The translations under genes and the position numbers were made by a program. This document shows positions 1 to 64,000 of a DNA stretch of 64,000 bases, piece by piece. The stretch is from Prevotella sp. (GTDB taxonomy: Bacteria; Bacteroidota; Bacteroidia; Bacteroidales; Bacteroidaceae): the NCBI GenBank assembly GCA_017471465.1, contig JAFUTI010000005.1, positions 21,847 through 85,846 of the forward strand. The letters are read 5' to 3'. Each line of letters begins with the position of its first letter. The first letter of the stretch is position 1. The notes below the pieces were generated by a model, which saw nothing but the letters and a program-made list of their open reading frames with translations, was not told the DNA's origin and made no database searches.

Positions 1-189
1 GTCTTCGACAGCCGCCGCGAACGCGAGTTGGTCTACGTCTACAGCACCATCTACGACGGTCCCGTCAGTCCGTCAGCCGAAGAGCTCGACGGCGGCCGCT
101 TCTGGACGCTCGACGAGATACGCGCCGCTATCGGCCAGGACTGCCTCACGCCCAACTTCGAGAGCGAGTTCCAACGTTTCTTCCTGTAG
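1..189 (+). CDS. NUDIX hydrolase, C-terminal fragment (5' end outside window)
   Basis: Frame 1 is open from the first base to a TAG at 187-189, giving 62 residues. The segment has the features of a NUDIX C-terminus: an 'ELVYVYSTIYDGP' strand, a 'GGRFWTLDEI' element and a 'TPNFESEFQ' tail, as in Bacteroidetes NUDIX proteins of the isopentenyl-diphosphate isomerase-like group. The NUDIX box itself lies upstream of the window, so catalytic residues and substrate cannot be judged. It ends 9 bp before the WYL regulator gene on the same strand, so the two are probably co-transcribed. Confidence 0.7.
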   Translation, partial: VFDSRRERELVYVYSTIYDGPVSPSAEELDGGRFWTLDEIRAAIGQDCLTPNFESEFQRFFL

Positions 190-198
190 CCAAAGCCG

Positions 199-1095
199 AT
201 GAAGCCCGCACAGATATACCAGCAGTACATCTGGCTCATCAACGCTTTCCGCCGCTATCGGCAGATGACGTTGGACGAGCTGAACGAACACTGGATGAGG
301 GAGGGGGTAGCCGACGGCAACCCCCTGCCCCGCACCACCTTCAACCGCCATCGCGACGCCATACTCGACATGTTCGGCGTCATCATCGACTGCGACGTGA
401 AGGACCATTACAAGTACTACATCGCCAACCCCGAAGTGCTGCTCGACGACAGTCTGGAGCGCTGGATGCTCTCCACGATGACCGTCGGCGGCGTACTCTC
501 CGACAGCGTCTCGCTGAAAGACCGCATCATCCTTGAAAACGTACCCGCAGGCGAGGAATACCTCGAGACCATCATCAGTGCCATCAAGGCCGGCAAGAAG
601 ATTCTGATGCAGTATCAGCGCTTCGGGGCCGACAGCTACAAGAAGGTCGTGGCACCCTACGCCCTCAAGCTATTCCACCGACGCTGGTATCTGCTCTCCT
701 TCACCGGCCATCATTTCGCCACCTATTCGCTTGACCGTATGCAGGCAGTCAACCTTACCGACGAAGATTTCCAGATGCCCGCCGACTTCTCGCCGCAGGA
801 CTACTTCGCAGAGTACTTCGGCGTGCTGACCGACGAGACACCCCTGACCCACGTCGTCGTCCGTGCTTACGGCAAGACGCCCAACTACCTGCGCACCCTT
901 CCTCTCCATCTGTCGCAGCGTACGACGACCGTCACCACCGATTATACCGACTTCTCATTCGACATCCGTCCCACCGCCGACTTCCTCGGCCAGCTTCTCA
1001 CCCACGCCGACGGTCTTGAGATTCTTCAGCCACAGGAACTCCGCGCCCGGTTCCAGCAACAGGTAGAATCCATACTTCAGCGCTATCAGAAGTAG
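199..1095 (+). CDS. WYL domain-containing transcriptional regulator
   Basis: 298 residues. The N-terminal ~80 residues look like a winged helix with a 'TLDELNEHW' helix and a basic 'RTTFNRHRDAI' recognition-helix-like segment. The middle carries the WYL domain: 'ILMQYQRFG' near 135-143, then 'RRWYLLSF' with W163-Y164-L165 and 'YSLDRMQ'. The C-terminal ~90 residues resemble a WCX extension. WYL proteins bind nucleotide or nucleic-acid ligands and regulate DNA repair or defence loci; homologous architecture occurs in BrxR/CapW repressors. Whether this one controls the downstream defence-like operon is inference: its base composition matches the chromosome rather than that operon, and it follows the NUDIX gene closely. 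The ATG start 9 bp after the NUDIX stop is the natural one. Confidence 0.82.
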   Translation: MKPAQIYQQYIWLINAFRRYRQMTLDELNEHWMREGVADGNPLPRTTFNRHRDAILDMFGVIIDCDVKDHYKYYIANPEVLLDDSLERWMLSTMTVGGVLSDSVSLKDRIILENVPAGEEYLETIISAIKAGKKILMQYQRFGADSYKKVVAPYALKLFHRRWYLLSFTGHHFATYSLDRMQAVNLTDEDFQMPADFSPQDYFAEYFGVLTDETPLTHVVVRAYGKTPNYLRTLPLHLSQRTTTVTTDYTDFSFDIRPTADFLGQLLTHADGLEILQPQELRARFQQQVESILQRYQK

Positions 1096-1165
1096 CGTCC
1101 GTCCGTTTAGCATCTTTTAACAGAAAAGGTTCAGGGGTGTACCGACTTATGGTACACCTCCGCCC

Positions 1166-1173
1166 TATCTTTG
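1166..1173 (+). promoter_or_regulatory. Bacteroidetes-type -7 box before the 40-residue membrane peptide
   Basis: TATCTTTG followed by CA matches the TAnnTTTG -7 consensus of the Bacteroidetes primary sigma factor. It lies 42 bp upstream of the ATG at 1216. No convincing TTG -33 box sits about 20 bp upstream, so this is a moderate call. Confidence 0.5.
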
Positions 1174-1215
1174 CACTCGAAAACAATAAATGTGTAACTA
1201 AAAACAATAAGAATT

Positions 1216-1338
1216 ATGGACGGATTATTCTTGCTTTACATCATCGCCGTCGTCTTCGGCATCATGTTCTCTGACTTCGTACCCCCCCAGTCTCACCACA
1301 CCATCCGCTTCTCAAAAGACGATGTCGTGATGGACTGA
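1216..1338 (+). CDS. Small single-span membrane peptide, 40 residues
   Basis: ATG at 1216, TGA at 1336-1338. Residues about 4-18 are strongly hydrophobic (LFLLYIIAVVFGIMF), followed by a short polar tail with 'RFSKDDVVMD'. A -7 promoter box lies just upstream and the following intergenic DNA is free of genes up to 1511. I do not recognise a family. The predicted product is an inner-membrane anchored micropeptide. Support comes from the position of the promoter and the clean N-terminal transmembrane segment; there is no evident Shine-Dalgarno sequence, which is normal in this phylum. Confidence 0.42.
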   Translation: MDGLFLLYIIAVVFGIMFSDFVPPQSHHTIRFSKDDVVMD

Positions 1339-1473
1339 AAAACCGCCAGATTCTTTTGGCAGATAAGAAAAAAGTTTTTCGCAAAGATGAGATTGACTCA
1401 ACATCTAAACTAAAAACGGTTAAGATTTATGCTTTTTTTAGTCAAAAAACATCCGAGAGTCAGGGAAATTGAT

Positions 1474-1481
1474 TATCTTTG
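1474..1481 (+). promoter_or_regulatory. -7 box of the defence-like operon
   Basis: TATCTTTG followed by CA fits the TAnnTTTG consensus and lies 30 bp before the ATG at 1511. It fixes the methyltransferase start: the longer reading frame beginning at 1469 would begin upstream of this promoter's transcription start. No clear TTG -33 element is seen. The AT-rich DNA at 1339-1473 shows no gene. Confidence 0.6.
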
Positions 1482-1510
1482 CAAGCATAATAAGAAACAA
1501 AGAGTGCAAT

Positions 1511-2572
1511 ATGGCAAACAAGAATCTGAATGCAGCGAAAGAGGCAAAGAAGGATGAATTCTATACACAATTGGAAGACATCAATAATGAGTTGCGTCAT
1601 TACCGTGAACACTTCCGAGGAAAGACAGTCCTTTGCAATTGTGATGATCCGCGTGTGTCGAATTTCTTCACATACTTTGCTTATAATTTTGAGTTCTTAG
1701 GATTGAAGCGGCTCATTACAACTTGCTACAAAAGCCAGGATATGGACTTGTTTAGTCAGAACAAGAGTGAACAAGCTATATACTTAATATATGATGGTGA
1801 CAAGAACGGGAACAACATTCCCGACCCAGAAGAAATAGGCATCCATCCGCTTAAAGGCAATGGGGATTTCCGTAGCCGTGAGTGTATTGAACTGCTGAAA
1901 CAGGCAGACATTGTGGTTACTAATCCTCCTTTCTCCCTGTTCCGTGAATATGTGGCGCAGTTGATGGAGTATGATAAGATGTTTTTGATAATTGGAAATG
2001 TCAACGCAATTAACTATCGCGAGATATTCCCATTCATCATGCAAAACAAAATCTGGTTAGGACCAAGCATTCATAGTGGAGACCGCAAATTTTGGGTCCC
2101 AGACAATTACGAATTGAATGCTTCAGGTTGTGGTATAGACGAAACAGGTAGAAAGTTTATACGTGTGAAAGGAGTAAGATGGTTTACTAATCTTGATTTC
2201 AAAGAACGTCACGAAGACCTAATTCTTTACAAGCATTTTATCCCAGAAGAATATCCTAAGTATGATAACTACGATGCTATAGAAATAAACAAGGTTGAGA
2301 ATATCCCTTGTGACTATGATGGTGTGATGGGCGTACCGCTTACTTTTCTTGACAAATACAATCCGGACCAGTTCGAGATAATTTGGCGCAGTCATGACAT
2401 AGAGTGGGCAGAGAATGGATGTACATTCTTTCGTCCTCCTACCGCAGAGAAACTGGCAAAATATAAGAAAGCAGATAAAACTTGGCGTGTGCAAATACCT
2501 TACATTACCGATGTCAACGACAATGCCAAGATGACTTATCAAAGAATATTCATTCGTAGAAAGAACAATTAA
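1511..2572 (+). CDS. EcoRI-family adenine-specific DNA methyltransferase
   Basis: 353 residues from the ATG at 1511. The N-terminal 'AKEAKKDEFYTQ' segment (9-20) is the hallmark of the M.EcoRI family (Pfam MT_EcoRI). 'VLCNCDDPRVS' (40-50) is the AdoMet-binding-like strand and loop, and 'VTNPPFSLF' contains the NPPF catalytic motif IV at 138-141 typical of N6-adenine methylation. The protein is slightly longer than M.EcoRI (about 326 residues). Its specificity is not readable from sequence, so a GAATTC target is not implied. No EcoRI-type restriction endonuclease gene is next to it. Instead it leads a five-gene operon whose second gene starts 2 bp after its stop. It may protect host DNA from a nuclease in the operon or mark DNA for recognition (inference). 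Confidence 0.85.
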   Translation: MANKNLNAAKEAKKDEFYTQLEDINNELRHYREHFRGKTVLCNCDDPRVSNFFTYFAYNFEFLGLKRLITTCYKSQDMDLFSQNKSEQAIYLIYDGDKNGNNIPDPEEIGIHPLKGNGDFRSRECIELLKQADIVVTNPPFSLFREYVAQLMEYDKMFLIIGNVNAINYREIFPFIMQNKIWLGPSIHSGDRKFWVPDNYELNASGCGIDETGRKFIRVKGVRWFTNLDFKERHEDLILYKHFIPEEYPKYDNYDAIEINKVENIPCDYDGVMGVPLTFLDKYNPDQFEIIWRSHDIEWAENGCTFFRPPTAEKLAKYKKADKTWRVQIPYITDVNDNAKMTYQRIFIRRKNN

Positions 2573-2574
2573 TT

Positions 2575-3645
2575 ATGATTAAGGAGATACAAATCATAAA
2601 CTATAAGTCTATTGTAGACTTAACCCTTGAGTTAGGCCGTTTCAATGTAATCATTGGAACAAACGGTTGTGGCAAGTCGAACATATTAGAGGCAATCACT
2701 GTCGCTTCAGCATCTCACCAACGCAAACTTGATACCGAGTTCTTGCTAAACAGAAATGTACGCGTGACAGAGCCTTTCTTTATGACGAATGCATTTGACG
2801 ATGTTGAACAAAATGACGGGCACATGTATTATGTTGTCATTGGGAATGATGGGCAATATTATAACATTGGCTTTAACCTAATATATTATGAAAAGACAAA
2901 GACTTGGATAAATTTATTGGAAGGATCTGTCTTACGACCAAATAATGTGATGAATCAGCAAGGGATGAATCCATTTGCTGCTGTCGTAGAGGAGTTTGCA
3001 TCTTTCCTGTCATATCGTCCTGTTGAAAACTTGTTGCGTGAAATGAAAGACTCGCCTATCTATCCGCTTGGCATACGTGGAGAAGGCTTGATGCAATATC
3101 TAAAGACCATCAGTACAAATGAAGATTACAGAGAACTGTTCTTGAAAATTAACGAGGGGTTAAGGATGCTTGACTGGTTTGACGGTTTTAATATTCCTGA
3201 TGGTTTGTTGTCGAATGAATACAAATTGTCTATTGGCGACAAATTCCTAAAAGACTCTTTACACTATTTCGACCAACGAAGCACGAATGAAGGTTTTCTC
3301 TATCTGTTGTTCTTTTTGACACTTTTCAACAGCAAAGACACTCCACAGTTTTTCGCTGTTGATAATATTGAAACATCTTTTAATCCTGGACTATGTCAGA
3401 ATCTTACCAAATATTTTGTCAAGACTACCAAGGAGAATGACAAACAGGTTATACTGACCACTCATAATCCCTTTGTGCTTGACGGAATGGACTTGTCAGA
3501 TGATGAAATCCGGCTGTTTGTCTGTCGGCGTGACATTGATGGGCATACGAAGATTGAGCGTGTGAAATATCGTGAGGACAGGAAGATGTCGCTTTCAGAG
3601 TTATGGATGTCAGGTTTAATTGGCGCACTGCCCGATAATTTCTAA
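2575..3645 (+). CDS. ABC/AAA-type ATPase (AAA_21/AAA_15-like), OLD/RloA-like
   Basis: 356 residues. 'FNVIIGTNGCGKSN' holds a Walker A motif at 28-35 directly after an 'INYKSI' N-terminal strand, as in RecF/OLD-like ATPases. 'STNEGFLYLLFF' (236-247) sits where the ABC signature helix is expected, 'FFAVDNIETSF' (259-269) is the Walker B region with D263 and E266, and 'TTHNP' (295-299) is the H-loop. The middle is divergent and there is no fused TOPRIM domain. The next gene supplies a TOPRIM-like protein, so the pair recalls two-gene defence systems such as PARIS (AriA/AriB) or RloA/RloB. Low GC relative to flanking genes. Precise family is uncertain. Confidence 0.85.
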   Translation: MIKEIQIINYKSIVDLTLELGRFNVIIGTNGCGKSNILEAITVASASHQRKLDTEFLLNRNVRVTEPFFMTNAFDDVEQNDGHMYYVVIGNDGQYYNIGFNLIYYEKTKTWINLLEGSVLRPNNVMNQQGMNPFAAVVEEFASFLSYRPVENLLREMKDSPIYPLGIRGEGLMQYLKTISTNEDYRELFLKINEGLRMLDWFDGFNIPDGLLSNEYKLSIGDKFLKDSLHYFDQRSTNEGFLYLLFFLTLFNSKDTPQFFAVDNIETSFNPGLCQNLTKYFVKTTKENDKQVILTTHNPFVLDGMDLSDDEIRLFVCRRDIDGHTKIERVKYREDRKMSLSELWMSGLIGALPDNF

Positions 3646-3650
3646 CTACT

Positions 3651-4301
3651 ATGAGCAAAAAGATAGGTATTGTAAGCGAAGGCGTTTCTGACTTCTGGGT
3701 GCTTCGCCATATTATCACAAGATATTTGAAAGATCAAGACCTGTGGGTATTACCATTAAATCCCAAGCAAACCAAGGACGGCAAGCAGGATGGTCCTGGT
3801 GGCTGGGGATTGGTGATGAAGTATCTTGAAGATAAAGAGAAAAAGCTAATGGTCGAAGCACTAAAGGAAGATTTTGAATATATCGTAGTGCAGATTGATA
3901 CTGATGTATGTGAAGAGTATGGTGTAAAGCATAATCTGACAGACATGGGCGTCTTTTGGCAGAACGTCTGCGACAATCTAAGCAATCGTCTGCCCGAAGA
4001 GTTCGACAGGAGCAAACTGATATTTGCTATCTGTATTGATGAAATAGAGTGTTGGCTGATACCATTTGTTGATGCTAACAGGAAAAATTGCGAAAGTACA
4101 AATCGGTGTGTCAACATCGTCAATAAGAACATCAAGGGTAAAGACCTCTTCATTGATGCAGACAACAAGAACAGCGATGGCGCAAAGAGTGCATACGATT
4201 ATATCCTGAAACAAAAGAAGAAACCAAAGGACATCAAGGAGTGTTCTTTGCATAACTATGGCTTTAAGAAATTCATTGAGCAACTTGACAAAATGGAGTG
4301 A
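3651..4301 (+). CDS. TOPRIM-like protein of DUF4276/RloB type, partner of the ATPase
   Basis: 216 residues, 5 bp after the ATPase gene. The start 'KIGIVSEGVSD' places E10 after the first strand, and 'YIVVQIDTD' places D83 and D85 as the DxD pair; these are the acidic positions of a TOPRIM metal site. 'ICIDEIECWLIPF' (127-139) resembles the 'E-x-WL' helix of DUF4276 and RloB-like proteins. A conserved Gly/Pro segment (47-53) follows a Lys-rich loop. The expected activity is metal-dependent nucleic-acid cleavage gated by the neighbouring ATPase, as in PARIS or OLD systems. That activity and the exact family are inference. Its stop lies 2 bp before the next ATG. Confidence 0.68.
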   Translation: MSKKIGIVSEGVSDFWVLRHIITRYLKDQDLWVLPLNPKQTKDGKQDGPGGWGLVMKYLEDKEKKLMVEALKEDFEYIVVQIDTDVCEEYGVKHNLTDMGVFWQNVCDNLSNRLPEEFDRSKLIFAICIDEIECWLIPFVDANRKNCESTNRCVNIVNKNIKGKDLFIDADNKNSDGAKSAYDYILKQKKKPKDIKECSLHNYGFKKFIEQLDKME

Positions 4302-4303
4302 CT

Positions 4304-5413
4304 ATGGATATTAATCAGCAAACAATTACGGTTCGTGACCTTGTGGATGGTTATATTAACGACCCAGATCACGGTGTGCGTGGATATGATGGACGTCTTG
4401 ACATTCGCCCACCTTACCAAAGAGAGTTTCGTTATGACACGAAGCAGAAACAGGCTGTGGTTAATACGATTTTAAAAGGATTTCCACTTAATATCATGTA
4501 TTGGAGTGTTGTAAATGAGAATCAGTTTGAAATGATTGACGGCCAACAACGCACACTTTCCATTTGTGAATACTTCACCCATGAGTTTAATATTGAAGAC
4601 CCTGACCGTGGCATTCTGTATTTCAGTTCGCTTACTCCCGACGAACAACAGAAGTTCTTGGACTATAAACTGACGGTTTACTTCTGCACAGGTACTGACA
4701 AGGAGAAGCTTGATTGGTTCCGCGTCATCAACATTGCAGGTGAACGACTGCTTGACCAAGAACTATTGAATGCTGTTTATGTCGGGCCTTTTGTTACTGA
4801 TGCTCGAAGGCATTTCTCTAAGGACGGATGCCCAGCCTATAAGATGGCCGCAGACTTATTAAACGGTGTGGCTCGCGAACAGGCTTATCTCCATACTGTT
4901 TTTCAATGGGCAGCTCGCCGCGAAGGAATTAAGGAGGTGAGCGAATACATGTCGAAGCATAAGGATGATGCCAATGCAAACCAACTTTGGGCCTATTTCT
5001 CGGCTATCGTAACTTGGGTGCGCTCTACCTTCATCAAGTATCGTAAAGAAATGAAAGGCTTGGATTGGGGTCTGCTCTATGACAACTACCACGATAATAT
5101 CTACGACACTACAGCCTTGGAACAGCGTATTCACGACCTCATGGAAGACGATGAGATTATGAAGAAGTCGGGTATTTATAGCTACGTGCTCAGCGGTGAC
5201 CTGCGCGACCTCAGTTTCCGCACCTTCGACAAGAAACAGAAGCGAGAAGCCTACGAGCGTCAACAAGGCATCTGCCCACATTGCGGCAAGCACTTTGAAC
5301 TGGAAGAAATGGAGGGCGACCATATCACTCCATGGGCAGAAGGTGGTGTAACGACTGCCGAAAACTGTCAAATGCTGTGCAAGGATTGTAATAGGAAGAA
5401 AGGGGCAAGGTAA
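4304..5413 (+). CDS. DUF262 (GmrS-like) and HNH endonuclease fusion protein
   Basis: 369 residues from the ATG at 4304; a GTG at 4298 would overlap the previous stop and is less likely. Residues about 8-110 are the DUF262/ParB-like domain with 'RPPYQREF' (36-43) and the 'DGQQRT' motif (79-84) that in GmrSD-type enzymes belongs to the nucleotide-handling site. A helical middle region follows. The C-terminus is an HNH nuclease: CPHC (324-327), 'GDHITPW' with D339-H340, N354, and CKDC (359-362), giving a zinc-bound beta-beta-alpha fold. Related fusions are type IV, modification-dependent restriction enzymes. In this operon it could be the nuclease that senses or is inhibited by methylation (inference). 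Confidence 0.85.
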   Translation: MDINQQTITVRDLVDGYINDPDHGVRGYDGRLDIRPPYQREFRYDTKQKQAVVNTILKGFPLNIMYWSVVNENQFEMIDGQQRTLSICEYFTHEFNIEDPDRGILYFSSLTPDEQQKFLDYKLTVYFCTGTDKEKLDWFRVINIAGERLLDQELLNAVYVGPFVTDARRHFSKDGCPAYKMAADLLNGVAREQAYLHTVFQWAARREGIKEVSEYMSKHKDDANANQLWAYFSAIVTWVRSTFIKYRKEMKGLDWGLLYDNYHDNIYDTTALEQRIHDLMEDDEIMKKSGIYSYVLSGDLRDLSFRTFDKKQKREAYERQQGICPHCGKHFELEEMEGDHITPWAEGGVTTAENCQMLCKDCNRKKGAR

Positions 5414-5415
5414 AT

Positions 5416-6243
5416 ATGGGACAATATGCTCACAACTTGGATAATTTAGAGGAAGAAATCTTTGAGATTATTCCTATGAGTTTTCTATCCTCACCTGTTT
5501 TTGAGAAAGAAATCCTAAAGAGCCAATATAGAGTACAATGGGGCATTCTAGTAGGTCTTGGATTTACTCTCAAAGAATCTCTTGAAGGGAAAGATGCTGT
5601 AACAAAGGTGAAGATAAAAAACATGTGTCGCTCACTAATTCAAGATGGAGCACCTTCAATTTATAAGTTTATATCATTTTTGGTTAAGTGTTACTGCGAG
5701 AATAATAATAAAAAGATAAATTTAAAAAAGATAAGGGCAACTCTATTATCTATTGGAGTCCTCAATACCCCTGAAATTGATATATATTCAGAAGATGCAC
5801 CTTTCACAAATAATCTCACAATAGAAATAACAAAATGGAATGAAATAAAGGATGCTATTTATCGACTTGAAAATGAGTGTCGGTATGCAGAAACCACAAT
5901 GGATTTTCAGAATTTAGGGAATTCTTGTCGCCATTTGCTTATAAAAGTTGCTCAAATGGTATATGATTCCCAAAAGCATAATAATATAACAGAATCAGGG
6001 GTGGAAATTGGAAAAAACGATGCTGAGGAGATGTTATCAAGCTATTTTGAATATTCATTAAAAGGGAAGCATAATAAATATCTCAAAGCATATGCAAAAG
6101 CAACAAACGACCTTGCAAATAAACTCACACATGATATGAGTGCAACGAAGAAAGATATGTTATTAGCCGTATCTGCAACTATCAATCTTATCTATATAGT
6201 AGGAACTATAGGAGACAAATTTAATCAAGGGAGTTTTGTGTAA
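5416..6243 (+). CDS. Unknown AT-rich operon protein, possible abortive-infection type C-terminus
   Basis: 275 residues, starting 2 bp after the HNH gene; the most AT-rich gene in the window. No family recognised with confidence. The N-terminal half contains 'VQWGILVGLGFTLKESL'; the C-terminal half is helical, with 'NLGNSCRHLLIKVAQ' (167-180), 'NDLANKLTHDMSA' (231-243) and a long hydrophobic helix 'AVSATINLIYIVGTI' (251-265). The spacing of a polar helix, a conserved 'N..TH' and a terminal hydrophobic helix resembles Abi-C/HEPN-like C-termini, but the RxxxxxH ribonuclease motif is not clear. Its operon position suggests an effector or accessory factor (inference). Confidence 0.72.
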   Translation: MGQYAHNLDNLEEEIFEIIPMSFLSSPVFEKEILKSQYRVQWGILVGLGFTLKESLEGKDAVTKVKIKNMCRSLIQDGAPSIYKFISFLVKCYCENNNKKINLKKIRATLLSIGVLNTPEIDIYSEDAPFTNNLTIEITKWNEIKDAIYRLENECRYAETTMDFQNLGNSCRHLLIKVAQMVYDSQKHNNITESGVEIGKNDAEEMLSSYFEYSLKGKHNKYLKAYAKATNDLANKLTHDMSATKKDMLLAVSATINLIYIVGTIGDKFNQGSFV

Positions 6244-6278
6244 TTTAGCGTTATATAATATTTTTCTGAATTAGAAAT

Positions 6279-6911
6279 ATGGAATACGGAATAGTTTATC
6301 TTTTGACCAATCCTGTAATGCCAGGGCTCGTGAAGATTGGCATGACCACACAGGAAGACATAGAAAGGAGAATGAGGGAACTCTATACAACGGGCGTCCC
6401 TGTTCCCTTTGAGTGCCAGTTCGCTTGCAAGGTAAAGAAAACCGATTGCGCCAAGATTGAGAAAGCCCTGCACACGGCATTCGCTCCGCAGCGCATCAAC
6501 GCCAACCGTGAGTTCTTCCGTATTCAGGTGGAGCAAGCCAAAGCCATTCTCGAACTGTTCCACCACACCGACGTGACCGAGGAGGTGAGCGACGAAATAG
6601 AAAACGACCTGACCGACGACGACAAGGCCGCATCGGTAAAGGCTCAGATTCACCGCCCCCCACTCAACTTCTACGAAATGGGCATGCAGAAAGGCGACGT
6701 GCTGACGTGGAAAGACGACCCCACGATAACAGTCACGATTGTCTCGGAGCGAAAAATCTGCTATGAAGGGGAAGAGACTTCCATCAGCGCGCTCTCTGCC
6801 AAACTGAAAGGATACAGGGTGAAGCACATTGCCCCCGGCGCCCATTGGCTCTATAAGGACAAACTACTCAGCGACATCTACGACGAAACATATCCGTTTG
6901 AAGAGATATAG
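6279..6911 (+). CDS. GIY-YIG nuclease family protein (T5orf172/MUG113 type) with small C-terminal domain
   Basis: 210 residues. The N-terminal ~90 residues are a GIY-YIG fold of the T5orf172/MUG113 group: 'GIVYLLTNP' and 'LVKIGMTT' are the GIY and YIG equivalents, 'IERRMREL' supplies the arginine, and 'KIEKALHTAF' with 'REFFRI' contain the conserved acidic helix. After an acidic linker (about 100-115) a second domain has 'GDVLTW', 'ICYEGEE', 'SALSAKLKGY' and 'HWLYKDKLLSDIY', a pattern resembling RAMA or DUF4357-type domains that accompany modification enzymes. GC content is higher than in the preceding five genes. It starts 35 bp after them, so it may be co-transcribed but might be a separate acquisition. 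Confidence 0.78.
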   Translation: MEYGIVYLLTNPVMPGLVKIGMTTQEDIERRMRELYTTGVPVPFECQFACKVKKTDCAKIEKALHTAFAPQRINANREFFRIQVEQAKAILELFHHTDVTEEVSDEIENDLTDDDKAASVKAQIHRPPLNFYEMGMQKGDVLTWKDDPTITVTIVSERKICYEGEETSISALSAKLKGYRVKHIAPGAHWLYKDKLLSDIYDETYPFEEI

Positions 6912-6971
6912 TAACATATAAGCAAGGAATCTATTTGTAACTAACGTAAACAGCATCCGCGCTACCCCATC

Positions 6972-7210
6972 CTACCGACGGACGATGACGCTGCCGCTGG
7001 CCTGGTGGGTAGCCAGTATCAGCACCTCGGCAATCTGCACATGCTCAGGGGCATTGGCAGCATAGACGGCCACGTCGGCAATATCGCCGGCTGTCAGGGG
7101 CTTGATGCCCTGATAGAGCTTGGCGGCGCGCTCGGTATGGCGAATTTCTTGGCGCAGCCAAGGCCGATGCCACTGGTGGTGCCTGTGATAAATACAGTTT
7201 TTTTCTTCAT
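6972..7210 (-). pseudogene. Short-chain dehydrogenase (SDR) remnant with internal deletion
   Basis: Reading the minus strand from ATG at 7210 gives 'KKTVFITGTTSGIGLGCA', the Rossmann TGxxxGIG motif of an SDR. After about 24 residues homology jumps, with a frame change, to a C-terminal SDR segment containing 'RAAKLYQGIKPL', 'DIADVAVYAAN' and 'EHVQIAEVLILATHQ', ending at TAG 6974-6972. About 170 of the usual ~250 residues, including the SYK catalytic region, are missing. The frame mismatch and loss of the active site show it is broken. It marks the downstream edge of the accessory region. Confidence 0.8.
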
Positions 7211-7278
7211 ATCGACTTCGCTACAAATAAGTTATTACGAAAGGTTGCTGCAAAGATAGTCTTTTTTTCATAATAACC

Positions 7279-7309
7279 TTGCGAAAAAAGAAAAAAAGTG
7301 GTACTTTTG
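7279..7309 (+). promoter_or_regulatory. Promoter of metY
   Basis: TTG at 7279-7281 and TACTTTTG at 7302-7309 are separated by 20 bp, matching the Bacteroidetes -33/-7 arrangement. The ATG at 7337 follows 27 bp later, so the leader is short and leaves no room for a riboswitch. Confidence 0.65.
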
Positions 7310-7336
7310 CACGCTGTAACAGAAACCGCAAAACAA

Positions 7337-8620
7337 ATGGAAAAGAAAATGAGGCCGGGTACGCTCTGCGTACAAGCTGGCTACAAGGCCAAGAACGGAG
7401 AACCGATAGAACTGCCCATCATCCAGTCGACGACGTTCAAGTACGACGACTCCGACGAGATGGCAAAGTTGTTTGACTTAGAGAAGGAGGGCTACTTCTA
7501 CACCCGCCTGCAAAACCCGACAAACGACGCCGTGGCTGCCAAAATTGCAGCCCTCGAAGGCGGCGTGGGCGCCGTGCTGACATCGTCGGGCCAGGCTGCC
7601 AACTTCTACGCCCTGTTCAACATCTGTCAGGCTGGCGACCACTTCGTCACCTCTAACGAGATTTACGGCGGCACCTACAACCTCTTCGGCGTGACGATGA
7701 AGAAGCTCGGCATCGAGTGCACCTTCGTGTCGCCCACCGCTACCGAGGAGGAGATTCTGGCAGCCTTCCGCCCAAACACAAAGGCGCTCTTCGGCGAGAC
7801 CATCACCAACCCCGGCTGCGCCGTGCTCGACATTGAGAAATTCGCACGCATCGCCCACAAGAACGGTGTGCCCCTGATCATCGACAACACCTTCCCCACC
7901 CCCGTCAACTGCCGTCCCTTCGAGTGGGGCGCCGACATCGTCACCCACTCTACCACGAAATATATGGACGGTATGGCCACACAGGTAGGCGGAGCCGTTG
8001 TCGACAGCGGCAACTTCGACTGGCTTCAGCATGCCGAGAAGTTCCCCGGACTCTGCACCCCCGACGAGTCGTACCACGGACTGACGTATGTAAAAGCCTT
8101 CGGCAAGATGGGCTACACCACGAAGCTCGTCGCCCAGCTCATGCGCGACCTAGGCTCCATCCCCGCCCCGCAGAACTCGTTCCTGCTGAACCTCGGACTG
8201 CAGACGCTCCATCTACGTATGGCTCAGCACTGTAGCAACGCCCAGCGCGTAGCCGAGTTCCTGCACGACAGCCCGAAGGTGGCGTGGGTACACTACAGCG
8301 GTCTGAAGGACGACCCCTACCACGAACTGGCACAGAAATACCTGCCCAACGGTTCGTGCGGCGTCATCGCCTTTGGTCTGAAGGGCGATCGTGCAACGGC
8401 CATCAAGTGGATGGACTCATTGGAAATGATCAACATCGTTACTCACGTTGCCGATGCCCGTACCTGTGTATTACACCCTGCCTCGCATACCCACCGCCAG
8501 CTCAGCGACGAGCAGCTGCGCGAGGCCGGTGTTGCCCCCGACCTCATCCGCCTCAGCGTCGGTATCGAGGACGTCGAAGATATTCTTGACGATATCAAAC
8601 AGGCGCTGGAAAAGATATAG
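7337..8620 (+). CDS. metY: O-acetylhomoserine sulfhydrylase (PLP-dependent)
   Basis: 427 residues from the ATG at 7337; the upstream extension to 7298 is excluded because it contains the promoter. It belongs to the Cys/Met metabolism PLP family: 'SSGQAANFYAL' binds the cofactor phosphate, 'LIIDNTFPTP' carries the PLP-ring aspartate D183, and 'HSTTKYMDG' carries the Schiff-base lysine K208. Overall length and the 'TPDESYHGLTY' insert fit the O-acetylhomoserine aminocarboxypropyltransferase group rather than cystathionine gamma-synthase. It makes homocysteine from O-acetylhomoserine and sulfide in the cytosol. Monocistronic by context: its own promoter upstream and a hairpin plus a different promoter type downstream. 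Confidence 0.92.
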   Translation: MEKKMRPGTLCVQAGYKAKNGEPIELPIIQSTTFKYDDSDEMAKLFDLEKEGYFYTRLQNPTNDAVAAKIAALEGGVGAVLTSSGQAANFYALFNICQAGDHFVTSNEIYGGTYNLFGVTMKKLGIECTFVSPTATEEEILAAFRPNTKALFGETITNPGCAVLDIEKFARIAHKNGVPLIIDNTFPTPVNCRPFEWGADIVTHSTTKYMDGMATQVGGAVVDSGNFDWLQHAEKFPGLCTPDESYHGLTYVKAFGKMGYTTKLVAQLMRDLGSIPAPQNSFLLNLGLQTLHLRMAQHCSNAQRVAEFLHDSPKVAWVHYSGLKDDPYHELAQKYLPNGSCGVIAFGLKGDRATAIKWMDSLEMINIVTHVADARTCVLHPASHTHRQLSDEQLREAGVAPDLIRLSVGIEDVEDILDDIKQALEKI

Positions 8621-8642
8621 ACCTTCATTTACGCAAAGAGAA

Positions 8643-8686
8643 ACTGCCAGAATGTCGCGCTGTTATGACAATCTGGCAGTGTTTTT
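8643..8686 (+). terminator. Inverted repeat after metY, probable terminator
   Basis: ACTGCCAGA (8643-8651) and TCTGGCAGT (8672-8680) form a perfect 9-bp stem. After an A-A mismatch, TGTC (8653-8656) pairs with GACA (8667-8670). A GTTTTT run follows, so it can terminate metY. Its near-perfect symmetry and position just upstream of the sigma-54 promoter mean it could instead, or also, be a protein-binding operator. Confidence 0.55.
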
Positions 8687-8691
8687 ATCAC

Positions 8692-8707
8692 TGGCACGCA
8701 ACTTGCA
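8692..8707 (+). promoter_or_regulatory. Sigma-54 (-24/-12) promoter of hsp20
   Basis: TGGCACG (8692-8698), four bases, then TTGCA (8703-8707) is an exact match to the RpoN consensus YTGGCACGnnnnTTGCW, including the C before TGG and the GG/GC spacing. The hsp20 start codon lies 84 bp downstream. No TAnnTTTG box is seen in the leader. Confidence 0.7.
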
Positions 8708-8791
8708 TTACCTACAGTGAAAGCCGCAAGGCAATCAAAGAAAACAAGAATGTTAAACCCTTTAAAACAATAGAATTAGGAGGTAATGATT

Positions 8792-9217
8792 ATGCTACCA
8801 GTAATGTTTAAGAACAGTTGGTTTCCCACAGTATTTGACGAGTTTCTGAACAGCGACGTCACGCCGAGCACCTGCACAACGACAGCACCGGCCGTCAATG
8901 TGAAGGAGGATGAGAAGGCTTATACGATGGAGGTGGCCGCCCCTGGCATCAAGAAAGAGTACTGCCGCGTGAGCCTCAACGAAGACGGCAACCTGTCGAT
9001 AGCCATCGAGAACAAGATGGAGCACAAGGAGGAGGACAAGAAGCAGCACTACCTGCGCCGCGAGTTCTCGTACACGAACTACCAGCAGAACTACTCGCTG
9101 CCCGAGGACGTGGTGAAGGACAAGATTTCGGCTCGCGTCGAGAACGGCATCCTGACCGTCACACTGCCGAAGCAGGAGAAAGAGGCAAAGGTCTCCAAGA
9201 GCATTGAAATATCATAA
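8792..9217 (+). CDS. Hsp20/alpha-crystallin small heat shock protein
   Basis: 141 residues. A strong Shine-Dalgarno sequence, TTAGGAGG at 8776-8783, puts the start at the ATG at 8792, since the ATG at 8786 is only 2 bases from it. The N-terminal arm is short; the alpha-crystallin domain spans about 30-130 with 'YTMEVAAPGIKKEYCRVSL' and the conserved 'VENGILTVTLPK' near the end; the C-terminal 'SIEIS' supplies the IxI oligomerisation motif. It acts as an ATP-independent holdase in the cytosol. The upstream sigma-54 promoter suggests stress control by an enhancer-binding protein. Confidence 0.93.
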   Translation: MLPVMFKNSWFPTVFDEFLNSDVTPSTCTTTAPAVNVKEDEKAYTMEVAAPGIKKEYCRVSLNEDGNLSIAIENKMEHKEEDKKQHYLRREFSYTNYQQNYSLPEDVVKDKISARVENGILTVTLPKQEKEAKVSKSIEIS

Positions 9218-9260
9218 CAGCAGGCACTTTTAACAAATTGCAAACTTTTTCTGAAAAATA

Positions 9261-9294
9261 TCCGACAGTTTCCTTGGAAGCTGTCGGATTTTTT
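9261..9294 (+). terminator. Intrinsic terminator of hsp20
   Basis: TCCGACAGTTTCC pairs with GGAAGCTGTCGGA across 9261-9288 with a 2-base loop and one G-T pair, followed by a run of six T. The right arm and loop overlap the -33 element of the gdhA promoter. Confidence 0.8.
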
Positions 9295-9304
9295 CTTATA
9301 TTTG
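9274..9304 (+). promoter_or_regulatory. Promoter of gdhA
   Basis: TTG at 9274-9276 and TATATTTG at 9297-9304, 20 bp apart, match the Bacteroidetes consensus. The -33 box sits inside the hsp20 terminator hairpin. The gdhA ATG is 43 bp downstream. Confidence 0.65.
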
Positions 9305-9347
9305 CACAGTCTAATAACAAAATGACACCTTATTCAATCAAAAGACT

Positions 9348-10685
9348 ATGGAAGTAACTAAAATCATGCAAGACCTGGAACGCAAACATCCAGGTGAGTT
9401 AGAGTATCTTCAAGCCGTACGCGAAGTACTGGAAAGTATCAAGGACGTCTACAATCAGCATCCTGAGTTTGAGAAAGCTAAGATTGTGGAGCGCATTGTC
9501 GAGCCGGAGCGCATCGTGACGTTCCGCGTGCCCTGGGTCGACGACAAGGGCGAGGTGCAGGTGAACCTGGGCTATCGCGTCCAGTTCAACAGCGCCATCG
9601 GCCCCTACAAGGGCGGACTAAGGTTCCATGCTTCTGTCAACCTGTCTATCCTGAAATTCCTGGGCTTTGAACAGACGTTCAAGAACGCACTGACGACGCT
9701 GCCCATGGGCGGCGGCAAGGGCGGCAGCGACTTCTCAATCCGTGGCAAGAGCGACGCTGAGGTGATGCGCTTCTGTCAGGCCTTTATGACAGAATTGTAC
9801 CGCCATATTGGTCCCGACGAGGACGTGCCCGCCGGCGACATCGGCGTCGGTGCCCGCGAGATAGGTTTCCTTTACGGCCAGTACAAGAAGCTGACCCATC
9901 AGTTCCAAGGCGTGCTGACAGGCAAGGGCCGCGAGTGGGGCGGCAGTATCCTGCGTCCGGAGGCTACGGGCTATGGTGCCCTGTACTTCGTCAACCAGAT
10001 GCTGACGGAGCACGGTCTTGACATCAAGGGTAAGACGGTGGCCCTGTCGGGCTTCGGCAATGTGGCCTGGGGTGCCGCCAAGAAAGCGACTGAACTGGGC
10101 GCTAAGGTCATCACCATCAGCGGTCCCGACGGCTACATCTACGATCCTGCCGGACTCAATGCCGAGAAGATCGACTACCTGCTGGAGCTGCGCGGCTCGG
10201 GCAACGATATCTGTGAGCCTTACGCTGAGGAGTTTGATGGCTCGACCTTCTACGCTGGCAAGAAGCCTTGGGAACAGAAAGCTGACATCTATCTGCCCTG
10301 CGCTACCCAGAACGAGCTGAACGGCGACGACGCCGACAAAATACTGGCTCACAAGCCGCTCTGCGTAGCCGAGGTGTCGAACATGGGCTGCACGGCAGAG
10401 GCTGCCGAGAAGTTCATTGCCGCCGGGCAGCTCTTTGCCCCGGGCAAAGCTGTCAATGCCGGTGGCGTGGCTACCAGCGGTCTGGAGATGAGCCAAAATT
10501 CGATGCGTCTGTCGTGGACGGCCGAGGAGGTCGACCAGCGCCTGCACCAGATTATGTCGGGTATCCATGAGCAGTGTGTCAAGTACGGCAAGGAATCCAA
10601 CGGATACATCAATTATGTAAAGGGTGCCAACGTTGCTGGCTTCATGAAGGTGGCCAAAGCCATGCTGGCACAGGGTATTGTATGA
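9348..10685 (+). CDS. gdhA: NADP-type glutamate dehydrogenase
   Basis: 445 residues, the usual length of hexameric small-subunit GDH. The signature 'LPMGGGKGGSDF' contains the catalytic lysine K124, preceded by 'GPYKGGLRFH' (85-94) for glutamate binding. 'ALSGFGNVAWGAA' is the dinucleotide-binding fold. The enzyme makes glutamate from 2-oxoglutarate and ammonium. NADP preference is inferred from overall similarity to bacterial GdhA. The last codons overlap the start of the RlpA-like gene (ATGA at 10682-10685). Confidence 0.95.
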   Translation: MEVTKIMQDLERKHPGELEYLQAVREVLESIKDVYNQHPEFEKAKIVERIVEPERIVTFRVPWVDDKGEVQVNLGYRVQFNSAIGPYKGGLRFHASVNLSILKFLGFEQTFKNALTTLPMGGGKGGSDFSIRGKSDAEVMRFCQAFMTELYRHIGPDEDVPAGDIGVGAREIGFLYGQYKKLTHQFQGVLTGKGREWGGSILRPEATGYGALYFVNQMLTEHGLDIKGKTVALSGFGNVAWGAAKKATELGAKVITISGPDGYIYDPAGLNAEKIDYLLELRGSGNDICEPYAEEFDGSTFYAGKKPWEQKADIYLPCATQNELNGDDADKILAHKPLCVAEVSNMGCTAEAAEKFIAAGQLFAPGKAVNAGGVATSGLEMSQNSMRLSWTAEEVDQRLHQIMSGIHEQCVKYGKESNGYINYVKGANVAGFMKVAKAMLAQGIV

Positions 10686-11050
10686 CCTACAGACTGCCGA
10701 CCGTCATAGTATTATCAGTCATTTTAGGCTTTTCCGTGCTGGCACAGAATATCCAGCGCGGAAAAGCCTCTTACTATTCTAAGCGGTGGACAGGACGCCA
10801 TGTCGCCAGTGGCGAGCGTCTGCATCACGACTCGATGACCTGTGCCCACCGTACTTACCCCTTCGGCACACTACTGCGCGTCACTAATCTGAGGAACGGT
10901 CTGCAGGTGGTGGTTCGTGTCAACGACCGCGGACCCTTCGGACGCGGACGCATCGTCGACCTGTCGTGGGGAGCCGCCAAGAAACTAAACATGTTGGGAG
11001 CAGGGGTCGTTCCCTGCACGGTGGAGCGCCTCGACTCCATCGCCAAATAA
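10682..11050 (+). CDS. RlpA-like double-psi beta-barrel secreted protein
   Basis: 122 residues, starting at the ATG that overlaps the gdhA stop. An N-terminal hydrophobic signal (about 5-20, ending 'SVLAQ') precedes a double-psi beta-barrel with 'GKASYYSKRWTGRHVASGE', 'FGTLLRVTNL', 'VNDRGPF' and 'IVDLSWGAAKKL', the conserved RlpA core. There is no SPOR domain, so it is the short form. RlpA proteins are periplasmic or outer-membrane factors acting on glycan strands, some being lytic transglycosylases; activity here is not proven. Translational coupling to gdhA is unexpected given the unrelated roles. Confidence 0.85.
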   Translation: MTYRLPTVIVLSVILGFSVLAQNIQRGKASYYSKRWTGRHVASGERLHHDSMTCAHRTYPFGTLLRVTNLRNGLQVVVRVNDRGPFGRGRIVDLSWGAAKKLNMLGAGVVPCTVERLDSIAK

Positions 11051-11056
11051 GCGATA

Positions 11057-11794
11057 TCAGCGCTTGAAGGTTGCAATACGCAGAAGCTGACTCTGCGACG
11101 ACACCTCGCGGCCAGCCTGGAAGACAGACACCTTAATGACAGCCTCGCCATTGCGTAGACCGTGGTCGGCCTTGACCTGTGCCGTGTAGCGAATCACCTC
11201 GTTAGGATGGATACACTCCACGAGAATATTCTCCGAGATATGGATGTGCTTGTTGCCCGTCATCTCGCGGACGGAGGGCTGTACGCTGTAGATAGGCTTC
11301 GACGACGTATTGCGAATTTCGAACACGATATGCGCTGACTCGTCGCGCTTCAGCTGACCGTCGTTCGTGGCATCCACCAACTGCACATGGCTGATTTCCA
11401 ACGCCGCAGCATTGGCCACGTAGCCACGAGGCATCGTGCCGCCGTCCATCGTGATACGGTCGTCGCCACGTCCCCGTGGGTCGTAACCGCTATCGTCCTG
11501 CACCTGACGGGTATTGATGCCCGTACGCCCCTCGTAACGCTCGGCACGCTCCTGCCTGCGCTCTTCGGCAGCACGGTCGGCCGCAGACCCGACGGCTGCG
11601 CCGACGGCAGCACCACCGGCCAGCCCTATCAGTTTGCCAACCTCATGGCCGCGCCATCCGCCTGAGATGCCGCCCACAGCCGAGCCGATGATAGAGCCGA
11701 ACTGTGCGCCGGTATAGGCGCCAACTCCTGTGTATGTGCTACAACTGCTCATGACGAGCAGTACAGTTAGCGAAAGCAAAAAAGTCTTCTTCAT
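11057..11794 (-). CDS. Lipoprotein with glycine-zipper segment
   Basis: 245 residues. The signal ends 'LLVMSSCS', a lipobox with Cys at position 18. Residues about 23-75 are rich in G-x-x-x-G spacing ('GAQFGSIIGSAVGG', 'GLAGGAAVGAAVGS'), a glycine-zipper that can insert in or associate with the outer membrane. A charged Arg/Glu-rich linker follows. The C-terminal ~110 residues look like a beta-sandwich ('ESAHIVFEIRNTS', 'IRYTAQVKADHGLRNGEA'). Exact function unknown. It is transcribed toward the RlpA-like gene with only 6 bp between the stops. Confidence 0.8.
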   Translation of the reverse strand: MKKTFLLSLTVLLVMSSCSTYTGVGAYTGAQFGSIIGSAVGGISGGWRGHEVGKLIGLAGGAAVGAAVGSAADRAAEERRQERAERYEGRTGINTRQVQDDSGYDPRGRGDDRITMDGGTMPRGYVANAAALEISHVQLVDATNDGQLKRDESAHIVFEIRNTSSKPIYSVQPSVREMTGNKHIHISENILVECIHPNEVIRYTAQVKADHGLRNGEAVIKVSVFQAGREVSSQSQLLRIATFKR

Positions 11795-11822
11795 GTTTTC
11801 TTCATGTTAGCGTTTCACGGTG

Positions 11823-11853
11823 CAAAGATAACAGATTCCGCACATCTTTCAAA
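11823..11853 (-). promoter_or_regulatory. Promoter of the glycine-zipper lipoprotein gene
   Basis: On the minus strand TATCTTTG (11830-11823) lies 19 bp downstream of a TTTG at 11853-11850, a good Bacteroidetes -33/-7 pair. The ATG at 11794 is 28 bp further on. Confidence 0.65.
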
Positions 11854-11885
11854 TGGAATTTCCCTAAACAGGCATAGGAAAATCC

Positions 11886-14800
11886 CTACCGTGCCGTCTT
11901 TGGGAAACAGAAACTGCGGCACCCCGTGGCCTTGAAGCCCCAGCTGTCGGCAGCCTCCACCTCGACTCTATGGGCACCCCGGCGGTACGCCTCGGGCAAC
12001 GTCAGCGTCCACATCTGTTGCGAGTCGCGATGGCGCAGCGGGTTCATGCGGTTATACGTCGTGGGGTATGCCTTGAGCAGGTTCATCTCACGGGTACGGG
12101 CCACGTTGGGGTCTATCATCTTCGTCTTCTGGCAGGCCAGCCACTCGCCACCGTCGATGCGACAACGCACGGTAGTGCTGTCGCAACCGCCGTAGACGGT
12201 CATCATCAGCTGTCCGCCAGGCACGTCTTTCATATCGCGCAGATGGGTGTCGAGGGTATCGATGCCAGTGACGTGGATGGTCATCTGGTGGCGCGCGTCA
12301 CGGCCGATGGCCTTGCAGCGCATCGTGTAACTGGTATCGTCGAAGTCGAGGACGAAATAGTTGCGCGGCGTGCCACACTGCTGCAGGGCTGACGGCACAC
12401 CGTCGGCGTCTTTCTCGCCAACCCACCAGAAGCCACAGGAGGCACCAGCGCTCAACTCATGGACGCGGACGCCCTCGCCCTGGTGGAAGAAGCGTCCCAC
12501 CTGGTGCATATGTCCCGTGACAGCGAGCACGTCGCCCCTACCCTCTAACAGCTTGAGCAGTTCGCCACGGTTGCGGGTGTGTGCCAGTGGGATGTGCATG
12601 CTGAGCACAATCAGGCGGTCATGGGGCACGTACTTCAGGTCTTGTTTGACGAAACGGAGCTGGCGGGCTGACAGGCGGCCTCTATAGCCACGGGCACCGT
12701 CGCCATAGACGTTGTTTAGGATAATAAAATGTACGCGACCCTCGTTGAAGGCATACATATCGGCGCCAAAGACTTCATTATAGGTACGCGTCTGCTGCCA
12801 GCGCACGGTGTCGATATCGCGGTCGTGATTGCCCAGCACGGTCCACGTCTGCTGCGGCAGTTGCTCCATCAGCGTGCGCAGGTCGCCGTAGAGTTTAAGG
12901 TTGTTGTTCACCAAGTCGCCGAGGAAGAGGTTGACAGAGGGCGTCGCCGCTCCGTCATCGTCTAACAGCTCGGGCCATAGTGTGCGTGTGGCATAGTCCT
13001 GTTCCTGGTAGTTGCCCACCTGCACGTCGCCGATAGCATTCAGGCGGAAGCGGCGGTTCACCTTCTTCTTGACCATGGCGAAGTCGGCATGACCGGAGCG
13101 ATAGCTGAAGTTAGCGTTCACCACCCTACTGCCCGACATGGTATAGTCGGCAGGCAGGATGGGCATGACACTGGTGCCCTCGACGTAGGGCAGTTCGTAG
13201 CGTCCCTGACGGTCGGTACGTACTATCGTGTCACCATTGCTGACGAGGATGTCCTTGATGCCGCGCTCGCCATTATCGAGTTTGCCGTTCTGATTACGGT
13301 CGTCGAAGACCATGCCACTGACGGGAGCTGCCGCTGGTGCGGCGGGAACTGCGGCGGCGGTGTCGGCAGGCAGCAGTACGGCTTTTATCTGATAGGCATC
13401 ACGCAGGGCGTAGCGGGCGTAGTCGGCAAGGTCCTTCATCGTCATGCTGTTGACGACATCGACATAGCGGTCGTTCCACGTCCAGTCCTCGTTGTTGTTA
13501 TAGACGGAATTGCGGATGAACGATGTCCAGTACGACGTCTGCTGCAGCTGCAGGGCGTGCTCCTTGACAAGGTTCTGCCTGACGTCGGCCAGACTGGCCT
13601 CATAGCGCTCGGGGTGGTCGCACAGCTGCTGCATCTCGTCATAGACGGCAGCCACGAGCGTGTCGACGTCGGCAGGCTGACAGACGAAGGCAATAGTGCC
13701 GCGACTGAGGAATGAGGGATACTGCGTGGCACCGATAGAAGCCGATACGGAGTAGACCTTGCCCATATCCTCGCGCAACCGCTTCAGCAGTGCTGTACGC
13801 AGGATGGCTTTCAGCGCATTGCCTTTCAGTTCCTGTTCGGCCAAGCTGCCCTGGGGCTCGTCTTGCTGACAGACGAGCGTCACCATAGCCTTCGGCTGGT
13901 CGTAGGTGCGCCGTATCAGTTCGGTGTTGCTGTGTGGTATCTGGCGCTGACCAGCTATCCACGTGGTATCAGCCTGACCTGCGGGCAGTGCGCCGAGGTA
14001 GGTGCTGATATAGGGGCGCACGTCGGCCAAGTCGCAGTCGGACAGGATGACGAACGTATAGCCCGTGGCGGGTCCATAGAAGTGGTGCTGCAGCGGCAGG
14101 ATGTCGTCCTGGCGCACAGCGGTGTTGATAATGCTGTCGGTCAGCTGCTGACTGGTATAGTTGCGTCCACTCATCAGCCACCCCAGCTCGCGTGTGAAAA
14201 CATCACGCGGTGTGTCTTTTCGGTTACGGTTGCCCTCACGCAGCTTGTCGAGCGTCATGCGGTAGACAGCCGTGTCGAGTCGCGGCTGTGTCCAGCGCAG
14301 CCACAACAGTTGGAACATCGTCTCGACGTCGGCCAAATGGGCCGAGGCGGCCACACCGGTACGCAGCTTGTCGACCAGCATACGGACGGAAGCGGTGTTG
14401 CCCGTCAGATAGTGACTCAGCGCCTCGCGGCTGAAGTCGCCCGCCCCGCTCAGGCTGACGACGCTGGGGCCTACGACGGAGGTGAAGTAGCGGGTACTGT
14501 CGAGCCCGTACTGACCACCTTTACGGAAAGCCGATAGCGTCAGGTGGTCGTGCTCGGTATCGGAATGACGGAAAATGACCCGGGCGCCATTGTCCAGACG
14601 CAGCTCTGTAGCGCCAATGGCGGCTATGGGCTGCTCGCTCACGATGTGCTTCAGGGTAGGCTTTAGCGTGGTCAGCGTCTCTGGTATGTCTATCTGTTTC
14701 CAGTAGCGCTCCACCTGCTCCTGACGACACTCGTCAATGAGCATGGTCAGGTCGGCCTCGTTCGACACCTCCTGACGCACCTCCTCGCCACCGCGCAACA

Positions 14801-16169
14801 GGTAGTGCTGCGGGCGTGTCTCAAAGGTTTCCTGAATGAACTTCAGCATGGAGAGAGAGTCCATCTGCGGCAGGTATTTCTCAACGAGCGCCAGTTCGTC
14901 GGTACGCGAGATGAGCCGGTTGCCATCATAGAAGTCGGTATAGATTTCATCCATCAGGCTGGCAGAGGTAACCACATGGTCGGCAGCGGCCTGATTACGC
15001 ATCTTGCGCAGCAGCGACTTGCCGGCACGGGTAATCTCCCACTGCGTGAAACCATAGCGCAAGACCTGCTGGTAGGCGGTGATGAAATCGCGGATGCCCT
15101 GACGCACCTTGCCCTTCGACAGCTCTACCGAAGCATCGACAGCCCCGGTAGTGGATAAGAATCGGGAGTACTGGATGGAACCGCGCTCGTAGGCTGGGTC
15201 GTCGAACGACAAGGCGTTCAGGCGCTGCTTCATCAGCGTGTTGACAAGACTGCGCTGCAGGTACTGGCGGTAGTTGTCGGCTGTTTGAACGGCGGGTGGC
15301 TGCGGCAGCAGCATCAAGATGTCGAACTCTATCTGCTTGACATTCGGAGTGGTGGCAATGCGGGCTTCCTCGTTGGTGTATTCAGGGATGGCAGGATGGC
15401 CGGCGAAGGCCGGTGCACTGCTGCTGCCAGAAATGTCTGAGAACTTATCCTTTATCATCTGCTCGACACGAGCCGCATCGACATCGCCCACCACGGCAAC
15501 AGCCATCAGTTCAGGCCGGTACCACTGCTCGTAATAGTCGCGGATGGTTTGTGGCGAGGCATGACGAATGACGGCAGTGTCGCCAATAGTGACACGCTGC
15601 GAATAGAGCGACCCATTGAGCAGCTCCATAACCAGCTGCATGGAATTGTCGGTCTTGACGCCACTGCGCGCCAACTGCTCTGACAGAATGACGCCACGCT
15701 CCTTCTCTACCTCGTCGGAGGCTATGAGCATGCCCTTGGCCCAGTCGCTGAGGATGGTCAGCGTGGAGTCTACCAGCAACGGGTCCTCAGATGGCAGCTG
15801 CAGCTTGTAGACTGTTTCCGTGAACGACGTGTGGGCATTGAGGTCCTTGCCAAACTTGGCGCCCTTCGACTGCAGGAAGCGCACGATGCCATCGCCGGGG
15901 AAATGCTCTGTGCCGTTGAAGGCCAGATGCTCCAGAAAGTGGGCCAGTCCCTGCTGGTCGTCGCGTTCCTGAACGGAGCCGGCCTTGACAAAGAGCCGGT
16001 AGACGGCTTCGCCGCGCGGCGTCTGGTTGGGGTAAATGTAATAGGTTAGCCCGTTGTCGAGCTGCCCCACACGCAGCTTCGGGTCGCGCTGCAGCGGTTG
16101 GGCTGCAGTCGACAGGGATGCTGATATGAGCGTAAGCAGTAATAATAAGTTTTTAGATAAGCTCTTCAT
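11886..16169 (-). CDS. M16 zinc peptidase fused to calcineurin-like phosphoesterase
   Basis: 1427 residues in one uninterrupted frame. A signal peptide (about 1-23, ending 'TAAQ') is followed by a two-lobed M16 (pitrilysin-like) peptidase to about 935; 'HFLEH' at 77-81 is the HxxEH zinc motif, and the 'EVEKERGVILSEQ' helix carries the third ligand. An Ala/Pro-rich linker (about 936-951) leads to 'VFDDRNQNGKLDNGE' (SdrD_B/MetallophosN-like, with a calcium-loop look) and a metallophosphoesterase with 'GDVQ', 'LFLGDLV', 'LGNHD', 'SMHIP' and 'TGHMHQ'. A beta-rich MetallophosC-like end completes it. Bacteroidetes usually encode these as separate proteins of about 940 and 490 residues, so this is a fusion. 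It is secreted, probably periplasmic or surface-exposed. Substrates unknown. Confidence 0.88.
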   Translation of the reverse strand: MKSLSKNLLLLLTLISASLSTAAQPLQRDPKLRVGQLDNGLTYYIYPNQTPRGEAVYRLFVKAGSVQERDDQQGLAHFLEHLAFNGTEHFPGDGIVRFLQSKGAKFGKDLNAHTSFTETVYKLQLPSEDPLLVDSTLTILSDWAKGMLIASDEVEKERGVILSEQLARSGVKTDNSMQLVMELLNGSLYSQRVTIGDTAVIRHASPQTIRDYYEQWYRPELMAVAVVGDVDAARVEQMIKDKFSDISGSSSAPAFAGHPAIPEYTNEEARIATTPNVKQIEFDILMLLPQPPAVQTADNYRQYLQRSLVNTLMKQRLNALSFDDPAYERGSIQYSRFLSTTGAVDASVELSKGKVRQGIRDFITAYQQVLRYGFTQWEITRAGKSLLRKMRNQAAADHVVTSASLMDEIYTDFYDGNRLISRTDELALVEKYLPQMDSLSMLKFIQETFETRPQHYLLRGGEEVRQEVSNEADLTMLIDECRQEQVERYWKQIDIPETLTTLKPTLKHIVSEQPIAAIGATELRLDNGARVIFRHSDTEHDHLTLSAFRKGGQYGLDSTRYFTSVVGPSVVSLSGAGDFSREALSHYLTGNTASVRMLVDKLRTGVAASAHLADVETMFQLLWLRWTQPRLDTAVYRMTLDKLREGNRNRKDTPRDVFTRELGWLMSGRNYTSQQLTDSIINTAVRQDDILPLQHHFYGPATGYTFVILSDCDLADVRPYISTYLGALPAGQADTTWIAGQRQIPHSNTELIRRTYDQPKAMVTLVCQQDEPQGSLAEQELKGNALKAILRTALLKRLREDMGKVYSVSASIGATQYPSFLSRGTIAFVCQPADVDTLVAAVYDEMQQLCDHPERYEASLADVRQNLVKEHALQLQQTSYWTSFIRNSVYNNNEDWTWNDRYVDVVNSMTMKDLADYARYALRDAYQIKAVLLPADTAAAVPAAPAAAPVSGMVFDDRNQNGKLDNGERGIKDILVSNGDTIVRTDRQGRYELPYVEGTSVMPILPADYTMSGSRVVNANFSYRSGHADFAMVKKKVNRRFRLNAIGDVQVGNYQEQDYATRTLWPELLDDDGAATPSVNLFLGDLVNNNLKLYGDLRTLMEQLPQQTWTVLGNHDRDIDTVRWQQTRTYNEVFGADMYAFNEGRVHFIILNNVYGDGARGYRGRLSARQLRFVKQDLKYVPHDRLIVLSMHIPLAHTRNRGELLKLLEGRGDVLAVTGHMHQVGRFFHQGEGVRVHELSAGASCGFWWVGEKDADGVPSALQQCGTPRNYFVLDFDDTSYTMRCKAIGRDARHQMTIHVTGIDTLDTHLRDMKDVPGGQLMMTVYGGCDSTTVRCRIDGGEWLACQKTKMIDPNVARTREMNLLKAYPTTYNRMNPLRHRDSQQMWTLTLPEAYRRGAHRVEVEAADSWGFKATGCRSFCFPKTAR

Positions 16170-16198
16170 AAACAGATTTCTCTTTCCTCTTTTTGGGG

Positions 16199-16265
16199 CG
16201 TCACTGTCGCCGCCACTGCAAACGGCACGCCATCAGGCTGTTGCAGAAAAGTGGCGACAGTGACG
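16199..16265. repeat. Long GC-rich inverted repeat
   Basis: CGTCACTGTCGCC (16199-16211) and GGCGACAGTGACG (16253-16265) form a perfect 13-bp stem; an inner CTGCA/TGCAG pair (16216-16220 and 16242-16246) extends it. It lies in the 105-bp gap between the beta-propeller gene and the M16 fusion gene. It has no T-run on either strand, so it is not a standard terminator. It may be a processing hairpin or a mobile-type palindromic element. Confidence 0.7.
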
Positions 16266-16274
16266 ACCAAGAAC

Positions 16275-17936
16275 TTAGCGCAGAACCTTCTGCGTCTTTA
16301 TCTTACCGGCGGCATCCGTCGTGCGCTTGATGTACAAACCCTTGGCGGGAGCACTGACACGCTTGCCCTGCAGGTCGAAGTACTCCTCAGCGACAGCACC
16401 ACGGCCAACGACAGACTTGACACCGGCAAGGTCGCCCCCGGCATACTTCAGCAGGTGGATGTGGTTCGACTCGTCGGTATAGGTGATATAGCCCACGCCC
16501 GTAGCGTCGAAGTCAATATTCACGTCGGAAGCGCCCTCTGCCAGCTGTACTGACGGCGACCACTGGCCGGTGCTGGGGTCGAGATACATGACATAGAGCT
16601 TCTTCTGGTCCTTGAAGTTGTTGTAAACCACGAAAGGCGTGCCGTCAGGGGCAATGGCTACGTTGAGCGAAATGTGACTCTCAATACCGCCGTCATGGCC
16701 GATGGGCAGGGTGTTGCCAGCGACGGTGCTCCATGTGTCTGTGGCAGCGTCGTACTTCTTCAGCCGCACCTGATAGACCTTGTCGGTTTGGGGGGCGTCG
16801 TCGCCCGTCCAAGCATAGATGGTACCGTCAAGAGCAACGGTGGTGCCGAAACTGCCCTGAGCAATGCTTGTCTGCGTGGCGCCAGCCTCAAGGAAGTTAG
16901 TAGCCAGCGATGTCCACTGCCCCCCCTCATACTTGAAGATGTTGTGACCATAGTTCACGTCGTCGACCTTGCCACGGTTGATAGATATGGCAGTGGCTAT
17001 TTTGCCGTTACCAGCCACCTTGGCCGTGTACATGCCCTGACCAGACGACAGCAACGACGACTCGCCAGTGGTCCAGGCGGTGCCGTCGTATGTGGCCACG
17101 CCAAATGCACGCTGGGGAATATCGGCAGTCTTGCTGTTATTCTGCAGCGCAACGGCAAGGCCGCTCTCCAGGGCGGCAATGCCCACATATTGTGCTTGCA
17201 CCTTGAAGAAGCCTTGTTCGCCAACGTAATCCCACTTTGCGCCGTCGAACTTCATGACAGAAAGTGCACCCTTGAGCGATGCAGCATCCTGGTCGCCGTA
17301 AGCCACGTATGGCGTGCCGTCAGGGGCAATATCAAAGGCATAGTACGAACCTTTGACTTCGCCAGAGAAGCCTTCAACGCCAAGCTGCTGCCAGCTGCCG
17401 TCGGCAAACTTCAGCACCGACATTTTGTTGTTATCATCCTTACGCACCTTAAAGGCAATGTAGGGCAGATTGTCGGCCGGGCTTACCTGCATGCGAGCAT
17501 CGGAATAGACCTCTGTGCCGTCGTAGACGGAAACCTCGCTCCATGCCTTGTCAGAAGCCTCGACCACAGTAATGGTGTAGCGCACGTTGTTGGAGCCGCG
17601 CACCAGATAGTCTACGGGGTCGGTGAAGTCGTTCTTGGTGACGCCGCTGGTCTGAGCCACGCCATCAACGGTGACCGTATTGCCGCTATTGACGGTGAAA
17701 CGGGCCACGAGAGCTGTCAGGTCTGCCGATGCGGGCAGGGCTATCTCTACATCATAGGTGGTGGTACCGGCCACTACGGCAGGCACCTGAGCTACGTAGT
17801 CTTTGCTAAGTCCGGCGTTGTCGGCCTGATAGAAGCCGAACGTCAGGAGCTGTGCGTCTTGTGCAAACGACGAGACGGAAATGGCAAACATGGCAACCAA
17901 TGCCAGCAATGCTTTTTTAAGTACAATTTGTTTCAT
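16275..17936 (-). CDS. Secreted beta-propeller-like protein of SusCD locus
   Basis: 553 residues. Signal peptide to about residue 25 ('SVSSFAQ'). An Ig-like domain (about 27-125) with 'VDGVAQTSGVTKNDF' and 'YTITVVEA' resembles DUF5018-type domains. It is followed by repeated blocks of the type 'PYIAFKV', 'PYVAYGD', 'PFVVYNN', 'GYITYTD', spaced 50-60 residues, consistent with a beta-propeller. The C-terminal 'EEYFDLQGKRVSAPAKGLYI' is a short sorting-like tail common in Prevotella and Bacteroides secreted proteins. It starts 31 bp after the small lipoprotein gene. The function is unknown; a surface glycan- or peptide-binding role is inference. Confidence 0.8.
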   Translation of the reverse strand: MKQIVLKKALLALVAMFAISVSSFAQDAQLLTFGFYQADNAGLSKDYVAQVPAVVAGTTTYDVEIALPASADLTALVARFTVNSGNTVTVDGVAQTSGVTKNDFTDPVDYLVRGSNNVRYTITVVEASDKAWSEVSVYDGTEVYSDARMQVSPADNLPYIAFKVRKDDNNKMSVLKFADGSWQQLGVEGFSGEVKGSYYAFDIAPDGTPYVAYGDQDAASLKGALSVMKFDGAKWDYVGEQGFFKVQAQYVGIAALESGLAVALQNNSKTADIPQRAFGVATYDGTAWTTGESSLLSSGQGMYTAKVAGNGKIATAISINRGKVDDVNYGHNIFKYEGGQWTSLATNFLEAGATQTSIAQGSFGTTVALDGTIYAWTGDDAPQTDKVYQVRLKKYDAATDTWSTVAGNTLPIGHDGGIESHISLNVAIAPDGTPFVVYNNFKDQKKLYVMYLDPSTGQWSPSVQLAEGASDVNIDFDATGVGYITYTDESNHIHLLKYAGGDLAGVKSVVGRGAVAEEYFDLQGKRVSAPAKGLYIKRTTDAAGKIKTQKVLR

Positions 17937-17967
17937 AAGCGTTAATAATTTAGTAAATTTTGTATTG

Positions 17968-18438
17968 TTAATTATTCCGTTTCTCTATAATGACCTCGCT
18001 CTGCTTGTGGTCGGGTCCGGGGTAGCCAAGGTTATAGCCCTTGCTGTTGGCGGTCAGGCGGATGGTGACGGTATTGTCTTTGGCAGGGTCAACGGGATTC
18101 TTCAGCCAGCGGATGCGGATGGGCATGTCGTAGATGCCGGGCAGAAACACCAGAGGGTTCTGCGAGGTGACAACCTTGTAGTCGACGTCCTCGACAAGGC
18201 CGTCGCCCACCACTACTTCATAGCTGACGGTGAGACTGTCGTCGTCGGCCAGCGGTGTCGACGACAGGTAGACACTATAGGTATTGACATTGCGCACATC
18301 GGAGAGCACCACCGTCGAGGAGGCGCCCGTGGAAGTGGCTATGCGCACGAAAGGCGTGTCAAACCATTCGCCCTCCTGGTCGGCACACGAGCAAAGCACG
18401 GCCACCAATGTCAGAACATAAAAGATTTTCTTCATCAT
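17968..18438 (-). CDS. Small SusCD-associated lipoprotein (DUF4843-like)
   Basis: 156 residues (tandem ATGs, either may start). The N-terminus 'LVAVLCSCADQ' is a lipobox. The body is one beta-sandwich-like domain with 'VNTYSVYLSST', 'LTVSYEVVVGDGLVEDVDY' and 'IRIRWLKNP', similar in size and pattern to DUF4843 or Calx-beta-like lipoproteins that follow susD genes. Probably surface-exposed and anchored to the outer membrane. Start is 20 bp after the susD stop. Family name is tentative. Confidence 0.72.
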   Translation of the reverse strand: MMKKIFYVLTLVAVLCSCADQEGEWFDTPFVRIATSTGASSTVVLSDVRNVNTYSVYLSSTPLADDDSLTVSYEVVVGDGLVEDVDYKVVTSQNPLVFLPGIYDMPIRIRWLKNPVDPAKDNTVTIRLTANSKGYNLGYPGPDHKQSEVIIEKRNN

Positions 18439-18457
18439 CTATTCGCGTTATTCGTTG

Positions 18458-19900
18458 TTAATCTTCTAACACCACAAGCCTGTTTTTGTCGGTGGCATTC
18501 ACCGTGGGGTTGGGCTGCATACTGGTATTGGCAAAGAGCTCGTCCTGCGGGATGGGCAGTACGAAGCGGTCGTTGGGATAGGCCATATAGCGGACGACGG
18601 AGGTGGTGCTCTGTTCACGCACCAGCGGCTGCTTCCAACGGGTCAGGTCGAAGAAGTTGTGGCCCTCAAAGCACAGTTCTTTGACACGTTCGCGACGTAC
18701 AAGCTGCAACAGCTGGGCGTCGGTAGTGGCGGCCATGACGGCGTCGGCCTTCTCAGTGCCCACGGCGCGTTCAATGATGGCACGGATATACCGGCGGGTC
18801 TCAGCGTACTGACCCAACTGAGAGGCAGCCTCTGCGGCGTTCAGATATTCCTCTGACAGGCGGAACAGGAAGGGGTCGTCGCGCTTAGGCTCGCCGTCGG
18901 GCACCGTGGTGGCCGAATACTTGCGGCAACGCTTGCTGCCCGATGCATCTCTGAGCAGGTGCAGGCGCAGGTCACTGGCATCGAAAAGCGACAACAGCGT
19001 GTCGGCTGGCAGACAGCTGTTCTCGTAGAAGGTTTTCAGATAGCCGCTCATCTTGTTGCCCGACAGCCGGAAGATGGCCTCGCCCGGTTTGTTCAGGTCG
19101 TCGAACATGCCTAAATAGTCGTCGCCCTGTGCCAGCTGTTGTGAACCGATGGCCAGCTTGGCATAGCGGAGGGCGTTTTCCCAGTCTTCCATATAGAGGT
19201 AGACACGCGAGAACATGCAGTTGACGGCCTGCAACGAACCATAGAAGCGGCTTGTGGCTACATCGTCGGTGAGCAAGGCGGAAGCTTGCTCAAGGTCGCT
19301 GAGCACCTGGTCGTACACTTGCTTCACGGTAGCCCTTGCGGGGGTGTCGTTGGCGCCGGGTGTGCGTAGCAGGACTGGCACGCCAAGATGGGAGGCATCG
19401 GCCGTGTAGTTATAGGGTTGGGCATAGGCGCGGCACTGGTCGAAATGGCACATAGCACGGATGAGCAGAGCCTCGCCGACGATACGGTTACACTGTTCGC
19501 GCTGGGCGGGATAGTTGTCGGCAACACTGGGGCCGTATTCAATGATGTTGTTGGCATTGGCCTGCGTGACATAGATCTTGCGCCAGATATAGCCCACCGC
19601 ACCGGTCACCTGACTCTCGTCGCTGGTGAAGTTATACTGCGCCACCATATCGCCACTGGAGGCTGAAGGGAGCGACACCATGTTGCCGGCCACATCGCCG
19701 TATTTGGTGAACTCATTGTCGACATACGCGTACATCTTATTATAGGTACCGGTCAATCCGGCCTTCAGACCCTGAGGGTCGCTGAGGAACGACGGGATGG
19801 TGGCCTTGCCCTTGACGTCGACCTCAAGGAAGTCGCTGCAGGCCGTCAGGCTGACAGCCAGTCCTAAGACAATCCATAATCTGTTTATCTTGGTCTTCAT
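18458..19900 (-). CDS. SusD/RagB-family outer-membrane lipoprotein
   Basis: 480 residues from the ATG at 19900; an upstream GTG at 19909 is closer to the susC stop and less likely. 'VSLTACSDFLEVDVKG' is the lipobox followed by the 'DFLEVD' motif typical of SusD proteins. TPR-like helices occupy the first half, and 'EYLNAAEAASQLGQ' and 'RRERVKELCFEGHNFFDLTRW' are the classic C-terminal SusD signatures. It acts as the lid of the SusC transporter, binding glycans or peptides. Start lies 12 bp after the susC stop. Confidence 0.93.
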   Translation of the reverse strand: MKTKINRLWIVLGLAVSLTACSDFLEVDVKGKATIPSFLSDPQGLKAGLTGTYNKMYAYVDNEFTKYGDVAGNMVSLPSASSGDMVAQYNFTSDESQVTGAVGYIWRKIYVTQANANNIIEYGPSVADNYPAQREQCNRIVGEALLIRAMCHFDQCRAYAQPYNYTADASHLGVPVLLRTPGANDTPARATVKQVYDQVLSDLEQASALLTDDVATSRFYGSLQAVNCMFSRVYLYMEDWENALRYAKLAIGSQQLAQGDDYLGMFDDLNKPGEAIFRLSGNKMSGYLKTFYENSCLPADTLLSLFDASDLRLHLLRDASGSKRCRKYSATTVPDGEPKRDDPFLFRLSEEYLNAAEAASQLGQYAETRRYIRAIIERAVGTEKADAVMAATTDAQLLQLVRRERVKELCFEGHNFFDLTRWKQPLVREQSTTSVVRYMAYPNDRFVLPIPQDELFANTSMQPNPTVNATDKNRLVVLED

Positions 19901-19912
19901 AATCAACACGCT

Positions 19913-22900
19913 TTAGAATCCTACGTTTACAGACAGCGAGAACGAGCGCTCCAACGGATAGCCACTCATACATGTCTTATACGAATTATGGTCGCTGCTG
20001 GCATACGGCGAGTAGGCAAACAGATTGTTGCCGATGAGCGACAGTGTACAACTGCTGAGGCCGACGGGACGGATAAGGTCACGCGACAGACGGTAGCTCA
20101 GAACCAGATTCTGCAGACGAATCATGGTCTTGTTATACAGATAGCGCGTGGAGTTCATCACCGAACTGGTGCTGACGCCCCAGATGGGTTTCGGACTCAG
20201 CGCCACGTCGCCGGGCTTCTGCCAACGGTCGAGCTGCTCGACGGCCTGATTCTGCTCTGATGCATAAAGGCCATCGGAGAACATGCTCCGGCCAAACGAG
20301 GTGAAGGCATAGCCGCCGAACTGGTAGTTCAGCAGGAAACGCAACGAAAAGCCCTTGTACGACAGGGTATTGGTCATACCGCCCGTCACGTCGCAGTGGC
20401 TGTTGTCGCCGGCCACGCGGTTGTCGGTGGTGTACTGCTTGGTGATGTTGCCATCCTTGTCGTACCACATGGGCGAGCCGTCGGCAGGGTCGACGCCTGC
20501 CCAACGCACGAGAAACATCGTGCTGACATCGTAGCCCTCGATATAGCTGTAGGTACCGAAGTTCTTCTGTATACCGTTATAGAGCTTCAGCAGGATGTTG
20601 GTGTTGTGGGCCAGGTTCAACTCGGTGGTCCAGCGGAACCCGTCTTCCTTCTGGCTGACGATATTCTTCGAGGTCAGCGTCAGGTCGAAACCGCGGTTAC
20701 GCATCTCGCCGACATTACGATAGACCTTGGTGTCGCCGGTGGTGCGGCTGACATCGAGGTTACTGAGCAGGTTCTTCGTGTGGTGGTTGTACCAGTCGAA
20801 ATCGATGTCGAAACGGTTGAGTATCTCCAGACGGAAACCGAGGTTGGTCTTGTAGGTCGTCTCCCACGACAGGGTGTGGTTGGGCGTGCCGCTCTGCACA
20901 CCACCGTTCTCGCCATTGTAGGCGTAGCTCTCACCGTAGGCATAGAGTCCGAGAGCCTCTTGTGACCCTAGGCGGGAATTGCCGTTGGCACCGTAGCTAG
21001 CCTTCAGTTTCAGCACCGTAACCCAGGGAATCTTAAAGAACTTCTCGTTATGGATGTTCCACGACACACCGACAGAGGCGAAGTCGGCCCAGCGCACGTC
21101 GCTACCAAACTGGGAGTTGCCGTCGCGGCGGGCATTGACCGTCAGATAGTATCGACTGTCGAACGAATAGGTTGCCTGCCCCAAGAACGATGCCTTGCGC
21201 GTAGTACTGCTGTAGTTGGAGCCGTTACGGGTGTTGGCGTATGACACGTCCTGAATATAGTCATTAATAAAACCGGAACCGGTGGCACCGACGACGGTGT
21301 AGTCACGAGAGCCAGCCTCAAAGCCCAGGAGGGCGCTGACCGAATGGAGACCGAAGGTGCGGTTGAAGTTCAGACGGTGGATGGTGTTCCAGTTGCTCAC
21401 ATGAGCCGACTGACGGGTAGCGTAGCCCTGAGTGCCGATGACACTGGTACCACTCCAGTTCTTCTGCGACGAGTACATCTGCTCGAGATTCGACTGGAAG
21501 TCGACGCCAAACTGTCCTGTGTACGACAGACCTGGAAGAATGTCATACTTCAACGAGAAGTTGGCATTGACATAAAGAGCCTTTTGGTTGTTCTCGTTCT
21601 GCTCACGCTCAGCCACGCTGTTGAAGAACTTATAGTCCTTGAACACAGGGTTGCCGTCGGCATCGACACCACTGACCATGCGATTGTAAAGACGGAGCGT
21701 TCCATCTGGGTTGTAGGGCGAGAAGATAGGCAGGTTCTCGTAGAAGTCGCGACCCATATTAAAGAGGTCGTTGGTGTTGTACGAGGCCGAGAGGATGGTA
21801 CTGAGCTTCACCTTCTTGTGCAACTGGAAATCCAAATTCGTGCGCAAAGAGAAGCGTTGCTGCTTGTTGCCCTTGATGGTCGACTGATTTTGATAGTAGG
21901 CTCCCGACAGGTAGTATTTGGTCTTGTCGGAACCGCCGTTGACAGCCACATTGCCCTGGAACGTGGTGCCGGTGTCATAATAAATGTCGAGCCAGTCGGT
22001 ATCGGTGGTCGAGAACTGGTTCAGTTCGTTGTCCTGATAAGGGAAGGCACGCGGGTCGAGGCCGGCATTGGCGTATGACTCACGGGCCAGTTCCAAGAAC
22101 TGTTGGGCGTTGAGCACCTTCGGGGCCGTAGAGCGGTCGATATGGGCAACACCATACTCCACACCCACCGACACGTTGGTCTTGCCCTCACGACCTTTTT
22201 TCGTCGTGACAAGTACCACACCGTTACCACCGTCGGCACCGTAGATAGAGGTGGCTGTGGCATCCTTCAACACGGTGACCGACTCTATATCGTCGGGATT
22301 GAGAAACGACAGCGGACTGATGGAGTAGTTCTGACCTGGCATCAGGTTGGTGGTACCGCCGGTGAACATCGGCACACCGTCGATAACCCACAACGGCTCA
22401 CTGCTGGCAGAGAGCGAACCCTCGCCACGCACCCTGACATTGAAACGGGGACGGGAGTTGTCGGGCGAGTCGCTGTTGATGTCAATCTTAACACCAGGTA
22501 TCAGACCGTCGAGCATCGTGTCGAGACGACCCTTAGGCAGGTTCTCCAGTTCCTTGGAGCCTACCTGATAGGCTGAGCCCACCAAGTCGCTACGCTTCTG
22601 CATCGTTCCGTATGCACCGACAATAACCACATCCTTAATAGCTGTAGCATCGTCATACATCGTTACCGTAAGGCTGTTGGCACTGGTCACTGTCTTTGAC
22701 AATTTCTTCATACCGATATAACTGAAGCTGAGCGTGGCAGGCAGCGACTTCACGGAAAGGACGTAACGGCCTTCCATATCGGTGACACACATATTCTTAC
22801 TGTCCTTCTGCTGAACAGTCACACCGATGAGCGGGTCGCCCTGCGCGTCGACGACAACACCTCTCAGCAGAATATCGGCTGCCCATGTGGGAAGTGCCGA

Positions 22901-22948
22901 CATTAACAGGGCCAAGAACAAAATGCCTTTCTGTATCTTCTGTTTCAT
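19913..22948 (-). CDS. SusC/RagA-family TonB-dependent outer-membrane transporter
   Basis: 1011 residues. Signal peptide ('LPTWAA' near 23), carboxypeptidase-D-like domain ('GVVVDAQGDPLIGVTVQQKD', then 'GRYVLSV'), a TonB-box-like 'DVVIVGAYGT', a plug domain with 'LWVIDGVPMF' and 'IYGADGGNGVVLVTTKKG', and a 22-strand barrel ending in 'LSVNVGF' with terminal Phe for BAM recognition. Imports the ligand captured by SusD using TonB energy. The substrate cannot be read from the sequence. The M16 peptidase downstream makes a peptide ligand, as for RagAB of Porphyromonas, conceivable (inference). Confidence 0.95.
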   Translation of the reverse strand: MKQKIQKGILFLALLMSALPTWAADILLRGVVVDAQGDPLIGVTVQQKDSKNMCVTDMEGRYVLSVKSLPATLSFSYIGMKKLSKTVTSANSLTVTMYDDATAIKDVVIVGAYGTMQKRSDLVGSAYQVGSKELENLPKGRLDTMLDGLIPGVKIDINSDSPDNSRPRFNVRVRGEGSLSASSEPLWVIDGVPMFTGGTTNLMPGQNYSISPLSFLNPDDIESVTVLKDATATSIYGADGGNGVVLVTTKKGREGKTNVSVGVEYGVAHIDRSTAPKVLNAQQFLELARESYANAGLDPRAFPYQDNELNQFSTTDTDWLDIYYDTGTTFQGNVAVNGGSDKTKYYLSGAYYQNQSTIKGNKQQRFSLRTNLDFQLHKKVKLSTILSASYNTNDLFNMGRDFYENLPIFSPYNPDGTLRLYNRMVSGVDADGNPVFKDYKFFNSVAEREQNENNQKALYVNANFSLKYDILPGLSYTGQFGVDFQSNLEQMYSSQKNWSGTSVIGTQGYATRQSAHVSNWNTIHRLNFNRTFGLHSVSALLGFEAGSRDYTVVGATGSGFINDYIQDVSYANTRNGSNYSSTTRKASFLGQATYSFDSRYYLTVNARRDGNSQFGSDVRWADFASVGVSWNIHNEKFFKIPWVTVLKLKASYGANGNSRLGSQEALGLYAYGESYAYNGENGGVQSGTPNHTLSWETTYKTNLGFRLEILNRFDIDFDWYNHHTKNLLSNLDVSRTTGDTKVYRNVGEMRNRGFDLTLTSKNIVSQKEDGFRWTTELNLAHNTNILLKLYNGIQKNFGTYSYIEGYDVSTMFLVRWAGVDPADGSPMWYDKDGNITKQYTTDNRVAGDNSHCDVTGGMTNTLSYKGFSLRFLLNYQFGGYAFTSFGRSMFSDGLYASEQNQAVEQLDRWQKPGDVALSPKPIWGVSTSSVMNSTRYLYNKTMIRLQNLVLSYRLSRDLIRPVGLSSCTLSLIGNNLFAYSPYASSDHNSYKTCMSGYPLERSFSLSVNVGF

Positions 22949-22969
22949 TTTCTGCGTTTAAATCCGGGG

Positions 22970-23000
22970 CAAAGATAAAGAAAAAAGTTAAATCTGCCAA
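22970..23000 (-). promoter_or_regulatory. Promoter of the susC operon
   Basis: On the minus strand a TTG at 23000-22998 and TATCTTTG at 22977-22970 are 20 bp apart. The susC ATG at 22948 follows 21 bp later. No anti-sigma or ECF sigma genes flank the locus. Confidence 0.65.
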
Positions 23001-23008
23001 GGAAATAG

Positions 23009-23051
23009 CAAAAAAAGAGGATGCATCAACTTTTTGTTGGTGCATCCTCTT
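23009..23051 (-). terminator. Intrinsic terminator after rplQ
   Basis: AAGAGGATGCACCAAC at 23051-23036 pairs with GTTGATGCATCCTCTT at 23030-23015 (16 bp, one G-T) on the minus strand, followed by a run of T. It ends the ribosomal protein super-operon 41 bp after the rplQ stop. Confidence 0.88.
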
Positions 23052-23092
23052 GGTTATTGATTCCGTTCTCCCCCTCAAGGGGATAGGACAAA

Positions 23093-23647
23093 TTATTCAG
23101 CCTTTGTCTCTTCAGCAGCCTCAGCAGCGGGAGCCTCTTCGACGGGAGCCTCAGCCTTTGTCTCCTCAGCAACAGGAGCCTCAGCCTTAACCTCCTCAGC
23201 AGCGGGAGCCTCGGCAGCATCGGACTTGGGAGCGGCGGCCTTGCGCGAACGGCGGGTCTTCTTCTTAGTCTCGCCCTTAGCCATTTCGGGATCGAAGTCG
23301 ACAAGCTCGATGAAGCAGATCTGGGCAGCATCGCCCTGACGGAAACCAAGCTTGATGATACGGGTGTAGCCACCGGGACGGTCGCCTACCTTCTCGGCAA
23401 CAGTGCCGAAGAGTTCCTTAATGGCATCCTTGTTCTGCAGATAGCTGAACACGACGCGGCGAGAATTGGTAGAATCCTCCTTAGCCTTCGTGATCAGGGG
23501 CTCTACATATTTCTTCAAGGCTTTTGCCTTGGCAACGGTCGTAGTGATTCTTTTGTGCATGATCAGCGAGATGGCCATGTTTGCCAACATGGCACTGCGG
23601 TGAGATGCAGTACGGCCGAGATGGTTGAATTTCTTGTTATGTCTCAT
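23093..23647 (-). CDS. rplQ: 50S ribosomal protein L17 with long Ala/Glu/Pro/Lys tail
   Basis: 184 residues; the first ~120 are the L17 core ('[13 protein letters not shown]', '[13 protein letters not shown]', '[14 protein letters not shown]'). Residues about 121-184 form a low-complexity tail, first basic ('[11 protein letters not shown]') then repeated AEAP/EETKAE units, presumably disordered. E. coli L17 is about 127 residues. It is the last gene of the operon, 6 bp after rpoA, and is followed by the terminator. Confidence 0.95.
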
Positions 23648-23653
23648 TGTTGT

Positions 23654-24646
23654 TTATTCTTTATCAAGTTTATACTTGGAAATGTCGGTTCCAAACGACA
23701 GATTCAGACTCTCGAGCAAATCATCAAGCTCCGTGAGCGATTTCTTACCGAAGTTGCGGAACTTCAGGAGGTCGGTCTTGTTGTACTGTACGAGATCGCC
23801 GAGCGTCTCAACGTCGGCAGCCTTCAGACAGTTCAAGGCACGAACCGAGAGGTTCATGTCGGTGAGCTTCGTCTTCAGCAGCTGGCGCATGTGCAGTACC
23901 TCCTCATCAAACTCCTGGTTGGTCTCCGTCTCAGATGCCTCAAGGGTAATCTTCTCGTCAGAGAACAACATGAAGTGGTAGATAAGAATCTTGGCAGCCT
24001 CCTTCAGTGCGTCCTTCGGGTGGATGGAACCGTCCGTGGTGACCTCCAGCACGAGCTTGTCGTAGTCGGTCTTCTGCTCGACACGATAAGGCTCAACGCT
24101 GTATTTCACATTACGGATAGGTGTGTAAATAGAGTCGATTGCTATCACGTTCACATCAGTGCAGAACTCGCGGTTCTCGTCAGCAGGGACATAACCGCGG
24201 CCCTTGTTGATCGTGAGGTCAATCTGCATCGATGCCTTGGAATCTAAATGACAAATCACCAAATCGGGATTCAGCACCTCAAATCCAGTCAGATACTTGC
24301 CTATATCACCGGCTTTAAACTCGGTAGAATTCTCGACAGTAATAGAGACTTTCTCGTTCTCGAATTCTTCCACAACTTGCTTGAACCTGACTTGCTTCAG
24401 GTTCAAGATAATGTTGGTTACATCTTCCTTAACACCAGGTACTGATGAGAACTCATGCTCAACACCCGCAATGCGAATCGTGTTGATAGCATAGCCCTCG
24501 AGCGATGAAAGAAGAATGCGGCGGAGAGCGTTGCCAACGGTAACACCGAAGCCAGGCTCCAACGGACGAAATTCGAACTTGCCGAACTTGTCCGATGCTT
24601 CCAACATTACGACTTTATCAGGTTTTTGAAATGCTAATATCGCCAT
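23654..24646 (-). CDS. rpoA: RNA polymerase alpha subunit
   Basis: 330 residues, standard length. N-terminal dimerisation domain with '[24 protein letters not shown]' in the assembly surface, flexible linker, then the C-terminal domain with '[17 protein letters not shown]' and '[15 protein letters not shown]', which contacts UP elements and activators. Lies between rpsD and rplQ as in most bacteria. Confidence 0.97.
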
Positions 24647-24660
24647 TAATTTAATGATTT

Positions 24661-25269
24661 TTAGTTTTTAGAGTACAACTCAACGATTGACTGTTCCTTA
24701 ATGTTCTCGGGGATATCGGCACGCTCCGGCAGATGCAGGAACTTGCCACCCTTTGCGTTCTCATCCCACTCAATCCAAGGATACTTGCTGTGATTGAAAC
24801 CTGCGAGGGCAGCCTCGATAACCTCGAGTGACTTTGACTTCTCGCGAACAGCAACAATCATACCGGGCTTCACCTGGAAAGAAGGAATATTGACTACCTT
24901 ACCGTCGACAGTGATGTGCTTGTGACCTACGAGCTGACGTGCTGCAGCACGGGTAGGAGCAATACCAAGACGGAACACCACGTTGTCGAGTCGGCTCTCC
25001 AGAAGCTGGAGAAGCACCTCACCGGTGATACCTTCGGCCTTAGCAGCCTTCTCAAACAAATTACGGAACTGGCGCTCAAGTACTCCGTATGTGTACTTAG
25101 CCTTCTGCTTCTCTGCCAGCATGACAGCATACTCCGACTGCTTACGGCGGCGGTTATTGCCATGCTGTCCCGGGGGGAAGTTCCTACGGGACAAAACTTT
25201 GTCGGCGCCGAAGATGGGTTCACCAAAACGGCGTGCAATTTTAGATTTCGGTCCAATATATCTTGCCAT
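24661..25269 (-). CDS. rpsD: 30S ribosomal protein S4
   Basis: 202 residues. '[16 protein letters not shown]' start, '[13 protein letters not shown]' and the S4 RNA-binding domain '[21 protein letters not shown]'. The zinc-binding cysteines of the C+ form are absent. S4 nucleates 30S assembly and in E. coli represses the alpha operon; no regulatory pseudoknot was identified here. Confidence 0.97.
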
Positions 25270-25329
25270 AACTTTGATAATTGCTTCTGAGCGAAGCGAA
25301 TTTAATTTTTAATGTTTAATCTTAAATAT

Positions 25330-25719
25330 TTATACGCGACGACGCTTCGGAGGACGGCAGCCATTGTGCGGCAGCGGTGTCACGTCGATAATCTCCATCA
25401 CCTCGATACCGGCACCATGCACGGCACGGATGGCCGACTCACGACCGTTGCCGGGACCCTTGACGTAGGCCTTCACCTTGCGCAGACCGAGGTCGAAAGC
25501 AACCTTGGCACAATCCTCGGCAGCCATCTGAGCAGCATACGGAGTGTTCTTCTTTGAGCCGCGGAAGCCCATCTTACCTGCTGACGACCAAGAGATTACC
25601 TGCCCCTCGTCGTTAGCCAACGAAACGATAATGTTATTGAAAGAGCTATGTACGTGGAGCTGACCGATAGCGTTCACTCTCACGTTCCTTTTCTTTGAAG
25701 TGACTGTTTTCTTTGCCAT
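25330..25719 (-). CDS. rpsK: 30S ribosomal protein S11
   Basis: 129 residues with the conserved '[16 protein letters not shown]', '[14 protein letters not shown]'-like and '[13 protein letters not shown]' blocks and the C-terminal '[15 protein letters not shown]'. S11 lines the 30S platform near the E site. Spacer to rpsM is AT-rich with TTAA repeats. Confidence 0.97.
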
Positions 25720-25757
25720 AATTCTTAACCCTTAATTGTGAATTGACTCATTGTGAA

Positions 25758-26138
25758 TTACTTCGTAGCCTTCTTCTTGTTAGCAACAGTCTTCTTCTTA
25801 CCTTTACGGGTACGAGCATTGTTCTTCGTGCTCTGGCCACGGACAGGAAGACCATGACGATGACGGACGCCACGATAGCAACCAATATCCATCAGTCGCT
25901 TGATATTCAACTGGATCTCGCTGCGGAGATCACCTTCAACTTTGAATTCAGCGCCGATAATTTCACGGATCTTGGCTGCCTGGTCGTCACTCCACTCACT
26001 GACCTTCAGGTCGCGGCTGACACCTGCCTTATCCAATATCTTTGCTGAACTACTTCGACCGATACCATAGATATAGGTCAATGCGATTTCGCCACGCTTG
26101 TTCTGGGGCAAATCTACTCCAACAATTCTTATTGCCAT
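25758..26138 (-). CDS. rpsM: 30S ribosomal protein S13
   Basis: 126 residues: '[27 protein letters not shown]' fold at the start, '[22 protein letters not shown]' and a very basic C-terminus with '[15 protein letters not shown]' that reaches toward the tRNAs. First gene after a 112-bp spacer containing a candidate internal promoter. Confidence 0.97.
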
Positions 26139-26195
26139 TGTTAATTAAATAGTGAAAATAAAATTTTTAAATTACGTAATTTGCTAAAAAGCGCA

Positions 26196-26203
26196 CAAAG
26201 GTA
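26196..26203 (-). promoter_or_regulatory. Candidate internal promoter (-7 box) before rpsM
   Basis: TACCTTTG followed by TGCGC on the minus strand fits the TAnnTTTG box, 58 bp upstream of the rpsM ATG. The expected TTG at -33 is not evident. It would allow separate expression of rpsM-rpsK-rpsD-rpoA-rplQ, the alpha-operon genes. Confidence 0.4.
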
Positions 26204-26250
26204 CGAAGATTTTCGCAAACCTCCGCACTCTTTTATGCATATTTAACATT

Positions 26251-26367
26251 TTAACCCTGACGCATCTTGTACTTAGGGTTCTTCTTGTTGATAACGAACA
26301 GGCGTCCCTTGCGACGTACGATCTTGCAGTCGGGAGTACGCTTCTTCAATGATGCTCTTGTCTTCAT
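26251..26367 (-). CDS. rpmJ: 50S ribosomal protein L36
   Basis: 38 residues, start at 26367 and stop TAA at 26253-26251. '[20 protein letters not shown]' and 'NPKYKMRQG' match L36. The zinc-ligand cysteines are reduced to one, so it is the C- form. Located between infA and rpsM, the standard position. Confidence 0.93.
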
Positions 26368-26381
26368 ATCTTCTAAAATGT

Positions 26382-26600
26382 TTATTTGTATCTGAATACA
26401 ATTCTACCTTTTGTCAAGTCGTAGGGGCTCATCTCCACCTTCACCTTGTCGCCAGGAAGGATACGGATATAGTGCATACGCATCTTACCCGAGATGTGGG
26501 CTATAATCTGCACCCCATTTTCAAGTTCAACCCGGAACATGGCATTCGAGAGACTCTCGAGTATCGTTCCGTCCTGCTCAATAGCGGATTGTTTTGCCAT
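26382..26600 (-). CDS. infA: Translation initiation factor IF-1
   Basis: 72 residues, one OB-fold: '[21 protein letters not shown]' then '[18 protein letters not shown]' and '[13 protein letters not shown]'. Binds the ribosomal A site during initiation. Starts 6 bp after map and sits in the usual place before rpmJ. Confidence 0.97.
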
Positions 26601-26606
26601 ACCTTA

Positions 26607-27407
26607 TTAATATAATACTCCTTCTACTTTCTCAGCTTCCTCGAACGAGGACAAAATCTCAGCCTTACCCTTACGGATAGCAATGGTGTGCTCGAAGTGG
26701 GCGGCAGGCTGGCCGTCACGCGTACGCACCGACCATTTGTCCTGGTCCAGCCAGACGTCGCGCTTGCCCATCGTTATCATCGGCTCGATGGCGATGCACA
26801 TACCAGCCTTCAACATGACACCGTTGCCACGGCGACCATAGTTGGGCACGGGCGGGTCTTCGTGCATCTCGCGGCCTATACCATGTCCGGTGAGTTCACG
26901 CACAATACCGTACTTCTGAGCCTCGCAGTGATCCTGCACCGCCGAACTGACATCGCCAAGATGACGGCCGGCCTGAGCAGCCTCGATACCGAGATAGAGC
27001 GCTTCTTTCGTCGTCTTCAGAAGCTTTTTCACCTCCTCCGACACTTCACCGACACAGAACGTGTAGGCCGAGTCGCCATTGAACCCGTTAAGAAGCGTGC
27101 CACAGTCAACGGAAATGATGTCACCATCTTTCAATACCGTCTGTTCGCTGGGAACACCGTGAACGACGACGTCGTTGACAGAAGTACAGATGCTGGCGGG
27201 GAACGGCCCTCCGTATGGATTGGGGAAACCCTTGAAAGTCGGGACAGCTCCGTGGTCGCGGATAAACTCGTCGGCCAACTTATCCAACTGGAGGGTCGTT
27301 ACACCAGGCTTGATATGTTTAGCCAATTCACCAAGCGTCTTACCAACAAGCTGGTTTGCCTGGCGCATCAGCTCTATTTCATCCTCAGTCTTCAGGAATA
27401 TCTTCAT
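26607..27407 (-). CDS. map: Methionine aminopeptidase, type I
   Basis: 266 residues. 'VVHGVPS' carries the substrate-pocket histidine, 'ISVDCGTLLNGFNGDSAYTF' the two metal aspartates, 'TGHGIGREMHEDP' the metal histidine and 'AIEPM' plus 'FEHTIAI' the metal glutamates. Removes initiator Met from nascent proteins. No N-terminal zinc-finger extension. Between secY and infA. Confidence 0.96.
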   Translation of the reverse strand: MKIFLKTEDEIELMRQANQLVGKTLGELAKHIKPGVTTLQLDKLADEFIRDHGAVPTFKGFPNPYGGPFPASICTSVNDVVVHGVPSEQTVLKDGDIISVDCGTLLNGFNGDSAYTFCVGEVSEEVKKLLKTTKEALYLGIEAAQAGRHLGDVSSAVQDHCEAQKYGIVRELTGHGIGREMHEDPPVPNYGRRGNGVMLKAGMCIAIEPMITMGKRDVWLDQDKWSVRTRDGQPAAHFEHTIAIRKGKAEILSSFEEAEKVEGVLY

Positions 27408-27413
27408 AGAAGA

Positions 27414-28754
27414 TTAGTAGGCAGCCATACCGCGACCATGAATACGACCCGAACTGAGCAGGCCGTCATAGTGGCGCATTAACAGGTGACTCTCAATCTG
27501 GGCAAGCGTGTCGAGCACGACACCCACAAGAATCAGCAACGACGTACCGCCGAAGAACTGCGAGAAAGCATCCTGCACGTTCAGCAGGCTGGCGAGAGCC
27601 GGCATGATGGCGATGAAGGCAATGAACAGCGAACCAGGCAGTGTGATACGCGACATCACCGTGTCGATGAAATCAGCAGTATCCTTACCGGGCTTTACTC
27701 CGGGAATGAATCCGTTGTTACGTTTCATGTCCTCAGCCATCTGTGTAGGATTCAGCGTGATAGCGGTGTAGAAGTACGTGAATGCGATGATCAGCAGGGC
27801 AAAGACGATGTTGTATGTCCAGCTGTGGTGATCAAGCATCGAGCGCACGAACCAGCTGGCGTTCTCCGGAGCCGAATACTGGACGATAGCCAGAGGGATG
27901 AACATCAGTGCCTGAGCAAAGATGATAGGCATCACATTGGCAGCGAACAGCTTCAGGGGGATATACTGGCGGGCACCACCGTAGGTCTTGTTACCCACGA
28001 CACGCTTTGCATACTGTACAGGAATCTTACGGACACCTTGTACCAGAACGATAGATGCACAAACAACGGCGTAAAGGATGATAATCTCGACGAGGAACAT
28101 CACCAGACCACCGCCCGTGATGGCAGTGAAGCGCGAACTGACCTCCTGGATGAATGCCTGAGGCAGACGGGCGATGATACCAATCATAATGATCATCGAG
28201 ATACCGTTTCCTATACCTTTATCAGTAATGCGCTCACCGAGCCAGAGGATAAACATACTACCTGCAGCCAGGATGACAGTGGCGGGAATCATGAACACAG
28301 GCCAGCTAATGCCAGAGGCCAGCGCAGCACCCGACTGCATCTTCAGGTTGATAAGGTAGCTCGGTGCCTGGAACAGCAGGATAGCCACTGTCAGGTACCG
28401 AGTGTACATGCTAATCTTCTTACGGCCGCTCTCGCCCTCACGCTGCATCTTCTGGAAATAAGGCACAGCGACAGCGAGGAGCTGCATTACGATAGAAGCC
28501 GAGATGTAAGGCATAATACCAAGCGCGAAAATCGACGCATTGGAGAATGCACCACCGGAGAACATATCAAGCAGTGCCAGAAGACCGCCAGCGGTCTGCT
28601 GCTGCAACTTATCCAGCATCACCGGATTGATACCAGGAAGCACCACGAATGAGCCAAAACGGTAAATGGCTACAAAGAGGCAGGTAATGAGGAGTCGCTG
28701 ACGCAGGTCCTCAATCTTCCAAATGTTCTTCAGTGTCTCTATAAACTTCTTCAT
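27414..28754 (-). CDS. secY: Preprotein translocase subunit SecY
   Basis: 446 residues, ten predicted membrane helices. 'LFVAIYRFGSFVVLPGINP' opens TM1, 'FSGGAFSNASIFALGIMPYISASI' is the plug and TM2 region, and a cytosolic 'GNKTYGGARQYIPLK' loop binds SecA or ribosome. Forms the channel with SecE encoded at 58265-58462. Confidence 0.97.
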   Translation of the reverse strand: MKKFIETLKNIWKIEDLRQRLLITCLFVAIYRFGSFVVLPGINPVMLDKLQQQTAGGLLALLDMFSGGAFSNASIFALGIMPYISASIVMQLLAVAVPYFQKMQREGESGRKKISMYTRYLTVAILLFQAPSYLINLKMQSGAALASGISWPVFMIPATVILAAGSMFILWLGERITDKGIGNGISMIIMIGIIARLPQAFIQEVSSRFTAITGGGLVMFLVEIIILYAVVCASIVLVQGVRKIPVQYAKRVVGNKTYGGARQYIPLKLFAANVMPIIFAQALMFIPLAIVQYSAPENASWFVRSMLDHHSWTYNIVFALLIIAFTYFYTAITLNPTQMAEDMKRNNGFIPGVKPGKDTADFIDTVMSRITLPGSLFIAFIAIMPALASLLNVQDAFSQFFGGTSLLILVGVVLDTLAQIESHLLMRHYDGLLSSGRIHGRGMAAY

Positions 28755-28759
28755 CTTAC

Positions 28760-29206
28760 TTAGATTGTTGTTGCGTTACCACCTACTGCCTTGATAGCTT
28801 CCTCGGCAGTCTTTGAGAATGCGTTGGCTTCTACGTCAACCTTGGCCTTCAGCTCACCGTTGCCGAGAATCTTCACCAGCTCCTTGCCGTTGGTCAGACC
28901 AGCAGCAACCAACTCCTGGATGCCAATCTTCGTGAGGTTCTTCTCCTCAGCCAGCTTCTGAAGTGTCGACAGGTTCACAGCGAAGTACTCCTTATGGTTG
29001 ATGTTCTTGAAGCCAGACTTCGGCACGCGGCGCTGCAGCGGCATCTGTCCACCCTCAAAACCAATCTTTCTCTTATAACCAGAGCGAGCCTTAGCACCCT
29101 TGTGACCACGGGTTGACGTACCACCCAGACCAGAACCAGGTCCGCGGCCGATACGACGACGTGAATGTGTAGAGCCTTCTGCAGGTTTCAAATTATTCAG
29201 TTTCAT
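28760..29206 (-). CDS. rplO: 50S ribosomal protein L15
   Basis: 148 residues. Gly/Arg-rich N-terminus 'RRRIGRGPGSGLGGTSTRGHKG' type, then 'GYKRKIGFEGGQMPLQRRVPK' and a globular C-terminal half. Starts before rpmD by a 30-bp gap and ends 5 bp ahead of secY. Confidence 0.96.
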   Translation of the reverse strand: MKLNNLKPAEGSTHSRRRIGRGPGSGLGGTSTRGHKGAKARSGYKRKIGFEGGQMPLQRRVPKSGFKNINHKEYFAVNLSTLQKLAEEKNLTKIGIQELVAAGLTNGKELVKILGNGELKAKVDVEANAFSKTAEEAIKAVGGNATTI

Positions 29207-29236
29207 AATCGAATCTCCTTAATTAATGTTTGTTTA

Positions 29237-29413
29237 TTACTCAACAACGGTCACCAGGTGATGTACCTTGCGAATCATACCGCGGATAGAAGGATTGTCC
29301 TCAACTTCGACAACCTGCGAAATCTTGCGCAGGCCGAGAGCCTCGAGCGTGCGTTTCTGATCAACCGGATAACCGATCTTACTCTTTATCTGCTTAACCT
29401 TAATTGTTGCCAT
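29237..29413 (-). CDS. rpmD: 50S ribosomal protein L30
   Basis: 58 residues, ATG at 29413 and TAA at 29239-29237. '[16 protein letters not shown]', '[11 protein letters not shown]' and '[13 protein letters not shown]' match L30. Sits between rpsE and rplO as in the spc operon. Confidence 0.94.
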
Positions 29414-29427
29414 AATCTTACTCTCCT

Positions 29428-29940
29428 TTATCCATTGAACACTTTATCCATACTGATGCCGCGAGTACCTGCAACGGTGTAGGCGTCACGCATCTGGCTC
29501 AGGGCTACGATGGTAGCCTTCACCAGGTTGTGGGGGTTCGACGAACCCTTAGACTTGGCGAGCACGTCCTTGATACCTACGCTCTCCAGAACGGCACGCA
29601 TAGCACCACCGGCCACCAGACCGGTACCGGCAGCTGCCGGCTTGAGGAACACCTGTGCACCGCCGAAGCGAGCTTCCATCTCGTGGGGGATAGTACCCTT
29701 CAGCACGGGAACCTTTACTAAGTTCTTCTTGGCAGCCTCTACACCCTTGGCGATGGCGGCGGTAACTTCACCAGCCTTGCCCAAGCCCCAGCCAATCACG
29801 CCATTGCCGTCACCGACGACGACGATGGCTGCGAATGTAAAGGTGCGACCACCCTTGGTTACCTTCGTTACACGGTTGATGGCAACCAGTCTGTCTTTCA
29901 ACTCTACGTCACTATTTACTTTTACGTTCTTCATTGCCAT
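29428..29940 (-). CDS. rpsE: 30S ribosomal protein S5
   Basis: 170 residues. '[26 protein letters not shown]' double-stranded RNA-binding-like domain, '[20 protein letters not shown]', then '[18 protein letters not shown]' in the C-terminal domain. Residues linked to spectinomycin sensitivity lie in the 'VTKGG' loop, which looks wild type. Confidence 0.96.
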
Positions 29941-29946
29941 AATCGT

Positions 29947-30291
29947 TTAGAAATTAAGTCCACCTTTACGTGCTGCATCAGCCAGTGACTTCACGCGGCC
30001 GTGGTACAGATAGCCGTTACGGTCGAAGACCACGGCGGTAACGCCGGCCTCCTGAGCCTTCTTGGCCACGAGTTCACCTACCTTGGCAGCCTGCTCAATC
30101 TTAGGCATAGCCTCCAGACCGAGAGAAGATGCAGATGCGAGGGTTTTACCTTCCAAGTCATTGATTACCTGAGCATAAATCTGCTTGTTTGAGCGGAAGA
30201 CACTCAGACGGGGGCGCTCGGCAGTACCGAAGACGCTCTTGCGAATTCTGTATTTAATCTTAATTCGTCTTTCTACTTTCTTTGTTGTCAT
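29947..30291 (-). CDS. rplR: 50S ribosomal protein L18
   Basis: 114 residues; basic N-terminus '[18 protein letters not shown]', '[20 protein letters not shown]' and '[22 protein letters not shown]'. Binds 5S rRNA with L5 and L25. Six bp before rpsE. Confidence 0.96.
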
Positions 30292-30328
30292 AATCTTGAA
30301 TTCTTAAGCTTTAATTCCTAATTCTTAA

Positions 30329-30898
30329 TTACTTTGCAGATGCCGACTTACCCGACTTACGACGGATAACCTCACCCTTGAACAAAATACCCTTTCCTTT
30401 ATAAGGCTCAGGCATACGGAAAGAACGAATCTTGGCACAAATCATACCAAGCAACTGCTTGTCGCAAGACTCCAGGATAATCTGGGGGTTCTGGTTACGC
30501 TCAGACTTCGTCTCCACCTTCACTTCCTTGGGAAGCTGGATGAAGATGGGGTGCGTATAACCGAGAGCGAACTCGATGATGTTGCCCTGGTTGCTGACAC
30601 GGTAGCCAACGCCGACGAGTTCCATCTCCTTCTTGTAGCCCTCGCTCACGCCGACTACCATATTGTTGACGAGTGCGCGGTACAGGCCGTGGAAAGCCTG
30701 CTTCTGCTTGATGTTCACAGCACTGTTCTCGTCAATCTCGAATGTTACGTGGCCATCCTCAATCTTTACCTTGATAGAGGGGTCAACCTTCTGTGAAAGC
30801 TCACCCTTCGGGCCTTTTACATTAACAACGCCGTCTTTATCCTGAGCAACCGTAACGCCTGCAGGAATACTAATTGGCAATTTACCTATTCTTGACAT
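30329..30898 (-). CDS. rplF: 50S ribosomal protein L6
   Basis: 189 residues from the ATG at 30898; five codons upstream in the same frame ('MEELN') would begin 1 bp after rpsH and are not part of known L6. 'MSRIGKLPISIPAGV', 'ALVNNMVVGVSEGYKKEMELVGVGYR' region and the C-terminal 'PEPYKGKGILFKGE' are typical. Confidence 0.95.
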   Translation of the reverse strand: MSRIGKLPISIPAGVTVAQDKDGVVNVKGPKGELSQKVDPSIKVKIEDGHVTFEIDENSAVNIKQKQAFHGLYRALVNNMVVGVSEGYKKEMELVGVGYRVSNQGNIIEFALGYTHPIFIQLPKEVKVETKSERNQNPQIILESCDKQLLGMICAKIRSFRMPEPYKGKGILFKGEVIRRKSGKSASAK

Positions 30899-30913
30899 AT
30901 TCAGTTCCTCCAA

Positions 30914-31309
30914 TTAATATACATAGCAAAGCACCTCACCACCAATCTTCTGCTGTGCGGCCTCTTTGTCAGTCATTACACCTTTAGACGTGGATAAGAT
31001 AGCGATACCCAGTCCGTTAATTACTCTCGGCATGTCCTTGTAGCCGGTGTACTTACGCAAACCGGGGGTTGACACGCGCTTTAAGAACTTGATGGCGTTC
31101 TCTTTGGTGGCAGGGTCATACTTCAAAGCCACCTTGATGGTACCCTGAGGGCCATCCTCGATGAACTTGTAGTTCAGGATGTAACCCTTCTCGAAGAGGA
31201 TCTTCGTAATTTCCTTCTTCAAGTTTGACGCAGGAATCTCTACAACACGGTGATGAGCCATGATTGCATTTCTGAGTCTGGTCAAGAAATCTGCTATTGG
31301 ATCTGTCAT
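30914..31309 (-). CDS. rpsH: 30S ribosomal protein S8
   Basis: 131 residues: 'MTDPIADFLTRLRNAIMAHH', 'RVSTPGLRKYTGYKDMP' and the C-terminal 'ISTSKGVMTDKEA' type RNA-binding block. Ends 15 bp before the L6 start. In E. coli S8 represses the spc operon. Confidence 0.96.
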   Translation of the reverse strand: MTDPIADFLTRLRNAIMAHHRVVEIPASNLKKEITKILFEKGYILNYKFIEDGPQGTIKVALKYDPATKENAIKFLKRVSTPGLRKYTGYKDMPRVINGLGIAILSTSKGVMTDKEAAQQKIGGEVLCYVY

Positions 31310-31380
31310 AAAAAAATTAAGTTTTAATTAATCGGGACTGCCCCGACAATATTAAACAATAAAATGAATTTCTTCGTTGT

Positions 31381-31698
31381 TTACCAGCTGGCCTTCTTCA
31401 CTCCCGGAATCAGACCGCTTGATGCCATCTCACGGAACTGGATACGAGAGAGACCGAACTGGCGCATATAACCCTTGGGACGACCCGTGATCTTGCAACG
31501 GTTGTGCAGACGGATGGGGTTGGCGTTGCGGGGAATGCTCTGCAGCTTACGGGCAGCCTCATAGGCAGCCATAGCGCCCTCTTCCGTGTTCACATCGGCC
31601 GTAGCGATGATCTTCTTCAGGGCAGCACGCTTCTCAGCATAGCGGGCTACGAGCTTTGCGCGCTTCACCTCGCGGGCTTTCATTGATTCTTTTGCCAT
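31381..31698 (-). CDS. rpsN: 30S ribosomal protein S14 (zinc-independent form)
   Basis: 105 residues; '[20 protein letters not shown]', '[20 protein letters not shown]' and '[11 protein letters not shown]'. Only one cysteine is present, so it is the C- type close in length to the 101-residue E. coli protein. A 71-bp AT-rich spacer separates it from rpsH. Confidence 0.96.
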
Positions 31699-31703
31699 GT
31701 CTC

Positions 31704-32258
31704 TTAATCTTTATTGTTCTTGAAAGGAAGACCGAAAGCCTTGAGCAGAGCAAAGCCCTCTTCGTCGGTCTGAGCCGATGTTACGAAGGTGATGTTCATA
31801 CCCTGGATGCGGTCCACTGAATCGATATTGATCTCGGGGAAGATAATCTGCTCCTGAATGCCCAGTGTGTAGTTACCACGTCCGTCGAACTTCGTCTCGA
31901 TACCCTTGAAGTCGCGGATACGAGGCAGAGCGATGCGCACGAGGCGCTCCAGGAACTCATACATACGCTCACGGCGCAGTGTCACCATCACGCCGATGGG
32001 CATCTTCTTACGGACCTTGAAGTTGGCGATATCCTTCTTCGAGTAGGTAGCCACGGCCTTCTGACCGCAGATAGCCGAAATCTCGTTGATAGCCACCTCA
32101 ATGATCTTCTTGTCCTGCGTAGCGTCACCCAGTCCCTGGTTGACGACAATCTTCTTCAGGACGGGAATCTGCATTGCAGACGTATAGTTGAACTGCTTCT
32201 GCAGTGCGGGAGCAATCTTCTGCTTATACTCCTGCTTTAACTGTGCTGTATTTGCCAT
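31704..32258 (-). CDS. rplE: 50S ribosomal protein L5
   Basis: 184 residues: '[17 protein letters not shown]', '[17 protein letters not shown]', '[18 protein letters not shown]' and '[18 protein letters not shown]'. Contacts 5S rRNA and the P-site tRNA. Its start codon overlaps the rplX stop by one base (TAATG), indicating translational coupling. Confidence 0.96.
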
Positions 32259-32575
32259 TACTTAATCTCCTCCCCTGACTTTTTGGCGATGCGGGTCACC
32301 TTCTTGCCTTCGCGCTTAATGGCGATGCGGGTAGCCTTACCGCTCTTCGGATCAATTAAACTCAAATTCGAAATATGGATAGGAGCCTCTACTTTCTCAA
32401 AGCCTCCCTGAGGATTCTTGGCACTGGGCTTCGTGCTCTTGTTGACGAAGTTCACTCCCTCAACGATGGCACGCTCCTTCTCTACCAAGACCTTCAGCAC
32501 CTTGCCAGTCTTGCCCTTGTCCTCACCGGCCAGGACGATGACTGTGTCGTTTTTCTTAATATGTAACTTAGCCAT
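32258..32575 (-). CDS. rplX: 50S ribosomal protein L24
   Basis: 105 residues with the KOW motif '[22 protein letters not shown]' region near 9-30 and '[21 protein letters not shown]'. Early-assembly protein at the exit tunnel rim. Overlaps rplE by one base. Confidence 0.96.
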
Positions 32576-32595
32576 TACTTTTACTCTTTTTAATG

Positions 32596-32961
32596 TTAAA
32601 GAACCTCAGGTGCCAAAGATACGACTTTCATGTTCACGGCACGGAGCTCACGTGCGACGGGGCCGAAGATACGGCTTCCGCGGAGCTCGCCGGCGTTGTT
32701 CAGCAGTACGCAAGCATTGTCGTCGAAGCGGATGTACGAGCCATCGGCACGACGGATCTCCTTCTTGGTACGAACAACCAAAGCCTTAGACACTGCACCC
32801 TTTTTCACATCGCTCGTCGGGATTGCGTTCTTGATAGCAACGACAATCACGTCGCCAACGCTTGCATAGCGGCGGCGGGTACCACCGAGCACGCGGATGC
32901 ACAGGCACTCGCGGGCACCGCTGTTGTCAGCTACTGTAAGTCTTGATTCTGTCTGTATCAT
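32596..32961 (-). CDS. rplN: 50S ribosomal protein L14
   Basis: 121 residues, '[20 protein letters not shown]', '[20 protein letters not shown]' and '[10 protein letters not shown]'. Located at the subunit interface. Two bp after rpsQ. Confidence 0.97.
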
Positions 32962-32963
32962 AA

Positions 32964-33221
32964 TTACTTAGCTTTTTCTACGATTTGTACTAAACGCCAT
33001 CTCTTGGTCTTAGAGAGGGGGCGGGTCTCCATAATGAGCACGGTATCACCAACCTGGCACTCATTCTTCTCGTCGTGTGCATGGTACTTTTTCGTCTTCT
33101 GGACGAACTTACCATAAATCGGGTGCTTCTCCTTGAACTTGGCAGCGATAACAATGGTTTTATCCATCTTGTTGCTGATCACGACACCCTGTCTTGTCTT
33201 TCTTAAATTTCTTGTTTCCAT
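32964..33221 (-). CDS. rpsQ: 30S ribosomal protein S17
   Basis: 85 residues, OB-fold with '[20 protein letters not shown]', '[19 protein letters not shown]' and '[18 protein letters not shown]'. Adjacent to rpmC and rplN in the standard order. Confidence 0.97.
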
Positions 33222-33233
33222 AGTGGACCATTG

Positions 33234-33428
33234 TTATTTATTAAGTTCTCTCTCACGAAGTACAGTCTTCATGCGGGCGATATCACGACGGGCAGCCTTA
33301 ATCAGAGAAGGGTTCTCAAGCGGAGAGACGGTGTGGTTAAACTTCATCTGCTCGTACTTGGCCACTTCGGCCTCGATGCGCTCGGCCAGATCCTTGGTCT
33401 CGAGCTCTTTGATTTCCTTAGTCTTCAT
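33234..33428 (-). CDS. rpmC: 50S ribosomal protein L29
   Basis: 64 residues, two-helix protein: 'KTKEIKELETKDLAERIE', 'LKFN'-equivalent 'MKFNHTVSPLENPSLIKAA' and 'RRDIARMKTVLRER'. Tunnel-exit protein that binds SRP and trigger factor. 7 bp after rplP. Confidence 0.96.
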   Translation of the reverse strand: MKTKEIKELETKDLAERIEAEVAKYEQMKFNHTVSPLENPSLIKAARRDIARMKTVLRERELNK

Positions 33429-33435
33429 ACTCTAA

Positions 33436-33864
33436 TTAAGCGTTTTTATCGTAATCACGTCTTACTACAAACTTAGTCTTCACGGGCAACTTCTGGGCGC
33501 CGAGGCGCAGAGCCTCCTTGGCGACATCGAAGGGTACACCCTCTACTTCGAAGAGGATACGACCCGGAGTGACGGGAGCGACCCATCCTGCGGGGTCACC
33601 CTTACCTTTACCCATTCGCACGTCAGCAGGCTTGCGAGTGATGGGTTTGTCCGGGAAGATGCGAATCCACACCTGACCTTCACGGTTCATGTATCGGTTG
33701 ATGGCAACACGTGCTGCCTCAATCTGGCGGCTGTCAATCCACTTGGCGTCCAGCGTCTTGATGCCGAACGAGCCGAAAGCCAGCGTCGTACCGCGGTGGG
33801 CGTTGCCTTTGTTGCCACGTCCGTCCTGCGGCCTTCTATATCTTACTCTCTTAGGTTGTAACAT
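33436..33864 (-). CDS. rplP: 50S ribosomal protein L16
   Basis: 142 residues: '[20 protein letters not shown]', '[20 protein letters not shown]' and '[20 protein letters not shown]'. Helps shape the A site and peptidyl transferase region. Confidence 0.97.
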
Positions 33865-33878
33865 GATAGCTTCTTCTT

Positions 33879-34616
33879 TTAACGATTATTACTCTTCTTA
33901 CCACCACGGAACTTACGGCCACCATTGTTACCGCCACCGTTACCACGGCCGGCGTTCTTCTCCTGTGTGAAGTTCGGAGCCAGGTCAACCTTTCCGTAAA
34001 CCTCACCGCGGCAGATCCAGACCTTGATGCCCAGCAGACCGACCTTGGTCAGAGCCTCAGTAGGACAATAGTCGATATCGGCACGGAACGTGTGCAGCGG
34101 TGTACGTCCTTCCTTAAACATCTCGCTGCGTGCAATCTCCGCACCGTTCAGACGACCAGAGATAAGCACCTTGATGCCCTCGGCACCGGCACGCATCGTG
34201 TTCTGGATAGCCATCTTGATAGCACGACGATAAGCAATCTTGCCCTCCACCTGGCGAGCGATGTTGTTGGCAACGATTGTTGCGTCGAGTTCCGGACGCT
34301 TCACTTCAAAGATGTTAATCTGAATCTCCTTGTCGTAAAGCTTCTTCAGTTCTTCCTTCAGTTTGTCCACATCCTGTCCGCCCTTACCAATGACGATGCC
34401 CGGACGAGCCGTGCAGATAGTAATGGTAACCAGCTTCAACGTGCGCTCGATGACAATCTTCGAGACACTTGCCTTGGCCAGACGCTCGTTCAGATACTTA
34501 CGGATTTTCTGGTCTTCAACCAGGTTGTCGCCGAAGTTCTTGCCTCCAAACCAATTAGAATCCCAACCTCTTACAATACCCAGACGGTTGCTTATTGGAT
34601 TAACTTTCTGTCCCAT
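33879..34616 (-). CDS. rpsC: 30S ribosomal protein S3
   Basis: 245 residues. KH domain ('[17 protein letters not shown]'), then '[19 protein letters not shown]' and '[18 protein letters not shown]'. The C-terminus is a basic Gly/Asn tail ('[19 protein letters not shown]') longer and more repetitive than in E. coli. Forms the mRNA entry site with S4 and S5. Confidence 0.96.
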
Positions 34617-34618
34617 AC

Positions 34619-35026
34619 TTATTCTTTTACATCATTAGTTTTAGCGTCAACAAACAGAGTCACGTGGTTCGAACGTTTACGGATACGATAGCCACGACCC
34701 TGTGGTGCGGGTCTCATTCTCTTCATAGTGACACCCTCGTCAACGAACACGCGGGTGATAAACAGCTCTCCAGCCTCGGCCTTGCGGTCATTCTTCTGTT
34801 CCCAGTTGTTGATGGCCGAACGGAGGAGTTTCTCAACGTCAGCAGCGGCAGCCTTCTTCGAGAAACGAAGCACACCCAGTGCGCGATCAACCTCCATGCC
34901 GCGAATCATGTCGACGACATAGCGCATCTTGCGGGGTGAGGAAGGGCAGCCTTTCAGCTTGGCAAAATACTGTGTCTTAAGTGCTGCTTTTCTTTCTTCA
35001 GCCTTAATATGTTTTCTTGCTCCCAT
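34619..35026 (-). CDS. rplV: 50S ribosomal protein L22
   Basis: 135 residues. '[20 protein letters not shown]', '[13 protein letters not shown]' and the C-terminal hairpin '[21 protein letters not shown]', which lines the exit tunnel where macrolide-resistance changes occur; that loop looks wild type. Confidence 0.96.
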
Positions 35027-35067
35027 TTTAATTCTTTAATTTTTTAATTTTTAAATTCTCCCTGGGA

Positions 35068-35334
35068 TTACTTCTTGTTACCGGCGTGTCCACCGAAGCG
35101 ACGGGTAGGTGCGAACTCACCCAGCTTGTGGCCAACCATGTTCTCAGTAATGTAGACAGGGATAAATTTGTTACCGTTATGAACTGCAACAGTGTGTCCC
35201 ACGAAGTCCGGGGAAATCATTGATGCTCTGGCCCATGTCTTGACGACATTCTTCTTACCGCTCTCATTCATGGCGAGAACCTTCTTCTCAAGCGATACGT
35301 TGATATACGGACCTTTCTTTAATGAACGACTCAT
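35068..35334 (-). CDS. rpsS: 30S ribosomal protein S19
   Basis: 88 residues: '[19 protein letters not shown]', '[20 protein letters not shown]' and '[20 protein letters not shown]'. Head protein contacting S13. Confidence 0.97.
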
Positions 35335-35357
35335 AATTTACTCTTGTGTTAACTTGT

Positions 35358-36185
35358 TTACTTCTTGTTAGCTCTTTCAATGATGTACTTGTTTGAAAGC
35401 TTCTTCGGTGCACGAGTCTTGAGGCCCTTAGCGTACAAGCCCTTGCGTGAACGCGGATGACCACCTGACTGACGGCCTTCACCACCACCCATGGGGTGAT
35501 CGTGCGGGTTCATGACAACACCACGGTTGTGTGGACGACGACCCAACCAACGCGAACGGCCAGCCTTACCCGACTGTTCCAAAGCGTGATCAGAGTTGCC
35601 TACACTACCTACAGTAGCCTTACAAGCAGAGAGAATCTTACGAGTCTCTCCTGAAGGGAGCTTGATAACACAGTAGCTGCCCTCGCGCGAAGTCAACTGA
35701 GCGAAATTACCAGCCGAACGAACAAGCAGAGCACCCTGACCAGGACGGAGTTCAATGTTATGAATCACCGTACCCACGGGAATGTTGGCCAAAGGCAGGG
35801 CGTTGCCTACTTCAGGCACAGCCTCTGCTCCTGACATCAGCGTTGCGCCGATCTGCAGTCCATTAGGAGCAATTATGTAACGTTTTTCACCATCTGCATA
35901 GTAGAGAAGAGCGATGCGAGCCGAACGGTTAGGATCATACTCGATAGTCTTCACTACAGCAGGAACACCATCTTTCTCTCGCTTGAAGTCGATCAGACGA
36001 TACTTCTTCTTGTGACCGCCGCCCATATAGCGGACAGTCATCTTACCGGTGTTGTTTCGACCGCCGGTAGAACGCTTACCGTAAACGAGAGACTTCTCTG
36101 GCACGGATGCAGTAATATCCTCGAACGTGCCAATAACCTTGTGTCTTTGACCCGGTGTAACGGGTTTTAATTTACGTACTGCCAT
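35358..36185 (-). CDS. rplB: 50S ribosomal protein L2
   Basis: 275 residues: '[20 protein letters not shown]', '[20 protein letters not shown]' and the conserved '[20 protein letters not shown]' loop needed for peptidyl transferase activity and subunit joining. Confidence 0.97.
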
Positions 36186-36190
36186 TTCTT

Positions 36191-36538
36191 TTATTCAATA
36201 TTGCTGTAAAAATCAATTGAGTCGCCCTCCTTCAGAGTGACGATTGCCTTCTTAAAGGCGTTCTTCTGTCCCTTGACGAGACCCGACTTTGTGTAGCGGC
36301 TTGAGCGCTTGCCGGCATACTTAATCGTGTTCACTGCGAGCACGGTCACGTTGTACAGACCTTCCACCTCTTTCTTGATCTCGACCTTGTTAGCCTCGGG
36401 CTTGACGATGAATCCGACCTTAACCTCGGCCTTCTTCGTACGCTCCTGCCCCTTCACCTTATAAGTACGCTCAACAGAAGACTTGTCTGTAATCTTGGTC
36501 ATCTTCTCAGTGACCAGCGGCTTAATGATAAATCCCAT
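36191..36538 (-). CDS. rplW: 50S ribosomal protein L23
   Basis: 115 residues, starting '[19 protein letters not shown]'. It has the '[20 protein letters not shown]' insert and '[19 protein letters not shown]'. Docking site for trigger factor and SRP. Divergent in sequence, as in other Bacteroidetes; position between rplD and rplB supports it. Confidence 0.92.
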
Positions 36539-36553
36539 ATCTATGTCTCCTTA

Positions 36554-37183
36554 TTACTTTGTTAAGATACCGTCGATCGTCTTCAGAGAGCTCTCTGCGA
36601 TGACCAGCACATCAGCGTTCAGCACCTTATAGGTGTTCACATTCTGAGCCTCAATCACATCTGCACGCTGCAGGTTACGGGCCGACAGATATACATTCTT
36701 GTTTGTCTCAGGCATCACGAAGAGCATCTTCTTGCCATCGACTTTCAGGTTCTTGGCGATAGCCAGCAACTCCTTCGTCTTCGGGGTCTCAAGGCTGAAG
36801 TCCTCAACGATGACAATAGCATTCTCCTGAGCCTTATAGGTCAGAGCCGATTTACGAGCCAGCTGCTTCACCTTCTTGTTCAGCTTAAAGCTGTAATCGC
36901 GGGGCTTCGGGCCAAAAACGCGTCCACCGCCAATCAGCAGAGGCGAATTGATGTCACCATGACGGGCACCGCCGCCACCCTTCTGACGACCAAGCTTGCG
37001 GGTGGAGCCCGAAATCTCGCTACGCTCCTTTGACTTGGCAGTACCCTGACGATTGTTGGCCATATACTGCTTGACATCGAGGTAAATGACGTGGTCATTA
37101 GGTTCAATTCCGAAGACAGCCTCATTCAGAGCCACCTTACGGCCGGTCTCCTGACCTTTGATATTCAATACGCTAACTTCCAT
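36554..37183 (-). CDS. rplD: 50S ribosomal protein L4
   Basis: 209 residues: '[20 protein letters not shown]', tunnel loop '[20 protein letters not shown]' and '[20 protein letters not shown]'. In gamma-proteobacteria it also autoregulates the S10 operon; no equivalent structure was proven here. Confidence 0.96.
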
Positions 37184-37187
37184 GTTC

Positions 37188-37802
37188 TTACTTATTCACA
37201 ATTACGGTTGAACCATTACATCCGGCACAGCTTCCCTTCACAAGGATCAGATTGTGCTCTGGAATTACCTTTAACACTCTGAGGTTCTGAGTTGTGACAC
37301 GGTCGCAACCCATGTGGCCACCCATTCTCATTCCCTTAAACACCTTAGCGGGGTATGAGCAGGCACCGATTGAACCCGGCTTACGGGCGCGGTCGTCCTG
37401 ACCGTGAGTGCTCTGACCGACACCACCGAAACCGTGGCGTTTCATAACACCCTGGAAGCCCTTACCTTTAGAGGTTCCCACTACATCAACGAACTCTACG
37501 CCGTCGAAGATGTCCACCGTGATGGTGTCACCGAGGTTATACTCCTCGTCGAACTTGAACTCGGCCAAGTGGGCCTTAGGCGTCGTGTTTGCCTTCTTGA
37601 AGATACCCATCATCGCTTTGGTGGTGTTCTTCTCCTTCTTTTCACCGAAGGCGAGCTGAACGGCCTTGTAACCGTCCTTCTCAACAGACTTCACCTGTGT
37701 CACAACGCAAGGACCTGCTTCGATAACAGTGCACGGCACATTCTTGCCGTCGGCACTGAAAACGGATGTCATTCCGATTTTCTTTCCTAATAATCCTGGC
37801 AT
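37188..37802 (-). CDS. rplC: 50S ribosomal protein L3
   Basis: 204 residues: '[20 protein letters not shown]', '[20 protein letters not shown]', and '[20 protein letters not shown]'. First gene of the long operon here, since rpsJ has its own unit; a 190-nt leader and promoter precede it. Confidence 0.97.
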
Positions 37803-37993
37803 TTCAGTTTTACTTTGTTAAAATAATAATGTTGTTTGTATAAATTCGTTTCTTTTTAGTCGTCTGACACCGTCCGATACACCAAAAACCTGCCTAAAAA
37901 GGAACTTGAAACACTTCGTTTTCGAAGGCTAAGTTGCTCTTTGTCAAGGTATTGTTAGCTCTCAAGCCAGCGCAATAACAACTTTTGCGGCTG

Positions 37994-38024
37994 CAAAGGT
38001 ACACATAATAAATGAGACGCGCAA
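37994..38024 (-). promoter_or_regulatory. Promoter of the rplC operon
   Basis: Minus-strand TTG at 38024-38022 and TACCTTTG at 38001-37994, 20 bp apart, followed by CAGCC. The predicted transcript begins near 37987, leaving an untranslated leader of about 185 nt before rplC. Confidence 0.65.
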
Positions 38025-38040
38025 CTGAATTGCACGTCTC
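38011..38040 (-). terminator. Hairpin between rpsJ and rplC
   Basis: GAGACGTGCAA (38040-38030 region) and TTGCGCGTCTC (to 38014) make a near-perfect stem on the minus strand with one G-T or C-A position, followed by ATTTATTAT. It can end rpsJ transcripts and it contains the -33 box of the rplC promoter. Confidence 0.5.
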
Positions 38041-38067
38041 ATAACTTATTTTAAGGTTTTTTATATC

Positions 38068-38373
38068 TTATACCTTGATTTCAACCTCCACGCCGCTGGG
38101 AAGTTCAAGCTTCATCAGGGCGTCGACAGTCTTGGCGGTAGAGCTGTAGATGTCGATCAGACGCTTGTAGTCTGACAACTGGAACTGCTCACGAGCCTTC
38201 TTGTTGACGAAGGTAGAGCGGTTGACGGTGTAGATACGCTTGTGTGTGGGAAGGGGGATGGGACCGCTGATAATGGCACCAGTAGCCTTCACGGCCTTCA
38301 CAATCTTCTCTGCTGACTTGTCCACGAGTTTGTGGTCGTAGCTCTTCAGCTTGATACGAATTTTCTGACTCAT
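38068..38373 (-). CDS. rpsJ: 30S ribosomal protein S10
   Basis: 101 residues: '[20 protein letters not shown]', '[20 protein letters not shown]' and '[19 protein letters not shown]'. Also NusE in transcription antitermination. It has its own promoter and a following hairpin, so it seems transcribed largely apart from rplC. Confidence 0.97.
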
Positions 38374-38459
38374 TTTGATAAATTTAATAATGAAATAATG
38401 TAATAATACAAACTGCCGCTAAAGAGTCATTTGCTCAACGACAGACTTGTTTCGGGCTG

Positions 38460-38489
38460 CAAAGGTACACATTTCCCACGAAATTCCAA
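38460..38489 (-). promoter_or_regulatory. Promoter of rpsJ
   Basis: Minus-strand TTG at 38489-38487 and TACCTTTG at 38467-38460 with 19 bp between, followed by CAGCCCGAA. The rpsJ ATG is 87 bp downstream. Confidence 0.65.
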
Positions 38490-38554
38490 CAAGCAGGCAA
38501 AGCAAAAGCCAAGTAATTAAGCTTTTTTAATATTTCCGTAAAAGTCAGTGGTCG

Positions 38555-38593
38555 CAAAAAACCTGCGGAAGGCACAGGAGGCCGTCCGCAGGC
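38555..38593 (-). terminator. Intrinsic terminator after the 47-residue peptide gene
   Basis: Minus strand: CCTGCGGA (38592-38585) pairs with TCCGCAGG (38569-38562), a 15-nt loop between, followed by a run of six T. Placed 31 bp after the peptide's stop codon. Confidence 0.82.
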
Positions 38594-38623
38594 TATATCA
38601 CACGGAGCTAAGTCCGTTTGGAC

Positions 38624-38767
38624 TTAACGGATGTCGTCTGCGTTGAAACCGTCTGGAGTATATCCTTCATATTCAAGGCCTAAATTCGACTGAACGCTTG
38701 TGCAGAGCATCTGTGACTGCTGTATGCGAACCACCTGCGCGGTGGGGGCTAAATAAGTTTTCTTCAT
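38624..38767 (-). CDS. 47-residue peptide of the 'MKKTYLAP' type
   Basis: ATG at 38767, TAA at 38626-38624. The start 'MKKTYLAPTAQVVRIQQSQM' and the following Cys in 'MLCTSV' recall short conserved peptides annotated only as hypothetical in Prevotella-like genomes (recollection, not searched). The C-terminal third is acidic ('LEYEGYTPDGFNADDI'). It lies 47 bp after the glycine-rich surface protein gene and just before a strong terminator, so it is probably the last gene of that transcription unit. Function unknown. Confidence 0.65.
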   Translation of the reverse strand: MKKTYLAPTAQVVRIQQSQMLCTSVQSNLGLEYEGYTPDGFNADDIR

Positions 38768-38813
38768 TGGTCTGTACTGTTTTTAATGTTATATCACTAA
38801 ATCACCGCTCGGT

Positions 38814-41042
38814 TTACCGCTTGTCTCCGACAAGAACTTTCTTTCCATTCACGATGTTAATGCCCTTCTGCGGAGCACTGAGGCGCTGGCCGTTCAGGTT
38901 AAAGATGCCCTCCGCACTACTACCACGGTTGCCGTCCACCGTGATACCATCGATGTAAGTGGTCTGCTGGTCGCCATCGCCGAAGTCCATCACAATCTGG
39001 CGAGCCATAGAAATATTGCCGCTATAAGAGAAATAAGCGCGAGTGGCATAGACGTACAACTCGTACTTGGGCTTATAAAGCTTGTTCTCGTTGCCCAACA
39101 CGAGGGCTTTGCTGCCCGATGTCAGCTGAACCGGACCAATCTGCGCCTCGAAGCGAAGACCATTGGATGCTGTCTCTGTGCCGTATTCCTCATCGTCTAT
39201 GTCTTCTTGACTTGTAATTGCTACTTCAACATTCGTAAAGCTGGGGTTCTCGATGACCTCGCCAGTAGCCGTTTCGGGCGTTCCCCAGCGGATGATGTAG
39301 GGCACACCGGCTTCAATCTCACCTAAGTTCGATCCTGAGAAGTTAATGGTCAGCTTGTCACCGTCCACCGATGCGCTCTCGAACGTACGGATATCGGCAC
39401 CGGCAAGACAGGTGGTGGCCAGCTTTTCGGTCGAGAGGTTGAACGGCAACGTCAGCGTGTTCCAGTAGCCGTCCTTGTAGAGCTTGCGGTTCTTCAGGTT
39501 TACAACTGCATACTTGTCAGGATCAAAAGGTGTCAAAGTAGATTCTGTCTGGGATCTACAGTCAATCTGCCAACCAATATAGACGGTGGTGAACTCAAGG
39601 TCGCCATAGACATTGCTGAGACTAATATCATCTCCGCTATTATAGATAGTTCCATTGAGGCCGGCGCAGGGGCTCGTGGTCTCGCCGAAGGCGCGGCCAT
39701 ACTTGCTCAGCATCCACTTGTAGTCTTTGCCATCTGTTGAAGTGATTGTAGGCAAAGAAATCTCTGTATCGCTGCCAAAAGTGTAGGTTTCGCTGGTCTT
39801 TGAGAGCGTTGCCCCCTCAGCCTTGAAATAAGTGATGGTGTAAGTAGGAGCGGCCGCTGTGCCTGCAGTTTTCGTAGCACTGGCTGCGCCTGCACTGCCG
39901 CCTACGCCACCGGGCTTGTGGTTATCATCTTCGTCGAATTCAGCATCATCCTCACCCTGAAAGTAGCAGGTGTAACCCTTTGCGCCGTCGTTACCTTCGG
40001 TGCCAATACCACCAGCACCGCCACCGGCGCCTACAGATGTCCAATAGTCGTTCACCCAGGAGTCTGCAGCCCAGCCACTGCCACAGGCACCTGAGGCACC
40101 GCCGCCACCACCAGCACCACCAGTGCCGATAGCTTGAGCACTGCCACCACCGGCACCGCCGCCGCCACCGCCGCCACCAGCAACAGCAACAGCATATGTG
40201 ACTGTTTCAAATGTGGGTAATTCAATTTGACTATCATCATCAGCACTATAGGAATAAACATCTCCATCTCCGTAAAAGATATAACCACCATGCAAACCGG
40301 CAGCGCCGCCATCGCCCTTGGCACCTCCGGCAATATGCGTTTTATCGATGGAGCTTGCGATATTGACTGTACCCACAGCTGCTGCTGTAGCACCATCTGT
40401 GCCATTGGTTCCTATTAGCCCGGAGAGTTCGCCTTTCCATTCTTCTTCTTCAGTATTTGCCTTAGGACGTGATGCCTCTGCCAGTTGTGCTGCACCGTTG
40501 CCACCGTTGCCGCCAGCAGTACCGATACCGGCACCGGCTCCACCGCCGCCATTGCCACCGGCTCCGCCGAGGCCAGCATAATAATAAGGACTCACAAACG
40601 ATGCTGCTGTTCCGTTGCCTCCATTACCACCGTTGGCAGCATTGCCGCCGGTAGCTACGATGGTGCCTTCGCCGAAGATGTTGAGCGTAGTACCGCTGGG
40701 TACCAGAATGCCTGCACCACCGCCGGTGGTTCCCTCGCCGTCAGCACCTGTTGCTGTGAGCGTCACGCCGGAGGGGATGTAGATGTAGACGGTGCCTTGG
40801 ATGGTAAGTCCGCTGCCGCCGGCAGTGTTGTTGCTAAAAGTCAGGTTTTCCGTCATGTAATAATACGTGGTAGCGTCGGCTGCGCCTAGCGTCATTCCTG
40901 TGGTGGAGCCCTCGGTCAGGGCTGTCCACGCTGCCGACGATGTCTGCACCGGTCCCCAGTGGTCACCGCCAGAGCCCTGTGCCCATGCGCCCGTCACTGC
41001 CATGAGCAGGAGGGCAAGGATTGAAATGTTTTTTTGTTTCAT
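38814..41042 (-). CDS. Large glycine-rich secreted surface protein
   Basis: 742 residues. Signal peptide 'LLLMAVTGAWAQ' (about 10-21). A beta-helix-like start ('LTIQGTVYIYIPSGVTLTA', 'GAGILVPSGTTLNIFGEGTI') precedes a long Gly/Ala-rich region (about 130-420) with runs such as ten consecutive Gly and 'GGNGGNG' repeats. Later come beta-domains ('TYTITYFKAEGATLSKTSET'), and it ends with 'IFNLNGQRLSAPQKGINIV' plus 'KKVLVGDK', a C-terminal tail shared by many Prevotella and Bacteroides extracellular proteins. Probably cell-surface or secreted, adhesin-like. It sits between fusA and rpsJ, an unusual place. No promoter of the TAnnTTTG type was found directly upstream. Confidence 0.82.
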   Translation of the reverse strand: MKQKNISILALLLMAVTGAWAQGSGGDHWGPVQTSSAAWTALTEGSTTGMTLGAADATTYYYMTENLTFSNNTAGGSGLTIQGTVYIYIPSGVTLTATGADGEGTTGGGAGILVPSGTTLNIFGEGTIVATGGNAANGGNGGNGTAASFVSPYYYAGLGGAGGNGGGGAGAGIGTAGGNGGNGAAQLAEASRPKANTEEEEWKGELSGLIGTNGTDGATAAAVGTVNIASSIDKTHIAGGAKGDGGAAGLHGGYIFYGDGDVYSYSADDDSQIELPTFETVTYAVAVAGGGGGGGGAGGGSAQAIGTGGAGGGGGASGACGSGWAADSWVNDYWTSVGAGGGAGGIGTEGNDGAKGYTCYFQGEDDAEFDEDDNHKPGGVGGSAGAASATKTAGTAAAPTYTITYFKAEGATLSKTSETYTFGSDTEISLPTITSTDGKDYKWMLSKYGRAFGETTSPCAGLNGTIYNSGDDISLSNVYGDLEFTTVYIGWQIDCRSQTESTLTPFDPDKYAVVNLKNRKLYKDGYWNTLTLPFNLSTEKLATTCLAGADIRTFESASVDGDKLTINFSGSNLGEIEAGVPYIIRWGTPETATGEVIENPSFTNVEVAITSQEDIDDEEYGTETASNGLRFEAQIGPVQLTSGSKALVLGNENKLYKPKYELYVYATRAYFSYSGNISMARQIVMDFGDGDQQTTYIDGITVDGNRGSSAEGIFNLNGQRLSAPQKGINIVNGKKVLVGDKR

Positions 41043-41213
41043 ACGGTTTTTTGTTTTTAAAGATTAAACTTATTGTAAATAATGTTTGTATGCACGCAAG
41101 AGCAACTGCTACAGAGGAACATGGCTCTCCGTAGCAGCAGAAATGCCCGATGCCGACTTGCGGCGGCATCACAGCAGTATGGGTTTGCTATAAAGTCTAA
41201 GAAATTGTGTGTG

Positions 41214-41495
41214 TTATTGGGGGGGGGTAGAAATCACTCCACTATAACCGCAAACGACAGCCTCAGCGGTCCCGCCTACGAGTGTCGGGCAGGGCGCAGC
41301 AGCGAGGGTGTATGTCAGGGGAAACAATGGCATGGTCTTGATTATCCTTATCTGTATCTTTCTACCGACAAACACATCGTCAATCCTTCGGTTCAGTTCT
41401 TCCCGATGTTCGCCAACGGCTTTCATAATCAGAGCCTCCGCATCGGCAGGAAACACGGAAAGGATGAAGTATAGAAGCAGCAGCAGTTTGCCCAT
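41214..41495 (-). CDS. Small putative secreted protein with a C9 tract at its end
   Basis: 93 residues, ATG at 41495. N-terminal 'MGKLLLLLYFILSVFPADAE' reads as a signal peptide; a charged segment 'GEHREELNRRIDDVFVGRK' follows. A TAATTTTG box on the minus strand (41532-41525) lies 29 bp upstream. The final codons run through nine consecutive C, so slippage would change the C-terminus. No family recognised; the second half may not be conserved coding sequence. The flanking DNA, 41043-41213 and 41496-41625, shows no other gene. Confidence 0.35.
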   Translation of the reverse strand: MGKLLLLLYFILSVFPADAEALIMKAVGEHREELNRRIDDVFVGRKIQIRIIKTMPLFPLTYTLAAAPCPTLVGGTAEAVVCGYSGVISTPPQ

Positions 41496-41625
41496 AAACG
41501 TACGTATTCTTTAGAGATCTGCTGCAAAATTACTAAGAATTTTTGACTTATCGTACATTTTTTACAATAAAATATAACAACATACGAATAAACATACGAG
41601 TACTGCCTGAGAACAATATGGATAT

Positions 41626-41663
41626 ACAAAAAGAGTGAAGGCAAGTAATTTGCCTTCACTCTT
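41626..41663 (-). terminator. Intrinsic terminator after fusA
   Basis: AAGAGTGAAGGCAA at 41663-41650 and its exact complement at 41644-41631 give a perfect 14-bp stem with a 5-base loop, followed on the minus strand by a T-run. It ends the rpsL-rpsG-fusA operon 27 bp after the fusA stop. Confidence 0.9.
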
Positions 41664-41690
41664 GAAATTGTTATTTTGTTAGCCTGACTC

Positions 41691-43820
41691 TTATACCAAG
41701 TCGGCACGACCCTTGACCTCCTCAAGCACGGCCTTAGCCAGTGCTGAAGACAGAGGAGCGTGGTGGCTGTACTCCATAGAGCTGGTAGCACGACCAGAAG
41801 TAATGGTACGCAGAGCAGTTACATAACCGAACATCTCTGACAGGGGCACCTTAGCCTTAACGACACGGGCACCACTGCGAGCCTCGTCCATACCCTCTAC
41901 CTGGCCACGACGCTTGTTCAGGTCACCGATGACATCACCCATGTTCTCCTCGGGTGTCACCACCTCAAGCTTCATGATGGGTTCCATCAGCACAGGCTTA
42001 GCCTGTGCGCAGACAGCCTTGTAGGCCATCTGGGCAGCAATCTCGAACGACAGCTGGTCGGAGTCAACAGGGTGGAACGAACCATCCACGACGACAACCT
42101 TCAGCGAGTCCATAGGATAGCCGCCGAGGATACCATTCTTCATGGCTGCCTCGAAGCCCTTCTGGATAGAGGGGATGAACTCCTTGGGGATGTTACCACC
42201 CTTCACCTCGTTGACGAACTGCAGTCCGCCGTCCTTAGCGATATCCCAATCGTCGTCGACAGGACCCACGTTGACGATGATGTCAGCGAACTTACCGCGA
42301 CCACCAGACTGTTTCTTGTACACCTCACGGTAGTTCATCACAGTCTTCGTGATAGCTTCCTTATAGTTAACCTGAGGCTTACCCTGGTTACACTCAACCT
42401 TGAACTCGCGCTTCAGACGGTCGATAATGATGTCGAGGTGGAGCTCACCCATACCAGAGATAATGGTCTGACCACTCTGCTCATCAGTACGTACGGTGAA
42501 TGTCGGGTCTTCCTCAGCCAGCTTAGCCAGACCGTTGTCCAACTTGGCAACATCGGCCTGAGACTTAGGCTCAACGGCGATAGAGATCACCGTGTCGGGG
42601 AAGGTCATCGACTCCAGCACAATGGGCTTCTCCTCATCGCAGAGAGTATCACCAGTGCGGATGTCCTTGAAGCCTACGCCGGCACCGATATCACCGGCGT
42701 CGATAGACTCCATAGGAATCTCCTTGTTAGAATTCATCTGGAACAGACGGCTGATGCGCTCCTTCTTGCCAGAACGGGGATTGAAGACGTAAGAACCAGC
42801 CTTCACGCTACCAGAGTAGACACGGAAGAACACCAGACGGCCCATATACGGGTCAGTGGCAATCTTAAAGGCAAGAGCCGATGTAGGAGCATCTTCCGAA
42901 GGCTCACGATCCTCTTCCTCGTCGGTATTGGGGTTGGTACCCTTAATCACCTCTACGTCAACAGGAGCCGGCAGGAAGGCACAGACATAGTCGAGCAGGG
43001 GCTGAACGCCCTTGTTCTTATAAGAAGAGCCGCAGAGCATCGGTGTGCAAGCCATGGAGATTGTGCCCTTACGGATAGCTGCGATAATCTCTTCCTCAGT
43101 GATAGAAGCGGGATCATCAAAATACTTCTCCATCAGAGCCTCGTCGTACTCAGCAGCTGCCTCAAGCAGCTTGTTACGCCACTCGTCGCACTCATCCTTC
43201 AGGTAGGCGGGAATCTCCTCGATGTCGTACTCAGCCCCCATCGTCTCGTCATGCCACAGGATGGCTTTCATCTTGATGAGGTCGACCAGACCCTTGAAGT
43301 TTTCCTCAGCGCCAATAGGCACCTGAATGACAACAGGGTTGGCTCCGAGGATGTCCTTCATCTGCTGCACGGTCTCGAAGAAGTCGGCACCAGAGCGGTC
43401 CATCTTGTTCACGTAACCGATACGGGGAACATTGTACTTATCTGCCTGACGCCATACCGTCTCTGACTGAGGCTGTACACCGTCAGCAGCACTGTATGTA
43501 GCCACAGCGCCGTCGAGCACACGGAGCGAACGCTCCACCTCGGCGGTAAAGTCAACGTGTCCCGGAGTATCAATCAGGTTAATCTTATACGTATTGTTAT
43601 TCCACTTCCAATTACAGGTGGTAGCAGCCGATGTGATGGTGATACCACGCTCCTGCTCCTGAGCCATCCAGTCCATGGTGGCAGCACCGTCGTGCACCTC
43701 ACCAATCTTATGGGTCTTACCCGTATAGAACAGGATACGCTCCGAAGTCGTTGTCTTACCGGCATCGATGTGAGCCATGATACCGATATTGCGCGTCAAA
43801 TGCAAATCTTGTTTTGCCAT
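41691..43820 (-). CDS. fusA: Elongation factor G
   Basis: 709 residues. G1 'AHIDAGKT' (16-23), G2/G3 region 'EQERGITI' and 'DTPGHVDF', G4 'NKMD'. Domains II-V follow to the C-terminal '[18 protein letters not shown]'. Catalyses translocation and, with RRF, recycling. 25 bp after rpsG and ends at a strong terminator. Confidence 0.97.
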
Positions 43821-43845
43821 TGTCTTTTTACCTTAATTTTGATGA

Positions 43846-44322
43846 TTAGAAACGGAAGTGGGCGAAGGCACGGTTAGCCTCAGCCATACGGTGCATATCC
43901 TCCTTACGCTTGAAGGCGCCACCCTGATTGTTGAAGGCATCCATAATCTCGGCAGCCAGCTTGTCAGCCATCGACTTGCCGCTACGCTTACGTGCAAACT
44001 GAATCATGTTCTTCATCGAGACACTCTCCTTACGGTCGGGCCGAATCTCTGTAGGAACCTGGAACGTAGCACCACCGATACGGCGGCTTTTCACCTCCAC
44101 CTGAGGAGTGATGTTGTCAAGAGCCTGCTTCCAGATCTCCAGAGCAGACTTCTCGTTGTCCTTCATCTTCTCCTTTACGGTATTGAGGGCATTGTAGAAA
44201 ATCTCGTATGACTTCGACTTCTTACCGTCGAACATCAGATGATTCACGAATTTCGACACCTTCTTGTCGTTGAACACGGGATCCGGCAGGATCACACGCT
44301 TCTTGGGTTTTGCTTTTCTCAT
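43846..44322 (-). CDS. rpsG: 30S ribosomal protein S7
   Basis: 158 residues: '[20 protein letters not shown]', '[14 protein letters not shown]'-like '[20 protein letters not shown]', and '[20 protein letters not shown]'. Nucleates the 30S head and regulates the str operon in E. coli. The 150-bp spacer to rpsL shows no gene. Confidence 0.97.
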
Positions 44323-44472
44323 TGTTTTGTTTAAATGATTTTTGTCTGCTTGGGGGCTGTTCTTGCACGTTCTTCAACACTCGCTCTTGAGCATTTACTC
44401 AACCTTTATAACACTCCAGCAAAACGGATTTGATTTCTTTTCTTTGGCCTGCTGACCCTCTCCGGTCAGTTC

Positions 44473-44853
44473 TTACTTCTTGGCCTTGGGACGTTTGGCA
44501 CCGTACTTAGAACGACGCTGCGTGCGGTTTGCCACACCAGCGGTATCCAATGTGCCACGGACGATGTGATAACGCACACCGGGCAGGTCTTTCACACGAC
44601 CGCCACGCACCAGCACGATTGAGTGCTCCTGCAGGTTGTGACCTTCTCCGGGGATGTACGAGTTAACTTCCTTCTGATTAGTCAGACGGACACGGGCTAC
44701 TTTACGCATAGCCGAATTAGGCTTCTTCGGGGTTGTCGTATAGACACGTACGCAAACGCCGCGGCGCTGTGGACAATTGTCCAACGCAGGCGACTTTGAC
44801 TTGTCGACGATTACCCTTCTGCCTTTTCTTACCAATTGTGAAATTGTAGGCAT
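44473..44853 (-). CDS. rpsL: 30S ribosomal protein S12
   Basis: 126 residues: '[13 protein letters not shown]', '[16 protein letters not shown]' and '[20 protein letters not shown]'. The lysines in PKKPNSA and VKDLPG that change in streptomycin-resistant mutants are present, so the allele looks wild type. First gene of the str operon. Confidence 0.97.
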
Positions 44854-44945
44854 AATACTTTAATTTTTAATTTTAATATATATTATTTTGTTTATATTCA
44901 GCTATTTACGCAATGCGCCCTCTACAGAAAACGCAATTCGGGCTG

Positions 44946-44953
44946 CAAAGGTA
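44946..44953 (-). promoter_or_regulatory. -7 box of the rpsL operon
   Basis: Minus-strand TACCTTTG followed by CAGCCCGAA, 93 bp before the rpsL ATG. The same CAGCC continuation is found at the rpsJ, rplC and tRNA-tuf promoters. No good TTG -33. Confidence 0.55.
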
Positions 44954-45043
44954 CAACTATTTTCTGATTCTACCTAATTATATTTGGTTAAAAAACCTCG
45001 TTAGAACCAAAAATTAACATAAAATAAGTATTTTAACCTTCGT

Positions 45044-45361
45044 TTACGCCTCTCCTTTGTTAGGACCAAACGGTGCGATGGTGCGCGGTTCCTGGTTTGG
45101 AATCTTAATCTGGCCGTACTCACGCTCATAGCGCATGATGTTTTCTTGCAGGGCGGCGAGCAGACGTTTCGCATGTTCCGGAGCCAAGATTACGCGGCTC
45201 TTCACCTGTGCCTTTGGCACGCCTGGCAGTACTCTGGCAAAGTCCAGCACGAAGTCACTCGATGAGTGTGTGATAATGGCGAAGTTAGCATACTCTCCCT
45301 GAGCCACGTCAGGCGTTAGTTCTATCTGCAGTCCCTGCTGCTTATTCTCATTTTCGTTCAT
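45044..45361 (-). CDS. DUF3467 protein
   Basis: 105 residues: 'LQIELTPDVAQGEYANFAII' and 'SSSDFVLDFARVLPGVPKAQ', then 'SRVILAPEHAKRLLAALQEN', the standard DUF3467 pattern. Cytosolic, function unknown; this family is often beside rpoC in Bacteroidetes. Starts 15 bp after the WG-repeat gene. Confidence 0.9.
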   Translation of the reverse strand: MNENENKQQGLQIELTPDVAQGEYANFAIITHSSSDFVLDFARVLPGVPKAQVKSRVILAPEHAKRLLAALQENIMRYEREYGQIKIPNQEPRTIAPFGPNKGEA

Positions 45362-45376
45362 AACAATATTCTGATA

Positions 45377-47131
45377 TTACAATTTAAAATCCGATTTCGG
45401 AGCTGGCTTCGGCGCTGGTTTTCTTGTCCTCAGACGAGCCTTGGCTACCGGTTTGGTCACTGTTGCAGACTCAGTCTTCTGCTTACCTGTCTGGCTATCC
45501 TTTACTTCAAGGCTGAAGGGGTAAGATATGGTCGGGCAACCGTCTTCTGACACATCGACGCTAAACTCCACCTTTTCATTCTTCCAGTTGTAGAACTGTG
45601 CTTTGTACAGTTCTTCCGTCACCTTGGTGATTGTGCTAAGGACCGAGTCCTCCGCTTCTACAGACACATCCTTGAAATAGGCATAGCCGCTTTCACCGGT
45701 ATACTTCACCACTATCTCCACCTCAAGCTTTCCGCCAGAAATCTGGTGCTTTGGCAACTCAACATTGTAATTATTGACATACCATGTGTTAAAGGGTATT
45801 TCCTGGGGCATGAATTTCAGTCCATCATAATTCAGGGCAACTCTCGTTGTGGAGCGAGACCGTTCCAGATTAATGATATCGGGGATGGACATCGTACATT
45901 CATAGCTCAGCACAGCCGACTCAACATTTGCGGTTTCACGTCGTGTATCAGTACTGATATGCAACTTCTCATCACAACTCGTCAACGACATTAAGGACAG
46001 TTTCATACTTGGAGGACAGACAACCTTGACGTTTGTCTTCACCGACTTATGCTCGAAACCGATGTCCATATTATCATTAAACATATAACGGCACGAACGC
46101 TTGGTATTGATAGTCAAGACACCATACTTGCCATTGACAAGCACCAATGCCTCGTCGCCCGAGAGTTTTGAGATACGTTCGAACTGGGCGGGCATTATCA
46201 CATCACCATTATATGACAAACCCAACAAATCAGTGTCGTCAAAAGTGACACCGCGCAAAGAACTCTCCGGCTCAGGCTCATAGTCTTCAGGCACCTCAAA
46301 GGTGAGTGGATCCTGACCGGGGTAATGGATAGCCGTCAGACGCATCTTGCCATCGAACACCATAGATCCCTGTTTGAGCGCCACAACATATCCGCTGCCC
46401 TGCTGAACAGGAGCGACAAGCCGTTCCGGCGTATAGACGCGGGCTTTCTTGTTATCAGTGCCATCCATCGACAAAGGCGTCAGGACACCTTCGTTGAAAT
46501 CATACTCATAGACACGCTTCTTCGCAACAACGATCGACTTGCCATTGCTGACCGACGAGAGGAAGTCAACATCTTCGGCATCGATGTCTGATGACGAGAT
46601 GCTTACCGGCTTCCCGGTTGCCGAGGAGATATACTGCAAAACGGAAGCGCCATCAAAGACATGTTTCTGCGACTTAGGCACCTTCACTGCAGCATAACCT
46701 TCACAGAAGGGCATACCGTCGGAGAACGGTCCTATCGTACCGCCCCCCTTAGAATGAATAAAGTAGTAACCGGTCCTGTTAGTGACAAGAAGGTAATTGT
46801 CGGAAAAAGCAAACGATGCGACAGGCCCGTATTGATGAGATGCGACATCTGTCAGCTGCCCCCTGTCGTTCACATAGGCCACAAACTTTCCGTTCTGATA
46901 AAGCAGAGCCATACCTTCCTTGAATTGTGACATATTATCGTACTCCAATGGGACGACGACTTCTTCCCTGTCATTGAGCATGCCGTACTTACCATCCTGA
47001 GACACTACATAATAGCCATTACCCAACAGTTTTATGCTGGAATAGTCAGGATGGATCACCCATTGGGGTATCTGTGCCGACAGCCCGGATACCCACATCA
47101 ACAATAGTGCTAAGAAAGTTTTTCTCATCAT
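45377..47131 (-). CDS. Secreted WG-repeat-like protein
   Basis: 584 residues. Signal peptide 'LLLMWVSGLSAQ'. WG-like repeats occur near the start ('NGYYVVSQDGKYGMLNDREE', 'YQNGKFVAYVNDRG') and again around 330 ('ALVLVNGKYGVLTINT'). Between and after them are beta-rich segments, and the C-terminus is a Pro/Lys/Arg-rich tail ('KARLRTRKPAPKPAPK'). Role unknown; probably periplasmic or outer-membrane. It starts directly after the rpoC terminator and probably depends on readthrough, as no promoter is seen in the 20-bp gap. Confidence 0.78.
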   Translation of the reverse strand: MMRKTFLALLLMWVSGLSAQIPQWVIHPDYSSIKLLGNGYYVVSQDGKYGMLNDREEVVVPLEYDNMSQFKEGMALLYQNGKFVAYVNDRGQLTDVASHQYGPVASFAFSDNYLLVTNRTGYYFIHSKGGGTIGPFSDGMPFCEGYAAVKVPKSQKHVFDGASVLQYISSATGKPVSISSSDIDAEDVDFLSSVSNGKSIVVAKKRVYEYDFNEGVLTPLSMDGTDNKKARVYTPERLVAPVQQGSGYVVALKQGSMVFDGKMRLTAIHYPGQDPLTFEVPEDYEPEPESSLRGVTFDDTDLLGLSYNGDVIMPAQFERISKLSGDEALVLVNGKYGVLTINTKRSCRYMFNDNMDIGFEHKSVKTNVKVVCPPSMKLSLMSLTSCDEKLHISTDTRRETANVESAVLSYECTMSIPDIINLERSRSTTRVALNYDGLKFMPQEIPFNTWYVNNYNVELPKHQISGGKLEVEIVVKYTGESGYAYFKDVSVEAEDSVLSTITKVTEELYKAQFYNWKNEKVEFSVDVSEDGCPTISYPFSLEVKDSQTGKQKTESATVTKPVAKARLRTRKPAPKPAPKSDFKL

Positions 47132-47148
47132 ATCGCTTCCACGTACTT

Positions 47149-47186
47149 AAAAAGCACCTGTTCCCGACCTATGCAGAAACAGGTGC
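47149..47186 (-). terminator. Intrinsic terminator after rpoC
   Basis: GCACCTGTT (47186-47178) pairs with AACAGGTGC (47162-47154) on the minus strand with a 15-nt loop and a following T5. It lies 20 bp beyond the rpoC stop. Confidence 0.82.
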
Positions 47187-47205
47187 ATTGACAGTGTTTT
47201 GTCTA

Positions 47206-51540
<4,335 letters not shown>

Positions 51541-51587
51541 AACTTCTTTCTTAACTCTTAATTCGTAACTCTTAACTCTTAACTCGA

Positions 51588-54500
51588 TTAGTCCATCGTG
51601 ATACTCAGACCGAGACCACGGAGCTCGTGCAGCAGCACGTTGAGCGATTCAGGAATACCCGGCGTGGGCATGGGGTCACCCTTGACGATGGCCTCGTATG
51701 CCTTGGCACGGCCCACGGTATCATCAGACTTGATAGTAAGAATCTCCTGAAGCACATGGCTGGCGCCGAAGGCCTCCAGTGCCCAGACCTCCATCTCACC
51801 GAAACGCTGGCCACCGAACTGTGCCTTACCGCCGAGCGGCTGCTGAGTGATGAGGCTGTACGGGCCAATGGAACGGGCATGCATCTTATCCTCAACCATG
51901 TGTCCGAGTTTAAGGAAGTAGGTGATACCCACCGTTGCCGGCTGGTCGAAGCGTTCACCGGTCTCACCGTCGTAAAGGTGTGTAGAGCAAAGGCGCGGCA
52001 GACCGGCCTTGTCGGTCCATTCAGCGAGGTCTTCCAGCTTGGCGCCGTCGAAGATTGGCGTAGCAAACTTCACGCCGAGTTTCTTTCCGGCAGCACCGAG
52101 GATAGCCTCGAAGATCTGTCCGAGGTTCATTCGCGAAGGCACACCCAGCGGGTTCAGCACCAGGTCGACGGGACGTCCGTCCTCAAGGAACGGCATATCC
52201 TCCTGGCGCACGACCTTCGAGACGATACCCTTGTTACCGTGGCGGCCTGCCAGCTTGTCGCCGACGCCGATCTTACGTTTCTTGGCCACATAGACTTTCG
52301 CCATCTGGAGGATACCCGAAGGCAGTTCGTCACCAATGGTGATGGCAAACTTCTTACGCTTCATCTCGGCATCGAGCAGTTTGTACTTCTTCATGAAGTT
52401 AATGATGAGCTGGGCAATAAGCTGGTTCTTATGCTCGTCGGCTGTCCAGTTGCTGATCTGGATGTCGCCATACTCCAAGTTGCGCAGGGCAGTGACAGTG
52501 AACTTTGCACCCTTGGTGATAATCTCTGCACCGGTATAGTCCTTCACACCCATAGAGGTCTTGCCCTTGGTGAGCGTGACGAGCTTGTCGATGAGGATAT
52601 CCTTCAGGTCATCCACCTTTGCTTCATACTCCTCGTCAATCTTCTCCAGCAGTTTCTTATCCTGCATCTTGGTCTGACGGGTCTTGATAGCACGGGCAAA
52701 CAGTTTCTTGTCGATAATAACGCCACTGAGCGACGGGTTGGCCTTGAGCGAAGAGTCCTTCACATCACCGGCCTTGTCACCGAAGATAGCGCGAAGCAGC
52801 TTCTCCTCTGGCGAGGGGTCGCTCTCGCCCTTCGGCGAGATCTTGCCGATCAGGATATCACCGGGCTCCACACGTGCACCGACACGGATGACACCGTTCT
52901 CATCGAGGTCCTTAGTAGCTTCCTCACTGACGTTGGGGATGTCGGCAGTGAACTCCTCAACACCTCGCTTCGTCTCGCGGACGTCGAGAGAATACTCATC
53001 GACATGGACCGAAGTAAGGATATCTTCACGGACGATACGCTCATTGAGCACGATAGCATCCTCATAGTTGTAACCCTTCCACGGCATGTAAGCCACAAGG
53101 AGGTTACGGCCAAGAGCCAGCTCACCGTTCTCAGTAGCATAGCCCTCTGTCAGTATATCACCGGCCTTCACACGCTGTCCCTTGACACAGATAGGACGCA
53201 GGTCGATGGTCATATTCTGGTTTGTACGGCGGAACTTTGCAATGCGGTATTCCTTCAAGGCGGGCTCGAACGATACGAAATCCTCGTCCTCGGTACGGTC
53301 ATAAAGGATACGGATAGTCGTTGCGTCGACATACTCTACGACGCCGTCACCTTCGGCGGTGACCATCGTACGGGAATCCTCACACACCTGCTTCTCGATA
53401 CCGGTACCCACGATAGGAGCCTCGTTATGAAGCAGGGGCACAGCCTGGCGCATCATGTTCGATCCCATCAGTGCACGGTGAGCATCGTCATGCTCCAGGA
53501 AGGGGATGAGCGAAGCAGCGATAGAGGCTATCTGCTGTGGCGACACGTCCATCAGGTCGACATCCGTCGGCGGGACGACGGGGAAGTCGGCATCCTGGCG
53601 GCACTTCACCACCTCACGGATGAAGGTGCCGTCATCGTTCAGCGGCGCATTACCCTGACCGATGATGTGCTCCGACTCCTCTTCGGCTGTCAGGTAGACA
53701 ATCTCGTCGTTGTTGAGGTTGGCAATACCACCCTCCACCTTACGATACGGCGTCTGGATAAAGCCGAGCTCATTGATCTTGGCATAGACGCAGAGCGACG
53801 AGATAAGACCGATGTTCGGTCCTTCAGGACTCTCATTCGGGCAGAGACGTCCGTAGTGTGTATAGTGCACATCGCGCACCTCGAAACCGGCACGCTCACG
53901 TGACAGACCGCCAGGACCAAGTGCCGAGAGACGACGCTTGTGGGTCACCTCTGCCAGCGGGTTCGTCTGGTCCATGAACTGCGACAGCGGGTTAGTACCG
54001 AAGAACGAGTTGATGACGCTCGAAATAGTCTTCGCATTGATCAGGTCTGTAGGAGTAAACACCTCGTTGTCGCGGACGTTCATGCGCTCGCGGATAGTAC
54101 GGCTCATACGTGCCAGACCGATGCTGAACTGGTTCGACAACTGCTCACCGACAGTACGCACACGGCGGTTCGACAGGTGGTCGATATCATCAACGGTGGC
54201 TTTCGAGTTGATAAGCTGAATGAGATACTTGATAATCTCTATGATGTCTTCCTTGGTCAGCACACGGACATCCATCTCAGTGTCAAGACCAAGTTTCTTG
54301 TTGATACGGTAGCGGCCCACGTCACCCAGGTCGTAGCGTTTGTCAGAGAAGAACAGGTTCTGGATGACCTCACGTGCCGAGGCATCATCGGCAGGGTCGG
54401 CGTTACGCAGCTGACGATAGATATACAGGACGGCTTCCTTCTCCGAGTTCGACGGGTCCTTGGCCAGCGTATTGAAGATGATGCTGTAGTCCTGGGCAGC

Positions 54501-55400
54501 CTGCTCGTCCTTATGCACAAGGATGGTCTGGGCACCACTCTCAAGGATGTCCATCATATTGTCGTCAGTAATCTCGGTCTCACGCTCCATGATGACCTCG
54601 TTACGCTCGATAGAGACAACCTCGCCGGTATCCTCGTCGACAAAGTCCTCGTTCCAGCTCTTCAGCACACGGGCAGCAAGCTTCGAACCGACGACAGCCT
54701 TCAGGGCCTTCTTGTTGACCTTCACCTCCTCTGCGAGGTTGAAGATCTCAAGGATATCTTTATCGGCCTCGAAACCGATGGCACGCAAAAGTGTGGTGAC
54801 AGGCAACTTCTTCTTACGGTCGATATAGGCATACATCACGTTGTTGATGTCCGTTGCAAACTCAATCCAGGAACCCTTGAAGGGGATGATACGGGCTGAG
54901 TAGAGCAACGTGCCGTTGGCATGGACGTTCTGTCCGAAGAACACGCCGGGAGAACGGTGCAGCTGAGACACGACGACGCGCTCAGCACCGTTGATGACGA
55001 ACGTACCGTTGGCCGTCATATAGGGGATAGGGCCAAGGAACACGTCCTGAATCACCGTACCGAAGTCCTCATGGTCGGGATCCGTGCAATACAGCTTCAG
55101 CTTAGCCTTCAGGGGTACGCTATAGGTAAGACCGCGCTCCAGACACTCCTCGATGGTGTAGCGGGGCGGGTCGATATAGTAATCCAGGAACTCAAGGACG
55201 AAGTTATTACGTGTGTCGGTGATAGGGAAGTTCTCGGCGAACACCTTATACAGACCGTCATTCTTGCGTTCCTCAGGCGGAGTGTCCAACTGTAGGAAGT
55301 CCTTGAAGGACTTTAATTGCACGTCAAGGAAATCAGGGAATGGCAATGGATTCTTGACGCTACCAAAGTTTACTCTGTTGTCTATTACTTTTGATGCCAT
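51588..55400 (-). CDS. rpoB: RNA polymerase beta subunit
   Basis: 1270 residues. The rifampicin region is intact: '[20 protein letters not shown]' with Asp, His and Ser at the usual resistance positions, so the allele looks wild type. '[15 protein letters not shown]' and '[12 protein letters not shown]' are catalytic-core motifs, and it ends with '[11 protein letters not shown]'. An attenuator-like hairpin separates it from rplL. Confidence 0.98.
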
Positions 55401-55420
55401 ATTTTTACTATTAAGACAAG

Positions 55421-55458
55421 AAAAAGGTTAGGAGCCCTCGACTGGAGAGTTCCTAACC
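55421..55458 (-). terminator. Attenuator-like hairpin between rplL and rpoB
   Basis: GGTTAGGA (55458-55451) pairs with TCCTAACC (55433-55426) on the minus strand, followed directly by TTTTT. In E. coli a partial terminator in the same gap sets the ratio of L7/L12 to RNA polymerase. Confidence 0.75.
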
Positions 55459-55481
55459 AAATGTTATTGATGTGTAACTGA

Positions 55482-55862
55482 TTACTTCAGCTCAACCTCA
55501 GCACCTGCGGCCTCGATGGTCTTCTTCAGGTTCTCAGCCTCTTCCTTAGACAGGCCTTCCTTCACAGTAGCAGGAGCACCATCAACGAGGTCCTTAGCCT
55601 CCTTCAGGCCAAGACCGCAAGCCTCCTTCACAGCCTTCACAACCTGGAGCTTAGCAGCACCGGCTGACTTCAGGATAACGTCGAAAGAGGTCTTCTCCTC
55701 AGCAGCAGCAGCCTCACCGGCGGCTGCAGGACCAGCAGCAACAGCAACAGCTGCAGCGGCGGGCTCGATTCCATACTCGTCCTTCAGGACAGTTGCCAAC
55801 TCATTAACTTCTTTTACAGTAAGGTTTACCAACTCTTCTGCAATAGCTTTAATATCTGCCAT
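55482..55862 (-). CDS. rplL: 50S ribosomal protein L7/L12
   Basis: 126 residues: N-terminal dimerisation domain ('[20 protein letters not shown]'), Ala-rich hinge, C-terminal factor-binding domain ('[20 protein letters not shown]', '[20 protein letters not shown]'). Forms the stalk that recruits EF-Tu and EF-G. Confidence 0.97.
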
Positions 55863-55907
55863 TTTATTTGAAATTTTAATTGTTTTTAATGTTAATATTG
55901 GTTTCGC

Positions 55908-56423
55908 TTATTTGTTACGCTCAGCGATAGCGTCAAGCAGCCCGTGAATCTTGCCGCCGGCGTTCAAGCCAGAGACAACATTCTTGATAGGAGACTGGAG
56001 CAAGGCAACAACCTCGGCAATGAGCTCGTTCTTGCTCTTGATAGCAACCAGTTCGTCCAGCTTGTCAGCACCAACGAAGAAGCTCTCCTCAGCGTATGCA
56101 CCCTTCAGGGCGGGGATTCCTTCCTTCTTGTACTCCTTAATCAGCTTAGCGGGAACGTTAGCTGTCTGGGTGAACATAATAGCAGTGTTACCCTTCAGAC
56201 AGTCATACAGCGGAGAGAAGTCGATGTCCGAAGCCTCGAACGCCTTGTGAAGAAGCGTGTTCTTCACCATCAGCAACTTAATCTCGCTCTTGAAGCACTT
56301 ACGGCGCAGTTCCGAAGTCTTCTCAGCATTCAGTCCGGTCAGGTCGACCAGATAGAAATGAGGGAAACTCTTCAGCTGTTCACCAAGCTCTACGATAATA
56401 GTATCTTTTACTTCCTTTTTCAT
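55908..56423 (-). CDS. rplJ: 50S ribosomal protein L10
   Basis: 171 residues: 'FYLVDLTGLNAEKTSELRRK', 'VKNTLLHKAFE', and a C-terminal helix that binds L7/L12 dimers. 45 bp before rplL and 20 bp after rplA. Confidence 0.95.
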   Translation of the reverse strand: MKKEVKDTIIVELGEQLKSFPHFYLVDLTGLNAEKTSELRRKCFKSEIKLLMVKNTLLHKAFEASDIDFSPLYDCLKGNTAIMFTQTANVPAKLIKEYKKEGIPALKGAYAEESFFVGADKLDELVAIKSKNELIAEVVALLQSPIKNVVSGLNAGGKIHGLLDAIAERNK

Positions 56424-56443
56424 TTGTCTAATCTTTTAACGAG

Positions 56444-57136
56444 TTATTCAACTGATTTAGGATCGACCTTGATACCCTTACTCATAGTGCTTGATACAAA
56501 GATACTCTTGATATAAGTACCCTTGGCAGCAGCAGGCTTCAGCTTGATAATTGTTGCAATGAACTCCTTCGCATTCTCGAAGATCTGATCAGCGGTGAAA
56601 GTGACCTTGCCGATTGACGTGTGCACGATACCGGCCTTGTCAACCTTGAAGTCAATCTTACCCTGCTTCACTTCCTTCACTGCCTTAGCAACGTCCATAG
56701 TCACAGTACCGCTCTTCGGGTTCGGCATCAGGCCACGAGGACCGAGGATACGACCGAGAGGGCCCAGCTTACCCATGCAAGACGGCATAGTGATGATCAC
56801 ATCAACATCGGTCCAACCCTGCTTAATCTTGTCGATATATTCGTCAAGACCAACATAGTCGGCACCTGCCTCCTTGGCAGCAGCTTCCTGGTCGGGTGTA
56901 CAGAGAGCGAGCACGCGTGTCACCTTACCAGTACCGTTCGGCAGCGAGACAACGCCTCGAACCATCTGGTTAGCCTTACGCGGGTCAACGCCCAAGCGTA
57001 CATCGATATCAACTGAAGCCTCAAACTTGGTGGTGGTTATCTCCTTCACCAGCTCAGCGGCTTCTTTCAACGTGTAGGCTTTCCCTGCTTCAACCTTATC
57101 AGCTACCAACTTTTGATTTTTTGTCAGTTTACTCAT
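56444..57136 (-). CDS. rplA: 50S ribosomal protein L1
   Basis: 230 residues: '[20 protein letters not shown]', '[20 protein letters not shown]', '[10 protein letters not shown]'. Forms the L1 stalk and in many bacteria binds its own mRNA leader. Confidence 0.97.
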
Positions 57137-57157
57137 TTTCTTAATTGAAGTTATTTG

Positions 57158-57598
57158 TTATTTACCAGGGAACTCCCCTTGTACAGTGATACCCATACTA
57201 CGAGCCGTACCGGCAATCAGTTTCATAGCCGACTCCACAGTGAAGCAGTTCAGGTCAGCCATCTTGTCCTCGGCGATGGTGCGAACCTGATCCCAGGTTA
57301 CACTGGCCACCTTCTTACGGTTAGGTTCAGAAGAACCGCCCTTGACCTTGGCTGCCTCCATCAGCTGTACAGCTGCGGGAGGAGTCTTGATAACAAAACT
57401 GAATGACTTGTCGGCATAGTAAGTGATAACGACAGGAAGAATCTTACCTGCCTTATCCTGGGTTCTGGCGTTGAACTCCTTGCAGAATCCCATAATATTG
57501 ATACCCTTCGAACCAAGAGCAGGTCCTACGGGAGGCGAGGGATTCGCAGCGCCACCTTTAATCTGTAATTTGATTAATCCAGCAACTTCTTTAGCCAT
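57158..57598 (-). CDS. rplK: 50S ribosomal protein L11
   Basis: 146 residues: '[20 protein letters not shown]', '[12 protein letters not shown]' and '[20 protein letters not shown]'. GTPase-centre protein. The 96-bp leader to nusG has a short GGGAG/CTCCC hairpin. Confidence 0.97.
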
Positions 57599-57635
57599 TT
57601 CTGTTTTTTTAATATTTAATTGTTATATAAGTCAC

Positions 57636-57652
57636 GGGAGTGGAAGCCTCCC
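57636..57652 (-). promoter_or_regulatory. Short hairpin in the rplK leader
   Basis: GGGAG (57636-57640) and CTCCC (57648-57652) form a 5-bp stem with a 7-base loop, 38 bases before the rplK ATG. An L1-type autoregulatory site would be expected in this position, but the match is weak. Confidence 0.25.
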
Positions 57653-57694
57653 AGACCGTATATACGAAAGGGACGTACCGTAACAAATTACGTC

Positions 57695-58240
57695 CTATTC
57701 TTTTTCTACTTGATTAAACGAGAGTTCCAACGGCGTCTTGCGTCCGAAAATCTTGACATTCACCTTAAGCTTGTGCTTCTCGGCATTGACCTCCTCGATG
57801 ACACCGCTGAATCCGCTGAACGGACCGTCGGTGACCTTCACAGACTCATCTACCGTGAACGGTACTGCTGCCTCCTCAGTACGGATGAACGTTTCTTCTG
57901 CCGTACCAAGGATACGGTTGATATCAGCCTGACGGACAGGCGAAGGATTGTCAAGACCGCCCAGGAAACCGAGGACATTAGGCGTAAAACGCAGCGTATG
58001 GGCAACCTCACCCTGAAGGTTTGCCTCTACGAGCACATAGCCGGGAAGAAAGAGCTTCTCCTTCACAACGCGCTTTCCGTTGCGGAGCTGTGCATACTTC
58101 TCGGTAGGAAGCAGAATCTGGCCAACATTAGCCTCAAGCACCTTGTCATGCTTCATCAAAGCCTCAAGATACTCTTTGACCTTAGCCTCTTTTCCGCTAA
58201 CAGCACGGAGCACATACCACTTCATTCCTGCTTCTGCCAT
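57695..58240 (-). CDS. nusG: Transcription termination/antitermination protein NusG
   Basis: 181 residues from the ATG at 58240; an upstream in-frame TTG at 58249 is not needed. NGN domain '[20 protein letters not shown]', '[20 protein letters not shown]'. C-terminal KOW: '[20 protein letters not shown]'. Links RNA polymerase with S10 or Rho. 24 bp after secE. Confidence 0.95.
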
Positions 58241-58264
58241 TTCTCTCAATCTTCAGTTATCGGA

Positions 58265-58462
58265 TTACATTCCAAGTGAATAGATTCCTGTCATCACAAA
58301 CTTGAACACACTGTCCATAGCCCAGACCACCAAGGCAATCACCAAAGAGGCCGACAACACAACAACGGCGCTGTGAGTAAGCTCAGAGCGCGTCGGCCAT
58401 GTCGTCTTATGGGCAAGCTCGTCATAGCAAGCCTTGCAATAATTGATAAATTTCTTCAACAT
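58265..58462 (-). CDS. secE: Preprotein translocase subunit SecE
   Basis: 65 residues: amphipathic 'CYDELAHKTTWPTRSELTHS' followed by one membrane helix ('AVVVLSASLVIALVVWAMDS'). The short single-span form. It lies 19 bp after tRNA-Trp, so the tRNA and secE are likely co-transcribed. Confidence 0.95.
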   Translation of the reverse strand: MLKKFINYCKACYDELAHKTTWPTRSELTHSAVVVLSASLVIALVVWAMDSVFKFVMTGIYSLGM

Positions 58463-58481
58463 CTCTATAATCTTCGTTTAG

Positions 58482-58554
58482 CACGGGAAGGAGGACTCGA
58501 ACCCACGACCCTCGGTTTTGGAGACCGATGCTCTACCAACTGAGCTATTCCCGT
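58482..58554 (-). tRNA. tRNA-Trp (CCA anticodon)
   Basis: 73 nt. Acceptor ACGGGAA pairs with TTCCCGT; D arm GCTC/GAGC; anticodon stem TCGGT/ACCGA with loop CTCCAAA giving CCA; T loop TTCGAGT. No genomic CCA end. Confidence 0.95.
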
Positions 58555-58560
58555 AAGTAA

Positions 58561-58590
58561 GCCCCCACCCGTAAGCGGGGGCTTTGTTTT
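58561..58590. repeat. GC hairpin between tuf and tRNA-Trp
   Basis: GCCCCC (58561-58566) and GGGGGC (58577-58582) form a stem with TTTGTTTT after it on the plus strand, where there is no gene to terminate. On the minus transcript it separates tuf from tRNA-Trp and may act in RNA processing. Confidence 0.5.
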
Positions 58591-58597
58591 ATATTAT

Positions 58598-58646
58598 CTA
58601 GGGTTTCTAGGCTATCTAGAGAATCTAGAGTATCTAGAATTACTAG
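58598..58646. repeat. Six CTAG units at 9-bp spacing after tuf
   Basis: CTAG starts at 58598, 58607, 58616, 58625, 58634 and 58643, an exact 9-bp period, in the 12-60 bases downstream of the tuf stop codon. The other five bases of each unit vary. Confidence 0.85.
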
Positions 58647-58658
58647 AATAATCTACGA

Positions 58659-59843
58659 TTAGTCCTCGAAGACCTCAGTGATCTGACCAGAACCGACGGT
58701 GCGGCCACCTTCACGGATAGCGAAGCGCAGACCCTGGTTCAGAGCGACAGCGTAAATCAGCTCAACAGTGATCTCAACGTTATCACCAGGCATCACCATC
58801 TCAACGCCGGCGGGCAGAGTGATCTCACCCGTGCAGTCCATGGTGCGGAGGTAGAACTGGGGACGATACTTGTTGCCGAACGGAGTGTGACGGCCACCCT
58901 CTTCCTTCTTCAGGACGTAGATAGAAGCCTTGAACTTCTTGAAGGGCTTGATCTGTCCGGGATGGCAGAGCACCATACCACGCTTGATTTCGTTCTTGTC
59001 GATACCGCGGAGCAGCAGACCTACGTTATCACCAGCCTGACCCTCGTCAAGAATCTTGCGGAACATCTCAACACCGGTAACAACAGACTTCTTGTCCTCA
59101 CCAAGACCGAGCAGCTCAACCTCGTCACCGACGTGGATGACACCAGTCTCGATACGGCCGGTAGCAACAGTACCACGACCTGTGATAGAGAAGACGTCCT
59201 CAACAGGCATCAAGAAGGGCTTGTCGGTAGCACGAGGAGGCTCCTGAATCCAAGTGTCGCAGGTGTCCATCAGCTCCATCACCTTCTGCTCCCACTTCTC
59301 AACACCGTTCAGGGCGCCGAGGGCAGAACCACGAATGATAGGAGTATCCTCCTCGAACTCGTACTGAGCGAGAATCTCCTGAACCTCCATCTCAACGAGC
59401 TCCAGCATCTCCTCATCCTCAACCATATCGCACTTGTTCAGGAAGACAACCAGACGGGGAACGTTCACCTGACGAGCGAGCAGGACGTGCTCACGAGTCT
59501 GAGGCATAGGACCGTCAGTAGCAGCAACTACGAGGATAGCACCATCCATCTGAGCAGCACCAGTTACCATGTTCTTCACATAGTCGGCGTGTCCCGGGCA
59601 GTCAACGTGAGCGTAGTGACGGGTCTTCGTCTCGTACTCAACGTGAGCGGTGTTAATGGTGATACCGCGCTCCTTCTCCTCGGGGGCGTTATCAATCTGG
59701 TCGAAAGACTTCACCTCAGAAAGACCAGCCTTAGCCAGCACAGTGGTGATAGCAGCGGTCAGAGTTGTCTTACCGTGGTCAACGTGACCGATAGTACCAA
59801 TGTTTACGTGCGGTTTGGTGCGCACAAAATTCTCTTTTGCCAT
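58659..59843 (-). CDS. tuf: Elongation factor Tu
   Basis: 394 residues. G1 'GHVDHGKT' (19-26), 'DCPGHADYV' G3, 'NKCDMV' G4, domain II '[14 protein letters not shown]' and the C-terminal '[13 protein letters not shown]'. Carries aminoacyl-tRNA to the ribosome. Follows four tRNA genes and precedes tRNA-Trp; not in the str operon here. Confidence 0.98.
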
Positions 59844-59910
59844 TGTTTTGTTTGTTTATTAATTTATATGTTTGAATACTAATGTTTTTGCTCCTCCTTC
59901 ATTCCAAGAG

Positions 59911-59982
<72 letters not shown>

Positions 59983-59994
59983 ATTTGTTCATAG

Positions 59995-60067
59995 AGCGGA
60001 AAACGGGGCTCAAACCCGCGACCCCCAGCTTGGAAGGCTAGTGCTCTATCAACTGAGCTATTTCCGC
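59995..60067 (-). tRNA. tRNA-Gly (TCC anticodon)
   Basis: 73 nt. Acceptor GCGGAAA/TTTCCGC; anticodon loop CTTCCAA in stem CTAGC/GCTGG (one G-T pair) giving TCC; T loop TTTGAGC. Confidence 0.94.
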
Positions 60068-60085
60068 AAAAACACCTCTTGAGAG

Positions 60086-60168
60086 TGGGTGGAGATGGAT
60101 TCGAACCACCGAAGGTAAAAACCAGCAGATTTACAGTCTGCCCCATTTGGCCACTCTGGTATCCACCC
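60086..60168 (-). tRNA. tRNA-Tyr (GTA anticodon)
   Basis: 83 nt, class II with a long variable arm. Acceptor GGGTGGA/TCCACCC; anticodon loop CTGTAAA within CAGA/TCTG giving GTA; T loop TTCGAAT. Confidence 0.95.
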
Positions 60169-60238
60169 AAATTGCGCTTGCTCTTTCGAGCCAGCGAGGA
60201 TTGACCTACGCCCGTCCTCTTTTTCCGCCTTTCTTGAG

Positions 60239-60312
60239 AGCCTCTTGTCGGATTCGAACCAACGACCCCGAGATTACAAATCACGTGCTCTGGCCAACTG
60301 AGCTAAAGAGGC
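60239..60312 (-). tRNA. tRNA-Thr (TGT anticodon)
   Basis: 74 nt. Acceptor GCCTCTT/AAGAGGC; anticodon loop TTTGTAA giving TGT in stem CGTGA/TCTCG with one T-T mismatch; T loop TTCGAAT. First gene of the tRNA-tuf unit. Confidence 0.93.
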
Positions 60313-60366
60313 TTCTCAAAGCAGCCGTTCTCTGTTTCAGATTTACGACCTGTCGGAAAACGGCTG

Positions 60367-60396
60367 CAAAGTTACGACTTATTTTTGAATTACCAA
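60367..60396 (-). promoter_or_regulatory. Promoter of the tRNA-tuf operon
   Basis: Minus-strand TTG at 60396-60394 and TAACTTTG at 60374-60367, 19 bp apart, followed by CAGCCG. The -7 end lies in an inverted repeat, GCAGCCGTT (60321-60329) and AACGGCTGC (60359-60367), flanking the transcription start. Confidence 0.65.
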
Positions 60397-60414
60397 AACT
60401 TTTCCCAAGTTTTT

Positions 60415-60714
60415 TTAGTAATTTCTTAATTTTTCCTTGAATTTCTGCAGTTGAGCCCGCATAGCATCGACACAGAGGTCGACACTTTCCTCGAAGGAGT
60501 CGGTCGTCTTCTCCACGAACAGCGCCGTCCCCGGCACGCCTACGGTCAGGCTGACTTCCTTATTCTGTGCGGTAGCAGGCTTTACAACTTTCAATTGCAC
60601 CTCTACTTTCTGTATGTCTTCAAACGATTTCTCTAACTTGGCGACCTTCTTTTCGATGAACGCCTGTAACTTCTCGGTGGCGTCGAAGCGAATCGACTGA
60701 ATCTTAATTTCCAT
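60415..60714 (-). CDS. hpf: Ribosome hibernation promoting factor (short type)
   Basis: 99 residues: 'MEIKIQSIRFDATEKLQAFI' and 'KVAKLEKSFEDIQKVEVQLK', with the 'ESVDLCVDAMRAQLQKFKEK' C-terminal helix of the HPF/RaiA fold. Lacks the long-HPF dimerisation domain. Binds the 30S decoding centre in stationary phase. 36 bp after the recombinase gene. Confidence 0.9.
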   Translation of the reverse strand: MEIKIQSIRFDATEKLQAFIEKKVAKLEKSFEDIQKVEVQLKVVKPATAQNKEVSLTVGVPGTALFVEKTTDSFEESVDLCVDAMRAQLQKFKEKLRNY

Positions 60715-60750
60715 AGTTACCTCCTATTTTTAAATAGTTATTAAATAAGG

Positions 60751-61632
60751 TTATGCCCTCGGATGGGCTTCGTTGTAAACTCGTTTCAACTGTTCGAACG
60801 TGGTGTGCGTGTAGATCTCTGTGGTCTCCAGACTCTCGTGTCCGAGCAGTTTCTGCACGCTCTCCAGACCAGCACCGTTGTTCAGCATGGCTGTGGCAAA
60901 GCTGTGTCTCAGCACGTGGGGCGACCGCTTCTTCAGCGTCGTGAACCCCGTCAGGTGTTTCTGCACCAGCCCTTGCACCTGCCGCGGGCCTATCCGTCTG
61001 CCACTCCTGCTCACGAAGAGCGCTGTCGACTGCGGCGTCACCTCCTTGTCACGGCAGGCGACATAATGTCGCAGGGCATCGGACAGTTCTTCGCCGAAAG
61101 GCACGATACGCTGCTTATTGCGCTTACCCGTCACCTTCAGTTGGCACGCTGTCATATCTACATCCACATCATCGAGTCCCACCAGCTCTGAAAGACGGAT
61201 ACCTGTTTCGTAGAATAGTAATAATATGGTACGCGCGCGAACGTCAACAAAGGTGTCCGTCCAGTGGTGCCCGTCCAGCAGTTCGTCCATCTCGGACTCC
61301 CGCACAAACTGCGGCAGCGGTTTCGCCTTCTTCAGACCTGTCACTAAATGTGCCGGATCCTTGTCGACGATGTGGTGGGCCAGCGCATAGCGGTAGAACG
61401 TTCTGACGGCACTCAGTGCCAAGTTCACCGTAGCGGGCTTCTTACCCTGGTCCATCAGGTGCTCCACCCAACTTCTGACCACGTCGGCATCGGCCGTTTG
61501 CAACGAAAGACAATCGTCCATCCCCCGAACATACGTTTCGAAATCGCGTAGACTCTCCTCGTACGACTGCACCGTCCGCGGACTTCTGTTCCGCTCGTAG
61601 CGCAGGTAATTCAGGAACTGGCCGATCATCAT
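60751..61632 (-). CDS. Tyrosine recombinase, XerC/XerD-like
   Basis: 293 residues from the ATG at 61632 (an in-frame TTG at 61659 adds nine residues). N-terminal SAM-like DNA-binding domain 'FLNYLRYERNRSPRTVQSY'. Catalytic residues R146 ('YETGIRLSEL'), K170 ('VTGKRNKQR'), H239 and R242 ('PHVLRHSF'), H265 ('LLGHESLET') and nucleophile Y274 ('EIYTHT') are all present. Size and location between rpsU and hpf fit a Xer chromosome-dimer resolution enzyme rather than an integron or phage integrase; XerC or XerD cannot be told from this. Confidence 0.9.
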   Translation of the reverse strand: MMIGQFLNYLRYERNRSPRTVQSYEESLRDFETYVRGMDDCLSLQTADADVVRSWVEHLMDQGKKPATVNLALSAVRTFYRYALAHHIVDKDPAHLVTGLKKAKPLPQFVRESEMDELLDGHHWTDTFVDVRARTILLLFYETGIRLSELVGLDDVDVDMTACQLKVTGKRNKQRIVPFGEELSDALRHYVACRDKEVTPQSTALFVSRSGRRIGPRQVQGLVQKHLTGFTTLKKRSPHVLRHSFATAMLNNGAGLESVQKLLGHESLETTEIYTHTTFEQLKRVYNEAHPRA

Positions 61633-61708
61633 AAAACGTTGCCTTTCACTTTTCGGCAACGAATTTACGGAAATTTATTCAATCCACCAAATTTTCGAGG
61701 AACTTTTT

Positions 61709-61900
61709 TTATTCCTCGTTGGTACGGAGCTGCTGTACATAGATGGCGTGCTCCATCTTCAGGCGCTTCAGGACAGAGGGCTTGTCGAACTGCTGGCGGC
61801 GACGGAGTTCCTTCACCACGCCGGTCTTTTCAAACTTTCTCTTGAATTTCTTGAGAGCCTTCTCGATGTTCTCACCTTCTTTTACAGGTACGATAATCAT
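61709..61900 (-). CDS. rpsU: 30S ribosomal protein S21
   Basis: 63 residues: 'MIIVPVKEGENIEKALKKFK', 'FEKTGVVKELRRRQQFDKPS'. First gene of an rpsU-xer-hpf unit. Confidence 0.95.
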   Translation of the reverse strand: MIIVPVKEGENIEKALKKFKRKFEKTGVVKELRRRQQFDKPSVLKRLKMEHAIYVQQLRTNEE

Positions 61901-61966
61901 TTTGTTTTGCTTTAAATTTTAATTGTTAAACTTATGCTTCTGGCCAAGGGCCACGAAAAGCGGGTG

Positions 61967-61974
61967 CAAAGTTA
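61967..61974 (-). promoter_or_regulatory. -7 box of the rpsU operon
   Basis: Minus-strand TAACTTTG followed by CACCCGC, 67 bp before the rpsU ATG. A TTG at -33 is plausible in the AT-rich 'CAAAACAACC' stretch at about 61986-61996 but the spacing is not ideal. Confidence 0.5.
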
Positions 61975-62030
61975 CAACTTTTTCACAAAACAACCAAATC
62001 TTTTGGCAATTTTTATTAAAATCCGTCCGT

Positions 62031-63812
62031 TTAGGGCATCGTCAGCGGTGCTGTAGCTTGTTGCAGCCACGCCCGTTCGTCGTCGTCGAGATGTGGCGCA
62101 AGGGTGTCGAAGACCGTCTGGTGATAGCGGTCGAGCCATCCGGCCTCTTCTGCCGACAGCATTTCCGCAATGACGGGCCGCTTGTCGATAGGACAGAGGG
62201 TGAGCGACTCAAACTGCAGGAACCGTCCGAACTCCGTCTCCTTGTAGGGCACGATGAGCAGCGTGTTTTCCGTGCGCGCACCGCAACGTCCCGGCAGGTA
62301 GATGCCCGGTTCGTCGGTGATGGTCATGCCGGCGACCAAGGGTGCTGGTTTCCACTCCATACGGAACTGGTGGGGCCCTTCGTGGACGCAGAGATAGGTA
62401 CCCACGCCGTGACCCGTCCCGTGGAGGTAGTTCAGCCCTTCGCGCCACATATCCCTACGGGCCAGGATGTCGATCTGCGTACCGCTGGCGCCGCTGGGAA
62501 ACTTACAGAGTTCTATCTGGATATGGCCTTTCAGCACGAGGGTATAGATTTTCCGCTCCTCCTCCGTCAGCGGTCCGAGGGCAACCGTCCTCGTGATGTC
62601 CGTCGTGCCGTCCAGGTACTGCGCGCCGCTGTCGAGCAGCAGCAGGCCGTGAGGCTCCAACGGGATGTCGGTCTCCGGCGTCGCCTCGTAGTGGACGATG
62701 GCGGCGTGTGTGCCATAGCCGGCAATGGTGTCGAACGAGATGTCGCGAAACAGCGGCTGCTCGGCGCGCAGGGCCGTGAGCTTACGGCCGACCGACAGTT
62801 CCGTCTCCCGTGTCACGTCGGTCTCGTCGAGCCATTTCAGAAACTTCACCATCGCGATGCCGTCGCGCAGCATCGCCCGTCTGAAGCCGGCAATCTCCGT
62901 AGCGTTCTTCACGGTCTTCATCCGCTTCACCGGCGACTCCCCTTCCACTATCTCGCGCGTGACGGTCTTGTAGAGTGCCCAGTTCACCTCGTCGGGGTCC
63001 ATCAGGATGTTATACTCAAAATAGTCCTTCAGCCCTTTCGTCACCTCCTCGTAGGGCGCCACCCCTACTCCCTCGCCATGCAGGTAAGCCTCTACCGCCG
63101 GCGTCAGCTTTACCTTATTAATATATAAGGTGGCATCCTTCGACGACACCAGCAGATAACCGACGAAGACGGGGGTGCAGTGAACGTCGGTGCCACGCAG
63201 GTTCAGCGTCCAGGCAATGTCGTCGAGGGACGCCATCAGCATACCGTCGGCATGTCGCTCACGCAGGGCCTGACGGACGCGGCGCAGCTTGTCGTGGGCC
63301 GCTTCACCGGCATATTCCAACGGAAAGACCTCCACCTTCTCCTGCGGTATCGCCGGACGGTCGCTCCATATCCGCGCCATCGGGTCGAGGTTCGTGCGCA
63401 GCGTCAGTCCGCCCTGTCGCCGCAGGTCGGCCGTCAGCTGCCTCACCTCGGCGGCCGACGAGCACCACCCGTCGATGCCCACCTCGGTGCCTGCCCCACA
63501 CGCGCGTCCTATCCACTCGGCCACGGTAGGCGTCCCTTCTATCTTCAGGCGCATCAGCTGGAACTCCGTGCCGTGCAGCTGGCGCTCGGCCCCCAGGAAG
63601 TAGCGGGAGTCGGTCCACAGTGCGGCACTGTCGAGCGTCACCACCGCCGTGCCTGCCGACCCGTCGAAGCCGCTAATCCACTCGCGGCTCTTCCAGTGGT
63701 CGGCCACATATTCACTCTGGTGAGGGTCGGTACTGGGGATGACAAATGCCCCAAGGTGCTCGCGGCGCATCACGTCGCGCAGCCGTTCTATGCGTTGCTG
63801 TATGTCGTTCAT
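62031..63812 (-). CDS. Aminopeptidase P family (M24) Xaa-Pro peptidase
   Basis: 593 residues from the ATG at 63812; the in-frame extension upstream to 63872 includes the promoter. Two N-terminal creatinase-like domains ('AFVIPSTDPHQSEYVADHWK', 'WTDSRYFLGAERQL') are followed by the pita-bread domain with metal ligands in 'LLLDSGAQYLDGTTDITRTV', 'GTGHGVGTYLCVHEGPH' and 'ITDEPGIYLPG' / 'RTENTLLIV'. Cytosolic, removes N-terminal residues before proline; the larger, three-domain form common in Bacteroidetes. Separate unit from rpsU. Confidence 0.93.
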   Translation of the reverse strand: MNDIQQRIERLRDVMRREHLGAFVIPSTDPHQSEYVADHWKSREWISGFDGSAGTAVVTLDSAALWTDSRYFLGAERQLHGTEFQLMRLKIEGTPTVAEWIGRACGAGTEVGIDGWCSSAAEVRQLTADLRRQGGLTLRTNLDPMARIWSDRPAIPQEKVEVFPLEYAGEAAHDKLRRVRQALRERHADGMLMASLDDIAWTLNLRGTDVHCTPVFVGYLLVSSKDATLYINKVKLTPAVEAYLHGEGVGVAPYEEVTKGLKDYFEYNILMDPDEVNWALYKTVTREIVEGESPVKRMKTVKNATEIAGFRRAMLRDGIAMVKFLKWLDETDVTRETELSVGRKLTALRAEQPLFRDISFDTIAGYGTHAAIVHYEATPETDIPLEPHGLLLLDSGAQYLDGTTDITRTVALGPLTEEERKIYTLVLKGHIQIELCKFPSGASGTQIDILARRDMWREGLNYLHGTGHGVGTYLCVHEGPHQFRMEWKPAPLVAGMTITDEPGIYLPGRCGARTENTLLIVPYKETEFGRFLQFESLTLCPIDKRPVIAEMLSAEEAGWLDRYHQTVFDTLAPHLDDDERAWLQQATAPLTMP

Positions 63813-63816
63813 GCAG

Positions 63817-63824
63817 CAAAAATA
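63817..63824 (-). promoter_or_regulatory. -7 box immediately before the Xaa-Pro peptidase ATG
   Basis: Minus-strand TATTTTTG followed by CTGCATG; the G is only 4 bases from the ATG at 63812. If used, transcription would begin at or next to the start codon. Confidence 0.45.
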
Positions 63825-63970
63825 CGAAAAAAAATCGAAAACAGCGAATTCCTGCTGAAAAAAATGCAACAACGCTTACCAAATTTTTTTTGCGCGACTT
63901 ATTACCACTACTACCACTATTTGGCCTATCTCGCTGAAAAAGAGCGCGTTAGACGGTGGTAGATATGGTG

Positions 63971-64000
63971 GTGGCAGTGGTAGATATCTACCACTGCCAC
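63971..64000. repeat. Perfect 30-bp palindrome at the window end
   Basis: GTGGCAGTGGTAGAT (63971-63985) is followed by its exact reverse complement (63986-64000). GTGGTAGATAT also occurs at 63956-63966 as a direct copy of the internal part. The arm may continue beyond the window. The DNA at 63825-63970 holds no recognisable gene. Confidence 0.9.

Follow-up and report, generated by a model that had tools for sequence, protein, structure and literature searches.

A 64,000-nucleotide stretch of Prevotella sp. DNA (here called the window) carries what is probably a mobile defense operon with a two-gene restriction-modification system at its core, in which a DUF262-HNH nuclease (R) would take its specificity from an EcoRI-family methyltransferase (M) and into which an ATPase-TOPRIM pair is inserted (Table 1). 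Here, we report the gene content of the operon, the recurrence of its parts in genomes and viral contigs, and the exchange of half of M beside a nearly constant R.

Table 1. Coordinates of the operon's features in the window
Feature	Position	Strand	Basis or detail
Promoter region and leader	1466..1510	+	TAnnTTTG element at 1474-1481
M, EcoRI-family methyltransferase, 353 aa	1511..2572	+	PF13651 (EcoRI_methylase), full length, E 9e-144
M central variable segment, first putative recognition element	1958..2188	+	Residues 150-226
M hypervariable C-terminal segment, second putative recognition element	2381..2524	+	Residues 291-338
ATPase, AAA_21/SMC-like (PADLOC PDC-M31A)	2575..3645	+	PDC-M31A E 2.1e-67
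TOPRIM/DUF4276-like partner (PADLOC PDC-M31B)	3651..4301	+	PDC-M31B E 1.7e-12
R, DUF262/GmrSD_N (ParB/Noc-like NTPase) + HNH endonuclease	4304..5413	+	PADLOC REase_II full length E 1e-125; Pfam; structure model
Gene 5, copy-specific insert between R and GIY-YIG gene	5416..6243	+	Comparison of copies
T5orf172/GIY-YIG protein (PADLOC PDC-S57), last conserved gene of unit	6279..6911	+	PDC-S57 E 2.7e-80

Locus and genomic setting

A preliminary description of this DNA had proposed a defense locus of five plus-strand genes, and the same five open reading frames were recovered at the same coordinates and with the same gaps (2, 5, 2, and 2 bp). As it had stated, they are AT-richer than their neighbors, with a G+C content of 32.6 to 45.6% against 51.5% in the GIY-YIG gene after them, 54.6% at 1-1465, 57.2% at 7298-20000, and 51.9% over the whole window. 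The single TAnnTTTG promoter that it placed before the genes is present, and the element also stands 5' of the first gene in loci L214, L221, L027, L222, and L032; as far as L028, L029, and L030 were read, none precedes their first gene. The promoter side, however, is part of the host site and not of the cassette, because L214, a near relative, keeps window positions 1-1487 at 96% identity and has a different cassette thereafter. The genome from which the window comes holds one M copy and one R copy, and no silent M alleles were found in its assembly, which is 63% complete.

The M-R pair

M belongs to the EcoRI methylase family over its full length, as first described. From its family we take it to be an adenine N6 methyltransferase, and its NPPF motif, judged by eye, is intact. 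No match to M was found in the PDB by sequence, nor by structure model at E 0.001 or better.

R is 369 aa long, and its Pfam matches over the cut-off are GmrSD_N (E 6.9e-16), HNH PF01844 (E 3.6e-15), and HNH_5. Its DGQQR and HNH motifs we take, by eye, to be intact. The structure model of R gave weak matches to HNH, BrxU, and ParB/Noc entries of the PDB (best E 2e-3; BrxU second, E 3e-3). Purifying selection on the protein is strong (dN/dS 0.01-0.05). Its helical middle could be a DNA reader, which would speak against a specificity borrowed from M.

In the best 80 genome loci, M (whole, or the portion within the contig) adjoins R in 79, and the sole locus without it begins 29 nt from a contig end. 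Among 80 R loci on viral contigs, M is present in 77 and adjacent in 76 (in L195 it is more distant); the 3 loci without M all begin at most 151 nt from a contig end. The preliminary description had called the methyltransferase solitary, which does not hold, because R is its constant partner. Judged by this adjacency, M and R form a predicted two-gene restriction-modification pair that is widespread and recurs across phyla, and methylation by M probably marks self, as had been proposed. Within the genus, R homologues were counted at E 1e-40 in 120 of 398 genomes (M was not checked in each). No publication on a pair of an EcoRI-family M and a DUF262-HNH R was found in the literature searched.

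R resembles GmrSD, BrxU, and SspE in having a DUF262 domain with DGQQR joined to a His-metal nuclease, but differs in its constant methyltransferase partner and in carrying HNH PF01844 in place of DUF1524; the GmrSD-type combination of DUF262 and DUF1524 was not found, since GmrSD_N is present and DUF1524 is not among the Pfam matches at E 1. The constant presence of M also argues against a GmrSD-type enzyme, which acts on modified DNA and needs no partner methylase. We regard as somewhat unlikely an SspE- or Type IV-like enzyme that, without binding M, responds to adenine methylation or its lack in general, so that methylation would license or restrain R and any M specificity would serve. The shared DGQQR domain and the place of BrxU among the best, though weak, fold matches speak for such an enzyme; the HNH nuclease lacking a DUF1524 match speaks against it, as does M, which is always nearby although modification-dependent Type IV enzymes need none. 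This reading overlaps our main account and corresponds to one of its branches.

Exchange within M beside a constant R

M has a constant first half and a second half (from about position 2006) that is exchanged between copies, as seen in DNA identity profiles and protein comparisons. Between the window and L221, DNA identity is 85-100% at 1526-2005, 37-73% at 2006-2605, and 97-100% just beyond. From L054 to L060, identity falls in the second half of M, but 60-base blocks of R remain 93-100% identical and the two R proteins differ at only 4 residues. Exchange of the second half is seen between operon copies whose R is 94-99% identical. Two alleles of the central segment are common and many others are rare, and the C-terminal segment falls into 61 allele clusters, with a mean identity of 0.03-0.04 at residues 301-330 (137 loci). 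The alleles recombine: of the 27 C-terminal clusters with more than one member, 20 are paired with at least two central clusters. Both segments are putative target-reading elements.

For these comparisons, 172 loci, many of them from metagenome bins, were reduced to 137 when length and start filters dropped 35. Across the 137 loci, the Spearman correlation of R identity with M identity was 0.46 for the first part of M, fell to 0.29 for the central segment, and was close to nil (0.06) for the C-terminal segment. The C-terminal segment was at least 60% identical in 103 of 9,007 locus pairs (R identity, 38-98%), which are not independent of one another. At this same threshold, an allele was common to 2/17 pairs with R at 90-98% identity and to 9/56 pairs with R at 80-90%. 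The reverse case is L262, whose M is 95% identical to that of the window over 352 residues, C terminus included, with R at 86%. On the R tree, the C-terminal alleles require 64 changes (minimum, 23; shuffled mean, 75.3, and lowest, 69); some congruence with the tree remains. As a control, nine EcoRI-type loci with M of the same family were compared, and all 36 pairs had C-terminal segments of 71-100% identity, with R at 45-92%; as cut, the segment is shorter there (14 residues) than in the DUF262-HNH loci (median, 31).

EcoRI recognizes GAATTC. Its methyltransferase shares family PF13651 with M and can be aligned with it throughout the first half, and EcoRI-like segments occur in the DUF262-HNH loci: C-terminal ones (62-81%) in three and central ones (67-72%) in five (four distinct). 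The systems differ in the nuclease (DUF262-HNH here, PF02963 in EcoRI), in gene order (M mostly first here, R first in the EcoRI loci read), and in the putative recognition segments of M, shuffled here and fixed in EcoRI.

Adjacent M and R genes, as in Type II systems, are present, and PADLOC files R by a full-length model as a Type II enzyme. A conventional Type II system, in which R reads its own sequence matching that of M, would fit this ordinary two-gene layout and the residual congruence with the R tree (64 changes against a shuffled lowest of 69). The variable parts of M would then not set specificity and might, for example, escape phage inhibitors or be loosely constrained. If R had a matched specificity of its own, however, these parts would be expected to remain constant beside near-identical R, whereas unrelated M alleles were found beside near-identical R proteins, a sequence-level and indirect comparison. 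Further against it, EcoRI-type systems keep the same segments in all 36 pairs, as expected if the segments read the target, and the EcoRI-like C-terminal allele of the three DUF262-HNH loci stands with other central segments. We consider the conventional system unlikely.

In Type III systems, the methyltransferase has target-recognition parts that can be exchanged, and its partner subunit is conserved. That logic of an exchangeable M part beside a conserved partner recurs here as a sequence pattern, the DNA-reading role of the part being putative. A Type III Res, with helicase motor and nuclease, was not seen: the Pfam matches of R over the cut-off are those to GmrSD_N, HNH, and HNH_5, its fold matches are to HNH, BrxU, and ParB/Noc, and its 369 aa combine a ParB/Noc-like NTPase domain with HNH.

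That R borrows its target from M, where the EcoRI nuclease reads DNA on its own, is suggested because M swaps its probable target-reading half while R stays nearly unchanged. In the account we favor, M would methylate adenines in a sequence read by its two exchangeable segments, central and C-terminal. R would be a nearly invariant cutting subunit without a matching specificity of its own, acting on unmethylated M targets, whether as part of an M-R complex or by sensing the DNA state that results from M activity. Because it would act in this way, one R could serve many M specificities, a Type III-like logic on EcoRI-family parts.

The ATPase-TOPRIM pair

The ATPase has constant ends and a variable middle (residues 43-175), and its GTNGCGKS motif, by eye, is intact. 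Gene 3 we take to be a TOPRIM protein, its SEG..DTD motif intact by eye; its DUF4276 match (E 2e-4) is below the cut-off. The order that PADLOC requires for PDC-M31, M31A then M31B, is present, and a PDC-M31B-like partner adjoins the ATPase in the loci read. No publication on PDC-M31 was found in the literature searched.

The order M-ATPase-TOPRIM-R was found in the window, L221, and L222 (3 of 398 genus genomes) and in L027; in L223 the pair comes after M and R (M-R-gap-ATPase-TOPRIM). Within the stretches read, the pair lies away from M and R in 5 of 9 genus matches (one a fragment), in 5 other Bacteroidales matches, and in 5 plasmids examined. Of the R loci surveyed, neither the other 79 of 80 in genomes nor any of the 80 on viral contigs showed it, and no close relative of the TOPRIM gene was found on viral contigs. 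In L221, L027, L222, and L223, the ATPase start is preceded at 24-26 nt by a TAnnTTTG element, which the window lacks at this place. Other copies have Fic, BRO-N, or uncharacterized open reading frames in the slot between M and R. By this distribution, the pair reads as an independent module inserted between M and R.

The preliminary description had treated the ATPase-TOPRIM pair and the DUF262-HNH protein as separate defense modules, which agrees with these results, and had joined all five genes in one composite system, which does not: M and R recur as a two-gene pair and the ATPase-TOPRIM pair lies mostly elsewhere. It had looked to recurrence of the five-gene order for support, and the first four genes do stand in that order in 4 genomes, that of the window included, with gene 5 in none of the other three. 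Homologues mostly in unrelated contexts, which it had named as evidence against, were seen in part, for the ATPase-TOPRIM pair away from M and R. The five-gene system was rejected on the distribution of its parts. More broadly, it is very unlikely that all five or six genes are one co-dependent system. The tight gene spacing and the five copies that hold the pair together with M and R would suit it, but the pair is missing from the remaining genome and viral R loci and, at most other sites read, occurs with no M-R beside it. It also has a promoter-like element of its own in four other copies, and its slot is taken by other genes elsewhere.

In PARIS (AriA-AriB), AriB is a TOPRIM protein (DUF4435), and the system kills the cell on sensing a phage anti-restriction protein. 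The pair resembles PARIS and PDC-M31 in having an OLD/ABC-type ATPase followed by a TOPRIM protein, and the ATPase matches the AriA model (E 1.2e-24). It is unlike PARIS in that the partner matches only the PDC-M31B and HEC-01B models, not that of AriB, and in lying inside a restriction-modification operon. By analogy, it is most likely a PARIS-like backup, in which the variable middle of the ATPase would sense a phage product and trigger the TOPRIM nuclease. PrrC and PARIS appear as guardians in one paper (PMC12707154), and OLD-TOPRIM pairs within BREX loci in another (PMC12839542). Like PrrC in EcoprrI and OLD-TOPRIM in BREX, the pair would be a backup effector inside a restriction operon; here, the host operon is EcoRI-family M and DUF262-HNH, not Type I or BREX.

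Gene 5 and the GIY-YIG gene

The unit had been drawn from 1511 to 6243, but a sixth gene, GIY-YIG, which lies just past this span, recurs with the unit and gene 5 does not. Neither the GIY-YIG gene nor the swapping inside M was part of the preliminary description. Gene 5 was seen in no other operon copy. Its C-terminal half is related to proteins of about 350 aa elsewhere, and none of these mostly C-terminal relatives stood beside M or R in the stretches read, which rules gene 5 out as a conserved component. It had no PADLOC or NCBIfam match and no family over the cut-off, its weak matches being one sub-threshold in Pfam (E 0.09) and two marginal in PHROG (E 0.013 and 0.052); the only Pfam match obtained with its relatives was to DUF1978, below threshold. 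The GIY-YIG gene, which would close the operon, lies directly 3' of R in L221, follows another open reading frame in L027, and is shortened in L222. One close relative was found on viral contigs (L205), with M and R absent from its 12.6 kb.

Implications

The operon could well represent a widespread, helicase-free restriction family with Type III-like sharing of specificity, in which an EcoRI-family M with two independently exchangeable segments lends its specificity to a nearly constant, NTP-dependent ParB/Noc-like-HNH nuclease, and whose slot between M and R repeatedly takes up defense genes (ATPase-TOPRIM, Fic, BRO-N). If R borrows its target from M, a cutting subunit could be re-aimed by replacing half of one gene, which would explain how the pair has come to occur in many phyla and on phage-like contigs with changing restricted targets. 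Among restriction systems that share specificity, the family would be a helicase-free addition, and the C-terminal and central segments of M would be natural cassettes, one C-terminal allele already being tied to EcoRI. Restriction operons would also serve as carriers of backup modules, placed here between the self-marking and the cutting genes.

Gene layout

The preliminary description had proposed an operon of five genes; their coordinates and gaps (2, 5, 2, and 2 bp) held, as did their AT-richness (G+C content, 32.6 to 45.6%, versus 54.6% at 1-1465 and 57.2% at 7298-20000) and the TAnnTTTG element upstream. Below, M is the EcoRI-family methyltransferase, R is the DUF262-HNH protein, nested copies are operon copies with an ATPase-TOPRIM pair lying between M and R, and L-numbers are loci read for comparison.

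Features of the window and of comparison loci, with positions
Feature	Position	Family or content	PADLOC match
Flank common to window and L214	1-1487	Matched in L214 at 95.9%
TAnnTTTG	1474	Upstream of the five genes
Gene 1 (M)	1511-2572	Full-length EcoRI-family methyltransferase	Type II methyltransferase
Gene 2 (ATPase)	2575-3645	OLD/SMC-like ATPase	PDC-M31A
ATPase middle	2701-3099	Residues 43-175
Gene 3 (TOPRIM)	3651-4301	Sub-threshold DUF4276 match	PDC-M31B
Gene 4 (R)	4304-5413	DUF262/GmrSD_N plus HNH	Type II restriction enzyme, full length, E 1e-125
Gene 5	5416-6243	No family over cut-off	No match
Sixth gene	6279-6911	T5orf172/GIY-YIG protein	PDC-S57
Matched in L214	6946-7141	98.5%
Flank common to window and L214	6946-8619
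TAnnTTTG, L221	6474	24-26 nt before ATPase start
TAnnTTTG, L027	5086	24-26 nt before ATPase start
TAnnTTTG, L222	6771, reverse strand	24-26 nt before ATPase start
TAnnTTTG, L223	6402	24-26 nt before ATPase start
Second pair, L221	10012-11810	ATPase and partner (312 and 287 aa)
DUF262 gene, L278	5206-5825	Annotated; Rhodococcus plasmid

M and R as a pair

Of 398 genomes in the genus, 120 contained an R homologue (E 1e-40; the count covers R). Genome contigs were scanned with an R alignment, and among the best 80 of 396 relatives, M (whole, or as much as the contig holds) adjoins R in 79, one of them in the order R-M (L059); in the sole exception (L062), R begins 29 nt from the contig end. Among the best 80 of 134 viral loci, M was present in 77 and adjacent in 76, and the three without it start at most 151 nt from a contig end. 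The annotations of four plasmids show M and R overlapping or abutting. M and R are thus a pair, and the methyltransferase, previously described as solitary, is not.

Within this pair, M varies against a constant R. Across the four nested copies, R is 94 to 97% identical, and M is 92 to 99% identical over residues 1-160, 55 to 78% over 161-290, and 22 to 42% of aligned positions from 291 onward; the DNA identity profile of the window against L221 falls at ~2006 and recovers at ~2606. Two loci from different metagenome bins (L054 and L060) show the same drop in M with four residue changes in R. From 172 loci, 137 with complete M and R were retained (35 removed by length and start filters). Mean M identity fell to 0.03 to 0.04 at residues 301-330, and the lowest 15-residue block of R was 0.24, in a stretch of varying length in the family. 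Correlation with R identity was 0.46 for the first part of M, 0.29 for the central segment (residues 150-226), and 0.06 for the C-terminal segment (residues 291-338), the last two being putative recognition elements.

C-terminal segments at least 60% identical were common to 103 of 9,007 pairs at R identities of 38 to 98%, 9 of 56 at 80 to 90%, and 2 of 17 at 90 to 98%; at R identities of at least 98%, 12 of 15 pairs shared the segment, all 12 being near-duplicate contigs. Alleles are also common to unrelated R proteins (L044/L202: C-terminal segment, 92%; R, 36%), and M of L262 is 95% identical to the window M over 352 residues (R, 86%). At a clustering threshold of 55%, the central segments fell into 28 clusters and the C-terminal segments into 61; of 27 multimember C-terminal clusters, 20 were paired with more than one central cluster (duplicates included). 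On an R tree of 129 nonduplicate loci, 24 C-terminal alleles (92 loci) required 64 changes, against a minimum of 23 and a mean of 75.3 (never below 69) after shuffling. The corresponding figure for 9 central alleles (110 loci) was 39 changes, against a minimum of 8 and a shuffled mean of 51.4 (never below 43). The decoupling of M from R is therefore strong, not complete.

EcoRI systems served as a control: their methylase is of the same family, but their R is another protein (PF02963), and R precedes M in the loci read. A PF02963 search of 238 genomes gave one match over the cut-off (L267; one weak match was left out). The E. coli enzyme, used as a tblastn query, matched 19 plasmid records; 9 of these were taken, and L272 and L273 were set aside (same proteins as others). 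Two viral contigs brought the set to ten loci, from which Acinetobacter L279 was removed, as it yielded no methylase of M's family. In all 36 pairs of the nine loci, the C-terminal segment (14 residues as cut, versus a median of 31 [range, 16 to 85] in the DUF262-HNH set) was 71 to 100% identical and the central segment 58 to 93%, at R identities of 45 to 92%, lowered for L275 because its R match begins at query residue 83. The M regions shuffled beside DUF262-HNH are thus the ones that stay constant when the partner nuclease has a specificity of its own. In L278, the distance from an EcoRI R-M pair to the DUF262 gene downstream is ~0.8 kb.

The ATPase-TOPRIM pair and the last gene

The five genes had been read as one system, but TOPRIM matches occurred in 9 of 398 genomes of the genus, with the ATPase-TOPRIM pair nested between M and R in only three (window, L221, and L222). 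L027 is also nested; in L223, the order differs, with the pair ~400 bp after an M-R pair that is less closely related (R identity, 52%). No M or R was present in the stretches read around four intact loci (L224, L225, L226, and L228) and one fragment (L227), nor around the five matches besides the window (six in total; L111 on a short contig) in 393 Bacteroidales genomes, nor at five plasmid loci (drawn from 8 ATPase records of 80% coverage or more). Conversely, L259 has M directly before (13 bp) a 95% identical R, with no insert. The ATPase-TOPRIM pair is an insert, a reading slightly strengthened by the promoter-like element preceding it in four copies. The window has no TAnnTTTG before the ATPase (M-ATPase gap, 2 bp), as if a promoter normally came with the pair and the copy in the window had become fused to M. 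Other genes lie between M and R in seven loci (a BRO-N protein in L014; Fic proteins in L054, L056, and L060; unknown ORFs in L032, L043, and L180), suggesting that the M-R junction is a recurrent site of insertion.

The GIY-YIG gene, rather than gene 5, is the fifth conserved gene: gene 5 is absent from L221, L027, and L222, where the GIY-YIG gene recurs 2 bp after R, after a different 122-aa ORF, and as a shortened ORF (only residues 107-209 match), respectively. Among 392 other genomes, gene 5 had three clear and two weak relatives, mostly to its C-terminal half (~residues 125-268), none beside M or R within the stretches read. Judged by eye, two clear relatives are near other restriction-like genes, and ~350-aa relatives of the C-terminal half adjoin restriction-like ORFs in other Bacteroidales (L113 and L114). 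In L221, the second pair, resembling ATPase plus DUF4435 by eye, starts directly after the GIY-YIG gene, placing two ATPase pairs in one operon.

The locus is an exchange site. Between the same flanks, near relative L214 (genome G443) holds ~4.8 kb of other genes (by eye, an HNH-like protein first, then a 368-aa ORF, a 245-aa ORF, a TnpB-like ORF, and a 210-aa ORF); the promoter side therefore stays while cassettes change. In L221 and L259, M is also preceded by this HNH-like gene, in shortened or full form.

Structure and selection

R and M were modeled with 70 sequences each (plasmid rows left out). The R model (pLDDT, 91) has a helical middle between its two domains. In the PDB, it best matched an HNH nickase, BrxU, and ParB/Noc CTP-binding proteins; each of these matches was weak, with an E value no better than 2e-3 and a low TM-score. 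For M, the model (pLDDT, 86.5; C-terminal segment, ~73 to 91) had no PDB match at E 0.001. Among nested copies, dN/dS was 0.01 to 0.05 (R), 0.07 to 0.13 (TOPRIM), and 0.03 to 0.08 (GIY-YIG), values that are rough because many synonymous distances are near saturation. The ATPase ends are 80 to 98% identical around a variable middle (41 to 68% in 5 of 6 pairs; 97% for window versus L221), which might be a sensor region. The middle of the L027 ATPase is very different and longer.

Proposed working

We consider it rather probable, for the account as a whole, that the specificity of both marking and cutting comes from M, with R as a putative specificity-poor, NTP-dependent nuclease, which would either bind M or sense methylation state. 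By its features, the M-R pair does not fit cleanly into Type II, III, or IV; judged from sequence, it would be closest to Type III in its proposed working, but without a helicase. The ATPase-TOPRIM pair is best read as a probable backup, a role described for PrrC and PARIS (PMC12707154) and for OLD-TOPRIM pairs within BREX loci (PMC12839542). Its partner protein places the pair outside PARIS.

An EcoRI-like central segment occurs with other C-termini in five DUF262-HNH loci (four distinct). Three DUF262-HNH examples (L063, L074, and L055) carry an EcoRI-like C-terminal M allele in different central clusters, and these are natural test cases of half-site recognition.
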